A stretch of DNA of 64,000 nucleotides, taken from assembly GCA_950295325.1 (NCBI GenBank), contig OX485806.1:24426001-24490000 (forward strand), in the 5' to 3' direction. Origin of the DNA: Polytrichum commune (taxonomy: Eukaryota; Streptophyta; Polytrichopsida; Polytrichales; Polytrichaceae). Numbering within the stretch: the stretch's first letter is position 1; each line of letters starts with the position of its first letter. Positions 1 through 64,000 of the stretch are shown here, in pieces. The notes beneath the pieces are model-generated. The model did not search any database. It saw nothing but the letters and a program-made list of their open reading frames with translations, and was not told where the DNA came from. Both the position numbers and the translations under genes were made by a program.

Positions 1-1148
1 AAACAAGATGGGAGACCCATAGGGCGATGAACTAGGCTCAATCCATCCCTTTTCCAAATACTCCTTGATATGCTTCTTGGCCTCTTGCAGCTCTAGAGGA
101 TTCAATTTATAGATCGGCCTAAATGGTGGCTTGCCATCCGGCTCCAAAGGAATAGTATGAGCCATTTTTTGCTCTGGAAGTAACCCTATAGGTGTAGGTT
201 GCAAAACATCAGCATATTATTCCATCATTGTGGCATAAGGAGGTGCCACTATATCCTCTACCTCATCTCCAATTGCAGTCAACTGAACTAGGAACAAAGT
301 TGCTCCCTTCCGAATTGATCTTTTGAATTGCATGGCAGTGAGTCTATGAGAATTTGGACTCTGACCTTGCATTGGGTTCACATGCATTGTCATTTTACGA
401 TGGCCCTTTTAAAACATGCAACATTTACATTCAAAATCCAAACGTGCCTTGTGTTGTACTAGCCATTCATTGCCCAATATCAAATCAACACCACCATTTA
501 ACTTGGTCACAAGACAAGTGATTTGACTATGATATTGTTGTATCTTACCATGGACTTTAATGTGCCTATCTGTAGGGACTACATCTCCATTGCCTAGTAC
601 TAATGTGTTACTGCCATTTTTCACTCTTAACCCAAAGGTGTTAGCAAAAACAAAACTCACAAAGCAATGTGAAGTTGCACTATCTATTAGTACAGATGCA
701 TCATGATGAGCTACTTGCCCAAAAAACTCATCATCAGTTGAGAAAGAAAAGTGAGTTGATTCAAAACATGTGGTCTGGCTTCATCTAGATAAACTTGTCA
801 TAGTTTTGACTATGATTCAAATTGATGAAACAACTTAAATCTAGGCAATGTTCTTTTAAGACATTTTTTTCTATGTTTTTCAACAATAAAACAAGCATTA
901 GTATCATAGGGTGCTCCCTGTTTACCGTGCACATATGACTTTAAGAAACTTTGCAAATCTTTCACTGATGGAATAATTAATGAAAAAACTCCATGTATTT
1001 TGGACTTCTCATCAAACACATCACTAAGTGGAAGTAACGGAGTTGGCAAGATGATGTCTTTATTTAAAATATCACACACGATTACATCAAATTGTTTATT
1101 GACTTTGTCTTGGATCACTTCCAGTTCACTACTAGACAAATCAAACAT
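1..1148 (-). pseudogene. pol: Protease and start of reverse transcriptase, outer Ty3/gypsy element
   Basis: Continues gag on the minus strand. An aspartic-protease-like stretch lies at 409-660, recognisable by the C-terminal block VDLILGNEWLVQHKARLDF, which matches the ILGMDWL region of Ty3 proteases. At about 170-1 the N-terminal part of reverse transcriptase appears (PIYKLNPLELQEAKKHI then GWIEPSSSPYGSPIL), the usual entry block before the palm domain. Stops and frame changes between the blocks show that it is not functional. The palm with the catalytic aspartates lies outside the window. Confidence 0.7.
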
Positions 1149-1149
1149 A

Positions 1150-2784
1150 CCCTCCGAAACTTGATCAAGTCCTGAAACTAGCCCACTGCCTAAGTGTCGG
1201 ATTTGTAAAAAGACTTCTTGTTTTTTTTAGCAGTTTGCTACTCTACACCCTTTTTATTATCAGGAAAATCCCGAGCCAAATGTCCCTCCTTATGACAGAT
1301 GAAACAATGGCCGTCCTTTTTGTCGGTGCTCTTAACTGAGGATTCCTCCTCCTTTGGCTTATGATCTTTTTGTAGAAGGAGGAATTACGAGCCTTAGAGT
1401 AGCGTGACTCCTTGTCCCTTACCGGCCGTGAATTGCCATTACCTTTGGCAACTGCTGCCTCTGAAAGAGATTTTACATCATCCCGTCCCTTTGTAGCTTG
1501 GGTATAAATGGCGTCGATGGTTACAACATAGTTGATCAAACGTTTAATGTCATCCCATGGACCGCCATCACCTCGTGGATCCACTAGGACTTTATTTTGA
1601 ACATCCTCTTTGAGTCCAGATAGAAATCGTTCAACCTTATCGCCCTTGGAAATAGGTGATTTCGTAATCTGGGAACACAGATGTTGAAAGTCGTTAACAT
1701 ACTCTTCCGATGTTTTAGAGTACGGAGCTTGTTTCGGGCAACCATTTCTTGGTTAACACTTTCATAAGCACTGATAAGCGCGTCCTGGAAATTTTCCCAT
1801 AATAACGGATCTTTCTCATCCGTACGAAGCTTCATTGCCAACACGTCCCAATGTTGAGCGACGTTAGTTCTAAATAAGTGGAAGCAATGAGCACCCACTC
1901 CATTTTAGGTACCTTGCATGCAGTTAAGTACTTATGCATCTGGGATATCCAGGCAATGATGGTGACTTTGGATTTGTCCCTGAATTTCTTCGGCTTTGCA
2001 GAGGCCGCAGTCATGGGTAGATCACTTAGTGCATTTTAAAAACGACGTACGGCATAATATAGAGAGGATTAAAATCATTTGAAATAAAAATTATAAAGGA
2101 ATTCCAAATAATGAAGGGGCCATTAAATTTAGATAATCCCATTATAAGTAAGTTAGATGGACATAAAGTGAGGGCCATTGTTTTTTTGTAAAATTAATAT
2201 AGGGGCTGAAGATAAGGATCCTAGAAGGTATGTTTAGTATGGTATGTAAATGGGTTTAGGACTCACCGGAGATGGATGATAATTGGGATTTCCGTCTGTC
2301 CAAAATTACTTAAAAGGAATATAGAGTACAAAAAATTGCAGTGACTTGGACAATATAAGTAATGGAAGGGTGCAAACAAATGGGCCATTTTTTAAATTTA
2401 AGTAATTATAGGGAGGCCCTTGAAGGTAAATAGCCTCAAAACAAAAAAACCCCAGCCGCACGTGGTGCACAAAAATGCCTTAGAATGATCTACCCGTGGC
2501 CGCAGTGAAGCGTACTTTGTCTACTTCCTGATACGTTTGTAAAACGTTCAGCTTACAGTCATGAGTGTCTACTCGACTGTCCATCTGTGTATTCATTGAA
2601 AGCAAACTGTCACACTCCGCCTCAATCCTTTGAAATTGGTCATGATCGTCAATCAACTATCCTGCACAATACTCCCAAATTTTCCGGCTACCAGATTTCC
2701 CATTGCTTCATCCATATCTACTGGAGTAATTACAGAAGGATTGCCTTCATTGGATGGACCAGACATATCCATATCCATGGCCAT
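1150..2784 (-). pseudogene. gag: Degraded gag of the outer Ty3/gypsy element
   Basis: The capsid-type gag reads from an ATG at 2784-2782, only 20 bp from the CACTA terminus. The N-terminal part (2784-2507) encodes a helical, coiled-coil-like stretch. It is interrupted by a MITE at 2012-2497 and resumes with the gag core in fragments (residues such as IIAWISQMHKYL and WENFQDALISAYESV). A zinc-knuckle relic (CFICHKEGHLARDFP, about 1270-1320) has the spacing of a CCHC knuckle, but the last Cys is replaced by Phe. At least three frame changes separate these pieces, so no full gag can be made. The family assignment rests on the retrotransposon_gag-like core plus knuckle plus following protease. 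Confidence 0.7.
2012..2497. mobile_element. MITE with 9-bp target duplication, probably Mutator-type
   Basis: An AT-rich, non-coding 486-bp block interrupts gag. Its ends are imperfect inverted repeats (GGGTAGATCA at 2015 and its complement ending at 2495, then a partly matching tail up to GCATTTT). It is bracketed by the direct repeat GGCCGCAGT at 2003-2011 and 2498-2506. A 9-bp duplication is typical of Mutator-like elements. Removing the block and one duplication restores a continuous gag frame across the site, which supports the call. No ORF is present, so it is non-autonomous. Confidence 0.65.
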
Positions 2785-2804
2785 TGGACAAAACAGTCAC
2801 AAAT

Positions 2805-2837
2805 CACTATAAGAAACCCGCGTTTTTTGTTACGTCC
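2805..2837 (+). repeat. Left terminal inverted repeat of the CACTA element
   Basis: Begins CACTATAAGAAACCCG. It pairs with 43792-43824 on the opposite strand with three mismatches in 33 positions. The flanking AAT at 2802-2804 is one half of the target duplication. Confidence 0.93.
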
Positions 2838-4250
2838 CTGCTCATGTCCTGGGAGACATTGTGACATCCGGGTTTACATCCTTCGGACGTACTAACGCGT
2901 GTAACACGCTGTAACGCGCGGGGACATCACAAAAAACGTTTGGACATCCGTGTAACACTGATGATTTTTGGAGATTTTGGGGGGATGAGAACTGTGCCCA
3001 CTGGGCGCCACGTCAAGGACACCTAAGCAGTAGAATGGCGGGCAGTGCCACATGGCCGCCAATGTCATCCTATCCAATGGTGACGTGGAATATGACGTGG
3101 CGTCTGACATGGACCCAGGAAAGAGTGACGTGGCAGACCACGTCAGCATTCATTTGAGTGGTTTTTTTCCCACATTGACGTTCGCGAGTACGTCACCAGA
3201 AACATCGTTGTGCTTTCAAAGACGTCCCAAGATGACGTGGAGATGTCACGCTTGATGTCTACGATAACGCGGCCTTGGTTTTGATGCTCATTTCGTTGAA
3301 CATCGCCATGTCCCTGAGGACATGGCGATGGACATGAGGATGTCCTTGATTGCGTTGCCCATCCGTGGTCGTGGGCATTGTGGGTGTCATGACAGACGTC
3401 ACAGAGAACGTTTGCGTGTCTGTAGTGACATCTCAGCGTGCATGTTATTGCTGACGATGTGTATGTGATGGTGTTTTGGCGGATGCGATACATGCTTTGG
3501 GAGACAGGAGTAATGTTTATGGGGACGTCAATGTCACCGCGCGGATGTCCGGCCAGAGACGTTCTAAACTTAAGCAGGGCGTCCAAGAAAACATCTCGCG
3601 GGATTTTAGGGATGTTATGCAAAACACTGCCATTACTCGACAATCGGTCCCTCAAAACATGTTCACGTCACGTCTTACATGTTATAAAAACATTTGCAAA
3701 GACATGCAGTTGTTGTGTAAAACATTTCAACGTAATTTGGCAATTATTATGGAAGACATGCTCATGTTCACAGAGTCATCGACGAAAACATGAACACCTC
3801 ACGTCCAACGCGGGGAACGAATATAATCATCATCACACAGTCGATCCGGGATACATCCCCGTGTCACAAATTGGTAGCTCTAGAAGACGTCATCATAATC
3901 ACGTAGACGCCGCATAAAATATCCCCACATCATGTTAAACATGCGCCATGAACATCATCCTCATCGCAGACTCGTTCAATAGAACACCCCCCTGTTAGTT
4001 AGAAAATGTCATAAGAAACATCATATTAATGATGCAATCCTCCGGGATAACATTCCCACGCCGTGCAGGACGAATTATACAAGACATCCGCCAACATACC
4101 TAAAGTCTTTGTGGCATACTGACGTCAACATTCAGACGTCCTCTGCGACGTCCCCACAGACTCTTGAGACATCCCTACGTCATGCCCTACATGTCCAACG
4201 ACACATCTCTACTCTAATGCACTATTCTCACGAAGCACCAAAATAACCCG
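2838..4250. repeat. Left subterminal region of the CACTA: GACGTC/GACATCC repeats
   Basis: No convincing gene. The stretch is densely packed with short motifs of the form GACGTC, GACATCC, GATGTCC and TGACGTGG in both orientations. In CACTA elements such subterminal arrays are the binding sites of the TNPA-type protein. A 13-bp perfect stem with a 4-base loop lies at 3301-3330 (CATCGCCATGTCC, CTGA, then the complement). The ORFs that can be drawn here follow the repeats and are not supported as genes. Confidence 0.75.
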
Positions 4251-4514
4251 TTCCAGAGTTTTTGTTGCAGGCCCTTTCGTTCATTTCTTCTTTGCCGCCT
4301 CTGCTCTTGTTGAGGTGCCTACCTGCACTTGCAAAATGAAGGCATGTTATGGATGATGTCTTTGCACAAGATATCATCATTTAGGAATAATGTAGTTTTC
4401 CCCATTTTCACGACACCAAAGGGTTCAGGGTTCAACCTACCCAAACACAAAGATCCAAAATGAAATGTTATGTCAAACAAGTCTGCACATGGAGCGGGTT
4501 CAGAGTTTTCTAAC

Positions 4515-7500
4515 CTTCTCAGGTGGTTTCCCCTGTTTGGACACTCCTGCTGGCTTTGTTGCATCAGGCTTTGTTGCTTTCGATGCAACTGTTGGCTTCT
4601 GTGTGTCGCTCTTCCCCGGTTTAGAAAGTCCTGCAGGCTTAAATGTCCTTGATAGAGACTTCAGCGGGTGTAAGCATCCTTGGGTGGCTCCACTAGGAAC
4701 CACCTAGGAAAAGTTGCAGGAAATAGAAGGTGGACGACCATTAAAGTTATTTTCATGTAGGAAATAATTAGTATTTTTCCTATTGGCTCTTTTAACTGAC
4801 ACAACCTTATCATCCTTGCTGTCAAAAGGGAGTCCCGCCTATATCAATTGGTAAGCTAGTATGTTCGAAAAAAATCCTAAGGACCTCATGGTCCCGCCGA
4901 AACTCGGTGACGAAAATAGCAACTACATGCGGCTCACTAGCGAAGAATGGTGATAGGGTAGGGTTATTGGGCGAGGACTTAGGGGCTCTGCTTGCGCGCG
5001 AGAGTTCGAGCGAGCGGCAACCTTCAGGTTGTACACTGATGTCATTTGATGTTGTTTTTTTTGCGTTGTTTCCAGAAACTCATTGGGTTTAGAGTTGGCT
5101 ATGGCGAAACAGGTTGGTTTTGGCAATTTCAGATTTCAAATGTACATGTCTATCTATTTTGGACCAGACGGTGATTTCTTCATCTCCACTTATGCATCTT
5201 CTGTTATCATTCCAGGATGAATCCATTCTAGATCTCCACTATTTCATCAATGTCCAAGGTTTGAGAGGAGAAGGGAGGGAGGTGAAGTCTTTGCAAGAGG
5301 GTGACGTCTCTAATGAGGAGATTTGTGAGATTTTTGGACCTCGTAAGGATAAGAATGGCTGGAAGGTCAATGAGAAGCCTAGTAGGGAGTTCCAAGAATC
5401 AGTGGTGAATTTGTACTCCAGAGTGACCCTCAGAGATCAAGTCCTCAATGACCAATTGACCTTGGAGTGGGCACGAGCCATTGTAGCAGAGAACAAGGGC
5501 ATCCCTGTGAATTGGGCATCTTTTGCAGTGCACCTACACAAAAAAAGGGTGTCTTTGGAGAATGTCAAAAAGGCCAAGAAATTGGCCAAGGAGGGCACCA
5601 GTTCCGACTCCCTCAATGCGGCAACTAGATCATGGCCAGAGCTACCTCCAGGGAGTTCCATTGCCCAACTCCCTGTTTCTATTGTAGGAGCTGGTTCACA
5701 ACTCCTTTCCCCTGCCCTAAAACCTAAGTCTACTGGTTCTTTGCTTGGACCTGATAGGAAGGGTAGTTTTCGGACACCTGTGAATCGTTCTCTAATGTTG
5801 CGGGCAACTAAAGGGAAGGTCGAATCTGGGGTGTCTATTAAGCGTGGTAGCTTTAGTGTTCTAAATACAAGGGTGAAGGCAAGGATGGCCCCTGATCTAA
5901 CAGTTGGTGGAACAGAGGACCTCATTAGTAGACTACATGAGTTACTTCTTTCTAAGCAAAAATCATTGTTACAGTCAAAGGAACGGCTCCGTGCCAGTAG
6001 TGACACTAAATCTTATATTGAGATGGACTTCAAGAGGGCAAAACTCATGCTAGATGTTCTTAAAGGTCTCCATACTGATGCGGAATGTGAACTTTCTAGA
6101 GCTCGTGTTGCTTTGCAAGATGCACTTTCATTTGAGTGTAATCCCATTCCTACTCCGGAAGCATCTTTTGTGGTGGAAGAAACTGTTGAGGCATTTTCAT
6201 CAATTAATGCACATGAGGAAGATTCTGTTGCTCAATTGCAACAAAGATTGCGTTGTGAGGAGCGGAATGTCCAATCATCTCTTTTAAAACTTTCCGCAGC
6301 TGAGAAAGATTTTATTCTCAAACAAAATGAACTAGCCAGTTGTGAAGAGGGATATGGGGAGGAAGTAGAACATCAGGTTGTTCTAGAAAGGATGTTGACA
6401 CTCATTGCTGACTATTTGACTAAGTTGAAGGGTGGCATTTTATTAACCACCCACCCTGAACCTATTGGTAGGGCTGATAGGACTAAGTCCCAATGTGGTC
6501 AACTGAATGTTCAAGATTGTATCTTTTGCAAAGAAAGTTTCCATGTTAATGATATATGTGTATCCTCATGCGGTCACTGCTACCACCCTTGGTGCCTTGG
6601 TATGCACATTAGCACGTCCAACAAGTGCAAGTTACAAAGCTGTCAACAGGAATTTGATTTGCAATGGCGATTGTCATTTGGATTTGTAATTCCAAAGACT
6701 GGCGATCATCAACTCCACTCTGCAGCTATGTCTGGTGAGCCCTACCCCTAATTGATTGTTCGACGATAATTTTAGATCTTTACATTGTTTTTATGGCATT
6801 TTGTGCACAAGATATAAGACATGAGGTCAAAATATGTTTGCATCATTCTAAGTTACGCTTACCAAATGTTTGTATGTACCCTTGCTGCATTTATGAACTT
6901 AGATGATAAAATTTCAAGTTCTTTGATGTTCCAGGGGTGCATCATACATATGTATGTTATGCCTTGCTACTTGAATTTGATTCATATTATTTTTGTGCGC
7001 ATGTAGAATGAGTTCTACATTCCACCTCCTTAGGCTATGGATATCTACTCAGCTCTACACATTGTTGCAATCTATTCATTTATCTTGTTATTTACTGTGG
7101 GGTGGGTGTTCACATTGAATGTAGGTGTCTATTAGGAAGCACTACCATATTTCCTTAGTCCCCTACCCCACTAGGATTTGTTGTACTTACAAATCTTCCA
7201 GTATGTACAACTATGTTTTCAATTCCTTCTCCCAGGCAACTAAAAAGTTGCCTTCATTTGCAACCTTGCAAGTTTTAGGAACCAGGACCAAAAACTTAGG
7301 CCCACTTCAATGCCAGGAAGTGTGGAAATACCAATCATACCATTCTCAAGAGTCAAGAACTAGCTCATTGACTGTTATGCCTATTTCCCTACCCCTTTGC
7401 TTCCATTCCTACCCCCATTGTCATCCAGGAACCAATTTCCTATTGTCCTTGCCTGTCAACATAGCATTTTCTTCCATTCCTGCCATTTTTTTGAATCATG

Positions 7501-10500
7501 TCACAATTTCCTAGGGTCCTTCAGTACTAGGAACCTATTTAATATCAATAGGAATATTGTTTGGAAACAGGAAGTGATCCCAGGTTCATTTGGATGCCAT
7601 GACTATGTGGTATTAATTCCTAGATTGACTTTGGACCAGGATATCTCATGATTCCTGATTTAAGGACATGATTTCTAGCTTCCTGATTTAAGGACATGAA
7701 CTCAGGGTTGCAAAAATCATGAATGCAGAAATCAGGACTAGATTGTTTAAGGACCTAGATTGTTTTTGGACCAGGACTATGTTTTTGCATTCCTGATTCC
7801 TATATAAGTCCTTGATCTTGGCTGCAGATGTCCATTCAGACTTTGGAGCTTCCACCACTATTTTTCAAGGGTTGGGCGACACAAACTCAACAATACCTGA
7901 GCCATCATGCTCTTTGAGGACCCATACATCAGCAAGTCAAGACAACTTCATTCCTAGAAGTGATGCATGTGCAGAAGAATATGCAGAGGTGGCCTCAAAG
8001 AAATGCCATCAACCAGCGATTTCACAGAAATCATCATTGGTGGAAGCTGACAATGGAAATTCGCCAGGGTTAGACACAACTAGCCTTCAATGCATCATTT
8101 GCTTTGAGAAATGCAAACCCATGGCTACATTGGAGGTGAGTGTTTGGGTTGATTACACCTGTCATTGTATAAAACCATACATGTTTTATTTGAACAACTC
8201 AATATTGGATTATAGGTCTAATGTTGGTCTCCAAAATTATCTATTAATACTCCTTTGCATGGGTTGTGATGCAGCCATGTGGTCATACTTGTGTTTGCAC
8301 AACGTGTGCAAAAGACCTACTTTTGTGTCCAACTTGCTGTGACCTCATATCAGGATCAAAGCGTGCTAACCCGAAACCAATAGGTACTATGGTGGGTCTA
8401 GGGAATGCTTTCAATGCAAGTGTTCAACCGGTGGTTAGGAGGACCATTAGATTTCCAACCAATAAACGCGCTAAAATTGCTAGTCAAGGACGTAGTGGGA
8501 TGGAAATCCATGGATTCAAAGAGCCAGATTTTGATTTTGACTATGATGAGTCTAATTCTGAAGATGAATTGGCTATATTGGAGACCCCTACTGGTTCAGG
8601 GCAAAACAGACCTAGAAGAGCATCTTGTGGTAGTGGAAATAGTGTACTTTTGGGTTTAAATGATACGTATACTGATAGTAGTGATGATGATGAGGAGAGA
8701 GGTTGTCCTAGTGATCCCAAACCAAACCAGGAAACAAATTACACCAGCAATTGTTTGGAAGACAAGTTGGATAAGTATACAGATGCCTTAGATTCAAAGG
8801 AGAAGATCTCTAACTCATCCTTGGATGTTCATGACCTTCCAGCCTGCACCTCTGTAGATATTCAGTCTGAGTCTGATCAAATTGTTAAATCACATGACAA
8901 CATCCCTCATGTGAAAAGGAAAAACCCTACAATGCCAGGTAATTTTGCGAAAAGAGTGACTAGAACTGAGGGTCCAGCTGAGGACCCTTCTGCTTTCCTA
9001 AGTAAACAAGGGGGCCAAAAACCAGTTGCCAACAAAGAGGTTATGAAGTTGTTGGCTGGCAGTCCTTCTAAGTCCGCCTCCGCTCGTCATGACAATAGGT
9101 CCAGACGAGGTGGGAGGGGCAAGTGATGATTAGAGGTGCTTTTTTTCACTTAGCATTATGGAAATAAAAATTGAGTGTTCCTTGCATTCGTTATTTAAGT
9201 GAACTTATGGTTACTCATTGTATATCGAGTGATTATGCATCAATTATCATCTACTTGTTACACGTACTACATAAGCACATGTAGACCTAGTTGTTCATTT
9301 ATAACATTCCAGGGACAATGATTACGTAGTTAGTTGTTTTATTTGATTGTCAATGATTAGGACAAGGTTTAGGCTACTTGGGAAATGATTACACTTGGAA
9401 ATCATACATGTGGCCCATCCTCATGATTTCAGTTCCTTATTGGCACAAATGATTTAAACTGACACATGTCCTAGTACTTCTAATGTTTTCATGCAGCTTC
9501 TAGAGACTCCCCTCCAATCCAAGCAGTCAAGTTGGCCATACGTGCTGGTGCATTTCCCACTCCTCTCTCTACTCTTACCCACAACCTTACCTTATTGCAT
9601 GAGCTGCAGTTTGAAAGTCTTCATAGCTTAGTTCTGCACCTCTCTTTTCTAAGCTACCACATGCTAGTCAGTTGCCAGGTATTGAGGATTGGTTGCACTG
9701 GTGTAGGGATTGGGTTTAGATTTGTTGTAGCAGATTTCTATGGAGGGGAGTTGGAGGTGGTTTCGAGATGTTGTGGGTCTACCAGGAAAGGGGTTGTTTC
9801 CTTCTCCCAACATGGGGAAACGCTATGCCTCTAAGAAGGAATGCGAGAAATTATGGGGAAAGCGCAAGAGCAACAACGGGTTTCGCTACACTACCCATGA
9901 GGATGAGGCATTGAAGACCAGGATCGAGACCCTCATTCGCCAAGTGTACCAGCGCAAGCAGACTCAGAATTCTGACATCAACCTTACCTTTGCACTTGGA
10001 GTGCTTGCAGAGCGCAAGGGATTTAGCATCAATTGGGCGAAATTTGCTGAAAGTGTGCACAGGAGGAAGGGAAGTTTCGTACCACTTCCTGAGTATAAAA
10101 ATTCCTCTTCCAGCCAAGATGGGGAGGAAGAGGAGGAAGAGGAGGATGAGGAAGAGGAGGACAGTGAAGATACAGATGAGGACTTGGAGTTGGAGGAAGA
10201 GGAGGATCAGGAGGAGGAGGATCAGGAGGATAAGGATCAGGAGGAGAAGGATCAGGAGGAGAAGGATCAAGAGGAGAAGGATCAAGAGGAGAAGGAGGAA
10301 GTGGATCAGAAAGACAAGGAGGAGGAAGTGGAGGGAGGGAAGAAAGATGCAACTAAAGCAGCTGACAATGGGTTGCATGAAGGCAACTCCACTCAAGAAC
10401 AAGACCATGTAGGGGATGAAGCACTTGTACTTGATCATGTAGCAGTTAATGAGCACCAGGTTGTTGAAGAGGTTATTGTGCAACCTGCACCTACAATTCA

Positions 10501-13500
10501 TGGTGGCCCTGATGCGGAACACCTCCAATCACCTAGCCAGGGAGTTGTGTGTCAAGGTGCACCTACAGTTTGCATTGGAGAGGAGCAACTGGGGGCAGAA
10601 GTAGGTGGTGAGTGTCCCTTTGATGACAAGGTAGCAACACAATACGAGCTCAACACACCTCCAGACAAAGAGAAGCTAGTGGGAGAGCTAAACCCTGATG
10701 GTCTGGTCCACTCTGATGTTGCGCCAGTAGCTGGTCAATCTGCCACTCCACCTGTTGTGTCTGAAGGGTTGCAAATGCCACCTACACTTGCAACAGATAT
10801 TGATGACAATGGCTTGATTGTCATGGAGAGGGCAGTGAGGCTGAAGGAAGTGAGATTGAGAGAGGACCAAGTGAAATTCAAGAGAGAACTCTTGGAATTC
10901 AAAATTGGACAGTTAGCATTGAAAAGGAAATTTTTGCAAGTAGGATCCCCTGATAGTGCAGAGGAAGAGGGGAGAGCTTTCCATTTGGGTGAGGGAGCCA
11001 AGTTTGCAAAATCCAGCTTGGCCACTCAAATCAGTGACATCAATGGGCTTGTGCTGAAGAAAAGACAAACTGTGAAGGTTTGCACAGAAGAGTTGGAAGC
11101 CATGCAGACAAAAGTCTGCGATCTGCTCTACAAAATGAACAATGCTGAAGGTCGTCTACATTCTGCCAAGGTCCAAGTCGTAGGTTTAGAGTCCATTGAT
11201 GGAAATGATGTGCACAAGTTTGGATTGGCAGAAGTGCAGGATTCAATTCTTGAATTGGAGAAGATATGCCATGAAATTGGGGAAGTCAGGTTTGAACTTA
11301 GAACTAAGGTTGAACAACACAAGGGTGAATTGACAAAGCTCCATCACTATGAAGCTTGCCTTCTTCGGTTGAAGCAGAAAACATGTGTGCAAATGGAAGT
11401 CGAACAAGGTATGTGCTTAACCTTTCTTTTTATAGCAAGGCATTGTTCTTGAAGCATGGTTTTGTTGAATTGAGTTCTTGCTGGTAGGTTTTGAGGAAAT
11501 TTATATGCAGGGGTCCTTGTTGTCTCACGTTTTTGGTTTTTTGCATACAAGATAAGACTTACTAATGTACATGGATGGTGGCATTGCCAGGCGTGCAATC
11601 TGGATAAGCTTACCACATTCAATTGCACTTGAGGCCAACATATCCTAAAGAGGTAAGTTTCAGCACCCCTCACATTGCGCAATTTTTTGGTTTATATTTC
11701 ATTTATTATGTTTTATTGAGGTATTAGACAGTGTTGGCTCCTCACTACCAATGCTGGATTGTTGAAATTGACACTCTGTTTGTGTGTCTGACACTCAGGA
11801 GGTCAAGAACTTCACCCTTGGAACAACAAAGTACCATCCACCCTGTACACATAGGAAATAGATGGTACCATGTGGTAATTGGATGGTCCAATTTTGGCAA
11901 CGTTACTTTTTTGAGTGGTATAGCATTTACTAGTACTTCTATTTTAGAGGAAGGGTTTTTTTTTATATACCAACAACAAGCAATGACAAATATGTAGATT
12001 CCTTTCAAATGTGCAAAGACCATATAGATTGTGTGAACATTTTCTTCTCCCTTGTGTTGTTGTTTTCGTCATGCAATCTACAACCAATCGGTAGCTACTA
12101 ACTGAGATGCCTGATTCAAGAATGGAGTGAACACATGCATTTTTATTTTCGTTGTACTAGAATATATAGGGTTGAATGTTGTGTATAGTATTGAGCCCTA
12201 CAAATATTGCTGATGTTGAAAACAAAACTTTTGGAGGAATAAGACATGTATGAGGTTGTCAGTTCGCTCTCCCTACTTTAAGCCATAAGCTACAAGGTTG
12301 CTTGACTGTATCTGTCTAATTAACTCTGGTTAAGAAATTTTTGCCTTATATCTTCTATATAGCATGTCTACATCTTAAGCTTAGTGTTCCATAGGTGGTG
12401 TACGAAGTAAGCCAAACAATGCAATGGGAAGCAGGCCTTAGTGGATATAGTTATAATTAAGTGCCTTGCATGCTTAGGGATTTTCCGATGGAGTACACAT
12501 AATCTTCAAATTTGGCTCAATGTCACTTTATATCATATGATAGCTACAATGTTAAATTTATTGTGAGTGTCCTTGAAAATATCTATTGCCCAAGCCCGTA
12601 TGCAAACAAAACGAACATATTCAAAATACCAACAACTCAGTTTCATCAAAATGTGTGGAAACTTGTTACAAATAGTCAGGGATGGTATGGAAATAAGAAG
12701 GCAACAAAAAACACTTGTGCTTTATTGACCATGAACTTGCTTTGTATTCACAGGTGCAGACCCTAAACCGCTGTCCACAATTAAAAATTAATGTCCAGAA
12801 TTTACAATCATTGACTGCCTCAACATAATAAGAATGAGAAGGGGCACATCAAAATTTCAACCCGAACCCATAGCACATTGTAGGCTAATGAAATGAATTG
12901 AATTTGGAACCAAAAGTCCACCAGTGGGATGGTAGCACATTTGAAATGAGGAATATATTTGGTACAAGAGGCACTATTGCACTTAGGTAGAACTGATCAT
13001 CTAAATCACTAGTACACATCACCCTAGCTACAAACTCCACGTTGTTAGATGATTGTCTCAAGTTGCACTGAGCCTGGCTTCTATGAGTTCATGAGCAGCT
13101 GCAGGGAGAGTGTACACCTAACCAACACACACAAGGAATAATTAGGATGAAACCTTTAATGCCCCACAACATCATGATCACCACAACATGGAATCAAAGG
13201 ATGGTTTTGCATAACAACCCATCCTCCTATCCCATCAAGCTAAAATGTTGAGCGCAAACAATCACATGGCATTATATTGGAAAACTAAAGCCCGCAGGTA
13301 TCATATAATTCCCTTTTGCCTAACAGAACTAACTTCAATAACTTGCTATTTAAATAAGTTTTAAGATGTGCATACTAAATGAAGTGGGGCTTGTATGGAT
13401 TGTATGTACCTGTGTCCCCTCCCTCCCACCTTTTTGTCGATGCCGAGCCGGCAACATTGCAAACTTTGCAGCAATTACCAAATGGGAATAGATATAAGCA

Positions 13501-16500
13501 GGACCAGCATCGCAGAGTACATAAGATCTCATACTCCTTCCTTTTTGCTTATAGTACCTGCCTACCACAATTTGCTCTCCCTTGTACACCTTTTGGCCCC
13601 AACAATCTTCCTTGGATTCTTCCTCGACTGCTTGAAGAGTCACTTCAGTAATTAAAATCCAAAAATCTGCATCCTCGGAGTTTCCCTCATCAGCAACAAC
13701 TGCAAAATGATCCCCAACCTCCAAGCTAGCAGCTATCGCCTCCCTGTCACCCTCCCCAATGACATCAACATGTTCCACATCTGCGCGCACGTCATCTGTG
13801 TTGCAAGGCTCAATCCTAATAAGTTTATAAGGCTCCACATAGTCATCATTATCACAAGGGCCATCACCTCCATCTTGACAGAAGCTACAGAAACATGATA
13901 GTGTCCGGACCTGCAAGGAAATCATATCCAATCCTACACTACGAACCTGGTGAAATGATCTAGTTCCCTCCACAGTGCGGGCATTAAATTGATCTGCACG
14001 CACAACATCAGTGGTGGCCACCTCATGAAAATATCGTCTGACATCCCTACGCACATTGGAATACCCAGCGTATTGCCGACCCATATATTGCCTAAGGTAA
14101 GCAACTGCATCACTCGCATTGTGAAGCCTAATACCATCAGGTTTCACCTGCTCTGCCCGAAGAGCTTGTTTGATTGTTGCTCCTGCCCCATCCCAACGTC
14201 CCTTGCCGTGCCCAGAGCCAAAGTGATTCCATTGCATAGCACACCCATTAGGTAGGTCTGGGCTTCTGGTTAGCGTAGGATAGCGGGTCACAAAAAAAAG
14301 GGACCTTGCGCACTTAAATTGAGAAGAGCATCCATCAGAGAAAACTATGTGCTCCACTGGTAGTGCATGGCCAGACTCCCCCAAAAAAAGCCAATGCAAA
14401 CCAAAACAATATTGCACAAATAAATTATCATGGGTTTTGTCATCACTCACATAGAAGTGATACTCAGTAAGTAATTTGGACTTGACATCCACTTCATCCC
14501 AGCCCGGATCAATTCGAAAGGTAATGTGCACTAGTATTGTCACCTGGAATGACTGCCAATGTTGGGATTGCACCTCGTTTTGCCATTGAAAGGAATAGTT
14601 TTCAGCAAAGTCAATAACAGATAGGATTTGATCACTGGACAAGTTTTCCAGGCAGGATTTAAATTGACCATCTTGCCATTTTGCCTCAAAATTGTGTACC
14701 ACAAACTCTGCAAGCTTGGGTTTAAGGAAGGATATGAATTCAGAAGGAGGAGTGGTCTTGTGCTCCAATCTAAGAGCATGGCGATCACCACCTTCAGAAT
14801 TCTGGCCTACAAAAACATTCTCAAACTTCCTCCAGGGTATTAGTGTTGTGGAATTGGGGTCCACCTCATGAGGACACAATTGCAATTTCCACACACCACA
14901 ATCATGACAATTTCCTCTTATGCACTGAAGCTTGTGGAAGTCCATGGACTCTAGTTTTGGACAAAGCACCAAATCGCACAGGGCCCTTACACCTTCAACT
15001 GTAGATGAGGAAGCCCAACATGGTGTTTCGGGAGCACGTGCACCACACACGACACAATTACAGCTACAGGATTGGTGCAAGGTTCGTCGTCTCATGTTGT
15101 TGAAGCCTTCTTTCAATTCTGCAATCTGCACATGATAGCGGCAGCAACAAGAATTGAATTCCTGCAACCTCTTCACATACCAAGGCTTCAATGTCTCAAA
15201 TATGCGCAGGCCAACTTCCACATTTGGATTTTCCTCTTTGAATCGAGTGTACAAAGAAAGCTGCAAAAACATAGAGCATTTCAAATATATTAATGGATGT
15301 TCACACTACACAAAACATTTGTGAATTCAATAACTAAAGCATGAAACACATAAATATAGATTAGGAATCAGGACTGGGGTGTACCATCTGGAAATCTAGC
15401 ATTCAGGAACTTGACTGTCCAGGAAAGAGGTGGTACGTCAGGAAAAATGCGGATAATCAGGAAAAATACTATCAAAAAGGGAATCCTTAGGAACAAGGTT
15501 AGTCATCAGGAAACATAGGAATGTAGAACACAAATCATCATGAATGGGGTGTATCAATTTGAAATGTAGCATTGAGGATCAGGACAAAGTACAAAAGAGA
15601 TGTTTCTGCAGGACAAATGCGACTCATCAGGAACCATAGATAGAAGAAGTAGGAATCATTAAGAATGTGGCCAATCATCAGGAAACATAGGAATGAAGGG
15701 TAGGAATCATAAGAAAATCCTAAAACATTGAAACCACTACAGGAACAATATCACATGAAAAGGATACTTCGTCTCCAGCACAGTAATTGGATTGAAGGCT
15801 TGGGAACCAAAATTAGAGGCTTAAGGAAAATTATATATCCACAGGAACCACCAGGAAATAATCTAAACTCTGCAAACCTTTATAGGATCCAAGTCACTAG
15901 GAAAGATCCAAGTCACTAGGAAAGATCCAAATAAAACTGTTCCAAGATTGAGGGGACCTCCTCAGTAAGCCTACAAATCTTTAGGAGCCTTAAGGACTAA
16001 ATTGTGAATGGATTAGAACCCCAGGAACCGCCGTAAAAAATGGCAAGACCTTGGACATCACAGTAGATCACAATCTAATGTTGCAAAAATGCAAGGAAGC
16101 CCCTGATGAAACGAAATCATTCCATGATTATTCTAAATTTCCTAAATCAAGGAGGACCACATCATGATGAAGAGAACCCTAATCTTAGACCCGACAAAAA
16201 CAAGGACCCTCAAACACCAGCCTATGAGTGAGGTAAAGTCCAACAAACCCTTTACGACTTCCTAAAATGAGCCCAAACAGTAGGAGCTACATGTGTGTGA
16301 AGGTGGAAACAATAATTTTGCAATGGTGCACAGAATGAACATCACAAGGGCACTGGACCTTAGCAAAGACACCAAACTAACACAAGCCTTGTCAAGAATG
16401 GAAAAAAAAATGAAAGCACTCAAAAAAAACTCCTAGGGGAGTGTTGTCATTTCAAGCCTAAAAAAACATAAACCAATAATGACACCACTCCCTAAAATTT

Positions 16501-19500
16501 CCAATTGCCCTTAACATTGTGCATGTTTCATTATACTAGCATTCTAATGAATATAGAAGAGGGCCATGGCAAGGTGTACCTGAGATTCCATGAGGTGGTG
16601 GGTTGCATGCGTCTCCCACATTCCACTGTCGATTCGTTTCCTCACAACATCCTTTCTGTTAGGACTTACCCTTGAATTAAGGCACCAGAATTCAACGATG
16701 AGTTCACGCACATTTGAAGGCGTGGCATCTATACGCTTTGATTTTCCAGAAAGAGCCCACAAAGACCTATCTACACGGGAATCTAAACTCAACCGCCTCA
16801 CTATCCCAACATGGAAATTCCTCCTATGGATGCCAGTGAGAAGGCTTGTCTGCCTCATATTTGTATTCCTACTGGCAACCATAGGAATGATAACATTTCT
16901 AGCCCTTTGATCATCATTGGAGTGACAACCTTTGATTTGTTGCCACCCCCTAGCAATATTCCCTACAGTTTCCCAAGCATGTTCCATTTCAGAGTAGTTG
17001 GGGAGGACATTTTGCCAAACAACATGTTTCAATATTTTGGGAATCAATGACCTTTGATATTGTAGACCCCTTCCTGCTGTTTCTTGATACCATTGAAGGG
17101 CAAAATTCTCTGCCATCCTAGACGTTGACCTCTCCACATCAATGTTGCTATCCTCAGACCCTTGGGAGTCTAGTTCCTCGCACAGAACTCTCAGACCTTC
17201 AGACCTTCTCTGTCTACACCGTCTTTGCCGTTCATTTTGAGCCTGTCTTTTCTGAGACACTTCTAATTCTCTAGCAAGACGCTCTCATGTACCTTGACCT
17301 GGCATTTTTCTATTCCGTTGGTTTGCCATCTAATTGGAGGTCAATGAATAACCCTATAACATGCATGTCTCACTAACACGACTCAAAGAGCAAGCTGATG
17401 TAAATGACAAAGGAGGAGAACTTTTGGAGGTTGCAAACCCATGGATACTCTGAGAAGACGAGGAAGAATTAGAAGGTGCCGATGAGCCAGTGCATTCGCA
17501 AGACGAAACACTCTCGGATGAGACTCCCTCTTCATGCCTTACATTCGAACCCTTGAAGAAATCTGTAATGAGTGTCTGGGAGTGTTTTACACCCAAAACC
17601 TGCCTCGGTCTCTCAAATCCCATGACAACCCACTTCAGTCTAATGCTACACGTCTTGGCACTACCCACTGTGTTGGAGCTTCCGATCCTGAAACCACCAT
17701 AGCCGGCAAGTGAAAGGCGGCAAACATCACTTAGGAACTTTAGAAAATCGGCGGCAAAACATTCTCTCAGCAAAGTAGGTCCAGAATTTTTCGCTAACTC
17801 CATCTTATCAGTTCGTTAATGATCTAGTGACTTGGAGGAAAAGTGCTCTCAATCCGACAGCTCAGAATTAAAGTGGAAAAAGTGAGAGGTGGGAATCATG
17901 AATACCACCGTAGGAACGTTTGGCAGGAAAGTTTCCTATGCCATTCCGGGGATTCCTGAAAATTTGGCATGGAGGGCACTTTGCATGTTCACCATGTTTT
18001 TTTCCAATAGATGGCCCACTGGTTCACTAGAAGATGCCGAGGAGTAGCTTTGGGATGAGCTAAAACACAAAAATAAATCAATGTAGGTGTCCTTAATGAT
18101 GTTGCCCCCGGAAAGTTGTGTTCCTAGAGGTCAAGTGACCCTACCTATTGTTTTAGTACCTATTTTTTGCAAATAACGAGTAGGTAGCATTATTAGGTTC
18201 AGAAGTTACCATGCAAAAATAAAACCAAAGAGAATTGATATTATTTTGCATTCCTACTTGGTTCCTAAAGTTATAAGTATACACAGTTCATTCCTGAAAT
18301 TCTTTGCTAACAACCTTTTCAAGGTTGAAAACACATGGTTTTTTCTTAGTCTTTTATATGAATGGCTACACCTAAACCTAATTGACCTTAAAATGTGTTC
18401 ATAAGGAAAAAAACAATCACTTAAGATTGAAAACAAGTTTCCTAAAACTTACACTGTCAAGTGAAATTTGAGTGTGACGTTCCTAGAGGATCCACCCAAG
18501 GATGCTTCCTCCCCAGCATGTTACCTTGTTGCATTCTCAGCGTTGCACCTCCCTCTCCCCCAGGTGTTTCCATGTCCTCCTGCACCGCCAATTCATCATT
18601 ACATGAAGACACTTGTCCCAACATGCACAGTAGACATTCACATTGTGGTATGTAGAGAAGAGAAGTTACAAGCCCATGTACACTCATCCAACCTAAATGC
18701 TAATTGGCCTACTTGCAAACGTGGTAGTATGCGATACACACAATTAAATATATGAATCCATGCGCTTCATAGTCATTACACGAATGAATGAAAAAACAAA
18801 ATACTCAAAATTCACCGTCGCAAAACTGTCTTGACAACAACTCAACATTCTCCTCTTCGTGAACATGTCCATAGATGTCTTCATGGACGTCACAGAAGAC
18901 GTCACTGCGTTTCCTAGTTGATTTTGCAAACGTCTTTCTGAACATGGTGACGTCTACATGACCATCACAACACGACCTACATCAGTTTACCTTCTGGGCG
19001 AGCTCTCTAGGCGCGGGGGTATCCACAATGGCGTAGGTGTCGTCCTCTACAGCCTTGTCCACCACCTCTGGTGGTGCTGTTGCACCGGCATCTACCTCTC
19101 CGTCCATTGTGCCCCCTCCTTCGGCCTCCACCATCGAGGTCCCTCCCCCGACATCCTCCGCAGCGGCCATTTCCACCTACTTTTGCCCATGCGGATGCGA
19201 CACCCCCGACGCAGCAAGAGTTGGCGAAGGTGGCCTCGCAGTCTCTATGAGGGCCGTGGGCACTGGGGTCACCTGCAAAGCCACAAGATGAACTGTATCC
19301 TGAAGACTAGTGGATTGCGTGACAGTAGAGTCCGTGTGAGATGCCTTTCCCGCTAGGATCTCCCGGAACATGGCCTCCATGCGGGAGGTGGACTCATCTA
19401 TCTTGGTCTCCAGGCGCTTGTTGGAAGCGTCTATCTTGGCCTCTAGTCGCTCATTTGTTGCATCCATCTGGCCCTGCAGCTCAACCAACTGGATCTCCAA

Positions 19501-22500
19501 GTCCTGTACGTCCTCGTCCGGATCACCTCGCGCGCTTTCCCTCTCCTCCTGTAGTCGTTCCTCAATCTCTTCGACTATCTCAGACTCCCAAGGCTCCCGG
19601 GAATGACGCAGAGTCTACCAGCGACAAACATGCAACGATTTCATAGTCAATATTCTCGAATGTGTTTACGGAGATATACGAGGACGTCCTGAAAGACGTA
19701 ATGAGCAACGACGATGCGACGTGAGGATGTTTTCACAGACATCCTCTGACGTCTCTAACAATTCAGGAAACTTCCATGGACCCTTTGGCATGCACACAGA
19801 GTCGTATATTCTCTGCCAAACAATACGCAGTGGATCGGTCGGGAATGCTAGATTTCCTCCTACACAATAAAACAACTACTTCAGGACGATCTACACAGAC
19901 TTAGAGTCCTCTATTACAAAGTGCAGGCCAATACCAGTTTCACCACCGCAGCCTCTCGAAGTGATGCCATTTGAGTTTTGGAGTTGGAACCTTTTCCCTT
20001 TGCCACTTTCCGCATCTTCTCTGTCGTCAGTTTGGATTCCTCAGTCGCCCTCTTCCGCACAAGCCTGTTCCATTGATCATCAGAAACTTCTGGTGGCTTG
20101 CGCTCCTTCTGGTCGATCATACGGTTCAACCGGAATCGCCTGTTGATCAGTATCTTGTTCACTCTTACTCGGATGTACTCCGGTTCCATAGACTTCCGCG
20201 CCCCCTTCACCACCCAGCCTACAAACGCATGGACAACATTCCCAAAAGGGCGAGGTTACTCCGCTGGGAGAAGTATGCAACGTCACGTTCACAGTAGAGC
20301 ACCGCCATCAAGTTTTTGCGGGGCTTCCAGAAGTGTTCTCTGGGACATCTATCGACGTCATCCTGGACGTCGGCGTATGTCACCCTCAACGTGCAAACGT
20401 ACAGTTCCACAGCCTTGTGTCGACATGGACATCGTCCGGTTCACAAAGAATACAACATCCTATCCAATGTAAGTTGATGAAGGCTACTTCACAGGAAAGC
20501 CACGCATCGAATTGTACAGGAATGTCACATAATGTTACTGAAGGTAGAGAGGATGTTCGACACAGCACGAGTCAAAGGAGTTTAAATGCGAAAAGGTGGG
20601 AGGGTTTCTGGAGTGACAGTCATGTCGTACCTTGCCATAGGCATTTGAAGAATCGATCCTTTGTTGCCTCCGCTTGCTCCACAAAGTTCCCATTGGGATC
20701 CAAGTCCCTCGCCAGAGATCGAAGATCCGCGTGGAAGGCTCCCACCAATGCCCCATAAGGCTCTCCTTTCTCGTCCAAAGTGATGGGTTTTTTTTTGACT
20801 GCATGCTCGCGCTGCATCGACACCTGCCGGACGTTGCGGGGAGGAGGTGTATTCTCCTCGGACATTTCGTCGTCTTCGGTGTCCTCGTCCTCGGCATCCT
20901 CTTCCTCCTCTTCGTCGTGTTCGTTCTCGAATCCCCGGCTGCACAACAGATAGCCGATCCTTCATTACACATGAAAAACTCCAAACATAGGCAGCCCTGG
21001 CATCACCTACATTGTGGATGATGTCTGCACGTCCCGGAGAACATGAGCGTTGTCGGGTAGAGAGGGTTCCGCCTTGGGAAAGCGCTGGGCTTCTGGCTGC
21101 AACTAGATTTTATCAGACCCGTCGAATCTTCTGATCTTCAATCGAATCTTCCGGTCTTCTAGTCTTCAATTTCTTCAATTTCTTCTAATCTTCAACCTCT
21201 TTCCCGTCGACCTATCCTGTTGTGGCTCTATATGGATAAAGGGTAAGGGTAGTGTGATAAGAAACCACGGCTTCGGACGGGTAAAACGGGACGTCAGAAC
21301 ACGAGCTGACGTCCGAAAGATTGGCTCCTAAACTTTCAAACCCACGGTGACCAGCAATCGCGCCTCACCAGTGGGAACGACAGAAAACAACCTTGTGGGT
21401 GATTAATCCCACTTCGTTGTCACAAACAACCTTGTGGGTGATTAATCCCACTTCGTTGTCACACAGGAAACAAATTACGATGCAGAAATGAAATGCAACT
21501 AGCGTCCAAAACCGGCTTGGAATCACACACACAAGAAAAAGACAACGTGCCACAAGCAACCACACATTCGAGTCTTGAAGCCTTCAATTCTTTAATCTGT
21601 CCGTCTTCTATGGTCGGTCGAAGTCTCAGCTCTTCTTTTAAGAACCAACAGACTTCCCTCCACTCAAACAAGCACAAATCTTGATTGCTAACTTCCAAAA
21701 CAACAAGTGAGATCTCTCATGAATCACAAATCCCTCGTATTTTATTTCATATTCTTCTCAAAAACAACTCACACCGTGAGCTTCGAATCCACTTCTCTCT
21801 CTCTCCACTTCTCTCCCCCAATAATCACATCACATCTTTCCTTCACCACCTCTCCCTATCCATGCGAGAGATAAAGTTCTCTCTTATCCTCATCACATGG
21901 CTTCTAATCACCCATTGGTCCAAAGTAACTCAAGATAACTAAAAGACAAAAATAAACTATGAGTAAATAAAAAGGTAATCTATTTCTATCATTTGGTAAA
22001 GGTAACTAAGAGTAACTATGAGTAAACATAAAGGTAAGCAACTTCTATCCACTTCTATCTTTAGGTAATGATAACTAAAATAAACTATGAGTAAATAAAA
22101 AAAGTAATCTACTTCTATTCTTTATTATTTTTCTCCAAGACCAAGACTCACAATGCAATATTAAATACGTACACATCTATATAGTGTACGTATTTACATC
22201 ACGACAGCGTGTCCTGCCAAACGTCTAAGATCACCGTAGTGACGTCTAAAAGAAGCAGTGTCCAACATGGTGGCGTCCCCTACAGCGTCTAACCAACACC
22301 ATGACGTCCACATGGACATCTCCATGTTCTCCACCGCGATACAGGAGATGTGTGAGTCTACAACACGGGGCGACCAACTTCCAAAGACACATGTTACACT
22401 ACGGATATATGTAGAAGACACTCACTGTATCTCCTGTTCCTGCTCCGGCTCCTTCATCCGCAAAGTGGCCTTATCTTTTGCACGGGTGAGGGGTCGCACT

Positions 22501-22673
22501 TCGTGGCGGATGCCATTTCCTCTCGGCGCTGCTCGGATGTCGTGCTTGTTCTTCGTCCACCGCTCCACAACCGCCTCTACATCATCAACGTCGTCCCCAT
22601 CGCTTGCCTCGGTCTCCCACCTCGATGGTGGAGACCGACGTCGCTTCTTCGATTTGGCGTGAGCGTTTGGCAT
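4515..22673 (-). CDS. TNPA-like (Ptta/En/Spm, Transposase_24-type) CACTA gene, interrupted by a 13.8-kb transposon
   Basis: Minus-strand gene, exons predicted by matching phase: 22673-22426, 20938-20631, 20218-19935, 19614-18991, 18579-18508 and 4670-4515, the last two being one exon split by the inner transposon. The product begins Lys/Arg-rich, then an acidic run (about 20930-20850). A central block (KPPEVSDDQWNRLV, then a Lys-rich stretch and GSNSKTQMA) matches the plant Transposase_24/En-Spm family. A coiled coil with EAKID/ETKID repeats follows, then a Pro/Lys-rich tail (KPAGLSK, KPAGVSK). In CACTAs this second protein is known to bind subterminal repeats. Odd points: an in-frame TAG at 19179-19177 and the insertion in the tail exon. 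Extra exons may lie at 19862-19750 and in 4319-4480. Family call fairly sure; exon edges are predictions. Confidence 0.7.
4672..4700 (+). repeat. Left terminal inverted repeat of the inner 13.8-kb transposon
   Basis: AAGCATCCTTGGGTGG followed by TCC and CTAGGAAC with two mismatches to the other end (18479-18507 on the minus strand). The stretch from here to 5100 has no gene and shows AGGAA words. Confidence 0.85.
5101..9126 (+). CDS. Transposon-borne coiled-coil protein with two RING fingers
   Basis: Predicted exons 5101-5112, 5216-6734, 7828-8135 and 8275-9126; all introns GT-AG, all phases match, 896 codons plus stop. The short first exon (MAKQ) is the weakest part. Residues about 36-116 form a domain shared with the next gene (ends GIPVNWASFAVHLHKKR). 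A long helical, coiled-coil region spans about 250-430. RING 1 (about 438-480) starts CIFC and has CGHCYHPWC, a C3H2C3 pattern with an unusual C-x4-C last pair. RING 2 (about 599-640) starts CIICFEKC and has PCGHTCVCTTC and CPTC, close to RING-HC E3 ligases. An acidic/Ser-rich tail ends SRRGGRGK. RING domains usually recruit E2 ubiquitin enzymes; a ubiquitin- or SUMO-linked role in transposition is inference. It could also be a captured host gene, but the paralogue next door argues that it belongs to the element. Confidence 0.8.
9740..11607 (+). CDS. Acidic coiled-coil paralogue of the RING protein, transposon-borne
   Basis: Exon 9740-11408, intron 11409-11590, last exon 11591-11607, giving about 561 residues; ATG starts at 9740 or 9812 (MGKRYASKK) are both possible. 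Residues about 31-110 align without gaps with the N-terminal domain of the upstream gene (shared E.C, G.RK..NG, then GFSINWAKFAESVHRRK). A long Glu/Asp tract with DQEEK repeats follows (about 10120-10340). A Gln/Val/Pro-rich linker comes next, then a coiled-coil region (about 10830-11390) resembling that of the first gene. There is no RING. It probably arose by duplication inside the transposon and lost or never had the C-terminal half. Its function is unknown; a DNA-binding or scaffold partner of the transposase is a guess. Confidence 0.75.
11608..13086. other. Intergenic space between convergent genes of the inner transposon
   Basis: Mostly AT-rich and non-coding. It should hold the 3' ends of the coiled-coil gene and of the oppositely directed transposase gene. 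The ORFs at 11731-11997 and 12512-12766 have no recognisable domain and no support. A possible last exon of the transposase (minus, ending near 13087, acceptor CTGCAG) lies at the right edge. Confidence 0.5.
13087..17803 (-). CDS. DDE-like transposase of an unusual family (SDD-SDG-GKGxxDG type), multi-exon
   Basis: Exon 1 about 17803-17370 (Ser-rich); exon 2 about 17340-16580 (basic start, QNERQRRCRQRR, then WYQETAGRG); intron 16579-15261; main exon 15260 to about 13410; a short last exon near 13087 is possible. The exon 2/3 join gives LMESQ then LSLYTRFKEENPNVEVG in phase. The main exon has a Cys-rich zinc-binding-like part (CSCNCVVCG, CIRGNCHDCGVW), then the likely catalytic core: YVSDDKTHD (about 14450), FSDGCSSQFK (about 14340) and HFGSGHGKGRWDGAGATIK (about 14200). 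From memory, proteins with this motif order are common in animal repeats; that is not checked. Exon 2 has an in-frame TGA near 17284 in what looks like an ER/LARE helix, so the copy may be damaged. Transposition of the surrounding element is the likely role. Confidence 0.7.
15300..16560. repeat. Transposase intron rich in CAGGAA/GGAAC words
   Basis: This intron carries many loosely spaced copies of ATCAGGAA, AGGAAC and CATAGGAATG. The same words occur in the intron of the RING gene (about 7560-7800, complement strand TTCCTGA and TCCTGATT) and near the right end (about 17890-17960). There is no coding evidence. Distribution through introns and toward both ends resembles transposase-binding repeats rather than a simple satellite. 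Confidence 0.5.
17804..18478. other. Gene-free right end of the inner transposon
   Basis: AT-rich, with AGGAA/TTCCT words at about 17905-17960, 18105-18125 and 18255-18300. It lies upstream of the minus-strand transposase gene, so its promoter should be here, but no TATA box stands out. Confidence 0.45.
18479..18507 (-). repeat. Right terminal inverted repeat of the inner 13.8-kb transposon
   Basis: Complement begins AAGCATCCTTGGGTGG and pairs with 4672-4700. The neighbouring base 18508 is the last base of codon AGG (Arg) in the interrupted TNPA-like exon. Confidence 0.85.
20939..22425 (-). other. Large intron of the TNPA-like gene with tandem repeats and a possible small insertion
   Basis: No supported exon. 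It holds a 37-bp direct repeat in two copies (about 21390-21463, ending CACTTCGTTGTCACA), a region of TCTTC/TTCAATC repeats (about 21120-21190), three copies of a unit near 60 bp with AACTATGAGTAAA (about 21955-22120), and a hairpin AATACGTACAC with its complement (22163-22195). The change from GACGTC-rich to AT-rich sequence between about 21360 and 22195 suggests another small inserted element, but no target duplication was found. Confidence 0.45.
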
Positions 22674-25600
22674 TCTCACGCGTCTGCGCGGCCACCCAAC
22701 AAAGGCCTCCCCCTGCTTCGGCTAAGGCCAGGAGCAGTACACACAGAATTTAGAGGGATAGCTAGATACACATACTCAATACACAACAATCTATATAAGT
22801 CTTGCGAAACAGAAAGTAGAATGAATAGAACCGAATCAGTGCGGCGGTAGCCCAAATGCTGTCATTGAAATGAATTGAATATCATTGGGGACCAATTGCT
22901 CGGGAAAGCATTCAAGGTAATTGATGTATAGCATGTGTAGAAGAATGGCCGCCTGACACAAATGTCCTTGACAGATAAAAAAAAACTCTGAATTTCAAAA
23001 TTTGGAAAGTCAAAAGCCAAAGGTGAGATGAATCGAGAAAGCTTTCTTGTTTGTGCTGCATCAAAAAAATTCAAATGCCTTTTGCCCTCTGAGCTAATTT
23101 GTCCATCGGTCAGGGGATATGTGTTTCGGGACCGACTTATAAACCTCGCACACCGAGGCGGGTTTCTTATCAAACACCATTTTTACAGCGACAATGAACC
23201 TCTATACTCTAGTCACAGACTGGAAATAAAAAGTCACTAGCACTATATCTCGAAAGTTTCTACAGTCTTGTGGCACACAAAAATTAGAAAATTATCTCTT
23301 GAAATCTGCGAGGAGATGTTCCAAATTAAGTTTTCCGAAACAACATCATAGCAAACCCAATCATAAACAGCACGAAATGATAAACAACACTCGTAGATTT
23401 GCCAAGTTTAAGCCTCACCTCACGTAGTTGTTCGCCTGCACAAGAATTCTTGAACCGGCACTCAACACATACTGAATTTACCAGATGAGTCACACATAAA
23501 TTTCTCCGAGCACCAGCACGGACTTCTTGCATATTGGTTGCATTGACCTAAAAAAACTACAGAGCTAGCATGGTGATTCATGACAAAAACCAAAGAATAA
23601 CAAAAAGAAGGCGAGCATAATAATTCATGGAACATGGTGACCATGCAGCTCATCCAGTTAAACTCACCTAGTAGAGAGTAATAGTACTGACTACCACCCG
23701 TAATCCCACTCCTCATGCAAGCTCAAAAGAGAACTTCAAGTTGCCAGACTCTTTGTCGGTCCTTAAAGTGTAAGTCCTCTCCTTTTAAGAATAGCCACCT
23801 TTCTGGAAACCCCAAAGCTTGCAAGACTCATGTGGAAAATGCAAAGTGCCGAATACGCAAGAGATGATGATGACGATTCAGACTGACAACATCCTCTGAC
23901 ATCTAGCCGCCACAACACTGATGTTCTTCTTATTGTTCAATATGCTTCACTTACAAAATGGTAAAAGAAAAGCTGCAAATATATATCTAGAAATTACTAC
24001 TTGGACCTTATAATAGCGATTAGCGAGGACAGTGTCATCAGCAAGAAGAATTCTGCCTAATTTTTTTGTAGAACTTTCCTTAAACTCATATATGAAGACT
24101 GAAGGAACGAGATGATTCTTCACCTCACATAGTAGTCGCCTGCACAACATGGTGACGTCCCTGAGGACATCAGTGCAACATTACATAATACGTCGACACG
24201 TCTTTCGAAACACATAAAGCACCCACGCCCTAAACCAACCTTGCTGTTACTGATGGTGAGGCCCACCAAATCATGGGCTAACATCATTTTGCAAATTAGA
24301 CTGACTGATTGGTAGGGTAGACACCACATCAACCTAACTGGGTTGAAGTAAGAAATGCCCACCATTTCTATGCCCATAAACCAATGCGGCGCAACTCCGA
24401 ATTGACTCACAACATACGCATGACTTTCCCCATAACAGATGGCGAAGCCCACTAAATCATTTTGCAAATCACAGACTGGCTAATCCTAAGGAGATGCATG
24501 CAAATGGGAGAGAGAAACACTTTCTGGAAACCCCAAAGCTTGCAAGACTCACCTGGAAAATGCAAAGACCCCTAATTGTTCAGGGTTAAAAAAATACCTT
24601 GCCCTAGTTGACAAGATGCAGCAAATGGTGACTGCAGGAGATCCGCAACGCCATGGCTGCTCCTTGTCAACCTCTCCGATGTGATGATCCAGCACATCTT
24701 TTGTGCTTGCCACAATTCTTGACTCTACATTGACATCCACTGTTTTTCCTTTTTCCACCTCTTGACACCTAGAGGCATAACATGGTGACATCCCTGAGGA
24801 CATCCCCGCAACACTACACAATACGGCGACACGTCTTTCTGAACATATAAAGCACCCTTCTTTGTCTATGTACAGGACTGTAACTACGTCGTGGAGCTAA
24901 TACCCGAGATGTGCAAGATGAGTTTTGGACACACTTTTGCCTAATGGTAGAAATATCGAGTCAGGATTGTAAGTGACCCTGCTAGTTTATATACACAGAA
25001 GTTGCTGTAAGAGGGTATTTTACCCTCACAACTACCAGAATTTCAAGAGCCACTCATAAATAGGGAGACCTAGAGGCATAACATGGTGACGTCCCTGAGG
25101 ACAGCCCTGCAACATTACAGAATACGTCGACACGTCAATCGAAACATATAAAGCTCCCACGCCCTAAAACTGCCAGACGTCTCCCACAGCGTCCGGATCG
25201 CGACAGATGAAAGTAGCAAACTGGCAACAATCACGGCTAAGGCAGGAGGTTATAAGGGGTGAATTCACAAAAAGGCCCACAGATGGAACACGTCTCCAAG
25301 CTGTGCACGGCATGCTACATGCGGCAAACCCTAACCGAACCCTTAAGCTGTCTTCAAGAAAAGGGGACCGTGCCGCATAACATGGTGACGTCCCCGACTG
25401 CACTAAAACATTACACAAAACGTGGACATGTCTAAAAGCCCTACCTTGCTCGCAACATCGGCCTTCAAAAGCAACGACGCCTCCGACAGCGTCAAGAATG
25501 GCAGGATAAAGTAACATGACCCTAAACCCTTCACAAATGAATTGTTGCTGGCTCATACATCAGTACAGAATTCTAAGCCTGGGTGCTACATTCCACAATT

Positions 25601-26117
25601 GCACCTGTGAGTTACCCAACACTACAATTGTTATTTCCAAAAACTAAGAAGGTCACAGGAGTACACTAAGAGCTGACATTCGCATGCAAATTCGAGAGAA
25701 CAAGCTGGAAACACATTTTGAAACTAACGAGCGTTGGGGAGCCATGGTGTGCGTTTCACATACCTTCCTCAACGAGGCCGACTGTCCAGCTCCTCGGAGG
25801 AGCGCCGCTGCTGGAGAGCTCCGACCTGGAGCAAGAAACCGCCGCCCCCTAATACCAGATCGCCGAATGCGGGAGTGCCTGGAGCCGAGTGCCGAATGCG
25901 GCATCTCCCGAGGTGACGCGAAGACGTCTCTGGGGTTAGGTGCAGGGAACTAATACCCCTGCCGAGAGCCAATAAGCCGACCCCCTAGGACCCATAACCG
26001 CGTCTAAGTGACCTACCAAGCTATACATGTGCACTGACGTGTCTGGGCATGCACTAGCAACGCCGCCAAGGTCTTAACTCTCGGTACCTGCAGAACTTGT
26101 AGGGTTTGCAGTGAATT
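22674..26117. promoter_or_regulatory. Central gene-poor region between divergent CACTA genes, with repeated promoter-like units
   Basis: Lies between the minus-strand TNPA-like gene and the plus-strand genes. Four copies of a unit of about 90 bp occur at 24144-24239, 24775-24862, 25076-25165 and 25372-25445. Each starts AACATGGTGACRTCCC, and the first three contain CATATAAAGC or CACATAAAGC, a TATA-like box. A second repeat (TTTCTGGAAACCCCAAAGC) is present at about 23801 and 24521. Further 5' exons of the TNPA-like gene may be here (for example minus 25930-25760, ending at a GTATGT donor), but I cannot prove them. Bidirectional promoter function is inferred from position. Confidence 0.45.
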
Positions 26118-26423
26118 TCAAATGTGCAATACCTTTTGTGCTGTGTGCTTCTCCGATGTGGGCTGCTCCAACGTCGATGGAAGTGATTGGAGTGCCTCCA
26201 CGGGCTTCAGGAATCGCTGGCTACGGCGCAACTGCGTTGTGGGTATCGGAGGCTTCTCCTTCATGGTTGAGGCTCCGGGGGAGACCCTGGCAACTTGTTC
26301 GACAAAGTTGTTGAAGATTGATACAGCAGCGTCATTCACGCTCATTTGTTGCACCTGCGCAGGTAATGTGTTTAGGGTTACAACACCAGAATCAGGCAAT
26401 GCGATTTGTGGGTTTAATGCCAT
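26104..26423 (-). CDS. Small hypothetical exon in the CACTA element
   Basis: An ATG at 26423 opens about 100 codons (MALNPQIALPDSGVV to TSEKHTAQK) and runs into an AAG|GTATTG splice-donor-like site near 26120. Composition is protein-like (helical part QQMSVNDAAVSIFNNFVEQVA, basic part QLRRSQRFLKPVEAL), and no stop interrupts it. I do not recognise a domain. It is divergent from the Cys-rich ORF at 26779 and could be the first exon of the TNPA-like gene, which runs the same way, or a separate small gene. Confidence 0.4.
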
Positions 26424-26778
26424 GATGATATGAACTCTCTTTTGCAAAATGCCCTAAAGTAGGGTTTCGAAAAAACCCATACATGAAGTGCATGGGCCCT
26501 TCGCTGTTTGTACTGCTTGTAGATGAAACGTGGTCGAATCTACGGCGACTAAAGAGGTATAGGTGCAGGATGTAGGGAATGGGTCAACATTATGGACTAA
26601 TCTAATTGATGTCATAAAAGTCACTGACAATTCCAAGAGACACGGTGACATGCACGTGCTGACAGATATGTCATTAAGAACACGACGACGTCACCTATAA
26701 CGTCAATGTCCACGTCTGCAAGCTGCTTGCGGCATGCTTCATTGTCAATAATGCTTGTGCACTGGGGCTTATTTGCAG

Positions 26779-27988
26779 ATGAAGCATGTGTGTTCCAAGA
26801 CGAAGAAGCCCTGTGACTGCTTATGTCACGATTGTGGCCGTGATAGGTGGGGCTGCCTTAAACCACCTTGCATATGTCCGTTGCAGGTGATATGCACCTT
26901 CGGGTTGGATTTCGCCGTGCGCAAACAACGTTTAAAGTGCAAGTGCCGCTTGAAGAACGGTCGGGTGCTTCCAAGGTGGATGTCGCAACCCTTGCTAGCC
27001 CCCTTAGCAATCTTGCCAATTTTCTTTTCTAGCAAAGGTTACGAGCGCTAACCCTTCGCATACCGCCATGCTAATGGTTAGCTCCTCTTACCCCGGACCA
27101 TTAATTCAAAGGAGGGGAACCAACCCTCCTACTTTGCTTTCGGGACTCACCCCTTAATCGGTAACCCATTTCTTCGATGTGGACTTCCATCCATGGAAGT
27201 CCAATCCTATGTTCATCATCGCGTTGCCGGAGCAACACTACAACAACCCGAACCATACTAGGCAACTATGGCCTCACAATGGGCCAATGCCCATGAAGGC
27301 CGTGCCGTTCGGCCTCGGGTGGGTGAGGCCACACCACCTCACCCATATAAGCCTCTAGGACTCTACACGGAGCCCCTACCCCACCGCCAACCAACCTCTT
27401 GTCTCTCTACCAAGAGTTGGGGCCAAGTGGACATTTTCCCTTAGCTGCTGGGCCTAGAACCCCCCCAGCAGCTTCAGACCATCATAACTTCCTTGTATGA
27501 TGTCTGATCATAACAACCAACCACTCCATCCTCATCTACGCTTCACGTAGATGCCGATGGACTCCTCGCTTGCCCCATTCGGGCAAGTCATGAGGAAGTT
27601 ATGCCTGTTTGAACCTTGGCAGTCCCGGGAATCACTCCCAGGCACTGCTGTACCAGGGCGCTGTCCCGGGACAGCACCCCACTCAAATGGCCATAACTCC
27701 TAGCTCACACCTCCGATTGAGGTGATCTTGAGCATTCTAGAATCACCACGCCATGAGCTACGCATAGCTCATGGCCTCACCCTCATGCCTCCTAGTCTTT
27801 GTGGGTGGGAGGCGTTCCCAACGCCCGGGGCCCTCACCCACACTAGGATCACTTGGGCCCTCTCACCAACGGCGCCACAAGTCCCGGGTGTCACTCCGGG
27901 GTCCCCCTTGTGCCCATGGTGTTTCGGGCACTCCTCATGGAGAGGTGCGCGACAGTGGATGTGCAAGTGCAAAGTCAAGGCGACTTGA
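26779..27988 (+). CDS. Cys-rich 76-residue ORF in the CACTA, split by a solo LTR
   Basis: The ORF starts at an ATG right after an AG (TTTGCAG|ATG), so it may be an internal exon. The first part is 26779-26980. A solo LTR (26981-27954) and its duplicated GTGGA follow, and the frame resumes at 27960 to a TGA at 27986-27988. Removing the insertion gives an unbroken frame of 76 codons with about 14 Cys, in pairs such as CDCLCHDC, CICP and KCKC, and many Lys/Arg. This looks like a zinc-binding or CXC-type DNA-binding motif, but it does not match a family I know. The clean frame across the insertion is the main evidence that it was coding. Function unknown. Confidence 0.45.
26981..27954 (-). mobile_element. 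Solo LTR (974 bp), same family as the LTRs at 29952 and 36028
   Basis: Starts TGTCGCAACCC and ends GCGCGACA, and is bracketed by the 5-bp duplication GTGGA at 26976-26980 and 27955-27959. It aligns along its whole length with the two 978-bp LTRs further right but carries scattered substitutions, so it is an older insertion. By comparison with the complete element, whose genes read on the minus strand, it is in the minus orientation. The ORFs inside are incidental. It arose by LTR-LTR recombination that removed the internal part. Confidence 0.95.
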
Positions 27989-28185
27989 TTTTTGGTAAAT
28001 GCCTATCAGACCTCTGCATAACGCAATGACGTCTTCGTGGATGTCATCGTAAATGTTGCCAAGGACATCTGTAGTTAAAATGTCTTGTCGTAAAGAACAT
28101 TCTTAGCGATATTCTGAGAGTGTGTACATCTGAAGGTGTAATGTGACACGATTACAGGGCCTCCAAGCCGTACTACCCCGTACCC

Positions 28186-28614
28186 ATGGCGCTGCAAGAG
28201 GAGGCTGGATCCGATGTCTCATCCGTGGGCGAGTGCGATTATCCATATGAACCGTGTCCTTTCGAAGAATACGAACAAGAGCTGAGCACTCACTTGCATG
28301 AACCGTATCCTTTCGAAGAATACGAACAACAGCTGAGCACTTACTTACAACGGCTAGCGCTTCTCCATAGAGAACACATGTATTTTGTCGAAAGTGGGCT
28401 CCTCAATGAGCATGATTTCTTGCCAGAGACGATGGAAGATGTCTACAACACGAACCTCTATAGCATGTCCTGGTTCTACGAGGGTTGTTACCCATTTGAC
28501 ACTTGGGAGGACAACTACGACCACTGGCTTTATGACCAAGTGTTTTTGGCAATGAAACGTGGCGATGATCTGGTGCCATCTTGGAGACGTGGAACCGCAA
28601 CACTGTCATCTTGA
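28186..28614 (+). CDS. Hypothetical acidic protein with a 17-residue tandem duplication
   Basis: ATG in a good context (CCCATGGCG), 142 codons, stop at 28612-28614. Acidic and aromatic (Tyr/Trp-rich). Residues about 23-57 contain two near-identical units, EPCPFEEYEQELSTHLH and EPYPFEEYEQQLSTYLQ. The rest (SWFYEGCYPFDTWEDNY) has no recognised domain, signal peptide or membrane segment. It lies 0.7 kb upstream of the transposase start on the same strand and may be an accessory CACTA gene or an early exon. The internal repeat at both DNA and protein level supports a true coding region, but the function is unknown. Confidence 0.5.
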   Translation: MALQEEAGSDVSSVGECDYPYEPCPFEEYEQELSTHLHEPYPFEEYEQQLSTYLQRLALLHREHMYFVESGLLNEHDFLPETMEDVYNTNLYSMSWFYEGCYPFDTWEDNYDHWLYDQVFLAMKRGDDLVPSWRRGTATLSS

Positions 28615-29339
28615 TCATCCATTCGTGAAAATGAATACGATCCGCGTGGATGTACCTCTGTTGAAGGAGGACATCTTTCATGACGTGAGGATGTTGAAGC
28701 GTGTCTGTGGGAACACGATTGCGTTAGAGACTGCTATGCAGGCCATTGCGTAAAACATCCCCATTGACGCGGAATGGTTCAACCGGATAGAGGTTTCGCG
28801 GTGCCCTAAAGTAGAGTAGCCCAGGACAAGTAGACATGGATTGTGGTTGGCGACGCTTCATGCGCAAATTAATCCACAGTCCTAAATAGAGACATAGTTC
28901 GAATGTACAGTTGCTTGCAAAGTTGCACATGCTTTGCCTCTGTAAAGACTATCTCATAAGTTCAGTGTACAAGCATGTGCGTTTTATCCTTTCTGGATTT
29001 TTTATGGATTTTGGGCACTTCAATCTTGATGCAATGGTTACTACATCCATGACTCAATTTTGAAGTGCAGAACAAAGGATTACACGGGAAACAAAAACTT
29101 GTAAGTATTGTCCACGTCCACAGACGTTGGGATGTCTGTTGGGACGTCCGCAAGGATGCCTTGAATAACCACAAAGCGTTCGCATGGACATAGTCGTAGA
29201 CGTTGTCGCGGACATGGTGACGTTTCGCATCAGTATGCATTACTGAACTCCTGCATCTAAGTGCTTTGTGAGTTCAGTTGCGTTTTTTAGAGCATTCTAA
29301 CACACAATTTATATATGTCAGACTTGCAACGTTGGCGCC
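28615..29339. other. Gene-free stretch upstream of the CACTA transposase
   Basis: No supported ORF. Contains several GACGTC/GACATCC-type words (about 29105-29225), AT-rich sequence and a possible TATA-like ATTTATATATG at about 29308-29318, 22-32 bp before the TNP2 start codon. Confidence 0.4.
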
Positions 29340-32300
29340 ATGAGTACCAAAAGGCATGGCAGGGGCGCACGTATCCGCGTTGATGGAGATGGCCGCACTA
29401 AACGTCACATCCCCCTTGGGGACCTCATACTACAGACAGAGCTACGAGTGGCGACGTCGCAGAACATAGCATCATACCCATGCCCCTGCCGAGACTGTAA
29501 TGGCAGTCGGCGCAGGCACATAGACGTCATCCGGGAGCACCACCGAAAAGTGGGCAGACACCCTTGTTTGTCTTTTTCCATGGTAGGGGGAGACCCAACG
29601 AACGGATATCCAGAAGATGGTGTGTGGGTGGACGACATTGCATATGACGACGACGTCGTCGAAGACGCTCCCAACATCCACGGCGATGTCCTGGCGGACG
29701 TCGGCGGAGACGTTACAGAAGGTCATCATGTTACTGAAGACGGTGCACCACTGGATGCAAATCACGACATCCAGCGGCAGGTTATGGAGGCGCTGGACCG
29801 AGGCGACGCATTGCACAGAGATGCAGATGGGCAGCAGCATGTGGAAGATGGCGATGACCTTGACAGCGAGATTGTTGATGGTTTGCATCGGTTGTATGAA
29901 CAGGCCACCACTCCCTTGTACACGGGATCCAAGACCAGTGTTGTGTCAGCCTGTCGCAACCCTTGCTAGCCCCCCCTTGACCATCTTGCCAATTTTCAAT
30001 TCTAGCAAAGGTTACGAGTCGCTAACCCTTCGCATACCGCCATGCTAATGGTTAGCTCCTCTAACCCCGGACCATTAGTTCATAGGAGGGGAACCAACCC
30101 TCCTACTTTGATTTCGGGACTCACCCCTTTAATCGGTAACCCATTTCCCCAATGTGGACTTCCATCCATGGAAGTCCAATCTTATGTTGATCATTGCGTT
30201 GCCGGAGCAACACTACAACAACCCGAAGCATACTAGGCAACTATGGCCTCACAATAGGCCAAAGCCCATGGAGGCCTTGCCGTTCGGCCTCGGGTGGGTG
30301 AGGCCACACCACCTCACCCATATAAGCCTCTAGGACTCTACGCGGGGCCCCTACCCCACCGTCAACCAACCTCTTGTCTCTCTACCAAGAGTTGGGGCCA
30401 AGTGGACATTTTCCCCTTAGCCGCTGGGCCTAGAAGCCCCCCACAGCTTCAGACCATCATAACTTCCTTGTATGATGTCTGATGCTAACACTTGACCACT
30501 CCATCTTCATCTACGCTTCACGTAGATGCCGATGGACTCCTCACTTGCCCCATTTGGGCAAGTCGTGAGGAAGTTATGCCTGTTTGAACCTTGGCAGTCC
30601 CGGGAATCACTCCCAGGCACTGCTGTACCAGGGCGCTGTCCCGGGACAGCGCCCCACTCAAATGGCCATAACTCCTAGCTCACACCTCCGATTGAGGTGT
30701 TCTTGAGCATTCTAGAATCACCACGCCATGAGCTACGCATAGCTCATGGCCTTACCCTTGTGCCTCCTAGTCTCCGTGGGTGGGAGGCGTTCCCAACGCC
30801 CGGGGCCCTCACCCACACTAGGATCACTTGGGCCCTCTCACCAACGGCGCCACAAGTCCCGGGTGTCACTCCGGGGTCCCCCTTGTGCCCATGGTGCTTC
30901 GGGCACTCCTCATGGAGAGGTGCGCGACACTCACCCCCACCAAACGGAGTCGATGCCCTCATCGACTATACTCGTAGTCGGCACACCAATTCTCAAGTTG
31001 CCATCCTCTATGGTGCGGCATTGTGTTTACCTTAGGGCGCGACCCCCACAATGCATCTTCAAATTTGGCATAGTCCCAAAGGTGTCGTTCCTAGGTGGTC
31101 CGTTAGCGACCTTGGATCTCTCATCCAAGGACCTAACCTATACTAGACCCACCTACTTTGGGACTCACTTGGGTTGCCCCTCCTTTGGGGCCTCCCCCGT
31201 TAGGCTCCACTAGCCTAACGTGACACATCTAGGCGAGACCTCAACGCTTCCACTAAGTTGTCTCGGTTGCAACTCCGAGATGGCTTTCCATTGTTAAGCC
31301 ACGCCTCGATCGCACGGGGGTGATGCCCAGTCCCGCCCGACTTGGTTCCCACTTTGCTCTTTCGAGACATGGGTTCATGACTCCCATGCGCCAACTTTCG
31401 TTCGCTCGCGGGTAGCACTTTTATGAGCACGCGCCATCACCTTGTCCCCGCCCGGACAAGCCCACAACTAAGAAGTTTCTTGGTTGTATCCAAGGCCCCT
31501 CCAAGCCATGGCCCCCAATTACTCGGCTTACCCAACCTAGTTTGGCATGTCTATTCCCCCTCTTCCATTAACCAAGCACAAGTACAAGACTAGGACCTCA
31601 TCTCATACTTTTCTCTTTGCACCACTAAAGTTTGGACTTTATTCCCTCAAGCCAAAGAACAAGTTCATGTTGTGGAGCAATTAACCTCGAAGCTAAGTGT
31701 GCTACTAGCGTCTCTCCCCCACTAAAGGAGATTGATGTCCTCATCAATGCCTACGCTTCATTTTATTGGAATGTCTAGCCTTAGTTTCTTCAAAGTGCTT
31801 CACCAATTCATTGGTGTTCACCATGTCTCTTGCCGCCACCCAAGTGGTTTCTTTCTCATGGTATCCTCACCATTTCACCAAGTAGTCCTTTGTACATTTT
31901 CTTTCATTTTCACTTGGGCTTCCTACACTTGAGGATGCCCTCTTACCTCATGTTCCAAATGACCTCCACAAGGTCGGGATGTGGCCTAATCACTTGCTTG
32001 TGATCGGGCCACAAGGTGGCGTCCTAAAATGACTTTCGTAATGAGACATGAAATGTCGGATGCACTTTGATCTCCGGCGGCAATTCCAACTTATACATGT
32101 CCTTGAACACTTGTTCCACCATGGAAAACGAAGCTCCAATTTTGGACATGAACTTTTGGAGTGAGGCCTTCCGGCTAAGTGAAGTTGTTCACCTTCAACA
32201 ACCTTTTTGGCCCACACTTCGCGTCTTCCGGCATTGACTAGCACTTCGTAGCACCTTCGGGCTTTCTCCACCAACAACTTGGTCATCTCCAAGACTTGTT

Positions 32301-35300
32301 TACCATCCTTGGCCAAGTCCTCACCAACTTGGTTGAACTCTAGTGTTGAATGTGCCCCCTCGAGAGCTAGGTTAATAGGTTGGAGCGCATCCACTCCATA
32401 AGCCACCATGAAAGACCACCCCTTGGTAGCCAAGTGCGTGGCTACCTTGCAATTACACTCCGCTCGACCCACATAGTCCGCCCAATCTCTTTGGTCCGCC
32501 CCCACCAAGTTCCTCAAGTATTGCTTAAAGACTCCATTCACATGCTCCGCTTTCCCATTCATTTGGGAATGCAAGGCCGTGCTAAACCTTAGTTTCATTC
32601 CGACCTCCTTAGAGAAATGCATTGAAAATGCACTTGTGAACTTTGGATCTTGATCCCACACAATCACTCTTGGCAACCCGTGGTGCCTCAACCATCTTTT
32701 GAGAAAAGGCTATGCGGTCTCCAACGCGGTGGCGGTTCCCACAATCGGCACCATGTGTGCCCACTTGGCAAACCGCTCTACCATCAACAAGATGGCATCA
32801 TACCCATGTGACTCCGGCAAACTTGCGATCAAGTCCATGCACATACTATGCCATGGCGCCGACGGGATAGGCAACGGTTGCAAGAAACCGCCTTGCTTTT
32901 GGTAAGAGGCTCGATTCCCTTGGCACTTTATTCACGCCTTCACAAAGTGGGTTATATCCTCCTTTATGCACCCCCAATGGTACCTCTTTGACACCATTCT
33001 ATGGCGGCTTTTTCTTTCTCCTCTATGGCCGGCAATAGGACTATCATATTCCTCCTTCAAAACCGATAGCCTCAACTTGCCTTGTGGCACATACACCCAA
33101 CTTTGCTTGCACTTGAACAATCCGTCCACCAACTTAACCTCTTTGAGCACCGTGCTCTTGCGAAGCTCACCTCAAAGCTTTTGTGCTTTGGGGTAGTTAA
33201 TTTACCCCTCCCGTATCTTGCATCACAAGTTTCCTTTGCCGGCACACATTAGCCACAAGGTTTGGATGGTTCTCATTGCTTGGAACTCTTCCGGTCTACT
33301 TCGCGCATCCGGCACCACATTTCCATGGTCCGGTTTGTGGATCAAATCCACCTCCATAAGCGCCCAACTATCATGCCACCGCAATGACTTGGCGCTCACT
33401 TGCGCATGTATGTTAAAATACTTTTAGGACACATTGTCCATGTAGACCTTTGCTTTGTGCGACCCCAAATAGTGTCGCCACGTCTTCAAGCAATGCACTA
33501 CGGCAAAGAAGTTCTTTGTCATCAGTTGGTTGTCTTCTTTGACAACCATCGAGCTTCATGCTCCCAAATGCAATGGCCATCCATCGTACACATAATCTAC
33601 CATTGGCAAAGGCACTCACCCCCTTATGCACCTCAAAAGGCTTGTCAAGCTCCGCGAACTTGAGCACGGGCGGCGAAGAGAACTTGCTCTTAAGCTCCCC
33701 AAAGACTCGTGACAAACATCATCCCACTCTTGGGATACCCATTTCTTCCACAAGTCGGACAAGGTGGGAGAACCATCGAGCTTTATGCTCTCATATGCAA
33801 TGGCCATCCATCTTGCATCAACATCCGCCAATGGTAAAGTCACTCGCCCCCCGTATGCACCTCAAAAGGTTTTTCAAGCTCCGCGAACTTGAACACGGGT
33901 GGCAAAGAGGAACTTGGTCTTAAGCTCCTCAAAGACTTGGTGGCAAGGCTCATCCCACTCTTGGGATAGCCATTTCTTGCACAAGTTGGACAAGCTTCTA
34001 CAACCATGGAGCTTAATGCTCCTATAAGCAATGGTCATCCATCTTGGATCAACATCCGCCAATGGTAAAGTCCTTCGCCTTCATGTGCACCTCAACATGC
34101 TCATGAAAACCCGGAAACTTAACCACATGTTGTGAAGAGAACTTACTCTTGAGCTCCCCAAAGGCTTGGTGACAAGGCTCATCCCACTCTTGGGATAGCC
34201 ATTTTTTCCAACATGTTGACTAAGGTTCTAGCAACCTTAGAAAAACCATGAATGAAGTGGTGGTAGTAGTTGTCTAGGCCAACAAATGACCTTAGCCCTT
34301 TTCTTGAATCAAGGGCCAATTCTCTTCTTGGATTGCCTTGACATTCTTCATGTTCGTCCACCAACTTCCTTTGTCACCACATACCTCAAGAACTCAATCT
34401 CTCGTTGAGCAAAGTTATTTTTCACTTCTTGGCGGTAACTTTTTGGGCAACACATTGGTGAATACATCCTTGTATCTCACCAACATCCCACCAATGTGGT
34501 TTGGAGGAGGCCCATCTTTCCTAGCCTCCCCATACATTCCTTGGAGTTGCTCCAATTGAACCACGACCATTATGTTTTCTATTTTTCATTTGGTCCATTA
34601 AGACCAAATTCAACTTGGGTCCTCCTACCATAGGAGTCCTTGTCAATTTGAACTTCAATTCTTTGCCATTATGACACATCATAATGCACCGCAAGCTCAC
34701 CGGCTTGCATCTCACATCTATCATGTGAGTTTCAAAGTAGGCGGCCTTCACAATGACATGCATTTCATCTATTTCACATGGTGTGAAATTTTGACAAAAA
34801 TCCAATGTCCCACATTGAAAGGTTACATGCATCGCGGCCTCCTTTGTCTCATGCGGTTCGCCCTTTCCAAACCGCACCTTGGTGGGCTTGCTTTCTCTAT
34901 CAATCGGCAAGCCCCAACTCCCTTGTGAGTTTTGGGCTCAAGAAGGAATGGTAGCCTCTTTGGCAACACATGAGACATTTCTCCCATTCATTGAGCCTCA
35001 AGGTACAAAAGATTTGGCCTTGGCTTAAGGCTACTAGCCTTGGCCACAATGCCATTGTCTTACATTCGGTCCTCGGCAACTTGGCTTGGCTTGGTCCGCA
35101 AAGCCAACTTTAAACATTTCGTCCGCGGGACAAATTGGGTTGGTGCCACAAAACCAATTTCTAATAGCTTGTCCGCAAAACAAACATGTTTTGCCTTGGT
35201 AGCACAAAGCCACCTTCCCACACTCCGTCCGCGGCACGAACATGAATTGCCTTAGTAGGACAAACCCACCTCCCAACATTCCGTCCGCGGCACAAGTATG

Positions 35301-38300
35301 ATTTGCTTTGGAAGCATAAAGCCACCTTTCAACATTCCGTCCGAGGCACCAACATGTTTTGCCTAAGTAAAATGGACCAAACAATTTGCACTCATTTCTT
35401 TGGGACCTACTTTGGTTAAAGCCACTTGTGGTGATGCGCCGCCAAACTTCTCTTTGGGACCATCGGCCTCAATGCTCTTGCAAACTTGATGGTCCCCACC
35501 ATGTCCTCAAGAAGCCTTAGGGACTTAAACAAGGCATCCACCACCCGCTTTTAAAACCCCACCTAAAAGGATGCATTTCTTAGAAAGCTCGTCCGTTTTA
35601 GGTGTATCCTTTATTTGTGCGTTTGAATAGCGCACATAGGCCTTAAGAGGCCCCGGGTGCCTCATTAGCACCAAATTCATTCCAACATCAATACCTTCCA
35701 AGCATTTCGAATTGGAATTTCAATCCAACATTAATGCCATCCAAGCTTTCGGATGCATTCAGTATTCTAGCCCCCGAATATTTTTCGAGGTTTGCGGGAG
35801 CCCTTTCAAAGCACTCCTCCATTTTCCTCACCGAATCCACCCTCATGCCCACCATTGTCATTAGAATCAATGGTATGGTCAAAATCCACTTGCACATGAT
35901 CCTTGTTCCAATTTGAGCCTCACAACCTTTTGGAAACCCCGGGCTCACCATCATAACCCGCTTATTTGATAGCCATGCTTCCCTCAAAGTGCTAGCTCAA
36001 AAATTGGAACCCTGCTCTGATACCAAGTGTCGCAACCCTTGCTAGCCCCCCCTTGACCATCTTGCCAATTTTCAATTCTAGCAAAGGTTACGAGTCGCTA
36101 ACCCTTCGCATACCGCCATGCTAATGGTTAGCTCCTCTAACCCCGGACCATTAGTTCATAGGAGGGGAACCAACCCTCCTACTTTGATTTCGGGACTCAC
36201 CCCTTTAATCGGTAACCCATTTCCCCAATGTGGACTTCCATCCATGGAAGTCCAATCTTATGTTGATCATTGCGTTGCCGGAGCAACACTACAACAACCC
36301 GAAGCATACTAGGCAACTATGGCCTCACAATAGGCCAAAGCCCATGGAGGCCTTGCCGTTCGGCCTCGGGTGGGTGAGGCCACACCACCTCACCCATATA
36401 AGCCTCTAGGACTCTACGCGGGGCCCCTACCCCACCGTCAACCAACCTCTTGTCTCTCTACCAAGAGTTGGGGCCAAGTGGACATTTTCCCCTTAGCCGC
36501 TGGGCCTAGAAGCCCCCCACAGCTTCAGACCATCATAACTTCCTTGTATGATGTCTGATGCTAACACTTGACCACTCCATCTTCATCTACGCTTCACGTA
36601 GATGCCGATGGACTCCTCACTTGCCCCATTTGGGCAAGTCGTGAGGAAGTTATGCCTGTTTGAACCTTGGCAGTCCCGGGAATCACTCCCAGGCACTGCT
36701 GTACCAGGGCGCTGTCCCGGGACAGCGCCCCACTCAAATGGCCATAACTCCTAGCTCACACCTCCGATTGAGGTGTTCTTGAGCATTCTAGAATCACCAC
36801 GCCATGAGCTACGCATAGCTCATGGCCTTACCCTTGTGCCTCCTAGTCTCCGTGGGTGGGAGGCGTTCCCAACGCCCGGGGCCCTCACCCACACTAGGAT
36901 CACTTGGGCCCTCTCACCAACGGCGCCACAAGTCCCGGGTGTCACTCCGGGGTCCCCCTTGTGCCCATGGTGCTTCGGGCACTCCTCATGGAGAGGTGCG
37001 CGACACAGCCACTGTCGTGATCATGAACATGTGTGTTGTTTTCGGGGTTAGCAACAAGTTCACATCGGAGTTGTTGCGGTACTTGTCAGAGGATTTGCTT
37101 CCAGTCGGGAACAAGCTGCCCAATAGCCATTACGCTGCGTCCTCGACCATCCAAAGGCTGGGATTGAACTATAACAACATCCATGCATGTCCTGATGGTT
37201 GTGTCCTCTACGAGGACGAGCATGCGGATGTGCAGGTGTGTCCAAAGTGTTCCAAGTCTCGATGGGTGGAGGGCACGAACTCGATCCCCGCCAAGGTGAT
37301 CCGGCACTTCCCTCTTATACCCCGCTTGAAACGGATGTGGCGTTCACCTGAGATAGCAAGGATGTTAACCGGTCACACGAAGCATGTCAGTGATGATGGT
37401 GTGATGCGATCTGTGATTGACAGCCCAGCATGGAAACACATCAACACTGACGCGGCGTTCGACAACTTCGGACATGAGGACCGCAACATGCGTTTCGCTT
37501 TAGCACTAGATGGTGTGAACCCTTTCAAATTGAGCAACACCAATTGGTCTACGTGGCCAGTGTTGGTTCTGATATACAATCTGGAGCCCTGGTTTGTCAC
37601 AAAGAAGTTCTTCATATCGATGTGCATTTTGATATCTGGGAAGCGTTCACCAACTGCATCAAACATCGATGTGTTTATCCGTCCGTTGTTGAAGGAGTTG
37701 CACCAACTTTGGCGAGGTGTCCATGCACAAGATTTCACCCAACCCGCGGGGTCTCGGGGCTTCAATCTACGAGGGTTGCTGATGTGGACCATTTCAGATT
37801 TCCCGGCATACGGCCTAATCTCCGGACTATGCTGTAAGGGATATAAAGGTTGTCCAGAATGCGGCCCAGAGACAGATGCACGGATGGCAAAGACAGGGGA
37901 TATGTGTCCTGACCGTACAACACGTGGTTCGAAGATTGTTTATGGAGGGGTGCGTCGGTACCTTCCTCGTCAACATCCTTACCGTCAAAACACTAGGTTC
38001 AATGGCATGCGTGAGTACCGGACCGCACCTCGAACCATGTTTGGCGCAGACGTCATCCGTTACGCAGCGTGGCGGCAGTCATACTTGGATCTTGGTGGCA
38101 GGGAAGGAGCTCCAAGCGACCCTGTGCACGTCACTGGAGTTAAGCGTCTGAGCGCATTCTTCGAACTCCCATATTGGCAGGTAAACACATACTATAGGCT
38201 GTCTGTGGGAACAAATATCCAGTGCATTGTATCATTGTGGCTAACTGTGAGCCCAAAATGGTGCCCACATGTGGTGATTAACTCTTCGAAACCAATTTTA

Positions 38301-41300
38301 GTTTGACTTTGATGTGTTATGATTATTCACAAAACATAAAAAGAGTGAAGTGTGGCGTGGATTTAAGTTTAGGCATTAGAATGTGTGGTGTAGTTATTTC
38401 AAGGTTTGATTTCAATAAGAGGATGCCTTGATTATGGGAGTAGTGGGTAAGGTGAAGCAAGGTGAGCTCCGCGGGTTAAATGCCCACTTTTGGATCCACC
38501 TTGGTAGTTTAGGAAGAAGGAAGCTTGGTGGTTGGGGACTAGTCCCTACTTTGGAGGAGAGGGTTAAAGGATTGTGATTGGAGGTGCTAATCCTCTCACC
38601 CTATCCTCACCTCTTTCTCCCTCTCTCCCTCTCTCCCTCTTTGCTACTTAAGGTGTGCTTTCTCTCATTTGCCTCTCTCTCCATCAAGCGCTCTCAAGGG
38701 AGCAAGCTCTTAAGAGCTTGAGCCACGTGTGTGGGTCATTAGTTTTAGTGAAGTTAAGTAGTTAAGCTCTCCCTCTCAAATCCTCTCAAGGGGAGCGAGC
38801 TCTTAGAGTTTGAGGCTTATGTGTGGATTAGTTAGTTATAGTGAAGTTAGGAAGTTAATCCCTCTTATGAGTAGGGGAAGCTTAGAGTCATTGGACTAAG
38901 CTCATAAGTAGTGGTTAGATTGGATTAATTTAGTGGGAGGTGTGCATTCATTAGTTAAGAGGCTTAGATGAGCAATTGATTAAGCACTAGAGTTGAAATT
39001 AGTTTGGTGTTGATTTCATCAACTGCTGCCGGGACTGCTAGTCCAGGGGCCTCCCAAGGCTCAACTGCTGCCGGGACTGCTAGTCCAGGGGCTTCCCAAG
39101 GCTCAACTGCTGCCGGGATTGCTTAGTCCAAGGGCCTCCCAAGGCTCAACTGCTGCCGGGACTGCTAGTCCAGGGGCTTCCCAAGGCTCAACTGCTGCCG
39201 GGACTGCTTAGTCCAAGGGCCTCCCAAGGCTCAACTGCTGCCGGGACTGCTAGTCCAGGGGCCTCCCAAGGCTCATTATCTCAGTAGCCGAAAGGGCCGA
39301 GACCAGCTCATTGAAGTGGTGAAAGCGAAGGTCAACTTTAAGGGAACCTGGATGGTTGGTTTAAGCTGGGTTACCAAGGAATGGGTTTAGGGACCTAAAG
39401 CTTAGCCCAAATCGAACATTATCACTAAAACTAACCATAGGGCAAGTTATGCATTTTAGATTATTCTAGTGCATATGTAAGTTTTAGACTTATTAGGCTA
39501 GGTAGTGTGAGGTGTGGCTTGCTAGTAAATGTAATTGGGGTGGACTAGTAAGAACAGTGTTTTTGAACACTCGCATCTTATTGGGCAAATAAATCACTTG
39601 CATTATTAATGGAGAAGGTGGATGACCCCCGCGATGACGAGACAAAGGAGGTTAGGCCAAAGGTTGCGAGGGGGATGTCTTTAAAGGCATGTGTGGCCAC
39701 GGCCGCGGGTTGGACTCTTGAGAAAGCCAACTCTAGCACAAGCCAAGAGGCCAACATTAATAAAGTACAATGAGTGAGACAATACATGTTCATTTGGACA
39801 TGAAAATTACCTTGCACATGGTTCAATGTTGTAATAGATAAATGTGATTCTCAAAGTCATCACCTGGACTAGGACGCTTAAGGGTGGTGGATTTGGCCTC
39901 ACACTAACATGGTAGACGTTATTGCGTCAGTGATGATGTCTATGGAGTTCTGGAAGATGTCCCTGAGGACATCACAGAGGACATCCCAAAGAATGGGCGG
40001 ATGTTTCGAGCACAACATTGCAGTTTTGTCGGAAACTCCCCTGAAGTATTACAAAACTAACGAGCTTGCGTATTTCATTCGAACAGCATCTGAAGGTTCG
40101 TCACGTACTAGACGTCATGCATTGCGAGAAGAATCTATGCGAGAACATCCTGAAGACTTTGTTTGGGATGAACGACAGCCCAGGAAGTCGTCAAGATGTG
40201 CAGGACTTGAACATACGTGAGGAGCTATGGTTGCAGCCCCTGCGACGCCGAGGTGATGAGTACTACATGCCGCAGCCCCCCTACATACTGAGGCCAGAGG
40301 AGAAGCGGGAGTTCGTGCACATAGTATCCAGCATCCGCACTCCCACGAACTACGTGGGAGCAATTCACAAGCGCCTACAGGACGGAAAATTGCAATACAT
40401 GAAGACACATGATTACCATGTCCTCATGCAGCAGGCACGTCCTCGAATCCTCATGTATAGAACAATCCCTATATAGCACGCTTTCCAAAACACGAGGTTG
40501 TTGACTTCAAGATGTTCATAATAACATATCCATGTTTTGCAAGACGCAACGATGTTTTTCAAAACATGTCAATGTGTTCCCAGACATTGCTGATGTCTGA
40601 CAAAACATCCACAGACGTCGAAGTCAGAGTTTGTTGATAGCATGATTATTTGCGTCTCATTTGCTTTTACCTTTCACAAAATTCACATGATGACGGTTCT
40701 TTGTCTTGCAGATACTACCTGTGGCTGTGAGGAACTTGTTGCCCGAGGAGGTGCGCGTAGCTATCATCAAAATGTGCAGAGTTTTCCAGCGCATATGTGA
40801 GAAGGAAGTACGAGAGGACGCCTTGGATGCCCTCATGCGGGACGTTGTCATGGCAACGTGTGTGCTTGAAAAGGAGTTTCCCCCCACATTTCTGAATGTC
40901 ATGGCACATCTTCCGGTCCATCTCGTGGAACAATTGTTCATATGCGGACCGGTTCATTGCAGGTGGATGTATCCGATTGAGCGATACATGAAGACGCTGA
41001 AAGATTACGTACGGACGACCGCACATCCAGAAGGGAGTATGGCAGAAGGGTATAGACTGGAGGACACACTTGGCTTTTGCACGGAGTACATGCAACGACA
41101 TAGCGCAACCACACACCGGGTATGGGACCCAAACGAAGATGCCATTATGAACGACGAGATTCTGCGCCTCAACGAACACTCGAAGCGACGAATGTCCAAC
41201 GAGGTGCGCGGCTACGCACATGCATTTGTCATCGACAACGCGCCATGCTTGGAACCATGGCGAGAGTGAGTTCCTCTTTTAGCACATTCAGTTGCCCTTG

Positions 41301-42395
41301 TCAACAACAGTGACTAGCATCGACAGGATGACACTAGGACGTGAAACGCATGTCCATGTTTACATCGTCCAGAACGTTGCCATGTTTTGGAGGACGTTAT
41401 GATTAATTACGTGTGCACGTCATTTACAATGTCAACATGGACGTCCAAATGTTACTGGATACGTCCCGAACGATCATTTCCAATGTTACAGGTGGTGTAC
41501 TTCATCTTCTGTACATGTCCAATGTCTGACAGCCGAGGTGGGATTCTTGTACAGGGAATACATAACCGCGAGGGGACGCAGATGGGAAGAGCGAGAGGCT
41601 TTCCGAGCACAATCTCGACGTCGTCGTCCTGTTAGACCGGTAACGTACCCCCCCGAACTGAGTGATTTGCCAAGCTTTGCCGATTGGCTCAAGGCACGGG
41701 TGTTGGCATCTGAGCATGACGGTGTTCCCCTAGATGAGGACGTGGTGCAGTATTCGTGTCCGCCGGAGCGTTATGCAACCTCCCACCGGCAAATGCATGC
41801 ATTTGGGATGCACTTGCGTGTTCGGACTGCCGAAGGGGGCCTTGTGACTCGGGACTGTGGCGTGGTGGTCGCCTACACTCAGCAATTGCGTTGGGGGATT
41901 CGCAATGGCAGGCCCATAGATCATACTGCCGAGCATGTGGGGTACATCGAGGAGATATTGGAATTGGATTACCGCAATCATTGTACCACGGTGTTGTTGT
42001 GCGAGTGGGTTAAAGCGTCTCGGGATGTGCGTATTCCCACCATTGAACGCGACAAGTACGGATTTAGCATGGCTAACTTCAACCACATGGACAACATAGT
42101 ACACCCGGACTCCTTTGCTTTCCCCATGCACTGCCAACAGGTTTTTTTTTGTGATGACATCACGAGACGCGGGTGGAAGATTGTGTGCAGAACAGAAGTG
42201 AGAGGGAGGCGAACCACACCTCATCATCAAAATCCCATGGCCAATGCAATCGCCGTTGGTGACGATCAGGACTTCCAGGGCTTGCAACCCCCGATGTTGG
42301 AAACGGAGCCAATTCGGAGACCTCGTACCACGGGAGGGGTCTATGTCACAGCCACAATGGAAGGAAACAACCATGATGAAATTGAGGAGGAGTAG
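29340..42395 (+). CDS. CACTA TNP2-type transposase, five coding blocks, interrupted by an LTR retrotransposon
   Basis: Exons 29340-29951 joined to 37011-38180 (split by the retrotransposon), 40087-40434, 40712-41265 and 41492-42395. Lengths and phases sum to exactly 1,196 codons, with no internal stop once the insertion and one CAGCC copy are left out. Order: N-terminal zinc-like CPCRDC block (Transposase-associated); TNP2 core with likely catalytic Asp in ALDGVNPF and SDFPAYG and Glu in MHCEKNLCENI; DUF4218-like part (FPPTFLNVMAHLPVHLVEQ, GPVHCRWMYPIERYM); DUF4216-like end (DYRNHCTTVLLCEWVKA, NFNHMDNIVHPDSFAFP). Introns: 38181-40086 (holds a solo LTR), 40435-40711 (GC-AG), 41266-41491. It cuts and joins CACTA termini in the nucleus. 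The family assignment is firm; exon ends are predictions. Confidence 0.9.
29952..30929 (-). repeat. 3' LTR of the nested retrotransposon
   Basis: 978 bp, TGTCGC...GCGACA ends. No difference from the other LTR was found in the parts compared, which implies a very recent insertion. Short inverted repeats (TCCCGGGA, CATCCATGGAAG) and the incidental ORFs inside have no coding significance. Confidence 0.95.
30930..30945 (-). promoter_or_regulatory. Polypurine tract
   Basis: On the minus strand the sequence TTGGTGGGGGTGAG directly precedes the 3' LTR, the expected position and composition of the plus-strand primer. Confidence 0.8.
31990..33150 (-). pseudogene. Integrase remnant of the nested retrotransposon
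   Basis: Order on the minus strand: zinc-binding HHCC part (about 33150-32930, GHRGERKSRH and a Cys pair after WGCIKEDI); a core block with MDLIASLP and MVERFAKWAHMVP (about 32850-32760); then DQDPKFTS and SQMNGKAEHVNGV (32650-32540), equal to the second Asp and the Glu of the DDE core (usual form SQTDGQTERVN). The C-terminal part follows to 31990. One or two frameshifts split the pieces and the Glu region is altered, so it is not functional. The order protease, RNase H, integrase is that of Ty3/gypsy. Confidence 0.75.
33400..34370 (-). pseudogene. Reverse-transcriptase C-terminus / RNase H remnant with tandem triplication
   Basis: The block LRSFVGLDNYYHHFIHGF (about 34300-34250) is the end of an RT domain. 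It is followed by three tandem copies of a segment of about 227-231 bp (33570-33796, 33797-34027, 34028 to about 34205). Each encodes a variant of PPVLKFAELDKPFEVH and WMAIAYESIKLDG, the junction of RT connection and RNase H. A normal element has this segment once. The triplication breaks the frame. The RT palm that should precede it is absent: only about 150 bp separate this block from the protease. Confidence 0.75.
34521..34910 (-). pseudogene. Protease-like remnant of the nested retrotransposon
   Basis: 129-codon ORF. The block DFCQNFTPCEIDEMHVIVKAAYFETHM, then VSLRCIMMCHNGKELKFKLTRT, resembles the region between gag and RT in Ty3/gypsy elements, with a degraded protease fold. The diagnostic DSG/DTG motif is not seen, so the assignment is from position and general pattern. 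Confidence 0.45.
35060..35370. repeat. Tandem repeat of about 63-67 bp in the retrotransposon leader
   Basis: About five degenerate copies of a unit containing ACATTCCGTCCGCGGCAC and TTGCCTTGGTAGCACAAAGCC. It lies between the protease remnant and the leader where gag should be; no gag is recognisable in 34911-36012. Confidence 0.7.
36013..36027 (-). other. Primer-binding site, initiator tRNA-Met
   Basis: Complement of this segment is TTGGTATCAGAGCAGG region, with TGGTATCAGAGC matching the 3' end of initiator tRNA-Met, and it starts two or three bases after the 5' LTR (36028-37005). Confidence 0.93.
36028..37005 (-). repeat. 5' LTR of the nested retrotransposon
   Basis: 978 bp, same length as the LTR at 29952 and with no difference seen in the compared parts. 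Right border is followed by CAGCC, the duplicated target. Confidence 0.95.
38246..39903 (+). mobile_element. Solo LTR (1,658 bp) in a TNP2 intron
   Basis: Ends TGTGAGCCC...CTCACA, flanked by CTAAC at 38241-38245 and 39904-39908. Homologous to the solo LTR at 46334-47966 except in the central minisatellite (here 39019-39272, six units of 42-43 bp starting TCAACTGCTGCCGGGACTGC). The T/C-rich stretch with CTACTTAAGG (about 38640) could be the LTR promoter; orientation is inferred from that. It lies fully inside intron 38181-40086, so it need not affect coding. Confidence 0.95.
39019..39272. repeat. 42-bp minisatellite, six units, in the solo LTR
   Basis: Units start at 39019, 39061, 39103, 39146, 39188 and 39231, with alternating small variants (CAGGGGCC, CAAGGGCC, CAGGGGCTT). 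Confidence 0.9.
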
Positions 42396-42439
42396 ATAGT
42401 GGTGTCTTTTTTTTGTCGTAGTAACATTCTGTACTGGCC

Positions 42440-43791
42440 CTTTTTGTTTGTCCGGTGGGACATCCCCTAGGACGTGTACGCTGACATTACTATGTATCTG
42501 ACGACATTGTCTATGTTTTTGCTAACATACATTTGCGTCGACTACCGTGTCATAATGAATGTCTGTGCCAAGACGCCATGCTGCATCACAAATGTAAGCG
42601 TGCATGTTTTGACTGTGCCTCCATGGACATCCTTGAAAACATGCTTCCAGACATAGGCCCCATCGTTGCGGATGTCACGCAGACACGTTAGTAACAACAT
42701 GCAAAGGTCCGATGGGATGTTGTAGCACACGTCCGCAGAGACACGACAGATGACATCGGAGTCACAGGTGGCATCCCCTCAAACATGTCTACATGTAGGC
42801 GTTGTCCTCGTTGTAATTGCTGATGTCTGTAAGGATGAGTACGGAGACACCTGATGGGACATATGCTGAAACATGTCTCTAACTCAGCGGAAACGTGGTC
42901 CCGTTTCGGAGACGTTTTAGGGGACGTCCCTGCGGATGTCCCCAGAGTCATGCACACGTTACCTGAGACATCGTCAAGTGGACGTGTCGAGTGATGTGGA
43001 CGTGTAGACAGAATGACGTGTCACCTACTCCGACGTGGAATTGCGAATGCCATGTAGATAAAGTGATGTCAAGGACAAAAATCCAAAGACAGATGGATAT
43101 GGCACCAAGAACTCCACAAATTCACCCTACATTCCTTACAATTCCAGTGTTGGTACAGAAGTGGGAAAATAATACTATAATATTTTTTAAGCAATTTAAT
43201 ATACAAGACTGAACTGAATACGACCGCTTTAATTACGGAATTATTGGATTTTATGAAATACTAGCAGGTTATAAATTAATTTGTATTTATTTTTTACATT
43301 ACTTTTTAATTCCCTAAACATTTTCATTCGAAGCGGACAAATCGTAAATTAAGAGGATCATAGTTAATAAATATAATCAATGTATTCTTTAGTTTTATAT
43401 ATTATAAATTTAAATTTAAATTTTGTCACATAACTTTCTTTGGAAATGCCACATGGCTTTATTTTCTCCTCTTGCACACCGTTGCCCGTTTCGGTGATTT
43501 TGGGACGTTGGGCTGCTTTCTACCTTGCACAGCACTAACTTAAACATGTTCAACCCAGGCGAAACGGTTGTCCACTGCTAGCGTGGCAATTGTCCGTACG
43601 CGAGGATGTCTTCGACGACGTCCCCCGAGACGGGTGCGTCGTTGGAGACATTGTCATGTCTCCTGTTTCACACGCGTGTTCCGTGACCCTACCCCCTCCA
43701 CTGGTCCTTATTTACGCATGGACATCCTCCCGTTCACGGGGACATGACTGGCTAGCTCGAAGACATCCCAAAAACACGCTGACATGATTGG
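42440..43791. repeat. Right subterminal region of the CACTA
   Basis: No gene. GACGTC, GACATCC, GATGTCC, GACATGT motifs in both orientations are dense from 42440 to about 43070 and again at 43590-43790. An AT-rich block without motifs separates them (about 43080-43440). Matches the left subterminal region in motif type. Confidence 0.75.
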
Positions 43792-43824
43792 GGACATAAC
43801 CAAAAACACGGGTTTCTTATAGTG
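43792..43824 (-). repeat. Right terminal inverted repeat of the CACTA element
   Basis: Complement begins CACTATAAGAAACCCG. It is followed by AAT (43825-43827), the second half of the target duplication. Confidence 0.93.
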
Positions 43825-44520
43825 AATACCCAAAAAACTTGACGTATACCTGCCAAATTTTACTCAACTTTGAATGTAATCGTAAAGAAAAGCAAGAGGC
43901 AACACTTGAGATTACAAAAAACTCTTCAAAAACACTTGCTAGGAGCAAAAATTTGTGGTAACCGGTTCAGCAAGTTATTAGAAAAGATTGTAGAATTTTT
44001 ACATTAAAAATGACAGGTTCAGCACGTCATCAGTCGTGCAGTGACCGGTTCAGCAAAAGTGCCACGTCAACACCGTCAACTCATTAAATTTTAAAATGCT
44101 CCCCTCCTTGAAACAACCAAGTTGGACAAGCATCACGCAAGCAAAAAATTTGACAGTCTGGAGGTATACTTGAGGATTAAAAAGAAATTTAAATTTCAAA
44201 TTACCCCCCCCCCTTCACACGATAAAACTCAAAAATAAATCCTGAGTGCTTAACAAATGCACGATGAGGTACAACTCACTAAAAACGGATTTTTGAACCC
44301 CCCCCCCTCTCGCGATAATTTTTTTTGAAAAATAATAATAATAAATCATTTAAAAATCATCACGAATGCTTAACAAACGCGCGACGAGGTACTCGTTGAA
44401 AACAAATTTCTGACCCCCCCCCCCCCTCACGCGATAAAAGCTAAAACATAAATCCTCTTTCTAGAAAACAGGATTACGCAGCGGAAAACATAACACCCAA
44501 AAAAAACAAGGTTGAAGAGA
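43825..44520 (-). other. 5' leader of the outer Ty3/gypsy element, with C-tract repeats
   Basis: Non-coding. Contains two and a half degenerate copies of a unit of about 105-125 bp, each with a run of 9-14 C followed by TCACGCGATAA-like sequence (about 44205, 44300 and 44416). Lies between the gag start and the primer-binding site. Confidence 0.6.
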
Positions 44521-44537
44521 TTCTGCTCTAATACCAA
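44521..44537 (-). other. Primer-binding site of the outer Ty3/gypsy element
   Basis: Complement reads TTGGTATTAGAGCAGAA. The TGGTATTAGAGC core matches the initiator tRNA-Met site with one change (T for C), in keeping with age. It abuts the LTR at 44538. Confidence 0.85.
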
Positions 44538-45967
44538 TGTAACGTATCTCAGAAATAATGAGAGCCAAGAGTCATGTTCCACCCAATCTTAGAGCTTATA
44601 TTCTTGCTCCTACTATGAGTTGAGGCTCCCTTCAACTAGTAGTGCAAGATATACCACTAGCTCTCCCTCCATGCCTTTAGGAAAACTCTACGTACAGTTA
44701 ACTCATGATCATTACTTACGAGGTGATAACCTAGTGTAACACCATAGTCTCAACTAGTAGTAACTCCCTATACCTTGTAGAACTATTAGAGCACCTAGGG
44801 TGGAGCCTCTAGTCTTCTAGCAAAGGAGTTTAGTTGAACTAGAGGTTGTAAATAATAAATGAATAATAAGTAAATACACATTACATACGCTAATGCCTCA
44901 AATAATATCCCTTCTTACATTCATGTTAAGTTCGTACATGGTATAGAGAGTCCAACCGCTGGGTGTCGTAGTACCATGGTATTTTTAATGTTTTATTTTA
45001 TTATTTCAAGATGTGTGTCATGAACTCGTTATCATAATGATACTTAATTTCCATTAAGAATAAGTGAGAATGTAGTTAAATAATTCATTTCTCAAAATGG
45101 GATCTTGAAAACAAGGAGATAATTTGAAAATGGCTTACCTAAACTACCAAGATGTATAATATAGATGAAATTCATCGTATCAATTCACAAAAGCAAGAAT
45201 AGAAACAAAGGACTCAACTGCACGGTATCAAAATTGTAAGGCATGTAGGTCTAGAGTGACCAACAACATGAAATGGGTTCTAGCATAGAAATACATACCT
45301 ACATTTGAAATGTGCATTTTTCAAAGTACATGTGTATGTATGTAAGAATCTCTATGAGCATCTTTTCAAGAGTTCCAAAGGCATATTTTCAGCTAAAAAG
45401 CAGATTTCAACACTCATGTTCCCATTTGGATTAGCTAATGTAGTCACCAATATTTTTAATTAATATCAAACCGATATACATATGGTAAAAGTTTGGAAGC
45501 GTCCACTTTAAGTACACATATTAATATGAATGTCAACTTCTTGGTGAAACAAGCATGAATGAAGTGCCTTTTATTCCACGGGCTACTACCACCTTTTGGT
45601 GGGTGATTGATGAATATACAAGCTTAACCAAATTGACTATGCAAAGGTGGAAGAGAAGGGGAAAGGGGGGTTACCGCCTGTAGTGAGGGTAAGTATGGGA
45701 GTGTATGTTGGAGGAGGCTTGAGAATTTTTAGTGAATTTAGTGGGTTTGAGGCACGGGGCGATCACACCCCCTTACATTTCATAGCCACGTGTGATAAAA
45801 GTTTGCTACCCTATATTACATGCCATAGATAATTTTTAAAATTATGATATTTTTTCTACATACACATAACCATTGATAATATCTTTTGTATATTCTTTTG
45901 AAATTTTTAGTCATCTTCATTGCTTTTAGTAATTGTTTTAGTTCAATGTTGCGTCATTCTCGTTACA
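44538..45967 (-). repeat. 5' LTR of the outer Ty3/gypsy element
   Basis: The inner border is set by the primer-binding site. The outer border is inferred from the inverted termini TGTAACG (44538) and CGTTACA (45961-45967). If right, AACGG (45968-45972) is one copy of the target duplication and its partner lies left of the window. No gene inside; the ORF at 45647-45832 is not supported. Confidence 0.65.
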
Positions 45968-46333
45968 AACGGTATGTTTTATAAAGAAAACGAATCATCA
46001 AATTTGGTTACCAATTTTTACTATGTAATAGATACTATGTATATCTACTCATGAAAAAAAATCATAAACTTTTGAACCATTTTGGTGATGCTTTATGTAA
46101 AAAGTAGATTTTATTTTATCCTCGGGGGGGGGGGGGGGGGCAGTGTGTTAAAAAGTTAACGATATAGGTGCGAACAACCACTATTTTATAGGGGGGTATT
46201 ACTTTCAATTTTTTTTTTTTTCACATGCTATCATTATGTAAATTTCTACTTTGGGTTAATATAAAAATGGCTTGCATTACTTATAATTCCAAATTACCTA
46301 TTATTCCATACCCTATAGTACTTTAAAGATGTC
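45968..46333. other. Gene-free flank between two LTRs
   Basis: AT-rich with a run of 17 G at 46124-46140 and a T-run near 46210. Nothing coding is seen. Confidence 0.5.
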
Positions 46334-47966
46334 TGTGAGCCCAAAATGGTGCCCACATGTGGTGATTAAGTCTTCGAAACCAATTTTAGTGTGACTTTGA
46401 TGTGCTATGATTATTCACAAAACATAAAAAGAGTGAAGTGTGGTATGGATTTAAGTTTAGGCATTAGAATGTGTTGTGTAGTAATTTCAAGGTTTAACTT
46501 CAATAAGAGGATGCCTTGATTAGGTGAGTGGGGGGTAAGGTGAAGCAAGGTGAGCTCCGCGAGTTAAATGCCCACTTTTGGATCCACCTTGGTAGTTTGG
46601 GAAGAAGGAAGCTTGGTGGATGGGGATTAGTCCCTACTTTGGAGGAGAGGGTTAAAGGATTGTGATTGGAGGTGCCAATCCTCTCACCCTATCCTCACCT
46701 CTTTCCCCCTCTCTCCCTCTCTCCCTCTTTGCTACTTAAGGTGTTTTCTCTCTCATTTCTCTCTCTCTTCATCAAGCGCTCTCAAGGGAGCAAGCTCTTA
46801 AAAGCTTGAGCTACGCGTGTAGGACATTAGTTTTTAGTGAATTTAATTAGTTAAGTTCTCTCTCTCAATTCCTCTCAAGTGGAGTGAGCTCTTAGAGCTT
46901 GAGACAACATGTGGGGATTAGGTAGTTATTTAGTGGAATTAGTGGGTTAGATTAATTCATTAGTAAAGGATCGAAAACAAAGACTTAGGGAAATGCTCGA
47001 TTAGCGGCTAGGGGAGACTGTATCAAGAGGCAACTGGTTAACTGCGGCTGCGACTGCATCGGAGGCAGCTGGTTAGCTGTGGTTGTGATTGCATTGGAGG
47101 CAGCTGGTTAGCTGTGGCCGGGACTGTATCAGGAGGCAGCTGGTTAGCTGTGGTTGTGATTGCATTGGAGGCAGCTGGTTAGCTGCGGTTGCGACTGCAT
47201 TGGAGGCAGCTGGTTAGCTGTGGCCGGGACTGTATCAGGAGGCAGCTGGTTAGCTGTGGTTGCGACTGCATTGGAGGCAGCTGGTTAGCTGTGGTTGTGA
47301 TTGCATTGGAGGCAGCTGGTTAGCTGTGGTTGCGACTGCATTGGAGGCAGCTGGTTAGCTGTGGCCGGGACTGTATCAAGAGGCAACTGGTTAACTGCGG
47401 CTGCGACTGCATCGGAGGCAGCTGGTTGGCTGTGGCCGGGACTGTATTTTGGGTAGCTGGTTAGCTGCGGCTGAGACTGATTAGTTTATATTATTACATT
47501 AGTTTATAGACTATATTAGACTATATTAGTTTATAGATAAGTAGTTGGCCACATTAGGTTAGGTGGAGGCACGTGTGGGTTTCATAAGTAATTGCACTTA
47601 GGATTGATTATGGGAAATAGCGTTTTTTAACGCTTGTATCCTCTCTATTAAATAAATCAAGTGCACAAGTAATGGAGAAGGTGGAGGACTTCCGCGAGGG
47701 GAAGACAAAGGAGGTTGGGTCAAAGTATGCAAGGGGAAAATCATTGAGGGCATGTGCGGCTAAAGCCGCGGGTTGGACTCTTGAGAAAGCCAACTCTAGC
47801 ACAAGCCAAGAGGCCAACATTAATAAAGTACAATGAGTGAGACAATGCATGTTCATTTAAATATGAAAATCACCTTGCATATGGTTCCATGTTGTGATAG
47901 ACAAATGTGATTCTCAAAGTCATCACCCGGACTAGGACGCTTAAGGGTGGTGGATTTGGTCTCACA
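46334..47966 (+). mobile_element. Solo LTR (1,633 bp), same family as 38246-39903
   Basis: Ends TGTGAGCCC...TCTCACA with the duplication ATGTC at 46329-46333 and 47967-47971. Outer thirds align well with the other copy, but the centre carries a different minisatellite (about 47027-47480). Outside the CACTA and the outer gypsy element, in the chromosomal flank. Confidence 0.95.
47027..47480. repeat. 35-37-bp minisatellite, about 12 units
   Basis: Units of the type GGAGGCAGCTGGTTAGCTGT followed by GGTTGTGATTGCATT or GGCCGGGACTGTATCA, arranged in mixed order. GCCGGGACTG is also found in the minisatellite of the sister LTR, so the two arrays share an ancestor. Confidence 0.85.
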
Positions 47967-47971
47967 ATGTC

Positions 47972-48744
47972 CAGTGCCATTTTTGATACCCTATACTACT
48001 CTTAAGCCCAATTATAATTTTTTGCCCCCATGTTTTTTAAATACCCTATCATTTGTTCGCATGTATATTGCTACTCCAACCAATGACTACCCCCCCCCCC
48101 CCCCGAGGTTTTATCGCACGTGGTGTTCAACTTGACAATGAAGTGCACTCTCCGGGGTTTGAGGTGACCTCGAGTTTATAGTAGAAAATAAAACCAAAAC
48201 AACTTTGAGGGTGGGAGATTTCATTTTAAAAGAACAAAAAAAAGAAAAAAAAAGAACGAAAATAAGCAACCAATGATCAAAAACAAAGAAAAATCAAAAT
48301 TCTTGTAACCAAGTTTCTTAAATAGTATACAAGAAAGGAATCTTACTAAATAAATGAATTCCTTACACCAAAAGCATGCCCAAAAAGAATTGGAAACCGA
48401 GTATTGGTCTCCCAATCTCGGGGGGTTCACGGGCGAAAATCGTAGAACAACGTGCCATAAAAAATAGGGTCCAATATATTCACTATAGATAAATTTTGTA
48501 AGAAATGTACATGTAAAATAGGGGATTTTAAAATAGTGAAACATGTTTACATGTAAAATACCATCACCTTATAATCTTTTATGCAAGGTAAATAACCCCC
48601 CCAATAAATAGGTCCCGAACGCACGTGTATGCAAAATATAAGAGGGAGTGAATCCCCCAAGCTCCCAATCCTTTTGGGTTCAAGAAATTTATAGGTACTC
48701 ACATCCCCATAATTGTTAAGGGGTTGACAATTTGCAAACAAAGA
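47972..48744. other. Gene-free flank downstream of the AP2 gene
   Basis: AT-rich, with a C-run near 48090 and A-rich stretch near 48235-48260. Should contain the 3' end of the minus-strand AP2 gene. No other feature is supported. Confidence 0.5.
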
Positions 48745-50643
48745 TCACACTCTATCTTTAGGTTCTAGAACTACTTTAAGGCCAAGTTTGTCATAATGTT
48801 CTATTACATATGGCATCATAAGCTCCACACTCATCGGAAAACGTGGTTTGTCGCAAGCAATCACATCATTTGAAGATGAGGCATTTGTGTTGTCCAATTT
48901 GTTGAGATTGTGAAGATTACGATCCTTATCTACTGTAGATCTTGACGGCTCAAAGTCTAAGATTTCGTCCAAATCTAGCAGAGGTTCCATAGATGTGGAA
49001 CTAAGTGCCATATTAAACCAAATTGAACTTCTACAAGCGTCATTCACATAAGGTAGAATGTCTTGGGTGCTTGGAGGGGCCTTCATGACTTGATGCAGTT
49101 GGTGCACATCTATAAGATCTACATTTATTGTAGAGCTTTCGTCACTCTGCAACATTCATTCCAAAGAGCAATTTAATTGGTGAGGATTGGTTTGATAGAT
49201 TATGGTCACACATGCCGTACCCCTAATAGCTATAAATAAAAGACGTGCACATCAAGACTCCCCATTGTCCATTAAGATTAGAAACTCCCAACTTGGGCCA
49301 CCTTACTTTTAAATACTTAGTTACTTTTGTGAAGAAATTTTGACAAATAAGTAAACCTAAAGCACACAAAGCAAAGAACAACCATGGAATACTACCTAAC
49401 ATATGATAAAGGCCATCTTATGGGTGGTTTGAATGTGATGATAAGTGAGGTTAACCCAACTAAGGAATATGCTACATTAACGTAACTTAACCCCACACAT
49501 GCAGATCCATTGGCGACTACTCTCATATATCATTCCTCTTCTAGTTTTGAATTTGGTTCTAGTTTAGTTTTGGTGCAACATCACTTAAGTTTTTAGCTAC
49601 TCAATTCACAAATAAATGGCAGGTTGAGACGTGTCATGCATAGGTAAAACACTCTAAGAATGTGCAAGTTTATCAAGATGGCCTCTAAGACTATTAGCAA
49701 CTATTCAACAAGGAGGATTTTTGAAATACATACATACCTTTTGATTTGCATTCCACATATTTTGAATCATTCTTTGCTCTCCAAGATGTTTGTCTTCCAC
49801 ACACCTTGTTGTATGTGATTCCAACGCAAATCTGTGAGCATCGCAAACATTAAGATTCAACTGATCATCTCGGTGAATAAATGTGATAGCATTATATGCT
49901 TCAATAGCTTCCTCAGCTGTCTTATAATTACCAATCCACATTTTCTTTCTTGATTTTGGAAGTTTGATTTCAGCTACCCAAGGATGTTTTCGCTCAGGTC
50001 GCCATCGCACACCTTTATATCGCTTCTCATGAATGCCTACCCGCATTTGTTGTTCCCTAGCCATCTTGCGTGCAATTGTCCTTTCAATAGCCCATGTTCT
50101 CTTGTTATGCCCTTGTAAGGATTCCGATGGCCTCAAATCAAAGAAATCAATTTGCACAATCATTTGCATACTATCTGATTTGTAGGTGTTCCTCCAAAAT
50201 GCAAGTGCCTCTAGGGTACCTAATACAATCCTATTTCGAATAGGTTGAAAAAATCTAGTGCCGATTTGATGAAGATTTCCTTGCTTTGCAAAGGATTCAA
50301 GTGTCGGTCCAATTGAAGCTTGGTTGCAAGTGGCATATAGAAGACGATGTTGTGGCAATTCATATGTATCAAATTTGTAATCTTCTAATGTTCGATAAGT
50401 TGAAATAATACCTTCTGAATGACATATTTTCCTATGTATATGGAGAAGTTGCAATCTATAATCACGTCCAATGGAGACATTTGTGACGAAAGAAAGTTTT
50501 CCTACCAGCAAAAAACATCCATCTTGTGATTTCAAATGAATTTCATAGGATCCCTTGTCTTTGTTATGTTGGAAATTTTTTACTCCAAATTCCATTGACG
50601 TCATGGTGTTAGCGACATAAATCAAATTATTACATACATTCAA
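48745..50643 (-). CDS. AP2/ERF-domain transcription factor
   Basis: Two exons on the minus strand: 50643 (or an inner ATG near 50604) to 49738, intron 49737-49147 (donor AAG|GTATGT, acceptor TTGCAG|A), and 49146-48745. The AP2 domain (about 50022-49855) shows YKGVRWRPERKHPWVAEIK, then WIGNYKTAEEAIEAYN. The contact Arg/Trp residues of the beta sheet are present, but the end of the helix (ITFIHRDDQLNLN) departs from the usual AAxxxxGxxAxxNFP. A single AP2 domain gives a DNA-binding nuclear protein of ERF/DREB-like type; a more exact class is not possible. The N-terminal about 200 residues precede the domain, which is long for an ERF, and contain FLLVGKLSFVTNVSIGRDYRL and ELPQHRLLYATCNQA. Full length about 430 residues. 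It may have more upstream exons. Confidence 0.8.
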
Positions 50644-52256
50644 GCATGCTACTCACACAAATGCTTGAATGTCCAATTCAATTGCGAAAATACTTCATGA
50701 ATGCTCTAGATATAACTTCTCTATATAATTATCACAATAGATTTGGTAAAGGTAAACCTTGTAATTAGCAAGACTTAGTTTATCTTAAACTTATTCAAGA
50801 ATGTAGTAAGAAAGAACTACAAAGTTGGCGTAGGTAAAAGTGAATTAGATTCAAGAGATTGCAAAGCAATATATATCATGTTTTTGTTGCCTACATTACA
50901 AGAATAACTTTTGTTTGCTCTTCTAAACTTGTTGGTTACATGTGTTCAACACATTTGTGAGTTTCTGTATTACAAAATTGGAATTTGAGCATTCTATCAC
51001 ATATCCTCAAGAGTTCTCACACATTAACCTTGACATCTCTTCTACAACCTTAAAACTTGTTTCATATGTCATAAGAACTAATGAACATGAGAGGAACCTA
51101 GTAAAACCCACCAAAAAAAGCTAGGGAAAAATCAAAACTTAGTTGAAATGAGACAAGTAGCTAGTAGCAAGAGTGTGACAAGAGACAATTAATTCACATA
51201 TATGCATTGTGCATTGATGACACTGCACAAGATAGACTGTTTATGTGCTCAAACGATAACAATTTATGTATAGCAACACTTAAGGTCAAGGTGCTTCTAG
51301 AACCATGTTGGATGAGTTCAACTCACCACGTGTGTAAGAAGTTGGTGCACAAAGGACCACAGTGCCAAACCATGGACTAAATTGCCAAAAGATGACCAAA
51401 TGAACTCATTGTCAAACCATGGACTTAAACTACCAAAAGATGACCAAATGAACTCATTGTCAAACCATGGACATAAATTGCTAAAAGATGACCAAGTGAA
51501 CTCATTGTCAAACCATGTGATGCCTTCGGAAGGCATCAAGCAACATGAATACCATACGGTGCTTCTTGGTTCATATTCTTTGATGCCGACCTATAATATT
51601 CATGTGGGATTTGGACGGGTCTCACACAATGTACAAATGCCATATTGTAGCATTTCAAAAATAATCATCTATTAAAAGCCAAAGCACATTTAAGCACTCT
51701 ACGATAGTCTTTTCCACAATCCAACCATCCACTTTTCAACCATACTAGAGAAAGTGTTGTCCAAAGCAACCCTTGTGGTTGTCGGTACTTGTAGATTGTA
51801 AGACAATCGGTAGCTAGAAGATTCTTGTTGACCAAGATGATTTTTGGTTATCACCCAAATTACAATAAATAGTCCTATTAGTGTGGACCACAATAATCCT
51901 CTAGAACCCATAGACAAAGACGACGACAACAACACAAGGTCGGCGTTCCCATTAATCCACATGAATTCTCAGAGTGGATTAAGAGTAGCTAATGATGATG
52001 TATTTGCTATATTTAGTCCATTAGAAGAAGTTCAAGGTCGACCCTATGGAATTCTATAGGTATGTAACATGGCATCGTAAACCTATAAACGCAATTGATA
52101 ATAATGCCATGGTTTACCCATGGTTGGAGGTAGACCTTGACCTTTCAATTTACCAACTAGATCTTCCCAATTGTGTTGACATATTTTGAGCACATCGTGT
52201 AATGAAATTGATTTTACAATCCGGGAATCTGTAATGCTTCTAAGACTAAAGATACA
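50644..52256. other. Intergenic region with a 48-bp tandem repeat
   Basis: No supported gene. At about 51364-51517 a 48-bp unit (AACCATGGACTTAAACTACC and GATGACCAAATGAACTCATT) is present in three full copies plus a part. Upstream of the AP2 gene (50644-51000) its promoter is expected, but no motif stands out. Confidence 0.6.
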
Positions 52257-52922
52257 TCAGGGCGATGTCAAACCGGCTAATTCCCTCGAGTGACAGAGTG
52301 TTGTGGCCTCCATGAGGTAGAGGCTAATATCCACTTGATGGTCTAAGTGAAAGGAAAACTTGAGACTCCTTAATATTGCCTTCTCAAATAGTGGTTGAAA
52401 TTTATCTCTAGTGGGGTTGTAAAGTGTGCCTCGTTTTCTAAGAGCAAAGTGGGTTGATCTATGATTTTTAGAGATAGTTGACCACCGTCCAGTGTTGATG
52501 GCAATTCTACGATTCGAGGTGCGGTAAGCAATAATGATCTTGCACTGTGGCGGTGTAAATGATTGCCTCAAGTACAATTCACATTCGTAATTGAGAAAAT
52601 CCTTGAGATGTCGGTAATCTAGTTTCTTCCCCGAGATATGGAAAGTGTTCCACTCTTTAGTAAAAAAAAACCTCTTTGATATTATCAAATATGATTTTTG
52701 ATATTGTTGGGTTGTCCCCATGATGAGCAAGACCCTAGGATGCTTTTCACATGATTGTAGATTTATGCCAAGTGTTAGCCCCTTTTCGGCAAGGTGACAA
52801 GAAAATGAGACTGCTTGATTGACTAACCAAGAGGTTGGTAGGTGGGCAAGCCGTTGTTGAAAACTCACAATTAGCTTTAGAGTGTATAACTCAAGAAGAA
52901 GTTCTCCAAATTCAACCAACAA
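52257..52922 (-). CDS. Hypothetical protein, 221 codons
   Basis: An uninterrupted ORF with protein-like composition (LYLRQSFTPPQCKIIIAY, TNRRIAINTGRW, FSFHLDHQVDISLYLMEA). No recognised domain, signal peptide or clear membrane segment. It stands alone between the AP2 gene and the TMEM254-like gene. It could be one exon of a longer gene, an old pseudogene fragment, or coincidental; the length above 200 codons in an AT-rich region favours real coding history. Confidence 0.4.
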   Translation of the reverse strand: MLVEFGELLLELYTLKLIVSFQQRLAHLPTSWLVNQAVSFSCHLAEKGLTLGINLQSCEKHPRVLLIMGTTQQYQKSYLIISKRFFFTKEWNTFHISGKKLDYRHLKDFLNYECELYLRQSFTPPQCKIIIAYRTSNRRIAINTGRWSTISKNHRSTHFALRKRGTLYNPTRDKFQPLFEKAILRSLKFSFHLDHQVDISLYLMEATTLCHSRELAGLTSP

Positions 52923-54144
52923 AACATGATATGGTTGTTGAAGAACACACTTTGATATAAGATGTCATATTTATCTTCATGCCCTTCTCAAAAGCCTTCG
53001 AATGAGAGTTTTTAAAGTCACCTCCCAAAATTTTAGTGTCATATTTGAAGGTCGGTGCTAATTCTTAACCCTTAACTTCTTGAGAGGCATGTTTTGGGTT
53101 TATGAAAGACTCTTGAAGGCAAATTCATTCAAAAGGAAGATGCAAGGAAGGTCACAATAGGTATCATCATGTTCCTCATGAAATTTTCTTCTCAATGGCA
53201 ATGATCCCATTCAGGATACATATTCCAATATGAGAAGAATCAACTAACTTTTTCCTTTCAACCCTAAATTCATATTATTTTTATTGAAAATCGTCAATAT
53301 TCTATAGACTATATGTCTTGCCTCAAAGTGTTTATCTATTCTTAATATAATTTTGAAAGTTTGGACTAGAATTTTATTGCACATATTTATCACAACTTCT
53401 AGTAGTTTGATGACTCTACATTGATTATAAACAAATTATAAAAATTAATAAATTGATGTGATCTTAATATCAATTGCAACTTAGGTATAATAAAAATTGA
53501 GCTACAGACAACTTACTTTTTAGATAATTTATTGAAATCACAATACGCTCCAGGAAATTAAGGGTTAACATCACCAGGATTAATATGTCCAATTAAAAAA
53601 CCTTCTGGATCAACACCTTGAGTTCTAATATGCAAATTCCATGTAGGTCTAAGCCAAAAGGTATGTTTCTTCAAGAAAAATATTATTAAAACGAAAGTAA
53701 GGGAGGATATCCTTGCTACAATTGAAATCTCAACCTCATGTACATTGGATGCTTACACAACCTTAACCTTGTACAGTGCATGCACGGAGGTGCTGTTTGA
53801 ATTTAAATAAAATGCAACCTATTTTGGTTCATTGAGGGCCAAAACTCATCTTAACACCTCTCTGACATGCCAAAGTGAGTTTAACCCTCAACGAATCAAC
53901 ATAGAATGTTGTTCAAATTGTCATACTATCTCCAAGCGCGCACCAAAAACTTGCCGAACATGGAAAGTGTTGTATGCAAAAACAACCAACTCTTGACCGA
54001 AAGTCATGTTGAGCTATAGAACTGTAGTCTTCAAAATCTTTCAAACTTATAGGCTTTTCTAGAGTTATTTTAATTGGGTTTGACTCTTCATTTCATATTA
54101 TCTACAACCCAGTTTTTAGCTCAAATTTCCAACTTCTGACTCAG
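52923..54144. other. Gene-free stretch upstream of the TMEM254-like exon
   Basis: AT-rich. It would hold earlier exons and promoter of the TMEM254-like gene; none can be proven. A polypyrimidine-rich run leads to the acceptor at 54144. Confidence 0.4.
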
Positions 54145-54597
54145 GTGGAACTACTTCCTGTGGACAACTTGGCTGTCAAGACAATTGGGCCCGACACTAT
54201 GAATGCGAATCTCCCATTAACATATGACCCTCCAGAAAGTGCACCAAGAAAATCTCCTCAAATTGGATTTGAGAGTCCCCCTGTAATTTTGTGGATTGGC
54301 TTAACCCTAGCATTTATTCTTCTATTTATTTCTGCATTTTATCCTAACATATCCCTGTTAGGTCCTTTTGAAATTTTTCACAGAGGCCTTTATTTCATAG
54401 GACCTCCCAAAGTACTGCAAAATGTAGCATATGTTTCAGCATTGCTTCATGTTGTGGAGGCTTCCTACGCTCTTTCTCTAGCTCGGAAATTTGACCCCTC
54501 AAATGCATCTTTGTGGTTTTGGCAAACATTCTACATGGGCTTCTTCTCTTTGTATCTTTTGATGCAAAAGGAAAAATCCAAGGTGGAACAGTGACTT
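54145..54597 (+). CDS. TMEM254-like (DUF4499) membrane protein, last exon
   Basis: The frame opens directly after a CTGACTCAG|GTG acceptor-like site, so 54145 is likely an exon start; an ATG at 54199 (MNANLPLTYDP) would be the first in-frame start otherwise. Stop TGA after about 149 codons. Three hydrophobic segments: ILWIGLTLAFILLFISAFYP, VAYVSALLHVVEASYALSLA and WFWQTFYMGFFSLYLLM. The pattern GLYFIGPPK, HVVEA and FWxQTxxxGFxSLxxL is that of the TMEM254/DUF4499 family of small endomembrane proteins with unknown role. C-terminus lysine-rich (KEKSK). Length is typical. A good host-gene candidate with no sign of disruption. Confidence 0.8.
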
Positions 54598-55204
54598 ATT
54601 CTTGACTTCAAAAAATCACTCAAAGCAAGGATACAATTTGAGGTAGGAATTTGATGTAATTGGTATTGTTCGCCACACTTTATCACCTACACACTCATTG
54701 TAGCACTGGTCCTCATTTGACCAAGTGTAATTAACTTACACGTTCTGGATGTTCAAAGATATCATGTTATTTGCCACTCATTTTTCAAAGTCAAAATTGT
54801 CGAGATTTTTTGTAATAAAATGCGGTCAGATATGGTAGATTAATGCTTTCAGCTCCTTCAGGGTGATGCCCAATACATATACCCAATACAAATGGGTTGA
54901 GCATAGACACTTTTAGTAGATTTTAAAATAAATAAAAAACCAGGAAACAAAGCGATTGTCACTAGCAATTGGCAGGGAATTCCAACACACCAAAGTATGT
55001 CTTCTTTGAATTCCATGTGCAAAAGCTATGAGGGTTCAAAAGTGTATTGGTAGATGACTCAAAGCTAATACATGAGCATGAGTTAAGATGGTGGACATTC
55101 TCAAACTCAATATGTGCTTATTGTGCAAGATTAGGATGTTGGTTTTAGCACCCTCTACCTTAAGGCTAGTGTTCTGAACTAACAACTCTATCCACAAACA
55201 TAGA
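54598..55204. other. 3' flank of the TMEM254-like gene
   Basis: AT-rich; poly(A)-signal-like AATAAA words (near 54815 and 54928). No other gene. Confidence 0.4.
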
Positions 55205-55700
55205 TGTGAGTCCAAATTGATGCCCACATGTGTTGTTAACACTTGTAAAACATTACAAGTGGTGTTTTGTTGATTTATGATTATTCATAAAAATATAAAA
55301 AAGTGGAGCTTGAAGAAAGCTAAGTTTGAAGTATTAGGCTTGTGTGGAGTGAATTTAAGTAGTATGAGGACATACCTTGGTAAAGTGTGGTAGGTAGAAA
55401 GCCAAGGTTAGTTAAATGTTTGAATTAGGATCTTTGTTGATCATTTGAGGGAGGAAGGCTTAGGAGATAAGATGAGAGCCTGCAAAATAGGAGGAAATTT
55501 CGAAGGCTTATCGTGAGCCTTGAGGGTGCTCACCCCCTCAAACTCACTATATAATCCCTCATTCTTCCCTCACTCATCCTCTCTTTCCTTCGTGCTCCTT
55601 GGCACCTGTAGTAAGTTTTTGCTATGACTTTAAAACAACAAAACCCAGGGAACAAAGTCTCCAGGAAGACTGAGATAGTGTCTATAAGGGTTAATGTCAC
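55205..55700 (+). repeat. Diverged LTR fragment related to the 38246/46334 family
   Basis: Starts TGTGAGTCC and shares short blocks with the family (GCCCACATGTG, TTATGATTATTCA, and a T/C-rich stretch after a TATA-like CACTATATAATCC at about 55545). No right border or target duplication was found; the end is uncertain and it may be cut by the element to its right. Confidence 0.45.
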
Positions 55701-57370
55701 ATTGGATTAAGGATTTTAATAACATATTAGGGTCTTTCTTCCTTCATTACTTCTTAATTCCATTTATTTTCCCACTCTTAAGGTTCTTTTGTGCTTCCTC
55801 AGTAGTGAGTGACTCCGTCCTATCAAAAGGTAATTTTCTATCATTCTATGGTTTCGACATATGTCCGTCGTGAAGCTCAAAAGCTTGGCAAGTAGTCCTT
55901 GGCAATTCGTCAGGACCGAAGTCCGGGGTAATGTCTTTTTGTAACCACATCGTCTTTCACAACAAGAATTGAACTTTTGCAATAATCTCAAATTAATCCT
56001 TTTTAGTTTAACTTACAATCTTTCGGCCATTCTTCTCAAAACTGTAACCATCCTCTTCATCTCCCACTTATCTGGCAACTCATCGCCACAAACAACACAA
56101 GATCATACATAATCAATGCATCAACAATTCAGGCGATATTATTTGATTAATACTTAAGTTCATTTTAAGCTTAAAAGGATGCACCTTCGGTAATGTCTTT
56201 CACTAAGTAACACTTCTCTCTCGTGAGAGGGTAATGTCTTTTTGCAGCTCATAGCCTGCTACTAGGTATGTCTTTATCCTTACAGTCCTACATCGGCCTT
56301 ACGCCAGGTAATGTCTAGTAGCTACACTCAGACTTTTTCTCCATGACATGCACCTCTCAAGAGCCTTGTTCTCTCTGACTTGACGTCTGTGGGGCTACGT
56401 CCTAGTCTGCCTTTTCCTCTTCCCACTACGTCTCACTCAACGGCTCTAAAGACTATCGCTTACCTCCTCTTCTTCATGGCCTCTCTGGATCCATGTAGGC
56501 GATAGCCATATAACACAGGCGATGGTCTTTCTTGAACTCCTTACCTTCTCTGACCTTCCGTCTTCTTTCCCTCTCCCCCTCTATGCTGGCTATGGCCTTT
56601 ATCATGTCTCTACCCTGCTGGTCTCTTCCCAGACTCTACCTTTCACTCGCCTAATTGCCAATGCTCCCTGTAGCTTCCTACGGCTATTGCCTAGATAGTT
56701 ACGCTCAATGTCTATAGCCCTTTGTCCTCACTTCGGACTTGAAGGACCCACTTTCTTGACCATGGCCACATTCAGACTATTGCCATATACTGTCACGACT
56801 TTCTCCTACATCTCTTCGCCTTCTTGGCGTTGATAACCAATTGCAGACTCAAGACTATTGCCACAATAAGACAAACACTTCTTTATTCATCGACAACTTC
56901 CATACAACAACAACTTCCACTTCAAAGACTATTGCACTTCCAAGATACTTTACTCAAACTGTTCAAAATCAAAGTTTCATGAGAGTCTGAATCACTCAGC
57001 TCTCCACACTGTCCATTACTGCCGGCCTCTCGCTCGGCATTGCCTATTGCTAATCGTTAAGCCTCAATCTCTGAGTGCTTGAACGCTCCTAACAGCCTAA
57101 TTGCTTCTACTTTGAGACTATGTCTGATACTACAATGAAAAATAGCCCACTTCGGCAATGGCCAGCCTCCTCCTCATCAGCGGGGGAGGTGAAGTTAGTT
57201 GTAACTGTCTTCAAAATGACTATTGCCCACTGTTCACACTGGCTAATTGCCCTTAAGCGACTATTGCTGCTAATAGTCACTAAATTAGTGGGTTGGGCTT
57301 CGAAGCCAGGCGATTGCCAAAAAATCGAGCTTACATAGCCCCACGCTAACCTTCTTGCGTCCCGCAAGAC
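55701..57370 (-). other. Non-coding, TATTGCC-rich region downstream of the coiled-coil ORF
   Basis: No gene. Dominated by TATTGCC, GATTGCC and AATGTCTTT words and pyrimidine-rich runs. The same words occur at 60290-60830, upstream of the ORF. This suggests that both are parts of one unit, possibly a very long LTR running from 60831 down to an unseen end near here. Confidence 0.4.
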
Positions 57371-60262
57371 CTATCTTTTTGTGCGCTTATTGCCTTCATT
57401 CATGTACTTGAATGGCCTCTGTGATGACGGGCCATAGTCTTCAACATATCCAGGGGCCATCACCTCTTCTTGCGGAACTACTGTGTTGTGAATCAATCTT
57501 TGATTCTTCAATGCTCTGCTGATCACACCATACCTCGTGGTTCCGAACTCGTTCACCAGACTATGGTGTGGGCCAATGATGAAGTACGTCGCACACATTG
57601 CCTCAAGACAACCATACCACCGTGAGGAATTGTAATTTATCTTCGTCAAAAACATTGCCTCCCGATTAGCTCGACTCAGCAAATTGACATTATAAGCGAA
57701 CTCGTACCTTTTACACCAGAAACCAAGGATAGCTGTAAAAATCGCTGCACGAAAGCAAACTGGATCCTGATGATCGCGGTGTGCGTACGAGAACTGCATA
57801 TACGACTCGTAACAATCCTGGTAAGTCACAAAACTGCCTGGAATCACTGGCCAATTGTACTCCAGGCTATCGATCAAAGCTTGAGGTGGCCACTTCCAGC
57901 GCCTTTGACAGTCGCAAAATCTCGGGTCATTCGTGACAGTAACGGGAGGCTCTGGACTCCATCCATGGCAAATTCGTCGATACACTACGTCGTGTGCCTC
58001 CTCTGGTCTCGTGTCGATTTGCCGGGATAGGCCTACGTCTTCTAGAATCCTCTCAAGGGCCTTCCAGCTTGGAATTGGCTCTTCGAAAGCAATATCAAAG
58101 AGGGCAGGGTAGTTGCCCAAAAACCTTTGAGCTAAAGGTGTCAGAGGGGGTCGTCGTTTGACATGCAAGGCCCTCTGCACCAAGCTGGCGGGTGGCACAA
58201 AGAAAGTCACCTGGTTTTGTAACTGAACCTGCACTTGGCCATTCGGCTGGGCGATCGTCTGCAAGCTCCTTATTAGCCTATCGCCAATCTGGTCAAACTT
58301 GAGCTCATATTGCCCTGGTCCAATGTCCAACCTCTTGGCTATCGCCAGTCGCTCGGATGCTGCATCCATTACCGACTGCAGGTAATTGTCGTCTCCCATG
58401 CTCAGCCTCAACCTCCCTAGTTCACTCGCCCATACTTGCATCAGATGGGGTGGGCAAATAGTCATAGCAGTGTTGATTGCCTGGTTCCATCGCTGAAGGT
58501 CAACCTGCCTGACTACTTCATTCGCCTCTGCTTTCAAGACTAGTTGCCGCTTCGTGCTCAAGGTCAACTCTAGCTGACTATAATATAAAAAGACATGGAC
58601 TCCTAAATCAGCTATAATCTGAAACCCTTTGAACATGTTGCTTAGCTGGAGCTCCCCCCTCACTAAAATCTCAGTTAGGAGATGCTCATAGCCGTCATTA
58701 GTGGCCTCCTCCCATAAATTCTCAAATTCAATAGGCTCTAATATTTGGGATGGCCTAACACTATATACGACAAAAAAGATATCCCTCTGTAGCTCATAGT
58801 TTTTAAAGAGAGACTTATAGGGTGGACAGACACTCTCTATTGCCCAGATCCCAGCCTTCAACCTCTCAATTTTTCCTTTTGAAGACTCTATGACAGACGC
58901 TTGTGTCTCACTCAGAGATTTTAGACTTTTAACCTGCTGGGTTAGAGTCATAATTGTACTCTCATCAATAAAAAATGCTCGAATTTGAGTCTCCAGGCTC
59001 CTAATCTTTTCTGACTTAGCGGCTATGGCATGTTCTTGCCTCTCTTTCATCCTGGCCCATTCTACTCTCTCTTTAGCCAAGTCAGTGATTTCCCTACTCA
59101 ATCCCTCTTTCTCCTTCAAAACTTGACTGATGAAAGTGACTGCTTCTTCACTTTTTACCTGCCACTCTCTCTTCTCACTTTCCACTCGGGTTAAACTAGT
59201 CTTCAGACTTCGGGTCGACTCAGTCAAAATTGCCTTCTCCGCTTCCACAGTGGCTAGTTGTCTTCGTATTTGGGCAATCTCCTCTTTCTGACTTTCCACT
59301 GCTCTCTTCTGAACCTCTAATTCTGCTACCACCTTAGCCATCTTCTCCTTCCAAACCTTCTCCTCAGCTAGGCTATAGGCTGACAGTTCCTCTTCCTCTT
59401 TCCAAGACAGACAAAAGAAATCAGGCCTCCTACCAGCCGGGCGATTGCCATGCATCTCCACTGTCTCTTCCAAAATGACAGGCGGTTCAGGACTCAAGGG
59501 TGGGCTAATAGGTTGGGGATTAGACATTTCTTCCACAAATCCCTCTGGTTTGGACAGAAAAGGAGCCACTGTGCGCCGAGCTGCCATGGTAATGTCTGGA
59601 CTAAAGGAAAAATGACAAAGCATACCTATATACCCTACTGACCTTAGGGGCATTGGTCTCTTCGTCTGTTGATCCTCCAACTCCTCTCGAATTCTTGCTC
59701 TTACTTCTCCAGCCCAATTGAACTTGGTGCCCCGGATCCATGCTGCAAGAGCCGCACATACGACGCAATGTTCCATGAATCCGTCATGTCGCCCTAACTC
59801 AATCCTCTCCTGAATGAGGAACAACCATTCTCTCCAAAGGGGTAGCGCCTTTTGCAGGTCCCATCCTTGTCTTTTTGGGTCAAAGGCCACTTGCCCATCT
59901 TCAAATGCCACTCCCCACTCTGGTGCGTCAATTGCCCGGCAAGACTCGGCCACTGAGACGCTATCCTCGCCAGGTAATGTTGTAACTTGGGCGATCGCCT
60001 CGGTGTCGAACCGGACTAATTGCCTACGAGCTGAACACTGCTAAAAGTCAGTAGCATGTGCTGATAAGACGAACTCTGAGAGGTCAGCTGGCCATGGCCA
60101 TGGTACTTCCAAATTTGTCAAAAAATTCCATAACCCTGCCGCTCTCAAATGTGCCTCCTTCTCCTTGATTCTCTCTTTAAAATCTTCAGACAATGTAGGA
60201 AACACAATAGGCTCAATGGGTAGAGCCCCTCTCTTCCTCCCCTTCTTGGAAGACTCAGCCAT
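57371..60262 (-). CDS. Large coiled-coil ORF (964 codons with one in-frame TAG) downstream of a gypsy polypurine tract
   Basis: ATG at 60262-60260. A single TAG at 60043-60041 splits it into 73 and 860+ codons in the same frame; otherwise it is open to 57371. N-terminal part FPTLSEDFKERIKEKEAHLRAAG; then a globular block (WREWLFLIQERIELG, CVVCAALAAWIRG). A Pro-rich linker precedes a coiled coil of about 170 residues (59380-58870); a large C-terminal part (LGNYPALFDIAFEEPIPSWKA, DPRFCDCQRRWKWPPQALI) follows. I do not recognise a defined domain; plant transposon-associated proteins of this size are common in gypsy elements, so an element-encoded protein is more likely than a host gene. Its place after the 3' polypurine tract is odd. 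The TAG could be a nonsense mutation or be read through. Confidence 0.55.
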
Positions 60263-60831
60263 CGCTCTTCTGTCTATTGCCTAATCCCTCAGCTGATTGC
60301 CACTTGACCTCTCTATGCTCACTTCTACACCAGAATTGACAATAACCCTAAAACTAGCAATGCTCCCAATTCTAGACTTAGTGCAACCTTGCGCAAATGC
60401 TCATACACTCAATCTCTCAGCCAATTGTCATGTGCTCTCTCTCTGCTCTCTGGCGATTGCCTTAGTGCGTGCACATTGCCTCAGCTACCTCAGCTTAAAA
60501 TGACTTACCCTTTAACCTCTGGCTATAGCCCAATTTGTTGAGACGCTGATTTGAGTGCGCCGTCACACAGACTCGTCGAAGAGATGCGAGGGTGGTTACA
60601 GTCTTGTCCAGTCGTCATGGCTGCGTCGCCGATCGCCTCTCTTTTGTAAGAGTCATGATTAGCTGTAACCGAATCAGGGGTCACTTCTCTTGATTTGGCC
60701 ATTGATGATTCAATCTTGGGTTGTTCGTCATGATTAATTCACGTCCTTGCTCGCTTACTTCCATACTTAAGGCTATTGCCCATTATGATTTCATTCTTTG
60801 CCAATCGCCCTTTATGATCGTATCTTTAACA
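60263..60831 (-). repeat. Start of the 3' LTR of the right-hand gypsy element
   Basis: On the minus strand the segment begins TGTTAAAGATACG immediately after the polypurine tract, the expected 5' end of an LTR. It is non-coding and rich in GCGATTGCC-type words. The right end of this LTR is not determined because the partner LTR is outside the window. Confidence 0.6.
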
Positions 60832-60844
60832 TTCTTCCCCCTTA
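60832..60844 (-). promoter_or_regulatory. Polypurine tract of the right-hand gypsy element
   Basis: Minus strand TAAGGGGGAAGAA directly before TGTTAAAG. A second purine run (AAGTAAGGGGGGG) lies at 60999-61012, nearer to the integrase stop, but it is not followed by TG. Confidence 0.7.
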
Positions 60845-61012
60845 TGTGTTAGATGTGTTGTATGATTAGGCCGTGCTCTCCATGATAATTGCCAAGTCCA
60901 TAATTTGACATTAAGACTGAAAATTTGAAACCTAATTAAATCTACTAACTCACATATTATTATTAATAACTATTAGTCTCCTTATTACCAACTACTACCC
61001 CCCCTTACTTAA

Positions 61013-64000
61013 TTATACTAACTGGCCTCAGTTAGTAATATAAATCTTTAGGCGGTTGCCATTAATACGGGTGGCTAATGGTCGTCCTTGGAAATCTTCC
61101 AGGTCGCATGAGCCATTCTCGTAAGCTTTGACCACTTTATAGGGTCCCTGCCAACGGATTTTAAATTTTCTTGGGAATTTATGAAATCGACTGTCATAAA
61201 GAAGAACTAGGTCATTAGTTGAAATAACTTTATTTTTCATCTTGCTATCATAATAGGTTTTGCGCCATTTTTGAATAGCCGCAGTATTAAGATAAGCTTG
61301 ACCACGTATTTCGTCCAATTTTTCTAGCATGGCTATACGTTCTTCCAATGACTCCGAATCATCCAATCTTTCTTCCAACGCTATACGTAAAGATGGTAAT
61401 TCCAATTCAATGGGTAGGATGGCTTCTTGTCCGTAAATCAATTGAAAAGGAGTAAATTTGGTTGTGACTTTGTAGGCTGTGCGATATGCCCATAACGCAT
61501 CCAACAACTTAGCATCCCAATCAACCATTGAGCCTTGGACCATTTTAGTAATAATTTTACATAAAATTCCATTTGTTTTCTCGGTTTGTCCATTTGCTCG
61601 GGGGTGATATGGAGTGGTAAGTCTATGTTTGATCTTATAACGCTCGGTAAGAATTTCAATGACGTCATTAACAAAGTGGGTGCCCCTATCACTTATTAGC
61701 TCTCGTGGACATCCAAATCGGGAGAATATATTGGTTTTAAGGAATTTAGCCACCGTTTCTTTGTCATCACGCTTAGTTGCTTCAACCTCAGCCCATTTAG
61801 TGGCGTAGTCAGTAGCAACTAAAATGTAACGATGTCTTCCACTCTTGCTAGGAGGGTTAATCGGACCAACGAAATCTATCCCCCATTTCTCAAAGGGTGC
61901 TAATGCTAGGATAGGGTGTAATGGCATTGCTGATGTGTCCGTGGGTTTACCCACTCTTTGACAAACGTCACACTGTCTAGCATAAGTGACACAGTCATTA
62001 AACAAGGTGGGCCACCAGTACCCTGCTTGCAGCACTTTTCTGGCAGTGACATTGCCTGCAAAATGACCTCCTGCAGGATCATTATGACATCCTTGAAGAA
62101 TTAAGGGTATTTCCGAACTCATAATACAACGTCTCAATACACCATCTTTGCCCTTTTTGTACAACGTGTCGGCAATGATAGAGTATGGAGCAGCTTTAAA
62201 TATTAACCGCTGCTGTTGTTTCTTAGAGAGTCATTCAGGAAATGTGTTGGTTTGTAAGTAATTAATTATCTCAGCATATTCAGGAGACACCTTGTCAATG
62301 AAAAACAGATCAGCATCGGGGAAGGAGTCATCAATGGGCTCTGTTCCTAACGCGTCGCTTAACCGTGATAAGTGGTCTGCATTAGCATGACTCTTACCAG
62401 GTCGAACTTGTATGGTAAAATTGAACTCTTGTAGCAGTAAAACCCATCTAGCTATCCTTCCACTCAATTGGGGTTTGTTTATCATGTATTTTAGGGCGTC
62501 ATGATCTATGTGGAATACAAACTTATACCCTAATAGATAATGTCTAAATTTTTGTACTGAGAAGATCATTCCTAAGGCTTCCCTCTCCGTGACTGTATAG
62601 TTACGCTCAGCTTGGACTAGCTGACGACTAGCGAAGTATATAGGATGGTCATGGCATTTTTCGTCTTTTTGGCTCAAAACAGCCCCAACGGCCACGTTTG
62701 ACGCATCCACATATACTTCGAAATCCTTTTCCCAATTAGGAGCAACTAATATTGGAGCAGAAATTAATTTCTTTTTAAGAGTGTTAAAGGCTTCCGTACA
62801 TGCTTGAGTCCACACAGGAGGGGTATCGGTTTTCTTTAGCAATTCAGTCAGTGGCATGGCAATGACAGAATAACGAAAAATGAAACGACGATAATAGCCT
62901 GTGTGTCCTAAGAATCCCTTGACTTCTGAAACTGTGGTAGGTATAGGCAATGAAGCAATAATTGCAATTTTCTCTGGGTCGGTAGCAACTCCTTGCTTAG
63001 ATATTCTATGGCCTACCAACCTGCCAAAGGGTACTAGGAATACTGACTTAGCCGTATTGATAGAAATCCCGACTTTCATACACTCATCGAAACATTCCTG
63101 AAGATGTAGGGCATGTTTCTCTTTAGTGCTATAAACTGCAAAGTCATCCAAAAAGACTTCCATCGTACGATGGAGATATTGCTGAAACGTGTTGACTCCT
63201 AATCTGGAGAAAGTTCCAGGGGAATTATACATACCAAATGGCATACGGGCATATGCAAATATGCCCCAAGGTGTGGTGAAAGCAGTTAGGGGACGGTGGG
63301 GTGGATATATTGAAATTTGGTTGTATCCTGAGAACCCATCCATAAAGGAATAACAGTCATAACCTGCCACTCCGTCCAACATGCTATCAGTAAAGGGAAG
63401 AGGAAAATAGTCTTTCCTTGTGACACTATTCAGCTTCCGATAGTCCACACATATTCGTAGTTTACCATTTTTCTTGGGCACTACGACTATGGGTGATACC
63501 CACTCACTATACGGGACTGGATAAATAATACCGACTTCCAACAATTTGTCAACCTCTTCCTTGACCAATAAGGAATATTTCGGATTCATTCTGTATTGTC
63601 TTTGTCGGACAGGAGTTGTTCCCTCCTCCAATACAATCTTATGCTCACAAATCTCCGGGGGTACTCCTCTCAAATCTTTATACGTCCATTCAAAGACTTT
63701 AATGTTCTTTTTAAAGAAGTCTCTCCAAAATTTCCACTCATTACCCATGATTTTCTCATATACTTTGATAATGCGAGGTGTGTCATCATCACTCAAGTTC
63801 ATATCTTTACACACATTCTTAACCACGTAATTTTTCACGGGCTGATCGGACTCAAACATCGTAGACTCCCATTTCTCCGCTAATTCATCCTTAACCGCTG
63901 TTTTGGACTTTGTCTCTTTCTGCACAAGGTAAACTAGCTTTTCGGAGTTACGCGCAGTATGAATCATATTGACTGGCAATGTATTCTGCCATGCTAAAAT
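61013..64000 (-). mobile_element. Right-hand Ty3/gypsy retrotransposon, truncated by the window edge
   Basis: Only the 3' half of pol, the polypurine tract and a 3' LTR start are in the window; gag, protease and 5' LTR lie beyond 64000. The LTR and the 964-codon ORF continue to lower coordinates (possibly to about 55700), so the total span given here is a minimum. Confidence 0.85.
61028..64000 (-). CDS. pol: Ty3/gypsy pol: reverse transcriptase, RNase H, integrase (N-terminal part off window)
   Basis: Continuous minus-strand frame with one in-frame TGA at 62233-62231. RT: ICVDYRKLN, DGFSGYNQI, and the catalytic MEVFLDDFAVY (LDD in place of VDD). RNase H: FEVYVDASNVAVGAVLS, EREALGMIFS, FVFHIDHDAL. 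Integrase: zinc finger H..H..C..C (GGHFAGNVTARKV, CDVCQRVGK), core WGIDFVGPI, LISDRGTHFVND, HPRANGQTEKTNG (DDE complete). It ends with a GPYKVVKAYENGSCDLEDF block and no chromodomain. The lack of a chromodomain suggests a non-chromovirus (Tat/Athila-like) lineage. A single nonsense change in otherwise perfect domains means a fairly young copy. Confidence 0.93.

Follow-up and report, generated by a model that had tools for sequence, protein, structure and literature searches.

The Sola superfamily, which is known in a moss, has been described with a D-D-D transposase, 4-bp target-site duplications (TSDs) and a published size range (PMC10741241), and a 4-bp TSD has also been given for Sola2 (PMC3627910); these papers and those named below are cited from excerpts. 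In VANDAL transposons, VANC21 binds arrays of motifs in the same orientation, which are located in introns of VANC21 and VANB21 (PMC5735166). An earlier note on the locus analyzed here held that known plant DNA transposons carry a transposase and at most a DNA-binding helper. This was too strong, given the anti-silencing proteins of VANDAL elements (PMC5735166) and the RING fingers of Chapaev and RAG1 (PMC4411706). No description of a RING accessory gene in Sola was found in a literature search. The present locus is a transposon of the moss Polytrichum commune, in which a separate gene for a predicted RING-type protein lies beside the transposase gene.

Results

The window, meaning the whole stretch of DNA analyzed, comprises 64,000 nt of the forward strand of Polytrichum commune (GCA_950295325.1, OX485806.1, 24,426,001-24,490,000). 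Related copies were searched for in the 408-Mb genome of the same Polytrichum commune. The copy counts are lower bounds because only the best-scoring candidates were scored in each genome search (the best 68 of 148, 83 of 144, 77 of 215 and 92 of 122). The features of the locus are listed in Table 1. TNP2, DUF4218 and DUF4216 domains (Pfam) were found in the host element at 36.8-42.4 kb of the window. The marks of CACTA (EnSpm) transposons, namely CACTA ends, a 3-bp TSD and TNP2, were present in the host element (2805-43824) and not in the nested element (4666-18513).

Table 1. Positions of the nested transposon, its genes and its motif arrays in the window
Feature	Position	Strand	Remarks
Host CACTA element around the nested transposon	2805..43824	+	41 kb; TSD AAT; ends CACTATAAGAAACCC
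TSD CAGC, left copy	4662..4665		Comparison of complete copies
Left terminal inverted repeat	4666..4700	+	Starts GGGTGTAAGCATCC; holds first YAGGAA motif
A1 exon 1, as read	5201..6734	+	N-domain, coiled-coil-like part, RING1; start codon unsettled, frame open from 5093
YAGGAA array, A1 intron 1	7130..7803		16 motifs in 7100-7830
A1 exon 2	7828..8135	+	Stops within RING2; GT-AG
A1 exon 3	8275..9126	+	Remainder of RING2, then an acidic C-terminal region; stop codon at 9126
A2 first exon	9740..11408	+	N-domain paralogous to A1, acidic repeat, coiled-coil-like part; later exons unsettled
Transposase exon 3	13350..15260	-	Candidate catalytic residues D232, D324, D372 (numbering of the 13353-15305 translation)
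YAGGAA array, transposase intron	15362..16264		21 motifs in 15263-16577, 19 in + orientation
Transposase exon 2	16580..17284	-	Homologous to N-terminal part of Ceratodon P0027
Possible transposase exon 1	17357..17815	-	Contains QTLITDFF; junction to exon 2 unsettled
Subterminal YAGGAA motifs, right end	17816..18478		10 in 17816-18513, 8 in - orientation
Right terminal inverted repeat	18479..18513	+	Last letters CCC
TSD CAGC, right copy	18514..18517		Comparison of complete copies

The nested element spans 4666-18513, with arms of 35 nt that are 89% complementary, ends of GGG...CCC and the TSD CAGC. Its inverted repeats had been placed at 4672 and 18507 in the earlier note; the repeats are real, but these borders were rejected since in the other copies both ends lie 6 nt beyond them. 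The borders at 4666 and 18513 are not due to chance, because the corresponding bases delimit five further complete copies, each flanked by a perfect TSD of its own (ATAC, TCCG, TTGG, TTAT and ATCT). Thus, all six complete copies read, the window copy included, have perfect and mutually different 4-bp TSDs, and matches to all three genes (transposase, A1 and A2) were found in each of them. Of the five others in the 408-Mb genome, four share 99.0-99.8% identity with the window copy. Together with the differing TSDs, this bears out the claim that the unit moved whole, and the comparison of copies indicates that the transposon has been mobile recently and as a whole unit. Clean removal from an exon of the CACTA element, here a putative one, had also been claimed. 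The site does lie inside the CACTA element, and once 4666-18513 and one CAGC are excised, an open minus-strand frame of more than 100 codons runs through the junction; for the borders 4672/18507, the open frames on the two sides are mutually out of frame. The frame is thus open only with the corrected borders, and this is weak evidence because the chance of an open frame is one in three. The right end was matched at 16 places in the genome, 13 of them within ~5 kb of a listed transposase match; of the rest, one has an A2 match 6 kb away, and the other two have a transposase match at 36 and 68 kb.

In the window family, A1 has a second RING (RING2) and is joined by a paralogue without a RING, A2. 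The two are identical at 31/107 positions (E = 2e-12), in agreement with the two paralogous accessory proteins of the earlier note. The two RING fingers that it had assigned to the first of these proteins were partly supported: all eight metal ligands are present in each, but both RINGs scored below the curated Pfam cut-off (24.7 vs 27 and 13.6 vs 27.3 bits). RING1 follows the pattern C-x2-C..C-x-H-x2-H-x2-C..C-x4-C, of which the last ligand pair, C-x4-C, is unusual for a RING, and RING2 is similar to the ubiquitin ligases cIAP, MEX3C and XIAP. From its sequence, A1 is predicted to be a RING-type protein and is a candidate for E2-dependent ubiquitin-ligase activity.

Comparison of the window copy with five copies (dS 0.26-0.41; one match per gene and copy, stop codons skipped) indicates that purifying selection acts on A1 exon 1, where dN/dS was 0.23-0.27. 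Values were 0.05-0.08 for the N-domain and 0.12-0.24 for RING1 (dS there up to 0.81), and constraint was weaker for A1 exon 3 (0.27-0.49) and A2 (0.48-0.50). Near-identical copies differ in A1 exon 1 by 2-3 nonsynonymous and 0-2 synonymous changes, numbers too small for a verdict on selection. Among the best 8000 candidates per search, 12 relatives of A1 and 11 of A2 were found, with source labels of only jgi and ena and none of nr/ncbi/uniref. Searches of viral contigs with the transposase, A1, A2 and alignment A3 gave nothing informative. Genome contigs gave nothing informative with A1 and only L001, a distant relative, with alignment A3.

The earlier note had named transposase copies lacking the two genes at all other loci as the result that would make them passengers. 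This test was run on the genome and supported the view that the RING gene is part of the transposon. A related accessory gene was found within 40 kb, tail to tail (convergent), at 51 of the 63 transposase loci among the matches listed, and within 20 kb at 45 of them, counts that overstate the independent cases because related copies are not independent events. Random expectation was a mean of 0.20 for 40 kb and 0.12 for 20 kb, with maxima of 3 and 2 (1000 placements). Merging of the transposase loci gave 62 by script and 63 by hand, since two neighboring copies were kept separate in the latter. The pieces of accessory genes were also assembled manually, with A2 genes excluded where distinguishable, and some pieces with only the N-domain may be A2. 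By transposase identity, 13/15 loci of the window family and 38/48 others among the matches listed were linked. The linked transposases reach down to ~40% identity, and the accessory gene is nearly always in one orientation. Among the matches listed, 12 of the 63 transposase loci lacked an accessory match at a distance of up to 40 kb, and no transposase lay near 25 of 76 accessory loci, some of them with long open frames. At four of these 25, no transposase was found in the 8-9 kb read downstream.

Three diverged elements were read, two matched by the accessory-gene search of the genome (D1 and D3) and one picked as unmatched (D2). The N-domain and RING1 were present in all three, and the eight RING1 ligands are invariant in alignment A5 (window family, D1 and D2; 23-25% identity). 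RING2 occurs in D3 too, with complete ligands, and is interrupted there, as in the window, by an intron immediately preceding CGH. Neither A2 nor RING2 was seen in D1 or D2. We conclude that the accessory gene is very probably integral to the transposon.

The motif YAGGAA, which was selected after its enrichment was noticed, occurs 53 times in 6.4 kb of non-coding DNA of the element. Dinucleotide shuffles gave a mean of 8.8 and a maximum of 18 (500 shuffles), and a trinucleotide model predicts 19.6. Its density is 8.25 per kb in the element's non-coding DNA vs 0.68 outside the element. Most of the motifs are held by introns (16 + 21 of 53), and the array in the transposase intron is partly made of diverged repeats. 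The motifs near the ends point inwards, with 4/5 at the left in + and 8/10 at the right in -. YAGGAA was kept better than 6-mers of the same composition in three related copies (34/46, 32/41 and 23/32; one-sided P 0.003, 0.0008 and 0.006); these three lie at similar distances from the window copy and are possibly not independent. Its conservation was not significant in two of the five copies (7/22, P 0.32; 14/37, P 0.065). Different words are enriched in D1 and D3, and those of D1 were mapped as arrays. In L001, a repeated motif of its own, GTACGTCCAACAC, flanks the transposase gene on both sides, and no accessory gene lies within its 4 kb. The motifs may therefore be read by the transposase alone.

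The DDE-like transposase that had been recognized earlier was confirmed by 30 relatives. In an alignment of 19 sequences, D232, D324, D372 and D288 are conserved at ≥90% and are candidates for a catalytic role. Compared with the five copies, dN/dS was 0.13-0.18 for transposase exon 3, and the possible exon 1 is weakly constrained (0.47-1.13). Rfam and tRNA searches gained no identity for the element.

Discussion

A conserved RING gene beside the transposase suggests that the element is equipped with its own means of acting on the host cell. We hold it to be an even chance that the element is an autonomous cut-and-paste transposon of Sola type in which the accessory gene is integral and may encode a regulatory factor or one that counters silencing at motif-bearing DNA. 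Counter-silencing directed by the motif is put forward tentatively as the job of this gene, at somewhat less than even odds. In A1, in A2 or in both, the N-domain would bind the short motif specific to the family, in this case YAGGAA, and so coat the element. The RING would recruit a ubiquitin-conjugating enzyme and mark either the transposase complex or a silencing protein of the host, and the element would escape silencing or tune its own transposition. A broader form of this proposal appears rather unlikely, namely that a deep plant Sola lineage encodes a sequence-targeted ubiquitin ligase, an independent, ubiquitin-based VANC counterpart whose N-domain reads a family-multiplied motif and whose RING destroys or marks silencing proteins on that element only.

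Another explanation is that the RING protein is a part or regulator of the transposition machine, through transposase assembly at the ends or ubiquitin turnover, with no anti-silencing role. This agrees with the inward end motifs (left 4/5 +, right 8/10 -), with the gene accompanying the transposase at 51/63 loci among the matches listed, and with the RINGs inside Chapaev transposases and RAG1 (PMC4411706, excerpt). However, most motifs are intronic (16 + 21 of 53), far from the ends and unneeded for end recognition, and L001 is without such a gene in its 4 kb. We regard a role limited to transposition as possible but doubtful.

The termini of Sola2 are of the GRG type. Termini of GGG or GGGG were found in the window family, D1, D3 and short copies with D3 ends. 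D1 has a 4-bp TSD, GAAT. Among 40 places listed, 12 short copies with D3 ends were read besides D3, and their 4-bp TSD is perfect in 9/12 and has one mismatch in 3/12; D3's own flanks, a 6-bp repeat (TATGAG), are an exception. The element could also belong to an unnamed superfamily: a Pfam search with the window transposase reached no family, DUF7869 matched only 1/19 relatives (E = 3.5e-4), a search of solved structures gave no match, the likeness to Sola is drawn from its published description, and the D3 flanks deviate. This is improbable in view of the D-D-D candidates, the 4-bp TSDs in 6/6 complete copies, D1 and 9/12 short copies with D3 ends, and the size and moss occurrence, which agree with published Sola (PMC10741241). 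The earlier note's unrecognized type was rejected as the leading view, because what has been published on Sola (PMC10741241) is matched by the D-D-D candidates, by TSDs of 4 bp and by the moss host. By comparison with that description, the element is probably of Sola type.

Gene capture is common in plant transposons and 25/76 accessory loci among the matches listed, some with long open frames, lack a nearby transposase, but that A1 and A2 were acquired from the host and are carried as passengers is very improbable and was rejected, given the linkage across families down to ~40% transposase identity in nearly always one orientation, the purifying selection on A1 exon 1, the element's own YAGGAA array within an A1 intron, and the 12 A1 and 11 A2 relatives labeled only jgi/ena among the best 8000 candidates.

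With the RING gene kept in ~50 elements of several families in one genome, ubiquitin handling would be part of the lifestyle of this transposon. The RING gene and the motif arrays offer, outside the flowering plants, a second candidate case in which a transposon would encode its own sequence-targeted counter-silencing, and one that can be tested. As material, the genome holds complete copies that moved recently, along with candidate short copies of a relative that number in the hundreds.

Among known systems, Helitrons with VTD deubiquitinases likewise carry a ubiquitin-pathway module, but they are of a different transposon class and their module removes ubiquitin (PMC9741609). RAG1/Transib and Chapaev share a RING finger in a DNA-transposon setting, with ubiquitin-ligase activity in RAG1, whereas the RING is within the transposase there and in a separate convergent gene here (PMC4411706). 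VANDAL elements (Mutator-like) are of another superfamily and are likened to the present element by features, not homology. In both, accessory proteins travel with the transposase, and family-specific short motifs form same-orientation arrays in introns and non-coding DNA, grown via tandem repeats (PMC5735166). The excerpted text on VANC mentions no RING, in contrast to A1, and the motif binding and demethylation described there are, by analogy, putative for A1 and A2 (PMC5735166). Sola, with the Sola2 group suspected, is alike in its D-D-D candidates, 4-bp TSD, terminal inverted repeats, moss occurrence and size in the published range (PMC10741241). To these features, the present element adds a conserved RING accessory gene, an N-domain and motif arrays in introns.

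Mobility of the unit

The coordinates of the features are collected in the table. The element is bounded by inverted repeats, as the earlier note had described, and these proved longer than stated there (35 nt, 4666-4700 and 18479-18513, 89% complementary). With the ends taken as GGG...CCC, a target-site duplication (TSD) of CAGC was obtained, and a minus-strand frame stayed open across the junction when 4666-18513 and one CAGC were excised in silico.

Ten additional copies in the same 408-Mb genome, where the window lies on contig C4, were compared with the window copy. Five were complete end to end; the other five lacked one or both ends in the sequence examined. Four complete copies were 99.0-99.8% identical to the window copy, one of them aligning in two parts on either side of an insertion of some 1.8 kb, and the fifth was 84-92% identical, in blocks. 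All six complete copies, including that of the window, have perfect and mutually different 4-bp TSDs (CAGC, ATAC, TCCG, TTGG, TTAT and ATCT). Therefore, the unit moves as a whole, as first proposed, and, judging by the four nearly identical copies, its transposition was recent.

Features of the element and its surroundings, and accessory genes without a transposase partner (C1, C4, C5 and C7, contigs of the genome, G000)
Feature	Position	Strand	Remarks
Host CACTA element	2805 and 43824		41 kb; ends CACTATAAGAAACCC; TSD AAT; holds the RING-bearing element and other insertions
TNP2, DUF4218 and DUF4216 domains of host CACTA	36.8-42.4 kb
Accessory gene A1	5201-9126		3 exons, GT-AG borders; 897 residues counted from 5201 to stop (start codon provisional)
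Accessory gene A2	9740-11408		perhaps further exons; N-domain common with A1
Transposase core exon	13350-15260	minus
Transposase exon 2	16580-17284	minus	matches Ceratodon protein P0027, 29% over 192 residues
Possible transposase exon 1	17357-17815	minus
Unpartnered accessory gene	G000:C7:458742-460106		N-domain and RING1 matches without inner stops
Unpartnered accessory gene	G000:C4:55506127-55507492		as above
Unpartnered accessory gene	G000:C1:62320655-62321893		as above
Unpartnered accessory gene	G000:C5:36453466-36454731		as above

Gene content

A1 has an N-domain roughly 110 residues long, stretches that resemble coiled coils, and two RING fingers, RING1 and RING2. Both rings score under the Pfam curated cut-off; RING2 matches the PDB rings of cIAP (best E 4.2e-6), MEX3C and XIAP. 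The N-domains of A1 and A2 are identical at 31 of 107 positions (E = 2e-12), which bears out the proposal that the two proteins are paralogous. No RING was seen in A2.

Among named proteins, those closest to the transposase come from the moss Ceratodon purpureus, on which basis the host is assumed to be a moss or something closely related. The candidate catalytic residues D232, D324 and D372 (numbered in the translation of 13353-15305), as well as D288, are conserved at 90% or more in 19 relatives; they lie in the motifs DFAENY, SDGCxxQFK and HGKGxxDGxGAxxK. The possible exon 1 contains QTLITDFF, which fits the PCNA-binding box pattern, perhaps by chance. A distant relative with a 690-aa frame, on a 4,028-bp contig filed under a bacterial MAG (JAAEPJ010000558.1), is probably eukaryotic contamination; its transposase gene is flanked on both sides by a repeated motif, GTACGTCCAACAC.

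Linkage of the accessory genes to the transposase

Queries for the genome search were the transposase, A1, A2 and the accessory protein encoded by one diverged element. After pieces were joined by hand, at least 63 transposase loci and at least 76 accessory loci were found. Among the loci scored, a convergent accessory gene lay within 5, 10, 20 and 40 kb of 19, 41, 45 and 51 of the 63 transposase loci, respectively, compared with means of 0.04, 0.06, 0.12 and 0.20 (maxima 1, 2, 2 and 3) in 1000 trials of random placement. Non-convergent accessory genes were found at no transposase locus at 5 kb and at two at 10-40 kb. Partners were present at 13/15 window-family loci (at least 87% transposase identity) versus 38/48 others (at most 50%); the 51 partnered loci are not 51 separate events, since copies of the same family are not independent.

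Linkage was seen at most transposase loci but not at all of them: 12/63 transposase and 25/76 accessory loci had no partner within 40 kb. At the two unpartnered window-family loci (C7, 27.47 and 39.44 Mb), accessory matches were 74 kb off and in the other orientation. Possible reasons for the lack of a partner are decay of the copy, a large insertion or domestication of the gene. The four accessory genes in the table, with no transposase within 8-9 kb downstream, are candidates for domestication or decayed elements.

Diverged relatives

Three diverged elements of this genome were read: D1 and D3 (L033/L034), because the A1 search matched them, and D2, because it did not. D1 and D2 have the N-domain and RING1 in an open frame. 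The case of D2 shows that limited sensitivity accounts for some of the misses. D3 has them in two frames, broken near 3038 (A1 frame at L033:1970-3496). When the window family is aligned with D1 and D2 (23-25% identity), all eight RING1 ligands (C440, C443, C457, H459, H462, C465, C476 and C481) and several N-domain positions are invariant. D3 also has an A2-like frame and RING2, interrupted by an intron at the same site as in the window, just before CGH; neither RING2 nor A2 was seen in D1 and D2 as read.

The flanks of D3 read as a 6-bp, not a 4-bp, repeat. Its right end occurs at 39 other places at 96-99% identity (best 40 of 644 candidates scored). Twelve short copies with D3 ends were read (e.g. 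L036-L047; 745-767 bp, GGGG...CCCC ends), all with 4-bp TSDs, nine of which are perfect, and they apparently form a large, recent non-autonomous family. The right end of the window element has only 16 matches.

Selection

dN/dS was calculated between the window copy and five copies (dS 0.26-0.41 in A1 exon 1). In A1, it was 0.23-0.27 for exon 1 (N-domain 0.05-0.08, RING1 0.12-0.24), 0.19-0.33 for exon 2 and 0.27-0.49 for exon 3. The transposase gave 0.13-0.18 for exon 3, 0.24-0.30 for exon 2 and 0.47-1.13 for the possible exon 1, and A2 gave 0.48-0.50. Judged from these ratios, the RING gene is maintained by protein-level constraint little weaker than that on the transposase core; A2 and the last exon of A1 are less constrained.

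Motif arrays

YAGGAA, selected because its enrichment was conspicuous, occurs 66 times in the element versus 34 in the remaining 50 kb of the window. The 6.4 kb of non-coding DNA in the element holds 53, compared with 8.8 in dinucleotide shuffles (maximum 18 of 500) and 19.6 under a trinucleotide model. Clusters lie at both ends and within two introns: intron 1 of A1 has 16 over 0.73 kb, and that of the transposase has 21 over 1.3 kb, of which 19 share one orientation. Four other non-coding blocks have 0, 0, 0 and 1. Aligned sites were identical in five diverged copies at 34/46, 32/41, 23/32, 7/22 and 14/37, versus 52%, 52%, 47%, 25% and 24% for 6-mers of the same composition (one-sided P = 0.003, 0.0008, 0.006, 0.32 and 0.065).

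D1 is enriched in TAGTAC (12 versus 2.9 expected) and AGTACA (14 versus 3.9; shuffle maxima 9 and 9); their sites include the two end regions and introns of the accessory and transposase genes. AGTACT and CAAGGA/AAGGAA are over-represented in D3.

Comparison with known systems

In Arabidopsis VANDAL21, VANC21 binds YAGTATTAY arrays in introns and upstream parts (PMC5735166), and the YAGGAA arrays are laid out similarly. Because of this likeness, we infer a mechanism in which the N-domain proteins would bind the family motif, and the target ubiquitinated by the RING would be either a silencing factor of the host or the transposition complex. Counter-silencing is a possible role for the RING gene, at somewhat less than even odds; a role within the transposition machine is slightly less likely.

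An account from 2015 gives Chapaev as the only transposable elements known to have RING fingers, with RAG1 being similar (PMC4411706). As far as the open-licence papers searched show, a separate conserved RING accessory gene in a transposon is undescribed. The element itself, thought earlier to be of unrecognised type, fits what a published account says of Sola: a DDD transposase, 4-bp TSDs, sizes mostly of 2-9 kb but in some cases exceeding 15 kb, and a distribution that includes the moss Physcomitrella but in which flowering plants are uncommon (PMC10741241). For Sola2, 4-bp TSDs are confirmed by a second source (PMC3627910). Matched against this published description rather than Sola sequences, the window element is likely a Sola member.
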